From the NCBI RefSeq assembly GCF_026151205.1, contig NC_087081.1:10977113-11037112 (forward strand): 60,000 nucleotides of DNA, in the 5' to 3' direction. Origin of the DNA: Bolinopsis microptera. Its lineage: Eukaryota > Ctenophora > Tentaculata > Lobata > Bolinopsidae. Below the pieces are notes generated by a model that was not told the origin of the DNA, ran no database searches, and saw only the letters and a program-made list of their open reading frames with translations. Within the stretch, counting starts at the first letter, position 1. Each line of letters begins with the position of its first letter. Positions 1-60,000 of the stretch are shown piece by piece. The position numbers were made by a program, and so were the translations under genes.

Positions 1-300
1 TTTTACCTTAATAAAAAAGTTGGTCCTTTTTGACCCCTTGCCCAGATTTTATGGGGGGCAATGGCCAGAACCGCTCCATGTGTTTGTAGATCACATGATA
101 CCGATGTAGCGCATGTATTTCTAGATCTTGTGTCCAAGTTCAACATTTCTTGACATCTCACTTCGTACTTCAAAATACCTTTAAAACAGGATCTATAGGG
201 TGAACCACATAAAATGCGACTTTTTGAAAAAATATCACCCTGCCTCATTAGAAGATTTTAACAAATTTTAGCAAATTTTAACAAAATTTATCAAAATTAA
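1..300. other. No gene recognised (left edge)
   Basis: AT-rich sequence. An open frame of 81 codons on the minus strand has no recognisable domain. The right part is a run of short AAATTTTAACAAA variants leading into the minisatellite. The missing 3' exons of the Ig gene should lie here or beyond the window. Confidence 0.5.
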
Positions 301-310
301 GCAAATTTTG

Positions 311-461
311 TTGTCCACTTTTGTCCGCCTATGTCCGACTAAGTCCGTTTATGGCCGCCGATGTTCGTCTATGTCCGCCTATATCCTGTCCTGCCCTGTC
401 CTTTTTGGATTATATGAGACAAGCGGACATACACGAACGTGGCAACCCCCCCCCCCCCCCC
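311..461. repeat. TGTCCGCCTA minisatellite ending in a poly-C tract
   Basis: Degenerate 10-bp repeats (TGTCCGCCTA) are followed by a unique segment (GTCCTTTTTGGATTATATGA), then inverted GCGGACATACACGAACGTG and 16 C. The same right-hand end occurs at 13.5 and 16.4-16.65 kb, so this is a dispersed family. Confidence 0.8.
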
Positions 462-581
462 ATCCCGCAATTATACTCATATGAAATACTTATCATTCGA
501 AGATTCATCCTTTGGGACTGAGACCACGCAAAATGAACTTAAATTACAGATTAGAGAATAAAAGTAATAATATCAACTAAC

Positions 582-920
582 TGGGTGTGATTGTAGCCAC
601 GACATCTTTGTACACTGTGACAGAAAATGCCATAGTATCAGTCATTACATCATTGTTCATTGCTCTGTTTTCGGCAGTAACCGTAAAAGTCCCATCATAG
701 GCCCAATTTACATCATTTGCTCCAATCGTTTTTGTGCACGTCAGTGTATTGGTCCCAGTGCACACGTTTGAATCACCTTTCCAGTCAAAAATGTTGATAC
801 TTTCACTGTCCAACTTCACCAAGTGTGGTGACCGACCACCATTAAGTTGAAAGTTATAAACCAATGAGGTTCCAAAATCAACTTTGATATTGTCTATCTG
901 ATCAATCTTCACGTTTCTGA
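582..920 (-). CDS. Ig gene exon 20: degenerate Ig domain without the canonical Cys pair
   Basis: Phase 1-1 exon of 339 bases. It aligns with the other domains (VRNVKIDQ, LNGGRSPH, WAYDGTFTVTAEN), but the B-strand Cys is Phe and the F-strand Cys is Val, while the extra pair (VCTGTNTLTC) is kept. Reading on gives a stop just past the donor (GTTAGT), so this could also be the last exon. A phase 1 donor at the right place makes continuation to the left more likely. Confidence 0.75.
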
Positions 921-3900
921 CTGAAAGATTTAATCATAATAAACTATTTTCTTCATGGGCTGACTTTTTTTCTCGCCGTATTGAAACATATTATACTTAA
1001 ATCATTAGAATCATAATGATGAACAGATTCGAGAATTTTGATTCAATATTCATATTAAAGTAAACAAACAAGAAAAATAAATCAAAGATCACAATTATAT
1101 ACATAAAATACTTTGTCAAATTTTCACGTTCATAAAACGATTATTATGGGGCACGGTACATCACCCAATAAAAAGTCTCGAAAAATAACAGAATTACGCA
1201 AAATCAAGCAAAGGATGACAAATGTCCCAAAAAGAAAAAATACATGCAAGCACCTAAACCGTCATCTTATTCTATATTTCAGCGGTACCAATTTAATAAT
1301 AGCAGTCTAGCAGTGTCAGTATGCAGATTAAAGTTCACTATCAGCTCTACAATATTTATTTGCATTTAAATAGACAATTTGAATTACAGATTTAACATAT
1401 CTTTCATAAGTGAATACTATGATTTCAACTTTTTTGAATACTATTATTTCAACTTTTTTTAAAATTTTTCAGAGCCAATCAAAATTTTCAGAGCCAATCA
1501 AAGTGTTCAGTTAGAAAATTTCATAGCTGGGTATGAATTCTTTTTCTTTGTGCCAAAAAGTAGAGGCAGAACAATCTTAATCATCAAATTATCGATTACC
1601 CAATCAAAAGGTATGCTGACAAACCCTGACAGGTCACAACACTGACAATAATCGTGGGTGATTTTAAACTAAACATGTATCAGAATAATCAGACAGACAC
1701 AGCTGTTGTTGACCGGGCTATCTCCTTACCAACGACAGCACTTTTAAAAAATTCGTCTTAATCTTAGGGGATTATTGACAAACAGCCGTTTTCATTAACA
1801 ACGAATGTTTTCAGTAACTTTGAGATATTAATAATCTTCAACGTTAATTCTTACTATTTACGATCATAAAAAATAACATTAATTTCCGGATCACACCACA
1901 CCAACCCACTATGATGTCCAGCTCATCTTCAGCGTCTTGTTCTGCCATCAAATCAGCTTTATTCTTGGATAAACACTTGTAGGTTCCAATATCATCATAA
2001 CCGGAGCTTGTAACACTGCTAACATACGTTAAGGTATTTCCACCAATATCCACTGTAACAGAGTCTGGAGTCTTTGATGCTGTGGTGTCATATAAAACAA
2101 GGTCTTTAGGCGTTGAACTGCCGAAAGGAGTCTGAATTAGCTCAAGATAGAATGGAATCCTGCCACCTTCTGCGACACAAGTTATTTTGAATTCGTTTCC
2201 ATAATAAACTTCGTCTAAATTCGATGTTATAGTATCTGTTAGCTGCAACTCCACGTTTTTAACAACAACTAACGACCCAGTCGCCAAACTACTCCTCTCA
2301 TTGGTTTCACCAGGGAGTTTATTAAAACCGGTGCAACTGTACTGCCCTGCAATCAATATAACCAGTAAGTTTCCACATAAAATTACAAGTGTATGATAAA
2401 CAAGATCTATTAATAAGTGGGATTGTATAAGATGACATACCTTCAATAAAAATTATTATTACAAACAGTGCTAAATTGATTCGCATCTAATCGAACAGCA
2501 AAGATAGTTCTTGAATGTTCAGTTATATCAAACCTTCGTTGGAATAGACTGGACTGGACATCTCATACTTGCAAACTAGATTAAATTCTCCAGTACACAT
2601 CAATGAATTTCCTGAACTGAAATTGTGTATTTTTGAAGGGTATTTCAGTCTTTTTAGTATACTCTGAAGCTCTGATATGAAAAACATTCCACTAGTGTAA
2701 ATTGGATGATTTTATTTCGGATTAGCGGAAGTTAAATCAATATTTTTTCCTTTACCTGCCTCGCTGCCAAGTCAAGTTGGTGCTACTGTCCGGAATATTG
2801 AGAGTTACTTTGTGAGGTTTATCGCCTCCTTCGACATTACATGTAATAGTGTATGCAGACCCATAGGTTATTTCTGTTTCACTGCAAAAAGGATCAGTCT
2901 ATCCAGTGCTACTTTAAAAACATCAGTTTTGTCTGGGTTACAGCAGATATTGGCGGCGTATGTCAGTATCTGTTTTGTAGCTTGATAGTTGACTAAAGAC
3001 TACACATCTAACTCGCACGAGTTAATTTTTAAACTAAACGACTAGTATCATGACAATGCAGTTCAATAAGTTCTAACCTTGCAGGAGTAAGGGACACAAC
3101 AACAGTCTTAGATACAAATATTTTAACAGATTTGGAATCTGTTCGCACTGCATTTCCCGCTACTTTGTTCAATCCAGTGCAAGTGTATGTACCTCCAGCG
3201 GAGTAATCTGAAGTTTTGCATCAGGTTTCATCATTTTAAAAAGGATTTGATTTACAGTTTAACGGTCCTTACCTTTATGATATATTTACCACTGATAACT
3301 GTTCTAAAGATCTATAAAATAGGACATTTCTTGCATACAAAAATGTCCTTATCTAGCAAGTAAGTGTTTCAACAGCGTTTAATGTACCGTTAACAGTGTG
3401 TGTATATGTGCATTTCTTGGAATAGTCTCCGTCATCAGTACAGGGGAACGCTCCAGTAGAGATTGCAGTACCTTCATGTACGAGAGTAACACTGTGGGGT
3501 TTTCTTCCTGTAAAGCATCAAGGAATAAGTAAAAAGCAATTAAATTCCATTTATAATCCTATGGTTTGAAACAACTGTTGAAAAAACTGTTGAAACAGAA
3601 TTTTTAGTTTCATGCACTCTTATAAATTACCTCCAGTTGCTGTACAGGTTATAGTAAATGCATCCCCAAAAGATGGTTTATCAGTACTGGCTGAGAGGGA
3701 GACAGTTACATCAGACACTACAGTCAGAGTTTTGGTGTCAATATCCGGTTGTGTGCCACCGTTGTCATTTTCTCCTTCACAAGAATAGTCGCCAGTGTTA
3801 AGCAATTCCAGAGGATTAAATGTGTTCTCGTACGAGATGTGGTAAGTTTCTTTGTCTACATCGGTGTCACTGCCACTGGGATAAGATTTTAAGACCTGAG

Positions 3901-6900
3901 TCCCCTTTTTGAAGATAAGTTTCGTTGGTAGAGGATTTCCTTCTACTTTGCATGTGAAAGTGACAGAGGATCCTTTTAGAAGTTCTGATTCGACTGGTGC
4001 CTGAGTTAATGTGGCGTCTGCATTTCCCACTGTAAAAGACGTAGTTTTAGTAATAACCATGAATCAAAGTTGAATCTATAACTAGGCAACATTATTTGTC
4101 GACAACCGGAGGAAATTGTATTTTACATGGTTTAAAATAAAACGGAAGTTAAGATATGAATCCTATCTCACAATTTGCTTACCTATTTTCAAGCTGACCG
4201 AATCAGAAGATAGTTTATTAACTGTATTGATAACGTTTTTCCCATTGCATGTATACAATCCAGAATCCGTGTATGATGCAGCGGAAAAGACTTTTTTGCA
4301 AGTTTTAGTAGTAGTTCCAGAGCAGGTCATCGCAATAGTTGAAGCTGAACTGTCGACTGTTTTTGTTAATACAGGTTCACTGGGTTCAGGGTCTCCTTTA
4401 ACAACGCAGGTTAGCGTGACTGAACTTCCTTTATTAGCAGGGTTATCGCTAGCTGTAAGTTCTGTTGTACTTTCTGAAATGAACAAGAGTGTGAGTCAAG
4501 TAGGTGAAGAATTAAGGGAATCAGGAGGTTACCGGGATTGGCAATTTTCAGCTATCCCGGTCCCGGTCCCGGTCCCGGTCAACCGGGTCAAGTCAAATTT
4601 TTCATCCCGGTCGCGGTCCCGGTCAAATGCTGATTTATGATCCCGGTCCCGGTTAATTCAGGATTCTTGGTCCCAGTCCCGGTCCCGGTCCCGGTCAATC
4701 ACTCAAATTTGCCGGGATTTTGACCGGGATCTTTTACATAATTTCATTCACTGTGATTTTAAGTTTTTACTTTCATTCATTGTGAATTTCATCTTTAAAC
4801 AACCTCTGAGCCAAATAAAACAATGTTTAAAATTGCTAAACAAGTTTACTAGTTTAGGTAACTAATATCGTTACATAACTCATAAGTGCAAACTAACATC
4901 AAGTTTTCAACTCGGGCTACGCCCAATTGTCAATTGGAATTGGAGAATGAAACTGTTGAATAATTTGAGGGATCATTGATCGAGGAATGAGGAATGAGGG
5001 TGAACTTGAGTAATCAGTACATGAACATTATTGGTGTAGTACATTAGGCCCATGCCCCATATTGACGGTTTTTTTTTTTCAATTATAATGTAAATGAAAG
5101 TTGCAGCTTTCAATATGAGAATACCAGTTTTGGTCCCGGTCATCCCGGTCAAATCCCGGTCATCCCGGTCAAATCCCGGTCATCCCGGTCAAATCCCGGT
5201 CATCCCGGTCATCCCGGTAAAATTGGATTGTTGGTCCCGGTCCCGGTCCCGGTCCCGGTAAGATAGAAATCCCAGAAATTATTGGTCCCGGTCCCGGTCC
5301 CGGTCACGGTAAATTGATAATCTCAGTCCCGGTCCCGGTCCCGGTCCCGGTCAAGTCACATTTTGTATCCCGGTCCCGGTCCCGGTCAGGCCTAAAATCA
5401 TGTCCCGGTCACCTCCCTTAGGGAATTTAATATTTTCTCAATCTACAACAAAAGTTGTTGCTTTAAATGATCTTATTTAATTTGGAAAACATAGTTGCTC
5501 CTACTAAAGTAGCTACAAACAGAATAATTATTACCGTATGATAAGGTAACGTCGTCAAAAGCTGAGTTCACTATAGCTGATGCACTATCAGTAGTGATTT
5601 TATACCATTTAGTTCCGACAGTGCATTTGTAATCTCCTGCATATTCCAACTTAAAGTTATTTACATTAACCACATAGTTTATCTTATCATTAGAACTGCA
5701 TGTAACATCCCCACTAGAGCTTGAAGTCAAACAATCAAAACTCAGAAAGTTTGGTCCACTGATAGTTACAGATTCTATAGGATATCCACCCACAGTACAT
5801 GTAATTGTAGCTGTAGTATCGCCTTGTACAGTAACAGTTGTTGGAGTGATTGCTGCAGTAGGTCGGGCTGCAATGATTTTATTTTGGGTTTGAAATTTGG
5901 CATCAACACGTTAAATAATATTATCAATATATCAGAACTTGTCTTCTTTAATGATAACCGATTTGATTTCAACCGAAATCAAATCAGCAAAAAAACAATT
6001 ATCCTTAAAACACGTTTAATGATATTATTAGTCAGCATCAAATATCAATATGATTATTCTTTAAAAACTTTATAATAGTACAATACATAGATTGTACCGA
6101 TGTTAGCATCACTAACTATAACATACGACTTATCATCATAATATATCAGAACTGGCATTCTAAAGTTACTTTCTATCGTGAAACTTACCAGCAATGACAA
6201 CGTTTGTCGTCTTCTGATACCACAACACTTTGTTTGGAGTATTAGACATCCCACATTCATACACTCCACTTTTATCAGATGTAATACTTGGGCCGAAATC
6301 ATATACTTCAGTGGCTGATTTACCAGTCAATTGATCGGGCATTTTATACACTGTACTAAAAAACACAGTGTTTCCAGAACTTAGCGACCCCTCACATCCT
6401 ATTTCGAACTTAGTGTGAGACTTCGTGTTATCAGAGGTGTCATACCACATGTAGTCAGGAGGAGACTTTGAGAATTTGAATAGGAGCATAGGGTTAATCT
6501 TAGCAACTGAAAATTAATTAGAAATTAACAATGTCATACTCATACCAGTTCATGATCTTATAATAGTCTTTCCACTTTAAAAATTCAAATCGAAACAGAC
6601 CACATTATTATATAGACCCCACATTCAGCTATTTTAGAAATTTGATGAAAGGTGGCTGGTGGATACATTTGATTTATCACTAATTAACAACTTTTACTTA
6701 CGATAGCTAATTAATTTGACATCCTCCGACGAGACATCAGAATTACACTCTGAATCAAGAATCTCACACGTAAAAGTAGCTGTGCCAACAGAGTCGATTG
6801 TAACAATATGTTCCCTTGTGTCTGCTATAAGGTTTTTTATGCTGTCTTTCCACTGGTATTGAGCATCGTAGCTACCACCGGACGTCCTACATGCAGCTCC

Positions 6901-9900
6901 ACACATCAGTAACACCTTGTCACCAACATTGGGGTTAGATTTGAGCTTCCCAGTATCATCTACAGAAAGCACCATGTATCCAGTTATTATATCTAGTGGC
7001 TTGACCGAATAATCCCTCTCTGAAAGAATATTGACAATAATTTAACAAATCATTTTAATTTATAACCTTCACTAAGGTCTAATATTGTCAGTGTTCATTG
7101 GATGTTCTGGACTAATTGAATTATACAAATTTAACAACTCACTAAACTCTGATTGTATTTTAAGTTTTATTAATTACAATCCTAGGACCCTACATAGACT
7201 GTGGAAATTGAGTTATAGATTGGTTCCATGTAGCACTTCACCTACCTATAGAAACTTTAAGGACTGTTGACCCCAAGAGAACTTCTTGTTTGTTGACTCT
7301 AGACACTGCCTTACATGAATATTTCCCTTTATCACTTGTTCGTACACTAACAATTATCAGATCATAACGATCAACTGTGCTCAGTCTCATTTCATAATCC
7401 CCAGCAATTTCAAATTCATAACTGTCAAAATGAGTGGGGTTGTAGTAAGTCCACATATTATCATGGTTATCCTCCACTCTACCCGATTCTCCTTCTTTAA
7501 ACCACTGTACATCGTAAGGTTCTCCATTAACTATAGACGTATCAAAATCATCTTCGTTTGGATTACATTGTAACCTGAATAAATAAACCCCTTCTTCAAG
7601 TTCATCATCTGATGTTGTTACCACCTGGTCTAAGTAGCTCTTTCCAGTACTATCGTATTCAATATTGTCTGATAGAAAAGAAATGATAAGTTACAAATTA
7701 AAGTTGTACCCTTACAGGAGTTTCGATATAACTCAGCATTTTTACAAAATACTGATTACATACGATAATGAATCATCAAATTTATTGCCTCATTCTCAAT
7801 TTTAAACCAACTAGCAATGTTCCTAATTTACTTATAATTATATTAATGTGGTAATTTGAACTATTTCAAAAAGAATGCAGACTGAGCACTCTCCCATTTA
7901 TTTACCTGGCAAGGTATATTTGACTGTTGCAACATCACTGAGAATAATATCGTCTCCATAAGTAGCTTTACACTGGAACAAATTATCCTCTCCACTCTCA
8001 TCAACATCAGCTGCGTCTACTTCATACTCTGTTCCTGTAGCTCCACTAATCAGGTCTGTGTTACCAGGAGGTGTGTTGAAAGCTGTACCTAGCTTGTACC
8101 AGGAGTATGTTATGCCAGTTCTTCCAATAGCTACACAGGACAGAGTAACAGATCCACCAGAATTAACAGTTTGTGACACAGGTTGTGATGTGAACTTGAA
8201 TATATCAGGTCCTGATAATAGAAACATATTACTATTGACTATTGAGAAATGAGACATTGGGTATAATTTGGGATTAACATTCAATGCAGGTATCAAATTT
8301 GACAAAACAATATAAAGACTATTTTAATTAACCGCATTTTTATCTGATGATAAGAATGGAATTTAATATTTTCTCAATCTACAACAAAAATTGTTGCTTT
8401 AAATGATATTATTTAATTTGAAAAACATAGTTGCTCCTACTAGGCTACTAAAGTAGCTACAAACAGAATAACTGTTACCGTATGATAAGGTAACGTCGTC
8501 AAAAGCTGAGTTCACTATAGCTGATGCACTAGCAGTAGTGCTTTTATACCACTTTGTTTCGACAGCGCATTTGTAATCCCCTGCATCTTCCAGTTTGAAG
8601 TTATTTACATTAACCACATAGTTTATCTTATCATTAGAACTGCATGTAACATCCCCACTAGAGCTTGAAGTCAAACAATCAAAACTCAGAGAGTTCGGTC
8701 CACTGATAGTCACAGATTCTATAGGATATCCACTCACAGTACATGTAATTGTAGCTGCAGTATCACTTTGTACACTAACAGTTGTTGGAGTGATCGCAGC
8801 AGTAGGTCGAGCTGCAATGATTTTATTTTGGGTTTGAAGTTTGGCATTATCACGTTAAATAATATTATCAACATATTATATCAGAACTGGTCTTCTTAAA
8901 TAATAACTGTTTTGATTTCTACCAGAGTTCTTACCAGCAATAACAACGTTTGTCGTCTTCTGATACCACAACACTCTGTTTGGATCATTAAACATTCCAC
9001 ATTGATACACTCCACTTTTATCAGATGTAATACTTGAGCCGAAATCATATACTTCCGTGGCTGAAGAACTAGTAACCAGTTTCGGCATTTTATACACTGC
9101 ATTATACAACTTTTCCGATCCAAGTGACCCTTCACATCCTATTTCGAATGAAGGGTGCGATTTTGTACTATCAAAGGTATCATACCACATGTACTCAGGA
9201 GGAGACTTTGACAATGTGAGCTGGAGCATTGGGTTAATCTCAGCAGCTGGAAAATAATTAGAAATTAACAATGTCATACTTATACCAGTTCATGACCTTA
9301 TAATAGTCTTTCCACTTTTGAAATTAAAAATCGAAACAGACCTCATAATTAGTTGGAGATTAAATATTTATTAAATGTGATGAAAAGTGAATACATTTGA
9401 TTCATTAGTAATTAACTACTTTTACTTACCATTGCTATTAAACGTGACATCCTCCGACGAGACATCAGAATTACACTCCGAATCAAGAATCTCACACATG
9501 AAAGTAGCTGTGCCATCAGAGTCGACTGTAACAATGTGTTCCCTTGTATTTGCTATAACTTTGTTTATGCTGTCTTTCCACTGGTATTGAGCATCGTAGC
9601 TACCACCGGAGGTTCTGCATGCAACTCCACACATCAGTAACACCTTATCACCAACATTGGGGTTAGATTTGAGCTTCCCAGTATCATCTACAGAAAGCAC
9701 CATGTATCCAGTAATTATATCAAGTGGCTTTACCGAAAAATCCCTCTCTGAAAGAATATAAACTGTAATTTTACAAACCATTTTAATTTATACCCTTCAC
9801 TAAGGTCTAGTATTGTCAATATTCATTAGACGTTCTGAACTAATTGGATTATAAACATTTCGTTACACACTTAACTCCAATTATATATTATGTTTTATCA

Positions 9901-11632
9901 ATTGCAATCCTAGAGTATAGAATTATAGATTGGTTCCATGTAGCACTTCACCTACCTATAGGAACTTTAAGGACTGTTGACCCCAAGAGAACTTCTTGTT
10001 TGTTGACTCTAGACACTGCCTTACACAAATATGTCCCTTTATCACTTGTTCGTACACTAACAATTACCAGATCATAACGATCAACTGTACTCAGTCTGGC
10101 TTCATAATCCCCAGCAAATTCGACTTTATAATCACTAAACGTAGTTGGATTGTAGTAAGTCCACATATTATCATGGTTTTCCTCCACTCTACCAGATTCT
10201 CCTTCTTTAAACCACTGTACATCGTAAGGTTCTCCATTTGTTATAGAGTTATCAAAATCGTCTTCGTTTGGATTACATTGTAACCTGAATAAATAAACCC
10301 CTTCTTCACCTTCATCATCTGGTGTTGTTACCACCTGGTCTATGTAGCTCTTTCCAGTACTATCGTATTCGATATTGTCTGATAGAAAAGAAATAATAAG
10401 TAATAAGTTGAAGTTGTACCCTTACAGGTATTTCGATATAACTCAGCATTTTTACAAAACACTGATCTCATTTAAAAAAATTAAACCAACTGACTTTGTT
10501 CTCAATTTACTTCAAAAGATATTTGATATAATATATTAATGAGTTAATTTGAACTATTTCAATAAGAATGAAGACTAAGCGCTTTCCCATTTACTTACCT
10601 GTCAAGGTATATTTGACTGTTGCAACATCACTGAGAATAATATCGTCTCCATAAGTAGCTTTACACTGGAACAAATTATCCTCTCCACTCTCATCAACAT
10701 CAGCTGCGTTTACTACATACTCTGTTCCTGTAGCTCCACTAATCTGGTTAGTATCTGGAGGGGTCCTGAAATCTGTACCTAGCTTGTACCAGGAGTATGT
10801 TATACCAGTTCTACCAGTAGCTACACAGGACAGAGTAACAGTTCCACCAGGATTAACAGGTTGTGACACAGGTTGTGATGTGAACTTGAATATATCAGGT
10901 CCTGAAAACAACGCTTCCTTTAACAGAATAAACCAGTAAGTCTCCGCTTAGAATTCAAAGTTTAATGACATGGTATGCATGGCTGTTTAAATTTTGCCTA
11001 ATATTGAGTTAAATTTCCATTTCCTTTTTAGGGAAGGCAATGATAAAAGGAGATGCACAGTAAAAAATATAAATATTTACATCAGTTTGGCTATGAATCC
11101 TGTTTTAGGGAAAAGGAAATTAATTCAGTAAATATTTTCGACTATATTTATTTTTACCAATTGAAAAGTTTTTATTTGAAACACAGCAGGTACTTACCAC
11201 ACATGCAACAGCTGAACAGCAGTATTAGCAATAATCTGAAAATTAACAATTATAGTATCGTACTGAGGAGATAAGCAGTTTTAAGCAGTTCTAACATTAA
11301 AAACTGTATATAATAAACGATAAGGGAAAGTTCGAATAAATTTAGGAGAATCAGTTTAAGAAATGGTGGTATGGACATTGTCAGAGTTTTAAGATATTTA
11401 ATTATCGGAAGATACTGGAAGATGTTATCCTACTCTTCGGTCATTATAAAGATTGAAAATCAGAATTAGGAATCAAAAATTATTATTTTCGCAATGCACA
11501 ATTGATATTTTCCTCAGCAAACAAAAATGGTGTTTTATTGTGTCATTAATTCTGGTTCCAAAAATTAAAAACCAAGCTTGCAATAAGCAATCATCGATCA
11601 CAGAAACTTACTTACTTCGATACAAATATCAT
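582..11632 (-). CDS. Giant multi-Ig-domain secreted/membrane protein, 20 exons visible, 3' end missing
   Basis: Spliced gene assembled by hand on the minus strand. Exons, from the start: 11616-11632, 11198-11235, 10599-10901, 9956-10378, 9430-9747, 8935-9246, 8479-8811, 7906-8211, 7246-7668, 6702-7019, 6189-6506, 5535-5867, 4183-4473, 3631-4029, 3388-3507, 3078-3207, 2756-2881, 2534-2616, 1906-2346, 582-920. Every junction has GT/AG borders and compatible phase, giving about 1,790 codons. The N-terminus is a short hydrophobic signal peptide (MIFVSKLLLILLFSCCMC). At least 16 Ig-like domains follow, most with a B-strand Cys and a DxGxYxC F-strand motif. Exons 3-7 and 8-12 are a tandem duplication. 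No TM or cytoplasmic part is seen because the last visible exon ends in phase 1 with a donor. Known for the superfamily: adhesion, recognition or immune binding. The specific ligand is unknown; a role in self/non-self recognition is only an inference. Confidence 0.85.
921..1905. other. Ig gene intron, nothing else recognised
   Basis: Intron of 985 bases between exons 19 and 20. It is AT-rich with a short local duplication near 1420-1510 (TTTCAACTTTTTT and CAGAGCCAATCAAA repeated). No exon-like segment with matching phase was found. Confidence 0.6.
1906..2346 (-). CDS. Ig gene exon 19: end of one Ig domain plus a full Ig domain
   Basis: Phase 1-1 exon of 441 bases. It starts with the F strand GQYSCTGFNK of the previous domain, then carries FKITCVAEGG to DDIGTYKCLSKN. 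The donor GTTGGT was preferred over GTGGGT four bases downstream because only it keeps phase with exon 20. Confidence 0.82.
2534..2616 (-). CDS. Ig gene exon 18: short exon with the extra Cys pair
   Basis: An 83-base exon (phase 2 to phase 1) encoding SLMCTGEFNLVCKYEM, the same C-x7-C motif as in exons 13 and 20. It is bounded by ACAATTTCAG and GTTTGATA. Without it exons 17 and 19 do not join in frame; with it they do. Confidence 0.72.
2756..2881 (-). CDS. Ig gene exon 17: B-strand part of an Ig domain
   Basis: Phase 2-2 exon of 126 bases encoding YTITCNVEGGDKPHKVTL and a C-strand Trp (LTWQRG). Borders are TTTTTGCAG and GTAAAGG. It lies outside any long continuous reading frame and was found by splice-phase matching. 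Confidence 0.78.
3078..3207 (-). CDS. Ig gene exon 16: end of one Ig domain, start of the next
   Basis: Phase 1 to phase 2 exon of 130 bases. It supplies the F strand (AGGTYTCTGLNK) of the domain begun in exons 14-15 and the A strand (KTVVVSLTPA) of the following one. The donor is AAG/GTTAGA. Confidence 0.8.
3388..3507 (-). CDS. Ig gene exon 15: middle of an Ig domain
   Basis: Phase 1-1 exon of 120 bases with the extra Cys pair (FPCTDDGDYSKKCTYTH). The donor after AACG (GTACAT) is weaker than its neighbours. It was chosen because it restores frame with exon 16 and gives a normal Ig spacing; reading on past it reaches a stop. Confidence 0.7.
3631..4029 (-). CDS. Ig gene exon 14: one Ig domain plus the start of the next
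   Basis: Phase 1-1 exon of 399 bases. It holds a complete Ig domain (SSVTFTCKVEGNPLP to NTGDYSCEGEND) and then the first half of another (DAFTITCTATGG). That second domain is finished by exons 15 and 16, so domain borders and exon borders stop coinciding here. Confidence 0.86.
4183..4473 (-). CDS. Ig gene exon 13: Ig domain
   Basis: Phase 1-1 exon of 291 bases encoding one Ig domain: SSVTLTCVVKGDPEP (B strand), an extra Cys pair (MTCSGTTTKTCKK) and TDSGLYTCNGKN (F strand). It is not part of the duplicated module. It belongs to the four-Cys subtype seen in the membrane-proximal half. Confidence 0.88.
4516..5422. repeat. CCCGGT hexamer satellite in an Ig gene intron
   Basis: Two blocks of TCCCGG hexamers (about 4530-4730 and 5131-5418), with variants such as CATCCCGGTCAAATCCCGG, flank about 400 bases of unique AT-rich DNA. 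The outer ends are roughly inverted (AGGAGGTTACCGGGA and TCCCGGTCACCTCCCTT) and both are flanked by AGGGAA, as if the whole block were a mobile element. Confidence 0.8.
5535..5867 (-). CDS. Ig gene exon 12: Ig domain H, copy 2
   Basis: Phase 1-1 exon of 333 bases; second copy of exon 7. It has ATITCTVGGYP, the extra Cys pair and YAGDYKCTV. The intron after it (4474-5534) holds the CCCGGT satellite that abuts the duplication breakpoint. Confidence 0.88.
6189..6506 (-). CDS. Ig gene exon 11: Ig-like domain I, copy 2
   Basis: Phase 1-1 exon of 318 bases; second copy of exon 6. It has FEIGCEGSL and DKSGVYECGM. Joined to exon 12 it reads VVIAARPTAAI without a break. Confidence 0.86.
6702..7019 (-). 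CDS. Ig gene exon 10: Ig-like domain J, copy 2
   Basis: Phase 1-1 exon of 318 bases; second copy of exon 5. It has VLLMCGAACR, YQWKDS and ATFTCEILDSEC. The donor is GTAAGT. Confidence 0.86.
7246..7668 (-). CDS. Ig gene exon 9: Ig domain K, copy 2
   Basis: Phase 1-1 exon of 423 bases; second copy of exon 4 and the same length. It has FRLQCNPNED, DVQWFKEGE and SDKGKYSCKAVSR. About 16 differences in 128 residues are visible against exon 4, many within one ten-residue loop. Confidence 0.88.
7906..8211 (-). CDS. Ig gene exon 8: Ig domain L, copy 2
   Basis: Phase 1-1 exon of 306 bases; second copy of exon 3. The framework is the same (VTLSCVA, SWYKLG, NLFQCKA). It is one codon longer than exon 3, with the change in the loop after WYKLG. 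Confidence 0.88.
8479..8811 (-). CDS. Ig gene exon 7: Ig domain H, copy 1
   Basis: Phase 1-1 exon of 333 bases. It has ATITCTVSGYP (B strand), an additional Cys pair (SFDCLTSS and DVTCSS) and DAGDYKCAV (F strand). I count seven differences in 87 aligned residues from the duplicate at 5535-5867. It joins in frame to exon 8, restarting the module. Confidence 0.88.
8935..9246 (-). CDS. Ig gene exon 6: Ig-like domain I, copy 1
   Basis: Phase 1-1 exon of 312 bases. It has FEIGCEGSL (B strand) and DKSGVYQCGM (F strand). Compared with the duplicate at 6189-6506 it is two codons shorter, and the differences cluster right after the B-strand Cys, in the stretch before VYKMP. Confidence 0.86.
9430..9747 (-). 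CDS. Ig gene exon 5: Ig-like domain J, copy 1
   Basis: Phase 1-1 exon of 318 bases. It encodes an Ig-like domain with VLLMCGVACR (B strand and an extra Cys), YQWKDS (C strand) and ATFMCEILDSEC (F strand plus another Cys), suggesting two disulphides. The duplicate is at 6702-7019. Confidence 0.86.
9956..10378 (-). CDS. Ig gene exon 4: Ig domain K, copy 1
   Basis: Phase 1-1 exon of 423 bases (141 codons), the largest of the repeated module. It has FRLQCNPNED (B strand), DVQWFKEGE (C strand), a long C'-E region, and TSDKGTYLCKAVSR (F strand). The duplicate is 7246-7668. Differences between the copies bunch in the loop around WTYYNPT. Confidence 0.88.
10599..10901 (-). CDS. Ig gene exon 3: Ig domain L, copy 1
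   Basis: Symmetric phase 1-1 exon of 303 bases encoding one Ig domain: VTLSCVA (B strand), SWYKLG (C strand) and DNLFQCKA (F strand). It opens with GPDIFKFTSQPV, as does its duplicate at 7906-8211. The splice donor is GTAAGTAA. The two copies are almost the same through the framework strands. Confidence 0.88.
11198..11235 (-). CDS. Ig gene exon 2 (signal-peptide core)
   Basis: A 38-base exon between TTTTCAG and GTAAGTACC. It begins with one base (phase 2) and ends with one (phase 1). It encodes the hydrophobic run LLLILLFSCCMC and joins in frame to exon 3, giving a signal peptide directly before the first Ig domain. Confidence 0.75.
11616..11632 (-). CDS. Ig gene exon 1 (start codon, signal peptide start)
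   Basis: Seventeen coding bases, ATG then four codons plus two bases (MIFVS and a split Lys), followed by a strong donor GTAAGTAAG. The phase 2 end fits exon 2 exactly and the joined peptide is a plausible signal sequence. The start is inferred. A different 5' exon cannot be excluded, because short exons of this kind are hard to prove without RNA data. Confidence 0.65.
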
Positions 11633-13074
11633 GGTGACCTATCAGGTGAGAATATTGCACATTATTCAACCTCAATCGAACACTGCCACAAGAATTAACA
11701 TAAATGTCCTAATGGAAAGTTTCATGATAATGTTATGAATAACAATTAATCAATGACAGTCAGTAAATTATAAGACTAATAATTTTGAGCATTTTAGTAA
11801 TAAAAAGATTATAAGATATTCACGAGGTGAGACTAGCACAAGGAATTATCCTCACGTGATATGGATGAGATAAGAGGAAATAATATACTGATATATGATC
11901 TCAAGGGGGAAATAATAGGAGGCAATCTAAAATAATTTAAGTAGTAAGGTAGTAGTATACACAATACATCATATAATTCACAGTTCATTAAATGTTCTGA
12001 ACTTAGTCTGAGATATTCTGATTCTGTCCTGGTTTTAGTTGGTTCAAACAGCACCAGTAAATCACTGGGTAGAGAGATAAAAAACAAAAATACATACACT
12101 TTTTAATTCGACTGATGTAGTTGTCATCAAAACATGGACCTTAAATTCCATCATTATCCATCTCAGTGGTAAAAATTATGTTTAACAGTGTAACCTTTCT
12201 TTGCCTTTTCAGTGTCCGTTCCAGGCAAAAGTGCTTGAGGATAAACTATGGAGATTGAGGTAAAGATCTGTTAAATGAATGAAAACAGGATGTTTTGATC
12301 ACATGATTGGCAGGCGTTTGTTGTGCAGTAGTGTTGGAAAAGAATAAAATTATCTTGTTAATAGAATATTATTGATTATATTTTATGACGATGAATTATG
12401 AATTTCGATTAATTTACATTTATTTGTAGGTATTATTGAATTACGGTTCAGCTGGTTGCCTCAACACTGTAGTATGACTGAATGGTCGAGCCGTGATTAT
12501 TAAAAAGAAAAGAAATATGACCTATAATTTATAACCTGATAACCATCAACTGAATAATCGTTTAAATTAATAAGTATTAAAACACAAACCATCATGTGCC
12601 GTTTAGCAGTAGGGTGCGGCTCACTAGGACCACTGGGCCAATTGGCAAAAAGGAGTTCGGAAAAGCCATTATTGGCACTCGAGTCCTTGATCTTGTCGAT
12701 GGTGCACTGGGCCTTTTGAGCTGCCATCCTTCAGCTTCTGACGATTGAAATTATTGTTAATCGAAGTTGAGGCAATCAACCAACGCGCAGCTTTTATGGT
12801 TATCTATGATAATGTTTAATCTGTAATAAAGATCAAAATTCAAATTTGTATTCCTTACTAATCAAGGACATAATCTTATGACATATTTCAAACGACAGGA
12901 ACACAGTTTATACTCACATCATTTCTAGGGAAGCCAGAATATTAGTAGGCAGGGTTCATTTCCTGTTTCTCTTCAAATCTGCAAATTGGAAATCATAGGA
13001 TCAATACAATAATATTGTGCATTAAATCAAGACTAACAATCAAATGCTTACAAGCATTTAGTGAACAGTTAATT
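11633..13074. other. Upstream of the Ig gene; no firm gene
   Basis: This should hold the Ig gene promoter. AT-rich, no clear core promoter. A spliced-looking plus-strand segment at 12214-12260 (TTTTCAG to GTAAAG) encodes CPFQAKVLEDKLWRL and may be an exon of an unknown gene, but no partner exon was found. Confidence 0.4.
12598..12727 (-). CDS. Possible first exon of an unknown gene
   Basis: An ATG in a good context (AGGATGGC) opens a minus-strand frame with polar, protein-like composition (MAAQKAQCTIDKIKDSS, then NWPSGPSEPHPTAKRHM) up to a possible donor ATG/GTTTGTG. It is less repeat-like than its surroundings. I do not recognise the family and no following exon could be matched. It could be a single-exon remnant. 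Confidence 0.3.
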
Positions 13075-13493
13075 AACTGCTGATCTAGAAAAACTCCCCA
13101 GTCTATCAATAAAAGGATGCAGCTACAGTAAATCAGTGATGAAACATTACAGTGAACAGCTTTGGCAATCGTCCATAAACAGCCAGTACCAGCTGGAAGG
13201 GTATACAGAGGCACCTACAGTGAGCGCCACAAAGCTCAAGTTTCCGCCCAAAACATCAAGGCAACTTGAAACCTTGTTTCTAAGCTTGTTCTATCCGAAC
13301 AACATAATGAATGAATTTCTACACCGCTTCAAAAGCAGTAAATTTGATTCTCCACTGTGTGATTGTAGGCGAGGGGCTCAAAATTCACTTCACCTGCTTA
13401 CCGACTGTCCTGATGTACAAGCAGATAAAAGGAACAAAATGAGTGAGCTTCTTGAAAGACACCCTTTCCACAACATCAAAAACCAAGGCTATG
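13075..13493 (+). pseudogene. LINE-type retroelement ORF, C-terminal part (first half)
   Basis: Open frame of about 140 codons ending in the Cys-His pattern typical of the extreme C-terminus of many non-LTR retrotransposon proteins (LCDCRRGAQNSLHLLTDC). It is preceded by a Trp-containing helix-like stretch (YSEQLWQSSINSQYQ). No reverse transcriptase motifs remain upstream. The frame runs into a poly-G tract at 13493 where satellite DNA is inserted. Its continuation is at 16650-16765. Confidence 0.6.
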
Positions 13494-13759
13494 GGGGGGG
13501 TGTCATGTCCGTCTATGTCCGCCTATGTCCTGTCCTTTTTGGATTCTATGAGACAACGGACGTGTTTTTTGGGACACGGACGGACATTGGCGGACTCGGA
13601 CGGACATTGGCGGACTCGGACGGACATTGGCGGACATTGGCGGACTCGGACGGACATTGGCGGACCCGGACGGACATTGGCGGACTTGGATGGACATTGG
13701 ACATTGGTGGACATTAGCGGACATTGGTGGACATTAGCGGACAAACATTTTGAGGACTG

Positions 13760-16115
13760 AAGAGTACTGAAGAGTACTGAAGAGTACTGAGGAGGATGGC
13801 TGAGAAGGATGGCTGAGGAGGATGGCTTAGGAGGATGACTGAGGAGGATGACTGAGGAGGATGACTGAGAGGGAGGAGAAGGATCAGGAAGACCCAGGAG
13901 GAGGACCTAGGAGGAGGAGGAGGAGAACTGAGGAGGATGACTGAGGAGGAGGAGGAATCAGGAGGAGGACTGAGAAGGAGGAGGACTGAGGAGGATGGCT
14001 GAGCAGGATGGCTGAGGAGGATGACTGAAAGGAAGGAGGAGGAGGAAGAGGAGGAAGAGGACTGAGGAGGAGGAGGAGAAGGACTGAGGAGGAGAAGGAG
14101 GACCCAGGAGGAGGAGGACTCAGGAGGAGGAGAACCCAGGAGGAGGACCCAGGAAAAGGCCCCAGGAGGAGGAGGAGGACTGGGGAGGTGGAGAACTGTT
14201 GAGGACTGATGAGGAGGACTGAGGACGAGGAGGAGGAGGACTGAGGAGGGGAGGAGGAAGAGGACTGGGGAGGATCAGGAAGACCCAGGAGGACCCAGGA
14301 GGAGGAGGAGGAGGAGGACCCAGGAGGAGGAGGAGGACTGAGGAGGACTGAGGAGGAGGACTGACGATGACTGAGAAGGAGGAGGACTGAGGAGTACTGA
14401 GGAGGATGGCTGAGGAGGATGACTGAGGAGGATGACTGAGAGGGAGGAGGAGGAGGACTCAGGAGGAGGACTCAGAAGGAAGAGGAGGAGGACTCAGGAG
14501 GAGGACTTAGGAGAAATGAGAAGGAGGACTGAGGAGAACTGAGGAGGAGGAAGAGGAGGAGGACTGAATAGGAGGAGGAGAAGGAGGGGGACTGGGAGAG
14601 GACTGGGGAGGAGGAGGACTGATGAGAAGGATGAGGAGGAGGACCCAGGAGGAGGAGGACTGAGGACCGAGGAGGAAGAGGAGGAGGATGAAGAGGATGA
14701 AGAGGAGGAGGAGGACCCAGGAGGAGGAGGACTGAGGAGGAGGACTGAGGAGGACTGAGGAGGACTGAGGAGGATGGCTGAGGAGGATGACTGAGAGGGA
14801 AGAGGAGGAGGAGGATGAGGAGGACTGAGGAGGACTGAGAAGGAGGAGGAGGAGGAGGAGGACTGAATAGGAGGAGGATGAGGGGGACTGGGGGAGGACT
14901 GAGGAGGAGGATGGAGGACTGAGGAGAATTAGAAGGATGAGGAGGAGGACTGAGGACTAAGGAGGAAGAGGAGGAGGATGAAGAGGAGGAGGAGGACCCA
15001 GGAGGAGGACCCAAGAGGAGGACTCAGGAGGAGGAGGAGGACTGGGGAGGAGGACTGTTGAGGACTTATGGACATTGGTGGACATTAGCGGACATTGGTG
15101 GACATTAGCCGACAAACATTTTGAGGACTGAAGAGTACTGAAGAGTACTGAAGAGTACTGGGGAGGATGGCTGAGAAGGACGGCTGAGGAGGATGGCTGA
15201 GGAGGATGACTGAGGAGGATGACTGAGAGGGAGGAGAAGGATCAGGAAGACCCAGGAGGAGGAGGAGGAGGAGGAGGACCCAGAAGGAGGACCTAGGAGG
15301 AGGAGGAGGAGAATTGAGGAGGATGACTGAGGAGGAGGAGGACTCAGGAGGAGGACTGAGAAGGAGGAGGACTGAGGAGGATGGCTGAGGAGGATGGCTG
15401 AGGAGGATGGCTGAGGAGGATGACTGAGAGGGAGGAGGAGGAGGAAGAGGAGGAAGAGGACTGAAGAGGAGGAGGAGAAGAACTGAGGAGGAGAAGGAGG
15501 ACCCAGGAGGAGGAGGACCAATGAGGAGGAGGACCCAGGAGGAGGAACCAGGAAAAGGCCCCAGGAGGAGGAGGACTGGGGAGGAGGAGAACTGTTGAGG
15601 ACTGATGAGGAGGACTGAGGACGAGGAGGAAGAGTAGGAGGAGGACTGAGGAGGGGAGGAGGAAGAGGACTGGGTAGGATCAGGAAGACCCAGGAGGACC
15701 CAGGAGGAGGAGGAGGAGGACCCAGGAGGAGGAGGAGGACTGAGGAGGACTGAGGAGGAGGACTGACGATGACTGAGAAGTAGGAGGACTGAGGAGTACT
15801 GAGGAGGATGGCTGAGGAGGATGGCTGGGGAGGATGGCTGAGGAGGATGACTGAGGGGGATGACTGAGAGGGAGGAGGAGGAGGACTCAGGAGGAGGACT
15901 CAGAAGGAAGAGGAGGAGGACTCAGGGGGAGGACTCAGGAGGAGGACTTAGGAGAAATGAGAAGGAGGACTGAGGAGAACGGAGGAGGAGGAGGAGGAGG
16001 AGGACTGAATAGGAGGAGGAGAAGGAGGGGGACTGGGAGAGGACTGGGGAGGAGGAAGACTGATGAGAAGGATGAGGAGGAGGACCCAGGAAGAGTAGGA
16101 GGAGGAAGCATCTAA
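13760..16115. repeat. Polypurine satellite (GAGGAGGACTGAGGA), two higher-order copies
   Basis: Almost pure A/G on the plus strand, built of GAGGAGGA, GACTGAGGA, GGATGGCTGAGGA and GACCCAGGA blocks. The start motif ACAAACATTTTGAGGACTG appears at 13741 and again at 15112, and the block order repeats, giving a second-order unit of 1371 bases. Long frames here are only low-complexity Ser/Pro runs and are not genes. Confidence 0.92.
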
Positions 16116-16240
16116 ATGTTATTTCCATTTTTGTCCGTTTTTGTCCATTTTTGTCCGTTTTGAAAATATAGGGTACCGAACGGACAAAAAACATGATCCC
16201 TTATAACAGCAAAAATTGAACATTTTATTTAGCAATTTAG

Positions 16241-16649
16241 GTGTCCATTAATGTCCGCCTATGTCCGCCTATGTCCGCCTATGTCCGTCTATGTCCTCCT
16301 ATGTCCGCCTATGTCCGTCTATGTCCGCCTATGTCCGCCTATGTCCGCCTATGTCCGCCTATGTCCGCCTATGTCCTGTCCTTATTGGATTCTATGAGAC
16401 AAGCGGACATAGACGGACGTGACACCCCCCCCCCCCCCCCGCTATGGTGGGAACTCAATGTTGATATCATGGAGCAGACTTCGTGAGTTCTTTGATCTAT
16501 GTCCTCCTATGTCCGCCTATGTCCGTCTATGTCCGCCTATGTCCGCCTATGTCCGCCTATGTCCGCCTATGTCCGCCTATGTCCTGTCCTTATTGGATTC
16601 TATGAGACAAGCGGACATAGACGGACGTGACACCCCCCCCCCCCCCCCC
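16241..16649. repeat. TGTCCGCCTA minisatellite, two arrays with a duplicated host flank
   Basis: Array 1 (16241-16440) and array 2 (16496-16649) have the same unique core (ATTGGATTCTATGAGACAAG) and poly-C end. Between them 16441-16497 is a copy of the host sequence at 16650-16706, shifted by 209 bases, so one array plus flank was duplicated in tandem. Confidence 0.85.
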
Positions 16650-16765
16650 GCTATGGTGGGAACTCAATGTTGATATCATGGAGCAGACTTCGTGAGTTCT
16701 TTGATCTAGCACTGGAAATAACAAAGGATGCAGAAGAATTCCTTCGAATAGAGATAAAACTTTAA
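16650..16765 (+). pseudogene. LINE-type retroelement ORF, last codons (second half)
   Basis: After the satellite block the frame interrupted at 13493 resumes as GYGGNSMLISWSRLREFFDL and ends at TAA 16763-16765. The junction GGCTATGG is shared by both flanks, so this continues the 13075-13493 frame. The partial copy at 16441-16497 repeats the first 57 bases. Confidence 0.6.
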
Positions 16766-17287
16766 ACAGTTGATTATATTCCAACTACCATAACTACACC
16801 ATCCCTATGATTAGTGAGCCGGGTTCAATGTTAGACCGGACGAAGCATATATTTCATGAGCCGGGGTCAATGTTAGACCGGACGAAAATATGGCTACATC
16901 TCAACAGTGGATAACACAGCAGAGGCTCTATTACAGTTAAATTCTGTTACTTGAACTCAACTTAACAGTTCTAATATTATAGCATATACTATAATATTAT
17001 GAAAATATTTTGTGTCAAATGAGGCTGTTTAATCATTCTTACACACCAAAGGTTGTTGTGTGTTTTTAATTAATTTATTATTGTTAAAAAGTTTATATTG
17101 AGAATTTTATACAGTAGTCTATAGACCAATTAAATTATTTACCGGTCACATATATATGCGGTTTTAACAATTATATAATGACATTGAACGAACTTATTTA
17201 AAGGATTGCTAGTATTTTATGTATTTGTTTTCACTTCTGCACGTTTAGGCAGTTGCTCTTGTGACCAGAGTTTTAGAGTTATATATA
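16766..17287. other. No gene; short direct repeat
   Basis: AT-rich. Two near-identical units of about 45 bases around 16815-16890 contain GAGCCGGG and TCAATGTTAGACCGGACGAA. Nothing else recognised. Confidence 0.5.
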
Positions 17288-18053
17288 CAGGGTGGGCCAA
17301 AAGTCAGTGTGCAAACGTTGGGTCTTATACCTCCGCCGTGATTTATATTTGAGAGCTGTTGCTTTACAGATGGCATACTGTACTTACTGGTTCGAGGATT
17401 CCGTCGTCAAAATTTTAAAATTCGAATATTTTAGACCACGCCCATTCAATATTAAAACACCTATATTGTTTTCTCTGAACATGCTGAACGCCTAATTTTT
17501 TCAGAGACGGTAGATTATCAAATGTTGCATATGATCTGAAAACATGAGGCAAACGGATTAGAAATGACGAAGTTATCAAGCATTTTGTGTATCTCGTTAA
17601 CAAAATTGACTGGGTGATTGTGTGACACCGTGACACGACACCTTAATTGGGCACCCTTAACAATTCCCATAATGTTTAACGGGGTAGTTAACGGGGTCAC
17701 CTAATCACGTGATTAGGTAATCCAATCACCTGATCACACGTAATGAATAAACTCGTTATGTTTTATATCTCGGTCATCTGAGAAGCTACACTTCTAATTC
17801 TTTCAGGACAAACGTAATTCGAATGGCCAAACACAATTCAATAACATTTAGCTTGATCCGACTATCCAAACTATCAAATAAATGTGAAAATGAACATCCA
17901 TTTGAAAAAAATAAACGCGAATATTTTTCGAGTTGACAAATTCCTCGAACCAGTGGTGGTACTAAGTCATACCAGAAGGAAGTATTTCAATTGGGCACTC
18001 AGTGACTGAGCTATTAAGGCCAACGTTTGCACACTGACTTTTGGCCCACCCTG
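17288..18053. mobile_element. Mariner-type MITE with long terminal inverted repeats
   Basis: The ends are inverted repeats of at least 34 bases starting CAGGGTGGGCCAAAAGTCAG and are flanked by TA dinucleotides in a TATATA context. The start of the repeat and the TA target fit the IS630-Tc1-mariner group. The 766-base interior has no transposase frame, so it is non-autonomous. Confidence 0.85.
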
Positions 18054-18078
18054 TATATATATAATTAACTGTGGGACC

Positions 18079-19350
18079 ATCAAGAATCATGTTTTAGGAA
18101 TATTCATTGACCTAAGCAAAGCTTTTGACACCATCGATCATTCAACACTCTTTATAAAATTAGAGGGATGTGGAGTGAGAGGAGTTGCAAATAACCTCAT
18201 AAAAAGCTACTTGACAAACAGGCAACAATACACCGAAGTTGTAGGAGGAAAATCAGATACCCTATCTATTCAATTTGGTGTCCCGCAGGGTTCAATTCTT
18301 GGACCTCTCCTATTTCTTCTTTATATGAACGACATCACAAACAGTTCTAAACTAGGATCATTTGTTACCTTTGCTGATGATACCAATATATTTGTTGTCG
18401 GCAAAACAAAACGTGAGGCATATGAACGAGGAAATGAGCTTCTGTCATCATTACAGTCTTATATGAGAGCGAATAAGTTACATATAAACATGTCCAAGTG
18501 CTGCTACATACACTTCAAACCCACCATGGCAGGTTCTAAATCAGAGATTTTATCACACCCTGAAGTTGTACTAACTATAGACAACTTTCCAATCAAAAAG
18601 GTTTCATCCGCAAAATTTCTGGGTGTTATAATTGACGAGAACCTATCATGGGAAGATCACATCAAAGCTCTTAAGCGAACCCTAAATCATTCCACATCCA
18701 CTTTATGTAGACTCCGCTGCTCCCTCCGCTGCTCCCTTCCAGAATTTCTACACCAACAATTATATTATACCCTGTTCGAATCACATCTTTCCTACTGTAT
18801 ATCTGTATGGGGTGGGGCAGCGAAGCAACGTATAAGCTCATTATTTACTGCTCAGAAGTACTGTCTCAGAGTACTATTTGGTGATAGACTGGCGTACCTT
18901 GATAAGTTTAAGACTTGTGCACGTACTAGGCCTATAGGACACCAGAAACTAGACCAAAAATTCTTCATAAAAGAGCACACCAAACCGATATTCAAGCATA
19001 ATAACATTCTAGCTATACAAAATCTATATACATACCACAGTTACCTGGAGCTCTACAAGATAATGAAATTCCGTGCTCCAATATCCTTACATGAGGGTTA
19101 CACATGTTCATCAAGGAAACCCTGCCTTCTAATCTGTCAGGCAGACCCACCTGACAATCACAACACTAGATCAACCAAAATTTTTAACATTTTAACCCCA
19201 AAGTTCAGAATGACTGATTTTACTACTAGTGTAATGTGCTTGCGAGGAAAGCTAAAACGTGCGCTACTAGCTAATCAACATAACCACGCCCTGCTTGATT
19301 GGACCGTAAAAGACTTTGACTGCACAAATATTATTTTCCAAACATTATAA
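18079..19350 (+). pseudogene. Non-LTR retrotransposon reverse transcriptase, 5'-truncated
   Basis: Intact frame of about 423 codons holding the catalytic half of a LINE reverse transcriptase. Visible motifs: IDLSKAFDTIDH (motif A with the first Asp), PQGSILGPLLFLLYMNDI (motif B), FADDTNIF (the catalytic AspAsp), LHINMSKC, and the thumb motif KFLGVIIDENLSWEDH. The order and the FADD box fit CR1/Jockey-like elements. The endonuclease and N-terminus are absent; the frame starts just inside the border of the MITE. No stop or frameshift is seen, so the insertion looks fairly young or it is a spliced remnant of a recent copy. Confidence 0.85.
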
Positions 19351-20225
19351 CTGGCTGGTCACACACATCTAAATTAAATTACCCTAGGCTACTGTTTTCC
19401 AAGTCTTGTCCTGTGAGTGAAGTATGTGTGAGAAAGTTTTAATAAAATGAATGTATATTTTTGAATTTTTAAATTTTAATTTGAGAATGAAGTATAAAGA
19501 AATTTTTAATTAGCATTGTATAGTTTAAAATATTTATAGCTTATTATAACCATTGATAAATTTAAGCCATAATCTTTCGCCTGCTCTCCAATATCCACCT
19601 TGAAGGTGCATTTTTAATCCTTGAACTACACAATATAAAATCAAGAATGTTTTAGTGTAGACTTTTTGTCACAACAAGACTGCAACCTATATAGTAAAAA
19701 CTTTAAACAGAACCTGTACCCCTAATGTCTGCTAACAATTTTTCGTATAGTCCTAATGTGAGCCTTGTCTCTTAACGGGTGATACTCGTAAAATATCTGT
19801 TCCAGGACCGTCGACAAGTCCAACTCGGCGCGCGTCCTGGTAGGTTGTAAACCTACAACTTGTCTCTAGGGGCTTGACTGAGCTAGCGTTTTGGTGTGTG
19901 CAAAAGCTCCCAGGCACGCGCATTCCTTGCCCCGTTGGTTACCTGTCCTTCCAAAACCAAACAAGCAGTCAAGGACAAAAAGTCGTACACCAAATGGGCA
20001 TTATATTTTATGAATTGTTTTACATCTTTTATTCTGTAAAGTGTGCTAAAATTAAATTTCTTGTTTCATTGAAAATTTCTTGTTTCATTGATCTCTTAAG
20101 TCCTAGAATTCTTTACCACGACAAAAGAAGCCAAGAGCCAGGTGAAAAATCATATCAGAACATGATTCAGATTTGATCTGTTAAGAAGTGCACTCATTGC
20201 ACTGAGGGGAATCAAAGGAAGATCA
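19351..20225. other. No host gene; LINE 3' tail and unknown repeat
   Basis: The LINE 3' region has ATAAAATG-rich AT sequence without a clear poly-A. At 19781 the phrase GGTGATACTCGTAAAATAT begins a repeat also present at 37846. No protein domain recognised. Confidence 0.4.
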
Positions 20226-20257
20226 ACGGCCCAGCCAGTGGCGTAACGTTGCCTGTT

Positions 20258-20261
<4 letters not shown>

Positions 20262-20288
<27 letters not shown>

Positions 20289-20289
20289 C
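20262..20289. repeat. Poly-C tract
   Basis: An uninterrupted run of about 28 C. Similar tracts at 446, 16425, 16633, 37923, 47672, 48421, 49801 and 50998 show that long G/C homopolymers are a family trait of the mobile elements here. Confidence 0.95.
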
Positions 20290-21397
20290 TTCCCCCTTTG
20301 GTGCCCCTCCCTAAAATTGAACAAATTAGGTGATTTTAGAGGATACGCCGATAAAATCTCTAGAAAGTGTGTATTTCTGGAGCAAAACGTGCAGTTTTGC
20401 TAGTACCGTAGTTAAGTTTTTCCAAATTGTCCCACATTTAAACGACGAGATTGTTCTAAAAGAGCCTCGAACAGTTGAAACTTGATTCAATCGATGTATT
20501 TTCGTACGCTGATTCCGAATCACCCCCCATGACATAGGGTTAAAATGCTCCCCTGACGAGATATTGGCGAAAAACTGTCTCGATCACGTGATATGTATGG
20601 TTTTTTTTATTTTATTTTTTAAAATGACCCTCCTCGGCCATGGCCGAGGAGTGCCATTTTTGCGTCATATTGTTTGGCCCAGCTCGGCCATGGCCGAGGA
20701 GGGTCATTTTAAAAAATAAACTAAAAAACCATACTCACGTGGCCGAGGAGGGTCATTCGGCCGAGGAGGGTCATTTTTTAAAAATGGCCCTCCTCGGCCA
20801 TGGCCGAGCAGAGCCAAAACGATATGACAGAAATGTGAAAACGATATGACAGAAAACGTCTGTGCCGCTAGCCATGGGGTGAGCGTCGTTCGCGTTGACG
20901 CTCTGTTCTGTTGGACCTATGCAGCCCCCGGTCTACTCTTCACATAGCCATGTGTCTACGCGTACTGCCTTCGGCGGTCGCGCGCTACTGCAAGCGAGAG
21001 GGCTCTGGTTAGAGCAAGTCTAATCAGCTGAATACTCGAGAAATCATGTGTTAGGGTTAAATGAGGAGCTGTCCATGATTAATACAGCAAAGCTTCGGAC
21101 AAAGAAAATGTGGTATAACACCTCAACCGTCGCCGGCGTTAGATTTGATCCTTCGGTTTCCTGTAAGTGCTCAGTGCATGCTGGTTACTTACCTGGGGAC
21201 CTCAGGCTATCATGTTCATAAACATATTCATAAAGATTTATAGGCGGAATGACAGGCTGAGCGCGGCCCAGTAAGCTGGTTACATGCCGTAACTATATAG
21301 CCATGGTTGTTTTTGTATCACGTGGTGACCCCCACTGTCGCTTCACTATAGTATCGTATTCGACGATACAGGCGGGTCATACATGACAACATATGAC

Positions 21398-22793
21398 AAG
21401 TAGTGCGCCATCGACAGTGAGCCGCGCGTGCCGACTGTAGGATGGTTTTTTAGCGCTAATTTCGGCCAGCACAATTTTCTTCAAACAAATAGATATTAAG
21501 TATCCTTCCCGACCTCCGATTGCAACAAAAATTGGTAAGCTTACTCATAGACTTACAAGGAAAGTGTCCGAAAAGTTTAAAGCATATCCAACCATCAGAC
21601 ATTATGTTACAGCTAAAAGCAGCGTATTTTGCTCCATTTTGATCACTATATCAATTCCGATATCCACCAAATTTTTCGGACAGTTGTGAAAGCCCTATTG
21701 GAAGGTCTTCGCCAATTTTCAGAATGATCTCATTCAAGGAACTGAAGATATATCTAAATAATACGACAAAAACAAAAAATCAACGAATTTGGTCAAATTT
21801 GGTCAAATTACGCGAGTTTTACAGCTAATTTTGCTCCAAAAGCCGCGCACCATCAAATATGGCACCTAGGCGAAACTCACTGATCTTTCCAAAAAAGGTA
21901 TGACAAATTATATATATATATGTGTTAAACGATCCAGGGCATATCTAAAATTCGATAATGAACTTCATATATTATTAGTGCCGCGTGCTGATAAATATTC
22001 TGGGAATCAATCCACCCAATCGTGGCGATAACATATTTTTGTGCTTGGCCGGTTTTAGGTCTGAGTTTGTGCTCCAAAAGTGGTAAATCGGGTGCTAGTA
22101 AAGCTCTTGCAGGCAACTGGCTCCTTTTGCCAACTGCTTTTGGTTTAAGCGCTGACTCACATTTGGAACTGGCACTGGTATAATTGTAATATCCTACGAA
22201 GTCAGCATGCTATATTATTTTGCAAAACTCGTTTAATATCTTGACAATATTTAAAGTTTATGGTTTTAGGTTTAGGCGCGGCGCACGCACCGCTTATATG
22301 TTATAGCTCATTCAGCTTCTGTTTTCAGCGCTGTGTTGCTACACACTGTATAGCATGTGGGTCAAGCGCGGTGCCGCGCCTAAACAGCAAAAGAGTTATT
22401 TATTTTAAAATTTATTTTTTATCTCAAAAATGATGTAAAGTTTTTAATATGACGTAGAATTAAAGCTATTTCCGTACAGCCTAAGTGCTAAGCATGCTCG
22501 TTAGAAAAACTATGAACAATGAACATAACATGCTAGCTTTCTTTATTTTTGTAAGTCGCGTCGGCTGACATCTTGGGTTGTACTGGATGTAACAAGTTTA
22601 TTATCGGATGTCTACTTATATTTATTATGATATCATTATTCATTGTAATGGCAATAAAATTTAAATTTTGTTTTACTTAAATTTTGTTTTACTTAATTTA
22701 GTATTGTGAAAATTCTCACAGTCTCTAGAAAACAATGGTACAAAAAATTTTAAAATCCGAGCAAGTTTATTTTTATGGTGCACCCCCTAAATT
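21398..22793. mobile_element. hAT-like element, long copy
   Basis: The ends TAGTGCGCCATCGACA and (inverted) TAGGGGGTGCACCATAAAAA correspond to the two ends of the shorter element at 30857-31441. Internal parts match it too (CCGCGCACCATCAAATATGG, GCACCTAGGCGAAACTCA). About 1.4 kb, no transposase frame recognised. The family assignment is inferred from the short copy. Confidence 0.55.
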
Positions 22794-22866
22794 TACACAT
22801 AAGCGCTGACCTTTGACCGGCGATAATTTCGGCTAGGAACAATATTTTTCCATGGGACCAAAAGCA

Positions 22867-23106
22867 GTTGTAGCGCGATGCGTTACTGGCTAAATCGGCG
22901 AGATGCGCTACTGTGCCGCGCCGAGCTGCCATGAATTGACATCGTCAATTTACAAAAGCAGCTGATAGATATCACTCCCCTTTTATTTGATTCACGATGT
23001 CAATCCTTCCTAGCTCGGCGAGGTCCAGTGGTGCATCTCGCCGATCTGTGGTTGCGGCAAGAATTATTTGATGCGCGGTGCGGCCCAGTAGTGCATCGCG
23101 CTACAA
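22867..23106. mobile_element. Foldback MITE with TTGTAGCGCGATGC ends
   Basis: Inverted ends GTTGTAGCGCGATGC and GCATCGCGCTACAAC with further inverted inner blocks (GGCGAGATGC, GACATCGT). The same family is at 36310-36760. Confidence 0.7.
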
Positions 23107-24149
23107 CACTCCTGGCCTATTAATAACATTTATAAAGTCGATTTCGAGAGAATTTTGATGAAGACCCTCCCGATCCCCCCGGCCCCCTTAATATATAAAA
23201 TATAATACAATTACATGTCACATAATTGGGTAGTTAAGTTGAATGAAACTTGTGCTACACATTTGTACGCAGAACTGCGTACTGCTTAGTACTTCTATTT
23301 ATGCTTGAGCGGTACTAATGTTCACGGAGGCTCACGCACGCAATCAATCTGCAATCACAAATAACGAACGCGCGGTTTTTTGGAATCTCTCCATTATTTA
23401 ATCGGATCGCAGTGTTCACGGCCTGTACTGCGCCAAAAACAGAAATATCCTTTAAATTATCTAAATTTAGGCTCTATAGTAATTAAAAAACATGTGACAT
23501 GTAATTGTAAGATAACAATTATACGCAATGCAAACAATTCCACCCTGCTGCGCTGCAGCAGGGCCATCAAGTGAAATGACCACCCTTACATTTTACTTTG
23601 AACAACCATGGCTGTATAGTTACGGCATGTAACCAGCTTACTGGGCCGCGCTCAGCCTGTCATTCCGCCTAATCTCTATGAATATTTTTATGAACATGAT
23701 AGCCTGAGGTCCCCAGGTAAGTAACACTAACCAGCATGCACTGAGCACTTACAGGAAACCGAAGGATCAAATCTAACGCCGGCGACGGTTGAGGTGTTAT
23801 ACCACATTTTCTTCGTCCGAAGCTTTGCTGTATTAATCATGGACAGCTCCTCATTTAACCCTAACACACGATTTCTCGAGTATTCGGCTGAGTTGTGAGT
23901 AGACCGGGGGCTGCATAGGTCCAACAGAACAGAGCGTCAACGCGAACGACGCTCACCCCATGGCTAGCGGCACAGACGGCCATTTCTGTCATATTGTTTT
24001 GGCTCTGCTCGGCCATGGCCGAGCAGGGCCATTTTTAAAAATGACCCTCCTCGGCCGAATGACCCTCTTCGGCCACGTGAGTATGGTTTTTTATTTTATT
24101 TTTAAAAATGACCCTCCTCGGCCATGGCCTAGCACACAGGAGGAGCTAA

Positions 24150-24391
24150 GTGCAAAGAAACTGTCACTAACTGCTACAAACTGCCACTAACTGCCACAAA
24201 CTGCCACTAACTGCCACAAACTGCCACTAACTGCCACAAACTGCAACTAACTGCTACAAACTGCCACTAACTGCCACTAACTGCCACTAACTGCTACAAT
24301 CGCGCCCACGCATTTGCGCGCGACAGTAGCAGTTAGTGGCAGTTAGTGGCAGTTAGTGGCAGTTAGTAGCAGTTAGTGGCAGTTTTTATGC
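24150..24391. repeat. CTGCCACTAA/CTGCCACAAA hairpin array
   Basis: About 15 tandem 10-bp units (CTGCCACTAA, CTGCCACAAA) are followed by a GC-rich spacer (CGCGCCCACGCATTTGCG) and then about 8 units in inverted orientation (GGCAGTTAGT). The transcript or single strand would form one long hairpin. An inverted copy is at 34290-34555. Confidence 0.9.
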
Positions 24392-25720
24392 GCGTCGGGA
24401 TTTCAAATCGAGCGCTCATCAATTTTTATAATAGCAAGTCCGCAGCGTTTAGAGCTGCATTGTTGATTATTGGGCAGCGCTCAGCCTGTCATTCCGCCGA
24501 ATCTCTATTCATTAATGAACATGATAGCCTGAGGTTCCCAGGTAACATTGTTGACTAAACCAGACTGTGCACGTTGTGCTAGATGTCAAATGTTGCAGAT
24601 AGCGTATACGTTTTTTAAAACTATGTTTTGATTTGATTTGACTTGACTTAATGCTTAACTTGTAGTAAACGGTCGGCCGTTTTACAACACGGCAATATGA
24701 CTGCTTGTGTTAGTTTCGACACTAAATATTTTGTTCTCGCTGCATGAGTATATAAATGTTTGATATGAATTATGAAATGAGAAGTCGTGTATTATGTAAT
24801 ATAATAGATTCAGAAGACTCGTAAATGTGCAAGTATATGAATATTTATATTATATCATATCCATTGAATTATATTCATGGGACCAGCAAAAGCTCACAGC
24901 TAACAGCATTTATTTTTATTTATGATCAATGATAAGATGATAAGTTCATTATGAGCAATTTTTAATTTAGTTCGTATCAGGCTAGGAGTCTAGTAATCGA
25001 GTTTTATTTGTTAATAAAAAAAACTTCTCTACGGTATTAGGAAAACTACTGTGATAGACCGGAGCGCAGCAAAAAATTTAATAGCTTGTCCTGGACCGAA
25101 TTCTACCAAATATTTACTACAAGTATGACACTTTTCGGATTTAGAAGGGTGCTGTCCAGACTATGAGTATGTTAACGGTGCGCGGTGATATCATTGAAGC
25201 TAAAGTCGGCACTAAAAATTAAAGTAAATATACCTCACGCCACACACTAATTGCATACGTTTGTAATTTTATTGTCTCTTATCAGCTTGCTTATTTCTCC
25301 TACCCGAAGTTTCGGCAGTATCGAGATAGCCCGACCACTGTCCGCGGACAACTGTCCACGAACACCTGTCTACCAGATCATTACTGCATAATGACAGTAT
25401 CCCCTGAATCAAGCAGGGTTCACATCATCCCCTGAATCAAGCAGGGTTCACATCATCCCCTGAATCAAGCAGGGTTCACATCATCGCACGCGAATTTCAA
25501 ACAGCGGTGGTGTCAAGGCTTATTAAACGATTAAGCAACCTTACGGGAGGCGGTGGGTCCATTAATTTCGTCCATTAGACAGAAGAGTACCATGTCAGGA
25601 ATTGGAATAGCTGTTGTTGATGATGGCAACTGATAATACTTCACCAAAAACGAACGACTTATATACCACATTTTAATCGTAATCATTTATTTCATTGAGC
25701 AATCAATATTATTCTACTAC
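24392..25720. other. No gene; three 28-bp direct repeats
   Basis: AT-rich repeat DNA. Three perfect units of ATCCCCTGAATCAAGCAGGG plus TTCACATC lie at 25399-25485. No domain recognised. Confidence 0.5.
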
Positions 25721-27425
25721 TTGGAAGGAGTTTCTAGATGTCATGGACACGTGGTGTGACGGCGCGGCAACAAAGAAGAAGATACTTTAATTTCGCAGTA
25801 CACGTTCTACCGAGAGAAAAGAGGCTTATTCTCTACTGACGCTGCCTCAAGTTTTAGCCAAGATTCTGACGGTCCAGTCTCTTGGTGGAGCAACTTCGGT
25901 TGAGAGGTACCCGAACTACAGAGTTTTCCAATGAAAGCGCTGTCGCAATCGACATCAGCCTCACCCTGTGAGACGAATTGGAGCTTGTACGACTGGGTGA
26001 TAAACAAAAAAAGAAACCGCCCCACAGTTAACAAGCAGCGAGACCTTATTATTATTTATGTTATTATATTTATGTTATTATATTTATGTTAACACAAGTT
26101 TGCGTCTTATGAAAAATTCACGAATTAAGGAGCAATAATTTTATTATTATTTGCTTATTGCTATACTAGTGACTTATTTTTATTCATTGTTGTTTAGGTA
26201 TTTACTGTCTAATTCCGACAACATAGTTTTATCTCATTGTATCCATTTAAAGTTAAAAACGGACATTAAAATGAACGCTCGGAGCCCGGAGGCATTCAAA
26301 CGTTTACGTACGGGCGTTGACTTGAACGTAAATGGGCAGACTATTTAACTTTAAGGTTAAACGGATATTAATATATGTACGCTATGCCCTAGCTGGGGCC
26401 TCTTCTCAGACTCTCGAGCGTTCAATTTGAATTGGTGTCGATTCAAAATTAAAGTTAATTAAACTTAAAGTTCAATAAAATAAACTTATCATTGCTGGTT
26501 TGATTTTGGAACCTTCTCTAGACCTAGTAATTTTGGATTCGTAAGTTATGTGCGAGAATAGCTTCCCAGTCCCACGTCAAAGTGATTTATAGATTATCCT
26601 TATTTTTAAGGGAATCGTTAGGTATTCGTATACTTATAGTATAGTTTTATTATTACACGTACGTGACCAATATTATTCCCCGCGCGATGTTATTACAAAT
26701 TAGATTCTCTTTCACTTTGATCAGTTTCTTTCAAAGCAGATTCGCGCGTCAAATATATTAAGTTTGCGCGCTTTTGGTACTCCCAAAAGTACGTCAAAAT
26801 GCAATTCTGTGAATTGCATTATTATAAATTTATAGTCATAGGTAATAGGCTCCATGTCATTGTCCACAGGACTGGTCACCGTTAACCTTGTTTAACTTAA
26901 ACTGGTCGGAAAACGCGGATGTGTTATGAAAAATAATGTTTATCGCTTTGCCATTCGGCCGGTAGAATTAGATCAGAAAATCATGCGGATACCGATAAGA
27001 CGATAAAACAGTTATCGAATTTTATACCTTTACCTAAGGCTAATGGTGATGCAACGCTAATGGAATACCTTGATCAGAAAGAAGTAAGAACTTTTGCTTT
27101 TGGCAAATCTAACAACCACGGAAATTTTCAGCGACATCAACGCTAAAATCGGAAACAATTTTCACTTCAAGATCTACTTAGAGAAAGTAATGACATGTCG
27201 GTGGGGATCGCGACGTGATACAAGTAGTATAGTATGGTATCTACCTTAAGTTATGGAACTGCTGAAGGTAATTCGTTAGAAGGCTTACATCTCGATCCCG
27301 GGGTGCGGATAGAAGAAAAACATTATTTATAGTCTTGGACACTTATAACTAGCTGATAGCACAGACTACGCTTTTGTTAGGAAGAATTAGGGTCCGCAAA
27401 AGATGACAGTCAGGATAAGTTCTAT

Positions 27426-28789
27426 GTCTGTCATGAACAATATATTGTTATAGGAGAAACACTACCTATTGTATAGAGAATATGCTATAGAAAGATATCA
27501 TGTACATAAAGGTAAGTATACTTATTGGTAGAATTGTGGAACACAACAAGAAAATTGAGAATAATCTTGTGCGAGGGTAGGGACCCAGATGGCGTTTCTA
27601 ACCCAAATAAACTTTAAGGAGACTTCTCATTAGTAGCCGCACCTCCTTAATCGGTTTCTGAACTGGAATTATATGGGCTTCCAGCTACGGCCAGACCGAG
27701 TATTACCATCCCATCCTTCTAGAGTTCATCACAAGTAGCACCCACCTTGAAGATCTTTGACACCCAGACACACCCCATTGGCGAACAAACTTTGGATATA
27801 ATCTTACATGCTCCCGAAGGAATCCCTGGTTTATGGTCTTTCTCCTCGTCACCAGCACTTTTGCTAGAGTCACCAGCCCTTTCACTGGAGTCATCAGCCC
27901 AATCATTGAAGTGTACAGAAGTACAGTTGTGTGTTAGACTTAGATCAATTTCTTGGTCTAACATTTAATACTAATTCGTGCGTAAAGTCAAATTCGCACG
28001 TGTGCACTCAATGCAGTTCTGGTCACGTACCGGTAACTTTAGTCTTTAACTTAAACTGTTTGGAAAACAGATGTGTACATGAAATATATTATTTAATGTT
28101 TATCAGCCGGTAAAGTATTTGGAGGGAAAAATCTCACATACACCAGACGAAAAATTTGAATGATTGGAGTTACTTTTACTTATCATGTCTAAATATTAAT
28201 AAGGTTTACTGGCTCAGTTTTTGAATGTATGGGAATGAAAATAATTTCACTCGAATTTCGACAGATCTTATACTAACTTGACTGTACTTGTAGCAAACCG
28301 CATGACGTTTATTGATCATCAACTTTCAATAGTTCAAAGGTATTTTCATCCATAATTAATGATGACACATATATCTGTTAATGCTCGATACTTCATTCCG
28401 TGTACTATACAGTGTACACAATTACGTAGAGATGCTGTACTGATAGACATTGCGGATGCTGACCATTATACGATAATGAGACTAACATATTTTTTCATTA
28501 AATACCTAAATTATTAGCATTTAAAATATTTTCTGCTGACACGTGCATGCACGCGCGCTAAAACTCTTCTAACTCATCTAGAACAAGTAAAATTGCGGGA
28601 AACGATGGCGTGTCGACGTGTTAATATTTCAAATCTGATTAACGTTCCTTTACCTTATGTTCCGAACGTTAAATCTTTTAGCGAACGCGTTCACAAACTA
28701 TTTTTAGTGAACGTTCCGTACGTTCACTACAACTAAGCCGGGTGTCTATCAAAGTAAATACTCATAGTCATACTTTGACAATGACATCA
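27426..28789. other. Palindrome spacer
   Basis: Contains a partial direct copy of 26860-26960 at 28015-28110 and a short inverted partner (28270-28340) of 33880-33930. A minus-strand frame at 27719-27964 has acidic/Ser repeats (AGDSSKSAGDEE); whether it codes for anything is unclear. Confidence 0.4.
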
Positions 28790-28944
28790 TATTTGCGGAC
28801 CCTAATTCTTCCTAACAAAAACGTAGTCTGTGCTATCAGCTAGTTATAAGTGTCCAAGACTATAAATAATGTTTTTCTTCTATCCGCACCCCGGGATCGA
28901 GATGTAAGCCTTCTAACGAATTACCTTCAGCAGTTCGGTTCACG

Positions 28945-30310
28945 TACTGTAGTGCGACACGTACTCTAGTGCGACATGTACCCTAGTGCGAAACCTCCAA
29001 GATCGACACTGTCGCAGTAGAGTACGCTACCTGGATCGTAGTGCGACACGTACCCTAGTGCGACAGAGAAATTTCAAGGCCGACACTGTCGCACTACAGT
29101 GCGCTATACCTGGACTGTAGTGCGACACGAACTAAAGTGCGACAAAACACTTTACGCAATAAAAATTTGACTTTCCATTTTTAAGTTTTAATGACAAGAG
29201 TGTAGTCGTGTATGAGTAAATATGGGGTTAAATATAAAATCAAAGATTACAATCCACGAAGATTAGGTCCACGAAGATTAGGTCCACGAAGGCAATAGCA
29301 CCGATCATCTTAAAGTACTTCCGTACTGCTGAGTTCTCTGCGTTGTATTCCGGGACTAGGTCATGTTGCTGCATCTTCCTCCAAAGTGCTTGCTTGTGGT
29401 GGAAGAAGCATCCTCTCTTGGTAGTATACAGGTTGTCTCCACAGCGTTTATCAGGGCTCTCTCGTAGTCACTCATGACAGATTGAGGGTCGACTCCAAAA
29501 GCAAGGAGCTCATCCAAGAGGGCTTCATAATGTCCAACAGCATCAGCAATTAGGTGTTTCGTAGGGAGGTCAGTATCGGAAGCTTTCCGTTTCATATGCT
29601 GCTTTGCTGTGTGGACAGAGTTTGCTGCAGGAGTAGGAGGGTGGGAATAAGTCTTCGTACTGGTCACAGTAGTGTCGTTCATCAGACTGAGACGTCCGGA
29701 GCAGATCTTCCCAGTGGATCGCCAGTAGGTCCTGTCGTCGCGCTTCTAATTATCCAGGCAGTAGCGGTATCCGTCGTGGATAACGTTTCTTGAACCAGTA
29801 GTGCGTCCAGGAATGGAGGTGATTGAAGAATACATGTTGATGTTGTCCGATGCTTTGGTAGAATCATCGTGACTTTATATATGGCCCAAGAATATGAACT
29901 TGTTATCCAAATCGGAGATATACCTTCATACGATACGTGTGATAGGAATGAGGATCATATGCTGCTTAAGAGTTACCCGGTGGATCACACACTGCATACG
30001 TGGCTTGAACTGACCCGAAGGAATTGTGATCAGTGGATCACTTCGAAACACGTGATGTGAACCGACGAATCGTATTCGCAAGATCAATTCGAAATAAGTG
30101 ACGTGAACCGACCCGACGAATCACTTAATGGTCCATAAGAAGGATAGGATGTGACCTGAGCTTGGAAATAAGTCAGGATATTTTGTCGCAGTAGAGTACG
30201 CTACCTGGATGGTAGTGCGACACGTACCCTAGTGCGACAGAGGGTGTTTTTGTCGGACTTCGCACTAGAGTACGTGTCGCATTACAGTACGTGTCGCACT
30301 ACAGTAAGAT
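28945..30310. mobile_element. MULE (Mutator-like) element, degenerate
   Basis: Subterminal inverted blocks of GTAGTGCGACACGTACYCTA repeats lie at both ends (28950-29135 and 30187-30302). The interior holds a broken FLYWCH-MULE transposase gene on the minus strand. Only the right arm of the large palindrome has it, so it inserted after the palindrome formed. Confidence 0.75.
29255..29860 (-). pseudogene. FLYWCH-MULE transposase pseudogene
   Basis: The N-terminal part is a FLYWCH zinc finger: DGYRYCLDN, then an in-frame TAG at 29746-29748, then RTYWRSTGKICSGRL and the His motif YSHPP. After a Lys/Arg linker (HMKRKASDTDLPTKHL) the frame jumps directly to the end of the MULE domain: HYEALLDELL and SDYERALINAVE, which carries the conserved D-x-E-x-A motif. 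A frameshift near 29415-29435 moves the CxxH motif (GCFFHHKQALWRKMQQ) to another frame. The region normally between FLYWCH and the catalytic block is missing. One stop, one frameshift and one internal deletion make it inactive. Confidence 0.8.
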
Positions 30311-30856
30311 TACCCTTTCTCTAAGTAGATCATGAAGTGAAAATCGTTTCCGATTTTACTTTTAGCGTTGATGTCGCTGAAAATTTCCGTGGTTTTTAGA
30401 TTTGCCAAAAGCAAAAGTTCTTACTTCTTTCTGATCAAGGTATTCCATTAGCGTTGCATCACCATTAGCCTTAGGTAAAGGTATAAAATTCGATAACTGT
30501 TTTATCGTCTTATCGGTATCCGCATGATTTTCTGATCTAATTCTACCGGCCGAATGGCAAAGCGATAAACATTATTTTTCATAACACATCCGCGTTTTCC
30601 AACCAGTTTAAGTTAAACAAGGTTAACGGTGACCAGTCCTGTGGACAATGACATGGAGCCTATTACCTATGACTATAAATTTATAATAATGCAATTCACA
30701 GAATTGCATTTTGACGTACTTTTGGGAGTACCAAAAGCGCGCAAACTTAATATATTTGACGCGCGAATCTGTTTTTGAAAGAAACTGATCAAAGTGAAAG
30801 AGAATCTAATTTGTAATAACATCGCGCGGGGAATAATATTGGTCACGTACGTGTAG

Positions 30857-31441
30857 GCGGTGCACGATAAAAATAAACTTGCTCGGATTTTCAAAATTTT
30901 TGTACCATCGTTTTCTAGAGACTGTGAGAATTTTCACAGTACCAAATTTATCATACCTTTTTGGAATGCTCAGTGAGTTTCGCCTAGGTGCCATATTTGA
31001 TGGTGCGCGGCTTTTGGAGCAAAATTAGGTGTAAAAGTCGCGTAATTTGACGAAATTCGTTGATTTTTGTCGTATTATTTTGTCATATCTTCGGTTCCTG
31101 AACATGAATCATGTTGAAATTTTGTCAGAACCATCCAATTATACTTAACTACCGAACCTAATTTAGTTGGGAGAGATTGGCCGTGATTAAGAGGTCTCAA
31201 AATGACAAAATAGGTATAAATTCGTTGATAACTCAAATTCTGAGCATCGAAATTTCTCAAACTAAATTAGGTTCAGTAGAAAATAAGTGTTTACGTAAGC
31301 TGACCAAATTTCAACAAAATTGTTATATGGGAAGTATTATAACTTTTCGCTTGTTTCCAAAATAATGTGCTGGCCGAAATAAGAGCTAAAAAACCATTCA
31401 ATGGTCAGCGCGCGCGTCTTATTGTCGATGGCGCACTGCCT
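30857..31441. mobile_element. hAT-like short element with a paralogous empty site
   Basis: A 585-base insertion in the right palindrome arm. Ends are TAGGCGGTGC and GCACTGCCTA; GTACGTG(T) is duplicated on both sides. The left arm at 26655-26670 has the uninterrupted site. End sequence and 7-8 bp duplication fit hAT elements. No coding frame. Confidence 0.75.
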
Positions 31442-32388
31442 AGTACGTGTAATAATAAAACTATACTATAAGTATACGAATACCTAACGATTCCCTTAAA
31501 AATAAGGATAATCTATAAATCACTTTGACGTGGGACTGGGAAGCTATTCTCGCACATAACTTACGAATCCAAAATTACTAGGTCTAGAGAAGGTTCCAAA
31601 ATCAAACCAGCAATGATAAGTTTATTTTATTGAACTTTAATTAACTTTAATTTTGAATCGACACCAATTCAAATTGAACGCTCGAGAGTCTGAGAAGAGG
31701 CCCCAGCTAGGGCATAGCGTACATATATTAATATCCGTTTAACCTTAAAGTTAAATAGTCTGCCCATTTACGTTCAAGTCAACGCCCGTACGTAAACGTT
31801 TGAATGCCTCCGGGCTCCGAGCGTTCATTTTAATGTCCGTTTTTAACTTTAAATGGATACAATGAGATAAAACTATGTTGTCGGAATTAGACAGTAAATA
31901 CCTAAACAACAATGAATAAAAATAAGTCACTAGTATAGCAATAAGCAAATAATAATAAAATTATTGCTCCTTAATTCGTGAATTTTTCATAAGACGCAAA
32001 CTTGTGTTAACATAAATATAATAACATAAATATAATAACATAAATAATAATATTAATAAGGTCTCGCTGCTTGTTAACTGTGAGGCGGTTTCTTTTTTTG
32101 TTTATCACCCAGTCGTACAAGCTCCAATTCGTCTCACAGGGTGAGGCTGATGTCGATTGCGACAGCGCTTTCATTGGAAAACTCTGTAGTTCGGGTACCT
32201 CTCAACCGAAGTTGCTCCACCAAGAGACTGGACCGTCAGAATCTTGGCTAAAACTTGAGGCAGCGTCAGTAGAGAATAAGCCTCTTTTCTCTCGGTAGAA
32301 CGTGTACTGCGAAATTAAAGTATCTTCTTCTTTGTTGCGCCGTCACACCACGTGTCCATGACATCTAGAAACTCCTTCCAGACATCCT

Positions 32389-34280
32389 GATTCGTGTGTT
32401 TATCATATCCCTGATATATAAGCCGGGTGAACACAAAACCCTACTGAATGTAGGGGGGAATGGAGCTCGAGCCACCTTTTGTTGGCAAGACTAATCATAT
32501 CGCTTTTATAGTTTCAATTGCGAAAAGCAAAATTTGCTAACTTTAAGGTGAACAGATAATATTTGTAATAAATTACACCGATGAAACCAACAGGAATCTT
32601 AAGACTATTGTCTGAAAATCTAAGCAAGACTATTATTGGCTCGAGAATTGAGCATAAATAGTCGACTTCTATCCAGAAACCTAGGAGAATCAGGGGACAT
32701 CCTGTTGTCAATTTATGGGAGGTCGACTTTACTGCTTTGATCACAGACGTCCGATACAGCAGCGGAAGCGCAAGATCTGCTGATGAGCAATTCCGTCGGT
32801 CTGTACCTAATCAATGACGGCTAAACTAGGTAAATTTGCGCATGAACCTTTCAATATTATAGATTATACTTTTCCGAGCCACCGAATTGAGCCTGTATTG
32901 TTCTATGGCTGATTCCCATTGGATATCGGTTAGTAGCTGTCTGAAAACTATAAGCGTATTAATGATTAATGGCTGTTACAGTAGGCCCTCAACAGTTGAA
33001 TACCATCCCCAAGCCAACAGTGATGATTAGTCGAAGCATAATGAAACTAGCCAAGTATTTAGCGAGACACAATGATGAACTGGCCGATCAAGCACTTTTT
33101 GGGATTCCCAGCATAAAATAACAACACCTGTTTCCAAACAGTTAAAGTTAAAGATTATAAACTTACCGTTGCCTAATTCTGAGAACATGGAACGCACACG
33201 TGCCAATATGATTTTACGCGCGAATTACCTGTTACCCAGAATTAACTGAAACTGAATTCTGAAAGAGAATCTTATCGCGTCGCGCGGGGAATAATTTTGG
33301 TCACGTACATAATTTTGTGTTCCCTTTTAAATACAATTACCAGTGCAGAGAGTAGTTTCAGAAACGCAAATTCAACTTGCAAAGATTAATTTACCTGGGT
33401 AACCTCGCTCAGGCTTTTGTATTTATTAAGTTAAACACATTGATTTAACATTGAACATATTATGGCGATTAAAAATATGCCTATAGCAGATAGGGCGGAA
33501 TGACAGGTTCAGCAACGCCCAGGAATTACAAGCAGCAAATTCTGCTACTGCTAGTGCTATCAGTATCACGGAGAATCGAAGCAAATATTATAGTGGTACC
33601 GTGGCATGTCCATTCTGGGTCAGCGTTGTATATACTTATATATGTTGCATGGATAAGTCCCTGCTTGCTGTTGGCGTTGCTGCGGCGAGGCTGGCTGGAA
33701 TAATTGTCGGAGAACTCTTTGGCTTCGTACTCTCTTCACTTCTTTCTCCGCACAAAACTGTTCAATCCGTGGGAGGCCCTGTTATTCAAATAAAGTTCTG
33801 AACCCTCCATCAAGCGTTTAGTTCTAAAACTTTGGTAATGGAAATTGTAGTTTTGTAGCTTTTCTCATAACTATCGTCCTATCGAACTGATGATCAATAA
33901 ACATCACGCGGTTTGCTACAATCAAGTTAGTATAAGCTTATAAGGAGTCGTTTACATATCAGCAGAGGGGTCTTCCAAATTGCAAATGATTACGATTGAC
34001 CATATAATATTGCAATTTTGGCACAATAGTACAATACTAATAGCGATACCCGGATTTAACATTTAAACAATTTGTAATCGTATTGCCATGCAGTGTTTGT
34101 GTAACTGTAGTACTACTTGGTAATCGCTTTTCTTGTCAAAAAGTTAATATTTGTTTCCTTTGATAGTAAATTATTTTGTCCCAAATTCATATATTTTCTA
34201 ATAATACAAAATTGTTTTTAGACCAATTATACAATGTCAATAAGTCATGTGGCATGTAAGGCGCCAAAGACAAATTGCTA
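32389..34280. other. Repeat-rich, no gene
   Basis: Holds diverged copies of palindrome parts (33240-33310 resembles 30790-30850) and short pieces of the GGCGGAATGACAG repeat (33492). Two open frames near 33500-33801 overlap with no domain. No host exon recognised. Confidence 0.45.
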
Positions 34281-34289
34281 AAAGGCTCG

Positions 34290-34555
34290 GCGCAACTGCA
34301 GAAAACTGCCACTAACTGCCACAAACTGCCACTAACTGCTACAAACTGCTACTAACTGCTACAAACTGCCACTAACTGCTGCAAACTGCGCGCGCAGTGC
34401 GTGGGCGCGATTGTAGCAGTTAGTGGCAGTTAGTGGCAGTTAGTGGCAGTTTGTAGCAGTTAGTGGCAGTTTGTAACAGTTAGTGGCAGTTTGTGGCAGT
34501 TAGTGGCAGTTTGTGGCAGTTAGTGGCAGTTTGTAGCAGTTAGTGACAGTTTCTT
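34290..34555. repeat. CTGCCACTAA hairpin array, inverted copy
   Basis: Tandem CTGCCACTAA/CTGCTACAAA units, a GC-rich centre (GCGCGCAGTGCGTGGGCGCG) and inverted GGCAGTTAGT units. It is followed by TTTCTTTGCAC and GCTCCTCCTGTG, the inverse of what precedes the array at 24150. Confidence 0.9.
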
Positions 34556-34564
34556 TGCACTTTG

Positions 34565-34835
34565 CTCCTCCTGTGAGCAGGGCCATTTTTTGTTTTTAAA
34601 AAATGACCCTCCTTGCTCCTCGGCCACGTGAGTATGGTTTTTTATTTTATTTTTTAAAATGACCCTCCTCGGCCATGGCCGAGGAGGGCCATTTTTGCGT
34701 CATATTGTTTGGCCCTGCTCGGCCATGGCCGAGCAGGGCCATTTTTAAAAAATGACCCTCCTCGGCCGAATGACCCTCGGCCACGTGAGTATGGTTTTTA
34801 TTTTATTTTTAAAAATGACCCTCCTCGGCCACCAC
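34565..34835. repeat. GGCCATGGCC palindrome modules
   Basis: Repeated TGACCCTCCTCGGCC, GGCCATGGCCGAGGAGGG and GGCCACGTGAGTATGG modules, the same as the ends of the inverted repeat at 20.6-24.1 kb. Many are perfect small palindromes. Confidence 0.85.
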
Positions 34836-34865
34836 CACCGTATAAGGAAGTTAGTCTAATTTCTC

Positions 34866-34924
34866 GTTAGGGTTAGGGTTTCAGCATATGCTTTTGTTAA
34901 CGATTGGGTTAGGGTTAGGGTTGG
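34866..34924. repeat. Interstitial TTAGGG-like repeats
   Basis: GTTAGGGTTAGGGTTT, and 40 bases later GGGTTAGGGTTAGGGTTGGG. Too short for a telomere. Possibly a repair scar or chance within the repeat cluster. Confidence 0.5.
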
Positions 34925-35366
34925 GATCAGATTAAAGGGTTATGGTTTCGAATAGTCGTTCAGGATCAGCTAGAGAACGGGTTGAAAAAGTCACGTGACA
35001 GTCGAGTGTAGAGTGATTAATCATCATCTCGTTAATGTGGCTCTTAATATATAAATTATTTGACGGATGTTACTCGTCTAAATTTCTTCGAAGTAGCGCG
35101 CGCCGCTTTCTTCTCAAAAAATATACACATAATTGTCAAAATGACCTTATATAAAAACGACCCTTTAAAAAATCGATATATTCCCTATCTCAGATATTGG
35201 GAGAAACATTTAAAAATTACCCTTGGTCTTTTGGCTCCAAATTCAAATTTAAACTATTTATATCAAAAAAGTTTTTTTGTTTTTGTGGCTTTTAATTGCT
35301 TTTAATTGCTGGTTCAGCCGAAGTAATTATTTTATAATCAAGTTTATTTTTGTAGTGTATTTAGTT

Positions 35367-35770
35367 TTCACATAGCCATGTGTATACGCCTTCGGCGGCC
35401 ACGCGTTGATTGACGAGAAGCAAAGCAACGATCGACGATGCGTTTGCTCTAACCAGAGCCCTCTCGCTTGCAGTAGCGCGCGTGAAACAAGCGCGTCACG
35501 CAGTACGCGTAGGCACATGGCTATGTGAAACGATGCGTTGGAGGACTTCGCCGCTTCGACGCGCCGCGCGAACTAGCATTCTTGCTTCGCATCGTCGATT
35601 CGCAGAGCAACAATCTCGATGGGTTAACATCGACAACCAAACGATGCGAATCAAGAATGCTAGTTTGCGCGGCTAGTGTAATATGTAGGCTGGTTGCAGC
35701 AGTTTTAGAGTAGTTTTAGCAGTTGTGTAGATTGTAATTTAGTCGAAGCGGCGAAGTCCTCCAATGTCCA
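35367..35770. mobile_element. Two adjacent inverted-repeat elements
   Basis: First: TTCACATAGCCATGTGT at 35368 and ACACATGGCTATGTGAAA ending near 35530. Second: TTGGAGGACTTCGCCGCTTC at 35536 and GAAGCGGCGAAGTCCTCCAA ending near 35764, with an inner inverted pair (AACTAGCATTCTTG). Frames across them are not genes. Confidence 0.7.
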
Positions 35771-36309
35771 AGTCACGCGCTACTGCAATTCAAGCGAGAG
35801 GGCTCTGGTTAGAGCAAGATTTCTAGAGACTGTGAGAATTTTCACAGTACCAAATTTGTTATACTTTTTTTGAATGATCAATGAGTTTCGCCTAGGTGCC
35901 ATATTTAATGGTTCGCGGCTTTTGGAACAAAAGTAGGTACGTGTAAAAGTTGGTTTACGAGGTCAATCCTTCGAATCTCGCCGATCTGCAAGCATATTCA
36001 TTTAACCATTAATTACCATAATTTACAAATTGCAAATGTCTTATGTTTTGAACTTGAAACTGTTTTAGCCATATATAATTTTGTATCACGTTGTGACACC
36101 CAGGGTCGTTTCACTTTATCGTCCTGACGGTACAGGGGAGCCGCGGCGGGTCATACAACGTATGACAAATATAATTGTTGCAGACGTTGTCGAGAAAAAT
36201 CTCGAAGATCGAGTACAATGTAGACCATAGACTAATTTAGCACTTGCAGCGCGATGCGTTACTGTGCCGCGCCGCGCACTCAATTATTTTGTAGGTTTAC
36301 AACCTACCT

Positions 36310-36760
36310 TGTAGCGCGATGCACTACCAACTACTGGGTCGCGCGCGCATCAAATAATGCTTCTCGCAACCATTCTCTTCGGTAGATCGGCGAGATGCAC
36401 CACTGTGCCTCACCGAGCTGCGAAGGATTGACATCGTGAGTCAATGTTTCTCTCTGTATCGTCGTAACGATAACATAGTGAAACGACCGTGGGGGTCACA
36501 ACGTGATACAATAAAAATGTGAATAAATTAAATCCACCGTGTAGCAATTTTCGCTAAAAATGCTACACGGCGCTTGTTTGCCGCGCGTGCTTTTTTCGCA
36601 GAAATTTTTAGTTTTTGGCCTATAACTTGATTCACGATGTCAATCCCTCGCAGGTCGGTGAGGCACAGTGGTGCATCTCGCCGATCTTGCGAGAAGAATT
36701 ATTTGATGCGCGGCGCGACCCAGTTATGTAAGTTATGTAAGTAGTGTATCGCGCTACAAG
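36310..36760. mobile_element. Foldback MITE with TTGTAGCGCGATGC ends, second copy
   Basis: Ends CTTGTAGCGCGATGC and (diverged) GTATCGCGCTACAAG, with inverted inner blocks around GGCGAGATGCACCACTGTG and CACAGTGGTGCATCTCGCC. The centre contains another repeat (GTGGGGGTCACAACGTGATA) seen in other orientations at 21315, 27195 and 36090. Confidence 0.7.
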
Positions 36761-37100
36761 CCTATAACTTTCACATTTTCAATTATTATCACATAGTTAT
36801 TATGGTATCGTTATTATGGTATCGTAATCAGCTCATTGAGAAGAATCTTTTAGTACTTATATTTTAAGATTTAAAGGAATTTTTTTTCAAAAGTTTTTAA
36901 TCTGAACAAATTTTCGAAAAATTTGGTGCTTTAAATATTATAATTTTGGTACCAAAAGTTGCGTCTGATTAAGCTCATTAAGATCCTGTAAGAATTATTT
37001 CAAAATATTCAATATTTCAGGAGTTATAGGCATTTTACACTTTTGCAATGCACAGGAGACCCACATACATCTTGACGTAATCGTGCTACACGGTGAATTT
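36533..37100. mobile_element. Possible element with CACCGTGTAGCA ends
   Basis: CACCGTGTAGCA at 36535 and its inverse TGCTACACGGTG at 37083. The spacing suggests an element that overlaps or hosts the foldback copy. Boundaries uncertain. Confidence 0.4.
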
Positions 37101-38645
37101 TCATAATTCACAGTTAAAGGCAACTTTTGGTACCAAATTTATCAAAATCAGAGACAAAAAATTCTATGCCAACTCATGGCGCTTATTCATAGACTAAAAG
37201 CGAAACTGAAATTGATGAAAATTTAAAAGAATCGACTGTAGAGTGATTTAGCGCGACTGTTGAAGCTACGACTTGTAACATCACTGATTGCCAATCAATA
37301 GTGAATGTGAAGCTAGCTATAAGTATCAACTTAATAACACCAGAATGTGTGTGTGTCTGTGTGTGTGTAATTTCCGAACAGTTATACAAAAAAAACGGTA
37401 ATAGTTACGGGACTGGTTTTTTCGGTATAGTGCTGACAAAACTCTGACGAAGCCTATAAGCGAATTTTATAAAAATCGGCCGGTGGTAAGTGGTTTAATT
37501 GATTATTTTGTTCCAGAAATGTGACATAAATGGATGGGAGAGAGAACGAGGAGGATAACATGTACCGTAATTAGTTTAGCCCCACGTAATGCTATAAGCT
37601 TAGAGCTCACTCTTGCGGCCGCTTTGTTTCAACTGTAGGGAGATTTCATAATTTCATAAGACAGCGTTATGCATGATATCAATATATAATGCGGTTGTAT
37701 ACTTTTACATTGCAACTGTGACAGTTAAGTCCCGGCCGAAGGCACGGGTTACACTAGTATTATACTGGGCGGCGCTCAGCCTGTCATTCCGCCTAATCTC
37801 TATTCTATGATTATGAACATAAATATAATAGCATGGGGTCCCCAGGTAAGTGATACTCGTAAAATATTTGTTCCAAATATTATATTATTAGACCGTCGAT
37901 TGCTCTAACCAGAGCCTTCTCTGGGGGGGGGGGGGGGGGGGGCAATGATAATCCTTTATCCGGAAATAAAACGCGTTTTGTCCTTTAAAAACAAATAAGA
38001 TAATTCGCCATAACAACTATCATCCAACCTCAAATCTCGAGGATTCTTTATTCATCAATTATCAATCATCAAGATCTGTTAAGAACTTGGAATAAGTATC
38101 TCCTTCAATTTCACTTCACAACTTACTCTCAATCAATTTCACTTCTCAACAATCTGCAAGAGCAGAAAATGGAATTTCACGTTTTTAAGTTTGTTGTTTT
38201 AAAAACAACGATAGGGTTTTAGGAAATATTCACGGCTTGCTACAATGAAAAACTATTTAACATATTATTAGTCATAGTGTTAATTTACATGCTGAAGACT
38301 GCGCCCCAATTGTATAAGGAAACAGTACACGCGCAAATTTAGTCCTATCTTAGAAACATAAAAATAACTAAAAATAAATTCAGTAAAAATTTATCAAATC
38401 AATGGATTAGTCACATGAAGACTAGAAAATACCGTTGCCCAAAAATAAAAATATAGGAACCGACCAAAAATTCTATCAAATAACAAATAAATTCTTAAAA
38501 AGTCACATAACTGCGACAAGAAGTTCAACACATGAAAATCGTCAGCGATGGGTGCACTCTGCTGGATTGGAGAACAAAAACCAACTAATTGACCAATTAC
38601 ACTAATTAATCAATGAAACAATTAACTAATCAGCCAATTAGTCGA
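37101..38645. other. 3' flank of importin alpha; no gene
   Basis: Contains a poly-G tract (37923-37942), a GGCGCTCAGCCTGTCATTCC repeat copy (37770) and the repeat seen at 19781. No coding exon recognised. The polyadenylation site of importin alpha should lie to the right part. Confidence 0.45.
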
Positions 38646-38765
38646 TTAGAAGGAGATTTTGCCAGTGTTATTAGTAGGGGCGTTGAAGAGATATTGTCCG
38701 TTTGTAACTTGTGGCTGGAGCTCCTCGTTCTCTCCGTCCTCACCTTTGTAGAACGACTCTATTAT
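38646..38765 (-). CDS. KPNA: Importin alpha last exon with stop
   Basis: 120 bases including TAA at 38646-38648. [18 protein letters not shown] and the short tail ending GKISF, like the acidic, Phe-ended importin alpha C-terminus that binds CAS/CSE1L. Confidence 0.9.
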   Translation of the reverse strand: MIESFYKGEDGENEELQPQVTNGQYLFNAPTNNTGKISF

Positions 38766-41700
38766 CTGAGATAAGACATCATGTGAGCAAGTGTGATGAA
38801 CATGACAATTAGAAAATGTCTAAAGAGTCATTATTTCGGAATCAAATTAAATACCTTGATTCTTGACACAATACTATCATACACCTCACTCTCTTCCTAC
38901 TTCTTACGAGAAAAGTCACTGATTGTTCAATTATTTAATGCGAAAATTTGTGTCCCTGATGCACAGGCTAAAATTTTGGCATTTGTGAGATTAACATGTT
39001 AAATTTAACATGTTATCAATGTGTATTCAGACGGTTAAAGTTGTGTGATGAATTGGTCCAACATACCAGGGCGGATTTAGCGTAGATACTTTCGTTTTCG
39101 TGTTCCTGCAGTTTCTCTATCAGATCCAATCCTCCACATTCCTCAAGCATAATAGCTACTTTACTGCATACCTCCTCTGATATCTGGGTAGATAACGTTT
39201 TAATTACCTCATTGATCGGATGTTTTGTGATCAAATTGCAGGACGAACTAGAGGCGAGCGAGCATTAACTGTAATTCATAATTAGTTAATAGGACGGGAA
39301 ACTTAGGGCCAACTTATACGTAACGTCTATATCTAATAATTGTTGTTTTGATGATCAAATCAAAATTTACCGTATCGTACACTCAAAAATGACATAATTA
39401 ACCAATTAACTAATTATTGACCTTGTTAGCAGCAGTGAGAATGTTGTGTATACCGTCCAGGGCCACAGTTACAGTACGAGGGTCCTGTACTGTCAGCATG
39501 TTGGAGAGAGGGGGCAGAGCCTTCAGTTCAACCAGTTGTAGTGTCTGTAATATTGGGGCCATTAGACAGAGAGACAGACAGAGAGACAGAGAGACATTAG
39601 ACAGACAGACAAACAGAGAGACAAACTAGACAGAGAGACAGATAAACATGACAGACAGACAAACAGAGAGACAGAGAGACAGAGAGACAGAGAGACAGAC
39701 AGACAGACAGACAGACGTCGCCACTGAAGTCATCTTCAAGTATTGTGTGAGTCTATATTAATATGATCAGTGCCGAGAAGTTTTCATCGTTTATATTAAC
39801 TAGCAGGAACCCGTCTAACCCTAAAATGGTGTCAAGACTCAAAAGGCTAAAACAATTATTACCTATTTAATTCGCGTTTTTGACACCACTTTGGGTACCA
39901 AATTTTGGGCTCTAAAACTCCTATTTCTTGGTCAATTTTTTATTTTTTCATGCCGATTTGGAGGCCATTAAAGCATTTGACCCAGTCAAAAAAGTTTCAG
40001 TTGTATATCTTTGACGGTTTTTGCAGAAATTCGCGTTAAAGTTGATGCCGTGGTGTCAGTAAAATGGCACGGATAAATAAATATATATATATCGTCTCGC
40101 TTTATATATAGTAAGATTATGGCTTACTTATTCATCTTACCTAACACGGTGTTAACGATCTGAGCCAATTCAAGCCCTGAACTTGAAAATCTGACGTGTG
40201 GGTGAAGTTGTCGTAGTTGGGTGCAGTTGCCGTATTTGGGTGCAATTAAAATATGACCTGGGTGAAGTTGTCGTTTTGGGATTTAGGCTGATCGAGTGCC
40301 CTATTAACTGTGTGGGAACAAATTGAGTGAAGTTGTCGGTCACCCAATAGAACCTGTGTGTTTTATAGGTGAAACTGAATAAAACAAGCGTTACCGAAGA
40401 GGATTGTGGTTACTGGAAGAGTAACTTTAATTCTATATTATGTTTTAAGAAAGACGACACAGAGAATTAGAGTAGTTGAAATAATTATTATAAAAATTGA
40501 TGTTTTTATATTTGGGACAAGCAGTTAAAAGTTAAATTAAAATTAAAAGTTAAACATTTGGAAAGATAACGCCTAGAACGTGGAACTCGTTTCTCCTTAA
40601 CACGCTTTTCTCGAAGTTCACTCCATAGAAAGGCTTTCAAAATCACTTCATTATAATTTGTAGTCCAGCTCCAGTATTATTTAAGTGGTCTGTTCGGGAT
40701 ATAAAGCATACGCACAAAGGGTTACGTTGGGTCGGAAATGAGCGTGCAACTAACCCAACTAAGCAATGCGTTGTTGTCAAGCACACTGTTGATACTGTTC
40801 TGGAGGTGTGAATGAAACCATAATTTGGAGAAGCAATAATATACAAGATAATACATAAGATATTGTTGGACACGCTTTCTTTTAACGCATTAATATGCAG
40901 GACAATAAAGGGAGCGGTTCTTAATATTATCAAATCACTTGTTCAGTGTTCTCAAGGTCTTTGTGGATATGAGCCATTATATATATATTAGTAGATGGAG
41001 TTGCTATGATATTTGAACTTAAATTCGCATGTAAGATTTTAAGAGCTCTTTTGACGGATCATACTCAATATATTATAGTCTATCTTAATACATGCGTGTC
41101 TGTTGTAGCGAATGGAATGTTGTTTAGAGTTGCGGAAAGCTTGGTATGTCGTGAGTAAAGGTCAAATTTTCGTAAAACTATAGTTTACATTCCTGCTAGT
41201 ACCTAATCCATGAAGGTTTGACACTTAACAACTCCAACATGTTCTTTGCGCCCTAGGCCTAGCTAGGTTTGTAATATTTATCTATTCCGATTAATTTCAA
41301 GGAAATAGGCACTAATTTTTAGCTTTATGCATCTAAATTTACCCCCGAAAGAAGACTGGTGTTCTGTAGAATGCAGATTTGAAAGAATTAGACTTCAAAA
41401 GTTATTTTTTGCTGTAGTTGTATCGCACCCTTTTAATAATAATATTAATAATCACTTTAAAAAATATCACTAATTATCAGGTCTCAGTATTTAAATAAAT
41501 TTAGCAAGATCGACCCTTTGAAGCTTAGGTTTTTTGAGTGCTCAAAATTGTTTTTTAAAGTATTTCTGAGATTTCATGAAATTTCGATGTTATATTAGAT
41601 CAAGAATTTAAGACCAGCTGCAAACCTTTTAGCACAAAGTCCATCCAGTTTAATATCTATTTAAGAGATGTAAGTTAGGATAGTATTAATTGAGAGACTA

Positions 41701-44700
41701 CTTAAACGGACAAGATTAACAGAGTCGGACGATTTTTCTATAGTCATTCAGTATTTGTTTACAGTATTTGTTTACAGTATTTGTTTACAGTTTATTTTTT
41801 CATCTAATGTGCTATACAAGTTTTATTATTATTATCGTGTAGTGTCATTATTATAGGGAGTTTCTAGTTTTGTTTTGTTGATACTATCATATTTTTTTCT
41901 AGTGACGTGAGTAACAAGTAGTGACCCAAAAACTCTACTAGCAATTAGCAGAAAAATCACCGATAATAACTTGACTTTAAAATTCTGTTCAGTTTGAAGT
42001 CACAGTGCTATAGAAAGCACTGTGACGTCAAACTAAACAGAATTTTGGAGGCAACTGAACAGAATTTTGGAGGCAACTGCTAGAAGTAGAAGTACAGGAT
42101 TTGCTGACATTTTTGGGTTTATTTGCAAACTTGACATAAAATATGCACGTCGTTTCAACCTGAAATTAACAGTCGACTATTTCCTCAGACATCTTGTAGG
42201 TTGCAACATAGTAATGATCCAGCGTTGACACTTGACAGTTTAACACATTGCAACTGCAGGACGAAAATTAAAAAGAAGCGCTGAATTCCTTACGGACACC
42301 GTGATAAATACTACTAATATACTACTAATTACTACTAATATAATATACTAGACTAATATACTAGACGTATCATGATAATTAATCAAATTATGTGGCGTGA
42401 ATAATATTATTTCCCGGGTGTAAATAAATTGTTATTTTCTGAACTCTCTCAGGGGTAAACACTAAACACCGCGCAGGTGTTATCGTAGTATTTAAATGTC
42501 CCATTTTAAATACCTCTTTTTGGGCGTTTAGCTCGTTGTTAAATGTATTTGAGATGTCGTTTTGTTGACTTGAACGTTATCAAATTGTTTTTTTGTAGCT
42601 CCCCAATAATCAATATGTCCCATTTTAAATACCTCTTTTTGGGCGTTTCGATTTAGCTCGTTGTTAAATGCATTTGAGATGTCGTTTTGTTGTCTTAAAC
42701 GTTGCCAAATTTTTTAATACTCAAACTTATTTTGTTAAAAAAAGAGGGTACCGTTTAATCGCGTTTGTTAAAACGATAGATAAGAATAATTATGCTCTTT
42801 AATGTAGGTTAGATTACCAGTGCCCATAAGCTTAAATAATCAATTCTCCAAATTTATTTCATGGGATAAATATTTACAACTCATCCTGTTGGGCCGTCCC
42901 CAAAATATTCCTTGAAAAACTAGATGTCGTTCACCGCAGACATCTTCGCACTATTTTGAATATAAAGTACCTAGGAGTCATCTCCAACAAAAACTTGTAT
43001 AAACGCTGCAATGTTGAAAAAGTGGCCCGTAGTCGGTGGAGAATGTTAGGACATGTTTTTCGGGGTCATATTGACGGACCAGCGTTTTCTTCCCTCATTT
43101 TTGCCATCAATACACTGGACTTACCAGGGAGAAGAGGAAGACCCCAAAGCAATCTATTCTCGCTGATTGTGCATGATTTATGTAAAAGAAATCTTTATTT
43201 GAATAATATCTTTGACCTGCATTATCTCCGTAATTTGAGTTATGACAAGAGATATTGGCGGAAATTGCAATGAAGTTCTTTATTTTTAGTTCTTGTTTTA
43301 GGGAAAGATTAGACTTGGGCGTTGTTTTTTAACTATCCCTTGTTTAGAACTTTGATTTAATAGGATAAATATCCACTTTTTGCAATTGTTGACTGTAGAA
43401 CAAGTTGCAGATACACGTGAACATGTCTAATCACGGTATACTGCGGTTATAAAGACATAGCTGTGCGCTATCAACATCTTGTTAATTAATTGTAAAGCTC
43501 GTTCCAAAATATTGTCTTGTTTGACCAAACCTTTGAATGAAAAGTGGTAACCAGGGGTAACCACTAATATAATATAACCAGTGAATGCCGAGTTTTTTTC
43601 TTCACAAAACTTCTAATTATCACCCAAATGTTTGAGGAGGATGAGATTTGTAGCCCTAATATAAGCAACAAGTAACCATTGTACATTAACCACGCCTTTA
43701 AGTGTGCACTAACCGCGCCTTTAAGTGTACACTAACCGCGCCTTTAAGTTTGTACTAACCGTGCCTTTAAGTGTGCCTTAACCGTGCGTTATATCGACAG
43801 GTAACCGAATTGTTCAACATCAGTACTTTTATAAAAGCTATCCGTACTCCAAGATCTTTAATTACGTAATTTAGTTTGGGACCGACACCTGACAAGATTA
43901 TTGGCTAAATACCAGACGTGCCAATGTTGGTGGACTGGAGCTCAGATATATTGTAATAGACTCCGGTATTGACATTTAGTCGAGCCTAGCAAAGTCAACT
44001 ATCTCGATAATATGTGCCCTTGACCTCATACTTTCACTCAGTTGCTTTGACCTTATATAAAATAATCAGGCCACTAAATCTGTAGCTTCTTTTGACGTGT
44101 ACCTTCTTTAAATACTCTAGAAACAGTACATAAACAATGAACACCACAGTAAATCTTAAGTTCGTTTATTTGATCTTGTAGAAGTCGGATCAACACCAAA
44201 TAACTTACCTTCTAAGGTAAATATACTGTAAAATAATATACTGTAACATTAAGTTTAAATTAAGCTAATAATAAGTTAAATCTTTAATAAAAGTCTTGTG
44301 CGTGGGTAAGTTGTAACAGTTCTGGATAACATAACCTCTCAGATTGCTCACCCACCCAGTCACACACGTGCTCACTATTGATGAGTTTTGGTGCTCATTA
44401 TATTGAGTCTCTGTGGTTATCTTGCACGGTTAAACACTCTACATCTTATACACGGTACATCATCAGATTGTATCCTGTTTTTTGTTTTCAACAATACTTT
44501 TCTTTTTCTCGCACGGAGCTGAGTTTAATCAAATTAGGAGGCTCCTATGAACTGAACAATTTGACAGTTCGCCAAGTCTTGATTAATAAGATTAAATCTA
44601 AGAAGAGTTAGGTAAGAGTTAGGTAAGTCAGTCGTCAGTAGACAGACCAGGAGAGCTGGAGAAGGCGTCCTGCACCAGCAATGTAATCTTGCACGTCTGA

Positions 44701-47700
44701 TGGCACGGAGTATACGGACACGTTCATTTGCATGTCTTATTACATTATTAGGAAAACTTGAAGAGCTATCTATAGATTAATCTACAAGTAATTACAGCTA
44801 CAATACACTGCTCTAGAGCACCTGGACTGCTGGATATTTGTTAATTTAACCACTATTAGTTTGCTTTACGGTAGTTTGGGTGAGGTATCGTTGTGTTCAT
44901 CTTTAAGCAGAATGTTGAACTCAGATTAAGTAAACCTTGATTTTGATTATGTGCACGTTTGGATCATTTTATCTTATCCTTCATCCCAAGCATACGTATT
45001 TGTAGTCCATTGAGTATTAATATTATCTATTTATATTTGCAATAATTTATTAGATACGTGCGCCCATTCCCAAACAATAGTTTTACCTTATAATTTGCTG
45101 TTCTATTCGCATCATCATTGTATTTCATTATGGCTGGTCTCCCATACAGAGTGCGTATGATCTTATATATCATTCGATACCAAAGTTTACTTAATTAGTT
45201 AAGTGATTTTAATAAAAAATTAGGCCTTCAGACATCATTGAGTTCAACAGTGTTCTTTCGTGCTAGTTCTAATTTTAGACTTATGTAACATGGTTGGCCA
45301 TGTTACATGAATCGTTTAACAATATATATATTAATAAAATTATAATATATTTATAATATTATTATAATCAAATTCAAAACGAAGTCACTGACAGCACAGT
45401 CTGATTCATGACAGTGATCACATGAGATCAAATGACAGTGGTCACATTGATGTGCTCTTTATTTACTTGCTGCTCAAAGGTTACGTACTATTTGAGATCT
45501 ATTAGTATTCTGGGCACACAATACCATGAATGGGTTTCTAATAACGAAAAGCCGGTAACTGTTTTATTTGGTTATAAGAAACAGCTTAGTAGGTTTCAGA
45601 ACCATTGCAGGCCATGTTGTATTAACCTATGTTCCTGATGTTTCATATTACTATTTTAAGTCAGTAGTACCGTGCATTATAGAACCCCTCCCTCTCCGTA
45701 GCTATTGTGTAGAAATATAATACCCCGGCCCCGCCCCCACCCGCCCTCCCATGCCATACGTACTACCATGGGACCAATCCCTGGTTCTAATAGAAACCAC
45801 AGAATCTTACAGTCACAAAGCTTTTAGTCACAGTCACAAAGCTTTATTTAGTGTTTCCTTCATTTTAATTTTAATTTTATGGGGATACTTTTCGGGTCAC
45901 AGCTCAGAATCCGGACAAATTTTTGTGACATATTGTTTTAATTCAGCACAGCAATTACTAAATGGGTGGCCTTTAATGCCTCCAAAAGGAAACCATTCAA
46001 CAAAAAGAGAACTTGAACCGTGAATCGTGATCCTGATTCAAAAATTGCATTAGAAGTTACAAATAAAAGTCAAACGTCCAGGCTAGATGTTTGACTTTTA
46101 TTTGTAACTTTTAATGCAATTTTTGATGATCTAGCTGGATGATCCAGCTAGAGGTCGCATTGCTAACTTTCAGAAGCAACTAAAGAGAAGTATATTTTAT
46201 ATTGGGTTGATTTGTTGATCGGACTCCAAGTTTGTACAGTAGATTTAAAGTAGACTTTACAGTGGATTGCTCGCATTATATTTACGTTTGCTCATTTCGA
46301 TTTGAAGTTTTTTTCTCAAAAGTTCGGGAAGATGAGTAACATATTTGACAATTTCCATGGTGAATGCATTAAAGCTACTCTTTGATCAAAATATTAATAA
46401 ATTTGATTATTAAAATGCCATGCTAATAACTCAGTATCAGATATTTCTCGACCATTACAAATTTAATAGAGATAGATGAGTAGCCAGGATCAAGTCAGGA
46501 TCCATTAGTATGTCGAGACAACAGGAGTAGTAGTGATATAAATGATTATTATATTCCTCTAATATTATATATTTCGAACAGGGTTGCTGCTAATATCAAC
46601 CCCAGTCATCACCTGAACAAGGGAGATTTCAGAGTGGTGTCAAAGTGGTATCAAGCTACATCCATTGTCAATCATATCAAGTCAGCCGAGCAAGCTTTCG
46701 TTGAATAGAGCACAATAGGGTACTGTGACATTTTGTCACAGCTGACTGATTCAAATATTACCGATCATTCTGTTTCACTGCTGATCATGTTGCATGCTAC
46801 AGTTCAAATTGCTCTGAAGTTGTTGTTATTGTTGTAGTTGTTGATGTTGTTGTTATTGTTGTTATTGTTGATGTTATTGTTGTTATTGTTGTTGATGTTG
46901 TTGCTATACTTATTGTTGTTGTCAACTGCACTAGGGTCTTCCTTGGTTGGTAAGTTGTTGTTGTCAGGGCTAATATTTCCAAGCAGTTTAATTATCTTGA
47001 TTGTGGCATGACATGATATATCCTGTATCTGATGGTTTATTCTTGTTCTGCACAAGTAAGAAATATTGTGATCTTTCCAGGGTTGAGTCTCTTGGCTTGC
47101 AATCAAAATAAGTTCAAGTAATCTGGGAATTTTCCTGTGGCTAGAATTCTCAGGGACAAATGCCAAATGTCAGTTGGATAATTTCAGCTGTGATTACAGA
47201 GACAGCTTCACATTAGATGTCATCATTTCCCAAGCCGCTCCCGGTTTAATAATTAATTGGGGTTTCTGCAACCATTTTCACTTATATCTTGCAGTCTTAT
47301 GGGTTCGATTAAACTATACAGTATTAAAACATGGTATTGAACCATTACACGGTATTAATCCATTTAACCAAGATAATTTTTGCATCTTTGGCAAATTTGA
47401 TTAATATTGATAAATAGCCACTCACATGACAGTCAGTTGTAGCTGTTGACAAGTATCTATTAAGTGATTTTGTCGTTAGTTTTGAGAAATTAATCAGAAG
47501 TTTCCTGCCATTTCCACGTCAACCATCGCGTTAAATTTCTAGATTGTTTTTCAATATTCTCGTATGAGAAGTGTTAGAGTATTTATTTTCAGTTCATCAG
47601 CTTGGATTCGTTACATTGCAGTCAGTGTTAGGGAAACTTAACAATTTTGAAATTGTTTTTATAGAACCTTAGGGGGGGGGGGGGGGGGGGGGGGGTGGGG

Positions 47701-50700
47701 GACAAGGGGTATTTTTTGTGAAACTTGATTATTAGCTAGCAATTGACCAACAAACTAGCATCAGTGACCAAACTTTTGAGGGGGTTCCGACTTCTGGACC
47801 CCAACCACCCACCGTTGCCCTCGGTACAGCCACGCCCATTATTGGTCCCTTTTTGGCAACATGTCAACATGCCAAATGGCAAATACCCAGATCATAGGTG
47901 CTCTACTTGCAGTAGCTAGTGGTCTCCTGAACTTGTATATGATTTTTCATCCAGATTGGACAAAAAATGAGTTATCAGCCAAAAACCATTATATGACAAT
48001 ATTTGGGCATACGCACCAAATTTGATAGATTTTGGCCCATAAATTGGTAAAATATCAATATTTTTGAATTAGACTAACTTTATATGAAAGGTAAGCCTAA
48101 ACTATATATTATCTGTGAGTTATATCTTTATATCTTACCATTCGTAACCTTTTACTATTGCCTTTTTACAAAAGGGTGTGAATGGAAAAAATCGGCTTCC
48201 TGCAATAAGGCGGAAATGCGATTATTAGTCGATTCTGAAAATTTCATGCAAACATTTTGACTTAGTGATTGAGTTGTTTTGATTTTAATGAGATCAATTC
48301 CGCGAATATCGCGAAGCGAGATACTGGCAATTTTGTGGTCTTTTTTGTGGTCTTTTTGCTTTTAAACAGATATAAAGATTTTGGCAAGTTTCACAAAAAA
48401 AACAAAAAATACCCCTTGTCCCCCCCCCCCCCCCCCCCTAACATTGAATAACATTTTGAAAGCAATGTGTCAAGTATTTAAGCAAGGTGTTCATTAACAT
48501 GATAATTTAAGAGGTCGGCTGGTTCTGCTGTATCAGCATAGAATATGCTCACTATAACATCACAATATATATACATATCACCGGAGACTCGCGGGCGGAA
48601 CAAAATATTGCACGCGCACGCGCGTGCAATATTTCATATGTCCCGAGGGCGCTAGCCCGAGGAGGACATATTTTCGTATAGCACGGAGGGCCCATCGGGC
48701 CCGAGTGCTATACGATTTTTCCGCCCGCGGGTCGAGGTGATGTGGATTATATCCACCAGCGGGCGTATTACAGTTAATATATAATTTTATAAATAAACAA
48801 TGGAGCTTGTATAAAAGTCAACTATAGAAAAGGTCGCCACTAATTGTTGTAACCATGGTAACATGTCACGTGTTCAATGTAAGCCAATCATAAAGGGCTG
48901 TGTCGTATATAGGGGCTGGAGATGCACTGCATTCCTGGGCCGTGGGAATAATGAATGTAATGTCAGTGACGATGAATATCAATAATATAGGGGGATTATA
49001 GTGCTGATGTGTATTATGTAGTGTGTTATAATAACTTTGATATAAATCAAAGTATCATGTCATCTGTTCACGAGCTGCATGAGCAGCCCTACCGGACACA
49101 AAAATAAAATGTATATAATATAGTCAGTGTAATAAGGAATTTCACATGGAGACGATACAGAAACTGAAAATATTTTAGAGAACTCCGGGCTATATTGCTA
49201 CTGGTCAAATTAAATGTCACTTGTTAGCGGGCTATATCATGAGCGGGCTGTAGAGATATCGGGCCCTTTGACAGCGGGCTGGTGAGAGCCCGCTATGCGA
49301 AAAAGCGCACGCTGGTGGATATATTCCCATATTCCTCGCATTTATTTCACAATAGTCCGTACTCCGTTGCTGTCAATAGAAAACTTTGCACTTTACTGTC
49401 AGTCCAAATTGTAGTTGCAGACAAATAACGCATGTGCGAAATGTTTCAGGCCCCTGCCGCTGCAGCTGCCGGGTCTTGCACGTGACGTGTCTCGCACGTG
49501 ACGTGTCTCGCACGTGCAGACTGCAGATCACCACACAATGTATGCCTTGAACTCTAATTTCTAAACTGTATTCTACAGAAACTGCTTCTCAGACTCCAAC
49601 TGCGGGCAATTAACGGAGGCTTATCTTCCAATTATTGGACCAGTTTGATATCGATTGACGTCAGCTTAAGTTTATACGATGAACTTTTATTAGAGCTGGT
49701 CGATTAACAGACTGTGGTTAAGTTGTACTTGGGTAAGTCGTCAAAAATCATGAGCTTCTATTTGCGTGTTTTGGGAGTTAATACTATATTGGGGGTGGGG
49801 GAGGGGGGGGGGGGGGGGGGGATTACGTGTTTTTTTGTTTTTTGTTTTTTTCAAAAATTTACTTTTACCTTAACAAAAAAAGAAAAAATTGATTTTGAGC
49901 TATTTCGATTTTGAGCTATATTTTTATCATTTTATTGGTTTTTTCCCTTTTTTTCCCCCATTTTTTTCCCTTTTTTGTTTTTGTTTTTTTCAAAAAACTA
50001 CTTTTACCTTAACAAAAAAAAAATGTTATCCCCCCTACCCCTCCCCTATATTTTATTTAAACTTACAGAAGACCCACACTCTAAGAGATCTGGGATTAAT
50101 GGTGAAACTATGATTAATCACACTCTTAAATTGACGGAGATCGAATTAGGGGAATTAATGACAGAGCGATGGAATGAGCGGGATATTTCGTACAAATCTA
50201 TCTCAAATCTAGCGTAATATTGTATTATTCGTTTTAGTGCGGGAAGTCACTGACCAGTCACTAACCAGTCACTGACAGGTCACTGACCAGTCAGTGGTCA
50301 GCACACTCGGGTGCGACCCGACGCCAACTGAGTGGCTCCAGGGATATTAATAATGTTAATAGAGATATAACACGGGCAATATTCCCCGGAATATGCGCGG
50401 TATTTATAATAGGTGGGCACTGAGCGGGTAAAATTATAGTCTCGTATCAAGTTGCTAGATTCGATCAAATATCCACCTAAATCTATTAAATTAATTGTCT
50501 GCGAGATGCGTGGTTCTTTAATAATCATGTCTGAGATTGCCACTTAAATGTTAACACACTTTACTTATAATGCCCGTTACATTTTGTTTAACATGACAGT
50601 TTCGAGGTAGAACGATTCTTACTTCATGACATATGTCAGGTAGCTAAGAGACACACTTGCACTTCATTACTTTTTCATTAGCTTGATTGAAGAGCGGGGA

Positions 50701-53700
50701 AGGACAGGTATTTACCATCTAATCAGTCACGTGACAGTCACTTTCCATCAGTCACATGACAGTCATCTCGCAGACAGTCTGAGTCACTGATTCTAGTGTC
50801 CCGATGTCACTGTAAGTAAATGCAGTACTTTGACTTTACCAGGGGGAACTAAATGATGCTTGGTACTAGTGTACTGACTACTATATACTACTATACTGAT
50901 ATAGTAAAGCTCTTTATTTTGCGCTTTTAATGATTAATTCTTTGGTAGTGGTTTTTGCTTTTGTTGTACATTTGTGGGTGTTTACTGCGTTCTATTGGGG
51001 GGGGGGGGGGGGGGGGGATTCGATTGCGTTACTTCGTAGACCGTGGTGACTGGTCAGGTGGTGATATGAATATCGATAACTTGAAGTTCGAATTCGGTTA
51101 TAAAGGTCGAACTATCAGTTAATCAGCAAGTCTGCACAAGATGTCAAGATCTGCGTACTTCAGATTCTAGCTGTTGAACAAGAGTGTTGCTGCTAGATTA
51201 GCAAGTCTTGCGAGGGATGGCATCGGTCTTAAGGTAATTTTGTACCGTCTTGGCATTATCAAATTGTTGAATCTTCTCCTAAATGTAGCAATTGCGGGAA
51301 TTTTGCACACACTTAGAAGATTTCACAGACCTTCCAAAATCGATTTGTAACTTTTAAGGTTGGGGTGTATGGGTCCCTGGAGCAAAATTGCTCTAGAAGG
51401 GTTTCCCATCAGTTTCAGTCTGACAATGTTTCGGGGTGTTTCCCGGGACTGTGGACAACACATTCCTGAAGAGAAACCTTTGTTGTGAATTAATTCCCAG
51501 ATGCAGATGGTCCCATAAATTTCGATTCTAGCCCTAACTATTGAGCGAATGAAAATCCTCAGTTTACGTCATGCCTTGAAATGTTAGAGTATAACAGCTG
51601 TTTAGCTACAATATTGGCGCAGTAGCGTAATTTACTATTACAAATCAAGCTGGCGCTGACAGAACATCTCTGTGTGAGGCCTCTTTATAATTATAAAAAG
51701 TAACAGTTCCTCTGTACTGGTAAAGTACAGAAGATTACCTCTTTTACGATTTCGTGGATATACCAATTCGATTGGGGTAATATCTTGCCGTTAGAAATTC
51801 CAGACCTGCATATTATGAGGCATGGGCCGTAACGCGATACCAATCAAGACAAATTGTCTTAATTTGATCGTCTTCTTGAAAGTCAAAGTGTCACCATCAC
51901 CTATTTAACGATTGCCTGACATTGATGGGGCCCATTTTTGTTTAGAGCGGCATATTCAACCGAGGCAAAAATCCAATGATAAATTTCTAATAGTATAGAA
52001 TAGCTTAGAGTTAGTGAAGATTGCAGATTCGATAGCAGCGTTCAGTTTTGCACAATTAGTTATTTAGTTATTAGCACTGTCTTATAGATGTGATGATACT
52101 TTAACTGTAGTTAGATTGTCAATGGAATGTTAATTATGGTATGTACTTCAACTTGGGATGTAAATGTTGGAACATCAGATGCCGTGCGGTGCCACTTTGT
52201 CATCATAATTGAATTTCATAGGTAAAGTTTCTTATCCTCTTGCATGGAAAGTTTTCCCGTTCATTACAGTTGCAACGAACTCTGTAATTTCTCTATAAAC
52301 TTCTGGGAATAAGTATGTTTCTTTTTTCGCTCTCTTGAGTGGGTCGATTATTATTGACGAAATGATAGTCTCCACTCACTGTAAAGCAAAATACGGGTTG
52401 CGTTTTTATTTTAGTTTAATATTTGTATTTTTTAGGTACTTTTCACGTTATTGATAGTTATGTTGCATATATTATTATATCTATTTTAACTATTGTGTGT
52501 TGCAGCTACGTTCGTCCATGACAAAGGCCTATAGCCGAAACTTCGACAAAACATGGTGTATTTTCTTTTATGGAAACTCTAAATTCGTGCCTTAGTACAG
52601 ACAAATCCGTCTGAAAAAATCGATCTGCTGACACACGAAGCTTTCAGAGGATTTTTGACGTTTTTGAGTCCCATTAGATGCCCTTTATGGCTGACCAACT
52701 TTTCCAAACTTTTCCACTTGTCTTAAGGCCACTTTTTGCCACTTTACCACTTTTTACCACCTTTCTTGTTTGTCGAATATCTTTAGTTGTGAACATCGCA
52801 AAAGGTTGCAGATCAATCGAGTGTGTTCATATTATCAGGAAGAAAAACTTTTGTTCAACAATTTTTACGTCAGATAATAAGTTAATTGGATAATTATCAA
52901 TTAACTAATTAGCAAAATTCTAAAAAATTTTTATTGGCTTAAAATGATCGGAATAGCTTGAAACACGGAGAAAAGTATTTTTTAGAAAAACTTTGAAAAT
53001 TTTTCACTTACATTTTTTTTTCGAGACTTGAAAAAAATTTCGAAAATTCAAAATATTTTTTCCGCCAAAAGTGATCAAACCGCATGAAACACGGAGAAAA
53101 ATTCCTTTCAAAAAAACTTAGTGAATTTTTCGTTTCAAGAATACTTAAATCGCCAATATTTGTAGTTGGAGTTCAGTAAATCTCGGCAGATTTTAGTAAT
53201 CAGGAATTACTAAGTGAAGAGGTCTGAAACTGAAAAACGTTAACCATACGATCGCGCGGCGATATAAGAGTTTCATAAACTAATTTTCACAGAAACTGCA
53301 CCAATGGCACAGTCAAGATCGAAACGATAGCCTGCTGTACTGTCATTTTATTGATTTCAATGATGAATCAGTGGGGTTAAGATAATCACATTTGTAATAA
53401 ATAAACATCTCTGTACCGTCAATTGTGCTAATCTAAACCAGCCTACCTGTATTACCAGACCTCTTCTTTTCCTCGACAATCAAACCAAGTTGTTCATATC
53501 GCATTTGGTGGGTGATGTAAGTAGTAATACGCTTAGTCAATAAAGACACCGTGATTTTTATTAAAAGGAGATGATGAAGCAAGTATTCATAACACAAAGA
53601 AGAATGGTCGGTGGGAATTGGGACCCACTTAAATCACCTTAACACAGTGCCCTCAGTAATCCATCCTGTCATTAAAATTATTTGTTATATAGTATAGTGT

Positions 53701-56700
53701 TGAAAGTATTGAAACTAATAGGTACATATCGAGCTGTATTCAATCAGACTACGACACAATACGTGTATATTATATGGCTCTTAATGACTAATGAGGTTTA
53801 TGTAACGCTTTATACCGTGAGAAACCCGGTATAGAGACGTTTTAAAGTTTATCACGAAAACGTATACTTGGCCTCATGGCTCATTTACAGTTTGAAGAAG
53901 GCAAGAACAGATCAGGGAAACTAAGGAACAGCCAGGTCCAGGAAGCAAGTGTAAATACACCTTCCAACATCATGTCAACTGTGACTTGTATTGTATTGTT
54001 CTGCATACCGCTTCATTTACTATGCTGGATCGGTGGTTACCTCAAATCACCCCCATATGTCAGGGTCGGCTAAACGTAAAATCAGCAAGGGTAACATACT
54101 GGCAAGGGTAAGATGTAGATACGAATGACGGGCAAGGGGTAATAAAAAACCAGTAATAATTAATTCAGTGAAATGTTCCACGAGAGTCAGGATATTTTGG
54201 AAATTGCTAATAGAGACAGATCCTGATCAGGAAGGATTGTTAATGTTATTGAGGGTGTTGATTTGAAATCCGGACGTTGTGAGGTAAAAATACAGGTTCT
54301 TCCCGTAGGATATTCGGGGCCATGATGATCAGCTCAGGATTAATGTGGAGTTGAAAATTTAAGCTTTCTGGTCTTTTCTCGCATTCTTTGAGCTGTCAAA
54401 GAGCCATGAGGCCAAGTAGACGTTTTCGTGCTAAACTGTTAAACCTCTCCATACTGGGCCTCTCACTGGAGTAACGAGAAGTGTACGGTATAGAACGTTT
54501 CATATACCTCATTAAGGGCCATAATATAATATACACGTATTGCATTGTGTCGCATTGTGATTGAGTACAGCTCGATATGTATTACTACTTACATCACCCA
54601 CCAAATGCGATATGAACAACTTGGTTTGATTGTCGAGGAAAAGAAGAGGTCTGGTAATACAGGTAGGCTGGTTTAGATTAGCACAATTGACGGCACAGAG
54701 ATGTTTATTTATTACAAATGTGATTATCTTAACCCCACTGATTCATCATTGAAATCAATAAAATGACAGTACAGCAGGCTATCGTTTCGATATTGACTGT
54801 GCCATTGGTGCAGTTTCTGTGAAAATTAGTTTATGAAACTCTTATATCGCCGCGCGATCGTATGGTTAACGTTTTTCAGTGTCAGACCTCTTCACTTAGT
54901 AATTCCTGTTTACTAAAATCTGCCGAGATTTACTGAACTCCAACTACAAATATTGGCGATTTAAGTATTAAGTTTTTTTGAAAGGAATTTTTCTCCGTGT
55001 TTCATGCGGTTTGATCACTTTTGGCGGAAAAAATATTTTGAATTTTCGAAATTTTTTTCAAGTCTCGAAAAAAAAATGTAAGTGAAAAATTTTCAAAGTT
55101 TTTCTAAAAAATACTTTTCTCCGTGTTTCAAGCTATTCCGATCATTTTGAGCCAATAAAAAATTTTTAGAATTTTGCTAATTAGTTAATTGATAATTATC
55201 CAATTAACTTATTATCTGACGTAAAAATTGTTTGAACAAAAGTTTTTCTTCCTGATAATATGAACACACTCGATTGATCCGCAACCTTTTACGATGTTCA
55301 CAACTAAAGATATTCGACAAACAAGAAAGGTGGTAAAAAGTGGTAAAGTGGCAAAAAGTGGCCTTAAGACAAGTGGAAAAGTTTGGAAAAGTTGGTCAGC
55401 CATAAAGGGCACCTAATGGGACTCAAAAACGTCAAAAATCCTCTGAAAGCTTCGTGTGTCAGCAGATCGATTTTTTCAGACGGATTTGTCTGTACTACCT
55501 TGTAATCAATAGTTTGTAAATTAATTTAATAAAAAAATCGATATTTCCCTAGATCATGTTAGAAACGTTCGCAGCAGCAAATGTAACGATCATGCCAACT
55601 AACCTATCCTTGATAAATGACACGTTGCCTGGCAACAGTACCCCCCACGTGTTATTTGATCACGTGGTATATGGCACTAACGTGACAAATATCGCAAATG
55701 TGCTGGTACTGACAACGGCTACGAAAGGGTTGTTAATGTTCTACAATATTCTAGTCCTGGTTATTGGTGTGTTTGCGAACATTGGTGTGCTTTATCTTTC
55801 ACTCCGACACAGTAAGTTTATCTAGAATATCTGGCAAACTACAAATTCTGTATTTAATTGTATTTAAAACTAAACACAACATACATTATAACAATTGACC
55901 ACTACATAATAGTGTTGGTCATGACTCATGAATCAATTCAGTGTTAATCTTTAGATAAGGTCGTTGCTACACCCGAAAATTATAAACTATTTCAAGTCCT
56001 GTATCTGTCCCCACTACACTAACACTAACATTCCTTAAACTAACATTCCTTACCCCCAGGAGCCCTCGACATGGACAAAGTAACCCTGCTCTTCATCGAG
56101 AACCTAGCATTTGCAGACATAATAATCTCCCTATTCTTCTACACACCCATGCTGGCCACTGTCCCCTCTGGTATCTGGCTATTCGGGGAGGCTGCTTGCT
56201 GGTTCACCGGCTTCTTCAGCTCACACATTCCCTTTCTCGCGGAGATCCTGATCATCGTGTCTATATCTGTTTACCGGCTGTGGGTACTGAAGAAACCCCC
56301 TGCTGCTAGGAAACGAATCAATCTACGGCATGTCAAGATAGTTATTGGTTTCATCTGGTTGAGCACTTTTGTTCCTGTTGTCTTCTGGATAGGCTCAAAA
56401 GCGGAGTCGTTCTTCTTCACACGAGGTCTGATATGTTGGTCTTCAAACCACCTCCCCACATCCACTACCTTCACGTCAACCAAGGTATTCACTGTGTTCT
56501 ACGTGGCTATACCTATGATAACAGTCTTCATAGCTAACATTAAGATAATGTACACTATCATCCTTCATACGCTGAAAGCAGGTCGCTCTATCGTCCACCA
56601 CCTCCGAACTCTCCTTACAGTAAACCTTATCTGCTGGGCTCTCCTTATCTCGTATCTGCCTGTTTTCATCCTTATCATCCTTAAATCTACCGGAACTACT

Positions 56701-59700
56701 GTACCAAACTGGTTCACTCTCTTTCAGATCTACGCGAAGAGTATACATGTGGTACTGAATCCGTTTATATACGTAGCAACAAATGCACGGTTCAGGAGGT
56801 ATGTGTCTCAACTATTTGTTACGGAGAGGTATTTGTTGACCGCTTCCAGTCCCAGGACTCCGGGAAGGGACCCAGTCAGTCCTAGCTTCGAGGAGGAAAA
56901 CGGGATTGAGATGACAATTTGGAGGATTACTTGAGGTTTTGGGACATTCAGATTTGGTGAGGTTCAGTGGAGAGACGGGTTATGCAATACTGACGCTAAT
57001 TTTATTCTGACACAATAATTAAATCATTAATATCTGGGTTATCTATCTATATGTAAATTTCCTGACGTAATACGATATTTTCCCATTGGTTAGATTATGA
57101 GATGGGATAAATAATACAATTGCTATTTTTCAATAAACCAAGCTTTCGGAATATTTGTCATTCCCTGTAGCTGTTATTAAAGTATTTGTCCAGAGTTTAG
57201 TCCGTTAAACGTGACGTACATGTATGACATTATATTCAGGTCAATGTTACCGAGCTGTTCATATTCATTCCAGTATGATAATACCATAAAAGGTGGAGTA
57301 TCTTTTACTTTGCGATCAACCTAACTATTTAAAGTGGACAGCGACCCCTTATACGAGAAATTGAGAAAGAATCACGCTCAAAGTGAATTGGTAGGATCGG
57401 TGAAATAACAGCAAACTGTTGGTCTAGCTGTTGTTAAACTGCTCAGATAAACATGCAACTAATAAGAAATATGATCAACTGGCCATATCAGAAATTACAG
57501 TAGGAAGAGTGCAAGTGGGTTATAAATCAAGAGGCTTGCATATAATGAACATATTGACACGGGTGCAGAGTTGAGTCTGTACGGAACCTAGTAGTTTCAG
57601 ATCCTTGTTTAACTTGCCGTACAGCAAGGTCAACATATTATAAAGGGACTGCTATCAAAACAGACTGATAAACACACATACCCGCTTACTAACAGTAAAC
57701 AAAATTACAAACAAACCTGCGAAAAATCAAACTGCCAGACACCCGAGTAAACAAACTGCCAGACACCCGAACAAACAAACTGCCAGACACCCGAACAAAC
57801 AAACTGCCAGACACCAGAACAAACAAACTGTCAGACACCCGAACAAACCAACTGTCAGATACCCGAACAAACAAACTGTCAGACACCCGAACAAACAAAC
57901 TGCCAGACACCCGAACAAACAAACTGTCAGACACCAGAACAAACAAACTGTCAGACACCCGAACAAACTGACAGACAACCGAACAAACTGCCGACTACAT
58001 ATACACGTACCTGTTCAGGTGTTCCACCACTGGTCAGGTTAGTGACGGCCCACACTGCTTCCTTCTGAGTCTTGTAGTCACCGCGTGACAACACGTCTAT
58101 AATGTAGGGTAGCAGATTGGCGTCTATCACAGACTGGGGGTTTAGGTAGAAGTTAGCTTCATAATTATAAGTTAGTCCTGATATTCATGGTAAACTAAGA
58201 TTACTAAATATCAGTTTTTATAGTTAACTTTGTGATTTGTGTGATGTTTGAAGTATGGTTGCACACCACACTACACTTCTATATTATAATAATGATGATG
58301 CTATGGTTTACGGAACAACATTTACCTGAATCTGATGTTTTGTTCCAGCAGTAATGTTACTCATAGTCCAGGCAGCCTCCTTCTGGATGTTGTTTTTCTT
58401 GTGCCACAACAACTTCTCAAAGTGTTTCAGAGCACCGGAACTGATCACGGCTTGTGTCTGTTCATCGTTACCTGTAATTTACAGTAATCTTCAGAAATTA
58501 CTGTAATTAACAGTAATTTTTATAAGTTACTCCGACTACAGTCTCCTCATTGTAGCCTGATATTTCCCCAAATTATTGGAGCATTAATACAAAATTCACG
58601 TCCATGACATCCAGTGAAAATATGCACTTTAAAATGACGTCACGTAACCTAAACAATGACGTCATCACGTAACCTAAACAATGACGTCATCACGTAACCA
58701 CGTGACTAACATTAACACAGGTCACTGACTTACCAGTAACGATATTGCCAACAGCACGGAGAGCTGGGGTAACCACCAGGACCTCAGCGTGGCCCAACAG
58801 TTCCACCAGTTTAGCGATTATTCCTGAAGTTATCACTCTCTGAAATGAGAGATTGGCTAAAGTTAGTTGAAGTAATTCATCAAATCTATTCGGCAGAATA
58901 ACGTTATCGGGCATACATTACGAAACATATTTAAAAGGTACGACAGTCGGTGGTTTTCCGGAAAAAAACATAATATTTTCGGACAACCACAATTTAGGTT
59001 ACCATAATTTTTCACCAAATACCGTGATTTAATTTGGGGTACGAAATGAGTTGGTTTTCGGGAAAAAAATCCCATATTTTTGTTCCCATATCATTTAGGT
59101 CACCCGAATTTCGTCGAGTATAAATATGTCTCGTAAGGTAACTAACCAGTCGAAGATCCTGTATTTTAATACTTGATATAATATTAATACAGTACTATCA
59201 AATATGCATTAGAGCAATTCGATAATCTGTATACTTCTGTAAAGTGAGTTTTACTGCGAAATAAAAGGGAATGGCGAGACAACCTGAATTCTATCATTGC
59301 TGCCGTCGGTGATATAAGAAAGAGCCCAGCAAGCATCACTGAGAGCGTGCTTGTCTCCATAGGATAAGAGGTTGCAGATAGTGGGGATCAGTGATTCTAT
59401 AGTCTCCATCGTGGGTGGAGGGTCCTGAGGGAGTCAATGGTAATTGGCGAGTAATCGGTAATTATCAATCGATTATAAATAAACCCCGTTTATCATCTCG
59501 ACTAAAGTACTAAATTCCCCCCAATACAACTGATAGATGATACAAACTGACCTTGTTCCTGCAAAGATTGCTCATAGTCCAGGAGATGTTTCTCAGGAAT
59601 CCCATGGAAACTTCCGGGTTGACTAGTTTGATGAGAGGTTGGATAATGCCACAGTTTATCACAAAGTCGCGGTAGGTAGATCCGTCACCAGCTACGTTAC

Positions 59701-60000
59701 CTAGCGCCCAAACTGCTTGCTCACTAGGGACATGGTGTAGATTAACAGATACATTTTAGTTTTTACATTGAAGTGAAGTTATTTGCTGGATATATCTGGA
59801 GATTCTAATCTAATCAACTGAACTGGCTGGCTAAAGTCAAAAGAAACTAAACCACACTGATGCAAAGAACAACCAAAAATAAAACACCATTTCAATAAAT
59901 AAATAATTAGTAATTAAAATAAAGTTTTACACAACTTACCAAACGTTAACGTGATCGGAGCTCAGTAGTTTGATAAAGTGAGGCACTGCACCACACTCCA
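38646..60000 (-). CDS. KPNA: Importin subunit alpha (karyopherin alpha), 3' two-thirds
   Basis: Nuclear-import adaptor: binds nuclear localisation signals through armadillo (ARM) repeats and links cargo to importin beta. Exons, 5' to 3': 59940-60000 (continues beyond the window), 59552-59723, 59284-59424, 58734-58839, 58326-58471, 58011-58133, 39422-39544, 39067-39183, 38646-38765. All junctions agree in phase. ARM hallmarks are present with the NLS-binding Trp/Asn pairs ([62 protein letters not shown]), then the C-terminal [17 protein letters not shown]. Wording such as [14 protein letters not shown] and the HENES region resembles the KPNA2 (alpha-1) group more than KPNA3/4 as I remember them. 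The importin-beta-binding N-terminus is outside the window. One intron is about 18.5 kb and hosts another gene. Confidence 0.95.
39067..39183 (-). CDS. KPNA: Importin alpha exon, last ARM repeat
   Basis: 117 bases, phase 0. [20 protein letters not shown], then SIYAKSAL before a GTATGT donor. Confidence 0.93.
39422..39544 (-). CDS. KPNA: Importin alpha exon after the giant intron
   Basis: 123 bases, phase 0. [18 protein letters not shown] and [17 protein letters not shown]. The donor is GTCAAT, less canonical than the others. Confidence 0.92.
39568..39715. repeat. GACAGAGA/GACA microsatellite
   Basis: Interrupted GACAGACAGAGA repeats directly next to the importin alpha acceptor. Confidence 0.9.
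39716..42850. other. Intron sequence, no gene
   Basis: AT-rich. Contains a hairpin (41980-42046) and a direct duplication of about 115 bases (42497 and 42613, TCCCATTTTAAATACCTC). A 96-codon frame at 40643-40933 has no domain. Confidence 0.5.
41980..42046. repeat. 31-bp-arm hairpin
   Basis: AATTCTGTTCAGTTTGAAGT and its near-perfect inverse (ACGTCAAACTAAACAGAATT) enclose CACAGTGCT/AGCACTGTG around a 6-base loop. Followed by a 24-base direct repeat (AACAGAATTTTGGAGGCAAC). Confidence 0.8.
42853..43273 (+). pseudogene. Retrotransposon C-terminal fragment (LINE-like)
   Basis: Open frame of about 140 codons ending in [39 protein letters not shown] and [10 protein letters not shown] are the usual C-terminal text of RTE/CR1-like ORF2 proteins (the RRxLxWLGHVxR and RGRP motifs). 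The catalytic part is missing. It sits in the importin intron in antisense orientation. Confidence 0.75.
43274..47671. other. Intron sequence, small repeats only
   Basis: A 24-bp tandem CGCCTTTAAGTGTGCACTAAC, about four units, lies at 43690-43790. A hairpin at 46041-46127 (ATTGCATTAGAAGTTACAAA and inverse) and a GTT/ATT trinucleotide microsatellite at 46817-46925 follow. No protein-coding signal recognised. Confidence 0.5.
46817..46925. repeat. GTT/ATT trinucleotide microsatellite
   Basis: Interrupted GTTGTTATTGTTG repeats. The Asn- and Thr-rich frames it creates are not genes. Confidence 0.85.
47672..48438. mobile_element. Non-autonomous element with poly-G/poly-C ends
   Basis: Left end: 23 G, then TGGGGGACAAGGGGTATTTT and TTGTGAAACTTG. 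Right end is the inverse (CAAGTTTCACAAAAA, AATACCCCTTGTC, 18 C). Flanks read TTA and TAA, so the outermost stem is TTAGGGG/CCCCTAA. The 770-base interior has no transposase frame. Confidence 0.8.
48570..49340. mobile_element. Probable foldback element with structured ends
   Basis: The hairpin block at the left is partnered at the right (49187-49340) by further GC-rich repeats (AGCGGGCTGGTGAGAGCCCGCT and several GCGGGCT). TATATCCACCAGC at 48757 and its inverse GCTGGTGGATATA at 49311 point inwards. No protein frame. Confidence 0.5.
48590..48729. repeat. GC-rich three-hairpin block enclosed by an outer stem
   Basis: Outer stem CGCGGGCGGA/TCCGCCCGCG. Inside are three hairpins: ATTGCACGCG/CGCGTGCAAT (48605-48632), ATGTCC-GAGGGC/GCCCGAG-GGACAT (48638-48669) and CGTATAGCAC-GGGCCC/GGGCCC-GTGCTATACG (48675-48714). 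The result is a cloverleaf-like fold of about 140 bases in AT-rich DNA. It is followed by GTGGATTATATCCAC. Confidence 0.75.
49790..50045. mobile_element. Small element with G-rich/C-rich ends
   Basis: TATATTGGGGGTGGGGGAGG plus poly-G on the left and CCCCCCTACCCCTCCCCTATAT on the right are roughly inverted. Inside, TTTTTTTCAAAAA..TACTTTTACCTTAACAAAA is present twice (49848 and 49988). Confidence 0.6.
50046..52593. other. Intron sequence, no gene
   Basis: CACTGACCAGT-type short repeats (50248-50300), a poly-G tract (50998-51017) and, at 52500-52560, a phrase typical of retroelement ends (AAAGGCCTATAGCCGAAAC). No protein domain recognised. Confidence 0.5.
52594..55497. repeat. 2.9-kb palindrome (foldback element) upstream of the GPCR
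   Basis: The arms (52594-53900 and 54395-55497) are inverted copies: AGTACAGACAAATCCGTCTG at one end, its inverse at the other; both arms give the same open frame ([16 protein letters not shown]) in opposite directions. The loop of about 500 bases has a 65-codon frame (53876-54073) with no domain. No transposase is visible. Confidence 0.88.
55556..56934 (+). CDS. Orphan class A (rhodopsin-like) GPCR, two exons
   Basis: Exons 55556-55811 and 56060-56934 (donor A/GTAAGT, acceptor CCCCCAG/GA), about 376 residues. The N-terminus (residues 1-58) has five N-glycosylation sites. TM1 includes [10 protein letters not shown] (Asn 1.50), TM2 [11 protein letters not shown] (Asp 2.50, about residue 105), the TM3 Cys is near residue 132, ECL2 has a Cys (GLICWSS), TM6 has ISYLPVFIL (Pro 6.50), and TM7 [16 protein letters not shown] (NPxxY and helix 8). 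The D/ERY motif is replaced by VYR and the CWxP Cys-Trp is altered. The ligand is unknown. It lies inside the importin alpha intron on the opposite strand. The ATG is 59 bases after the palindrome; a further 5' non-coding exon is possible because AG precedes it. Confidence 0.9.
55812..56059 (+). other. GPCR intron
   Basis: 248 bases, GT to AG, phase 1, in the first intracellular loop between TM1 and TM2. The join gives LRHRALDMDKV. Confidence 0.88.
56935..57719. other. 3' flank of the GPCR, no gene
   Basis: AT-rich. AATAAACC at 57131 could serve polyadenylation. Otherwise nothing recognised. Confidence 0.4.
57725..57990. repeat. 24-bp tandem array
   Basis: About eleven units of AAACTGYCAGACACCCGAAC plus AAAC, 21 bases from the importin alpha exon at 58011. 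The repetitive minus-strand frames (SLFVRVSD) are a by-product of the array. Confidence 0.92.
58011..58133 (-). CDS. KPNA: Importin alpha exon before the giant intron
   Basis: 123 bases, phase 0. [17 protein letters not shown] then GTPEQ. The donor is GTACGTGT. The next exon is about 18.5 kb away; the joined text [17 protein letters not shown] follows the family without a gap. Confidence 0.93.
58326..58471 (-). CDS. KPNA: Importin alpha exon, ARM repeats
   Basis: 146 bases, phase 1 start. [17 protein letters not shown] and the minor-groove Trp/Asn repeat [13 protein letters not shown]. Confidence 0.93.
58734..58839 (-). CDS. KPNA: Importin alpha exon, ARM repeat
   Basis: 106 bases, phase 0 to 1. 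[18 protein letters not shown] and [13 protein letters not shown]. Confidence 0.93.
59284..59424 (-). CDS. KPNA: Importin alpha exon, ARM repeat
   Basis: 141 bases, phase 0. Starts with the conserved [10 protein letters not shown] linker and ends at [18 protein letters not shown], another Trp repeat. Confidence 0.93.
59552..59723 (-). CDS. KPNA: Importin alpha exon, ARM repeats
   Basis: 172 bases from phase 2. [14 protein letters not shown] and [14 protein letters not shown] carry two of the NLS-contacting Trp/Asn pairs of the major binding groove. Confidence 0.93.
59940..60000 (-). CDS. KPNA: Importin alpha exon (partial, window edge)
   Basis: Encodes [19 protein letters not shown] up to a GTAAGTTG donor. 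The last two bases join the next exon to give a Cys before EQAVWALGN. Confidence 0.9.

Follow-up and report, generated by a model that had tools for sequence, protein, structure and literature searches.

Polymorphic and modular immunoglobulin receptors

Polymorphic recognition loci built on immunoglobulin (Ig) receptors are already known from Hydractinia, where the linked genes Alr1 and Alr2 encode single-pass receptors of the Ig superfamily (IgSF) with strongly divergent ectodomains. In the vertebrate KIR and LILR families of paired receptors, domain number varies by unequal exchange, and similar ectodomains are carried by long-tailed and short-tailed neighbours. Dscam, titin and other long Ig-exon genes contain strings of phase 1-1 Ig exons, which can be duplicated without a frameshift. 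For the Ctenophora, argued to be the sister group of all other animals (PMC10232365, in excerpt), no polymorphic Ig-receptor recognition locus turned up among the papers listed on ctenophore allorecognition, Ig domains, the Ig superfamily and fusion or self-recognition, or on allorecognition in Mnemiopsis; a survey of ctenophore immunity names TIR, NACHT, SRCR and C-type lectin domains in the portion available (PMC11797021).

The locus of Bolinopsis microptera described here resembles Alr1 and Alr2 in its linked IgSF receptors with strongly divergent ectodomains. It comprises two genes, whereas at least 41 Alr-like loci are reported from the Hydractinia complex, and its ectodomain is far longer. 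A second Alr1 allele lies on its own scaffold in Hydractinia, where it was probably kept because its strong divergence hid its allelic status (PMC11067881, in excerpt), and contig C21 seems to play the same part here. As in the KIR and LILR pairs, similar ectodomains are found on a long-tailed (A-type) and a short-tailed (B-type) neighbour. The strings of phase 1-1 Ig exons recall Dscam and titin, but the gene models contain no mutually exclusive exon array of the Dscam kind, in which the exon order reads as a simple series, and the difference in length lies between putative haplotypes and neighbouring genes.

A repeated five-exon module in gene 1

The window, meaning the whole stretch of 60,000 nt that was analysed, corresponds to C10:10977113-11037112; negative coordinates run left of it, and the position on contig C10 equals 10977112 plus the coordinate. 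The assembly searched comprises 264.65 Mb in 232 contigs. For one half of a glutamate-receptor ligand-binding domain encoded in it, the four best PDB sequences are three variants of ML032222a, from Mnemiopsis, and a kainate-like receptor (4zdm) from the ctenophore Pleurobrachia; searched back, the ML032222a fragment reaches 81% identity at most, which makes Mnemiopsis itself an improbable source. As the original prediction had claimed, exons L-K-J-I-H are present twice, head to tail, in one minus-strand gene (gene 1), and all ten are open, of phase 1-1, bounded by AG and GT sites and a multiple of three in length. The anticipated in-frame gain of about 560 residues amounts to 566 codons (1698 nt) in the second module, added without a frameshift, next to 563 codons (1689 nt) in the first; the premise that symmetric 1-1 exons permit such expansion is thus borne out.

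10599-10901, minus strand: first module, exon L (Ig); Pfam Ig cut-off passed, open, splice sites
9956-10378, minus strand: first module, exon K (V/I-set Ig); Pfam Ig cut-off passed, open, splice sites
9430-9747, minus strand: first module, exon J; predicted to be all-strand, nothing above a Pfam cut-off
8935-9246, minus strand: first module, exon I (Ig-like); sub-threshold Ig matches only
8479-8811, minus strand: first module, exon H (Ig); Pfam Ig cut-off passed
7906-8211, minus strand: second module, exon L; open, splice sites
7246-7668, minus strand: second module, exon K; open, splice sites
6702-7019, minus strand: second module, exon J; open, splice sites
6189-6506, minus strand: second module, exon I; open, splice sites
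5535-5867, minus strand: second module, exon H; open, splice sites

Judged by their direct repeats, the two copies extend over about 5422-8218 and 8358-10908, in blocks that are 84-96% identical. Between the first and the second module the coding sequence is 90.7% identical (dN 0.077, dS 0.180), and the exons are 90.9% identical as against 85.7% for the introns, a difference in which coding constraint is visible and which excludes chance. Both exon H donors of gene 1 score weakly (1.2) in the relaxed DP exon model. The description of the module as five Ig domains holds in part: exons L, K and H are Ig by Pfam score, whereas J and I stay below every Pfam Ig cut-off. The predicted fold of exon J is all-strand (pLDDT 76), with PKD-like domains leading its PDB matches at E 0.005 and no match at E 0.001 or below, and exon I has sub-threshold Ig matches and a predicted fold of low confidence (pLDDT 40).

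An inverted-repeat scan of 5300-11000 returned two weak pairs, and an Rfam search of the window gave no match. Elsewhere in the window, an open frame of 446 codons at 18010-19350 reads by eye like the reverse transcriptase of a non-LTR element. Long simple repeats, with arrays of the GGACATTGGC type and GGA-rich tracts, occupy 13550-16100, and similar tracts seem to recur to the left of gene 1 (about -8800 to -6800). Elsewhere in the genome, at C12:11.78-11.81 Mb and other sites, the glutamate-receptor ligand-binding family has 32 matches, ten of them in uninterrupted open frames of at least 900 codons.

Gene 1 as a putative type I membrane receptor

Outside the modules, gene 1 was assembled from the following features, together with an insertion that separates the second module from the body of the gene.

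11616-11632, minus strand: gene 1 exon 1, start codon and A-type signal peptide (MIFVSK...); read by eye, same exon in C21 gene A
11198-11235, minus strand: gene 1 exon 2, remainder of the signal peptide (...LLLILLFSCCMCG); read by eye, donor position from exon models
4522-5422, no strand: CCCGGT-rich insertion, about 900 nt long and bounded by short terminal inverted repeats (GGAGGTTACCGGGA / GGAGGTGACCGGGA); empty site visible in gene 2
4183-4473, minus strand: Ig exon of the gene 1 body, following the modules; Pfam Ig cut-off passed, in both exon models
3631-4029, minus strand: gene 1 body Ig exon; Pfam Ig cut-off passed, in both exon models
3388-3507, 3078-3207, 2756-2881, 2534-2616, 1897-2346 and 582-920 (span 582-3507), minus strand: further gene 1 body exons; provisional model, Ig-like by eye
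C10:10974069-10974509, left of the window, minus strand: gene 1 last exon, transmembrane helix and tail

The label of a receptor-like gene proved apt, in that a signal peptide, an Ig ectodomain, a transmembrane helix and a long cytoplasmic tail were all found. The signal peptide runs from 11632 (MIFVSK) into 11235-11198, yielding MIFVSKLLLILLFSCCMCG, and is typical by eye; it and the single transmembrane helix were both read by eye. The provisional model places 24 exons (6168 nt) between the signal peptide and the tail, for a protein of about 2,200 residues. Its first 12 exons are identical in the strict and relaxed DP runs and its middle is approximate; some exons are absent from the strict run and present in the relaxed one, and the exon scorer was trained on exons from the same genes, so that agreement with them is partly built in. 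The Pfam Ig cut-off is passed by five of the ten ectodomain exon proteins scanned (L, K, H, 4183-4473 and 3631-4029), and no Pfam cut-off by the other five, namely J, I and three further body exons, two scanned exons within 582-3507 being among those without a match. As three scanned body exons lack a Pfam match, the figure of about nine additional Ig-like units comes from inspection by eye. On this provisional model, gene 1 would encode a large type I membrane receptor with a signal peptide, two five-domain modules, about nine Ig-like units, one transmembrane helix and a tail. It is without about 1.9 kb (some four model exons) that is present in gene 2. The insertion at 4522-5422 may be flanked by an AGGGAAT target duplication.

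A neighbouring gene with a single module

The search for paralogues nearby revealed a neighbouring gene, gene 2, about 10 kb past the left edge of the window, which matches window positions 577-8218 at 88.5-92.2% in blocks. It has one module of five exons, all open, with an uncertain exon H donor, placed at -12976 in the exon and divergence tables and at -13006 by the relaxed DP model. Its signal peptide is distinct (MNNF...FVLCLLIIRSKCG, by eye), and its transmembrane exon differs from that of gene 1 and is followed by a tail of about 20 residues, again by eye. By signal peptide and tail, gene 1 and gene A of contig C21 are grouped as A-type and gene 2 and C21 gene B as B-type; long-tailed and short-tailed neighbours thus have similar ectodomains, with an A tail of 112 aa and a B tail of about 20 aa. 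The bodies of C21 A and B are 97.6-99.8% identical in three blocks. A genome search with exon L gave at least seven matches; five of them are close copies, each with its place among the modules described here, and one more distant match lies on C1. A large clustered family with pseudogenes was not found in searches with exon L, exon K and the body, which point to two genes per haplotype, with no further close copies among the matches listed.

A B-type relic and the probable origin of the second module

Evidence on how gene 1 came to have two modules is concentrated in the intron that joins them.

8212-8478, minus strand: fusion intron between the modules, 267 nt
8333-8356, minus strand: relic of the 3' end of B-type signal-peptide exon 2, about 24 nt, now intronic; by alignment to gene 2
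8356-8358, no strand: junction, with B-gene DNA on the left and the intron following exon H on the right

The stretch 8100-8356, from the second exon L into 145 nt of its upstream intron, matches gene 2 at 91% and ends at 8356; from 8358 on, the match is to the intron that follows exon H. The B-type match stops inside signal-peptide exon 2 of gene 2, whose final 24 or so bases survive in gene 1 without the acceptor. The upstream intron of the first module itself has no match to this B-type stretch, the A gene 5' intron matching only to 8218. An upstream intron that begins in a truncated B-type signal-peptide exon indicates that the second module came from a B-type gene, and it was probably copied from the neighbouring gene 2.

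Comparison of the three C10 modules shows the same affinity overall. Among 2471 aligned sites, those shared pairwise only number 161 for the second module and gene 2, 87 for the first module and gene 2, and 91 for the first and second modules. In the introns, the second module is 91.1% identical to gene 2, against 84.9% and 85.7% for the other two pairs, and dS is 0.105 for the second module and gene 2 and 0.165 for the first module and gene 2. Two segments are contrary, the first module being nearer to gene 2 in exon H (18 sites against 4) and in the intron after J (13 against 7), while exon K clearly favours neither pairing (17 against 15). The two classes of sites cluster only mildly non-randomly (173 of 5000 shuffles are as extreme). 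With exon H and the intron after J against the general pattern and K undecided, a later exchange or a mosaic origin of the module sequences is likely.

These observations bear on the simplest account, a tandem duplication by unequal crossing-over between introns in which the neighbouring gene took no part. It would explain the head-to-tail arrangement of the modules and their coding identity of 90.7%, and exon H and the intron after J indeed do not group the second module with gene 2; it is nevertheless considered very improbable, for the match of 8100-8356 to the B gene runs into the signal-peptide exon of the latter, past the point at which the A gene 5' intron ceases to match. The original prediction of a tandem duplication within one gene is therefore upheld as regards two copies in one gene and amended as regards a purely internal origin, which was rejected on account of the truncated B-type signal-peptide exon in the 5' intron.

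Copying from gene 2 must also accommodate the A-type tail in which gene 1 ends, and for this a single simple crossover is insufficient; we infer either copying of B into A or two exchanges. A break in the intron after exon H of the A gene may have been repaired with the B gene, or crossed over into it, where a few bases happened to match; ordinary homology further downstream would then have resolved the exchange, so that the A-type tail was retained.

Contig C21 as the putative second haplotype

Contig C21 (81,740 nt, no N) carries a single module in each of its two genes, B and A. Its positions 6-1456 match C10 at -23936 to -22492 (91.1%) and 1453-1863 match -21726 to -21311 (90.2%); at the other end, 74775-77249 match 37943-40647 in blocks of 98.1, 93.4, 95.1 and 87.2%, with weaker blocks (84.7 and 81.3%) to 40940. 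Flank blocks are thus 81-98% identical overall, and the 5' flank of gene 1 is 86-90% identical to that of C21 A. The block 38502-39563 (1.06 kb) has two matches in the assembly, which are C10 and C21. Matches shorter than 60 nt and those starting in GGA-microsatellite stretches (13000-17000 in part; -9100 to -6700) were left out of the comparison, and the 96.4% block at -22498 to -21721 was not counted towards the flanks, since window 17286-18061 contains related DNA (98.1%). From about 13 to 38 kb of the window, C10 and C21 give only scattered alignments, some of them inverted. In this part C21 has a large palindrome (C21:62595-68713), which matches its own reverse complement at 98.8% and is either a real inverted repeat or an assembly artefact. 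Given the scattered alignment and the palindrome, the haplotype reading rests on the two ends, the gene order and the 5' flank of gene 1, which make a second haplotype of the locus the best interpretation of C21. That C21 is an unrelated paralogous cluster was rejected, the flanks being collinear at both ends and one flank block having only two genome matches.

The intron after H in C21 gene A is 156 nt long, which leaves no room for a second module. The earlier suggestion of a variable module number agrees with the two haplotypes within the assembly, which differ in having two modules in gene 1 and one in each C21 gene, and module number seems to be polymorphic within the sequenced animal.

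A false duplication, in which the assembler joined pieces of haplotypes or genes and no chromosome has two modules in a row, must be weighed at this point. The published B. microptera genome was built from PacBio reads with gap closing and haplotig purging, according to the part of its description available (PMC10232365), and C21 looks like an unpurged haplotig, both of which favour such an error. Iso-Seq reads are mentioned in the same genome paper. The two modules were, however, rejected as the two alleles of one module, since coding identity is 63.6% between the first and C21 A and 63.3% between the second and C21 B. Furthermore, all module exons are open and have splice sites, no N occurs in 100 kb of C10 around the locus, and there are no leftover gene ends, the five close exon L copies all having their place. 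An assembly error of this kind is accordingly given little credence.

Uneven divergence between the putative haplotypes

Divergence was computed for seven of the ten module pairs, three of which lie between haplotypes. In these three, the coding sequence is 63-64% identical (54-55% aa), with dS of about 1.05-1.15; exon L retains 78-81% aa identity, and K, J, I and H 43-61%, where dS ranges from 0.97 up to saturation. Between haplotypes, aa identity is 88.4% in the A tail (dS 0.17), and the B transmembrane exon shares 31 of 32 residues (97%). Within haplotypes, identity is 98.2% between the modules of C21 A and B and 90.7-92.9% among the C10 copies. A genome search with C21 exon K listed five matches, which are the five module copies, and there is no closer relative among the matches listed. 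A polymorphic ectodomain with a more conserved remainder, as in Alr-type genes, is therefore seen in two haplotypes and three between-haplotype pairs. Positive selection is not indicated, dN/dS being below 1 for most pairs; small excesses of dN occur in C21 A versus B overall (0.019 versus 0.017) and in single exons.

An ordinary adhesion or neural IgSF gene, with the C10-C21 divergence reflecting an old or introgressed haplotype devoid of a recognition role, would be compatible with dN/dS mostly below 1 and with the PDB matches of exons L and K taken together, which are general I-set proteins (9ncf, 'Immunoglobulin-like domain protein', first, then contactin-5, titin and Robo). This explanation seems unlikely, although it deserves more weight than an assembly error, in that divergence is concentrated in the ectodomain (exons K to H) as against the A tail, the B transmembrane exon and the flanks, whereas introgression of a block should have left more even divergence. 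Ectodomain lineages that are old or fast, a conserved signalling end and exchange between neighbours together give the locus the appearance of a recognition receptor. With moderate confidence, it is interpreted as a two-gene Ig receptor locus, one gene with a long tyrosine-rich tail and the other with a short one, that would serve variable surface recognition and in which a module was captured from the B-type neighbour.

The cytoplasmic tail and its relatives

The A tail of gene 1 has 112 residues and seven tyrosines, four of them within YxN motifs, YxN being the consensus for Grb2-type SH2 domains. Shuffled tails contain 0.69 such motifs on average and reach four in 18 of 10000 cases (42 of 10000 for C21 A). 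The tails of gene 1 and C21 A each have four YxN motifs and no strict ITIM, ITSM or YxxL/I and, in a departure from the KIR and LILR pairs, they are thus without an ITAM half-site as well and have only YxN.

A genome search with the A tail listed 18 matches, including itself and C21, and the two best others lie on C7. At C7:17741968 and C7:6587535, a closely related A-type transmembrane helix and tail core (HNY[DE]NVVL, H[VL]YNDVV, YDY[AV]RxED) are found downstream of exons that encode DSL and EGF-like domains, not Ig. The C7 tails are shorter, with two YxN each, a number that shuffles reach often (1606 and 952 of 10000); each has one Yxx[LI], and one of them has one ITIM-pattern match. The same tail core beside DSL/EGF-type exons suggests one signalling tail common to several receptor classes. 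Two distant matches were also recorded, an Ig-like exon at C10:11.69 Mb and a tail-like stretch with stops at C5:2.92 Mb.

The tail is informative with respect to a gamete-recognition receptor, acting in egg-sperm compatibility instead of immune or somatic recognition. Gamete-recognition genes combine fast ectodomain change with change in repeat number, and the haplotype pattern fits both readings equally. A long tail with tyrosine motifs, related to tails beside other ectodomain types, suggests instead a signalling receptor used in several contexts, and a role in gametes is regarded as improbable. Under the reading preferred here, that of variable surface recognition, the ectodomain would bind variable ligands, self/non-self or microbial, the receptor would signal through phosphotyrosine adaptors, and exchange between A and B, together with gain or loss of phase-1 Ig exons, could generate structural alleles.

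Implications for recognition in ctenophores

A role in recognition, of self/non-self or of pathogens, is plausible and constitutes the best functional guess, within which allorecognition may be one option among several. Mnemiopsis is reportedly ready to fuse, which weakens allorecognition in particular. Pieces from several Mnemiopsis animals have been grafted and kept for 2-10 days (Coonfield, cited in PMC10309991, in excerpt), and grafts that hold for days count against strict allorecognition in a relative. The wider proposal of a hyperpolymorphic ctenophore locus is doubtful, though possible: two linked Ig receptors, one signalling and one short-tailed, with ectodomain alleles that are extremely old or fast (synonymous sites close to or past saturation, in contrast to flanks and tails) would trade whole modules and so produce domain-number alleles. 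Such a system, comparable to Alr or the MHC, would have arisen independently or else very early.

In the relic signal exon, the transfer of whole Ig modules from one receptor to its neighbour has left a clear molecular trace. If the locus is polymorphic in populations, it would provide a concrete, testable gene pair for self/non-self or pathogen recognition in ctenophores.
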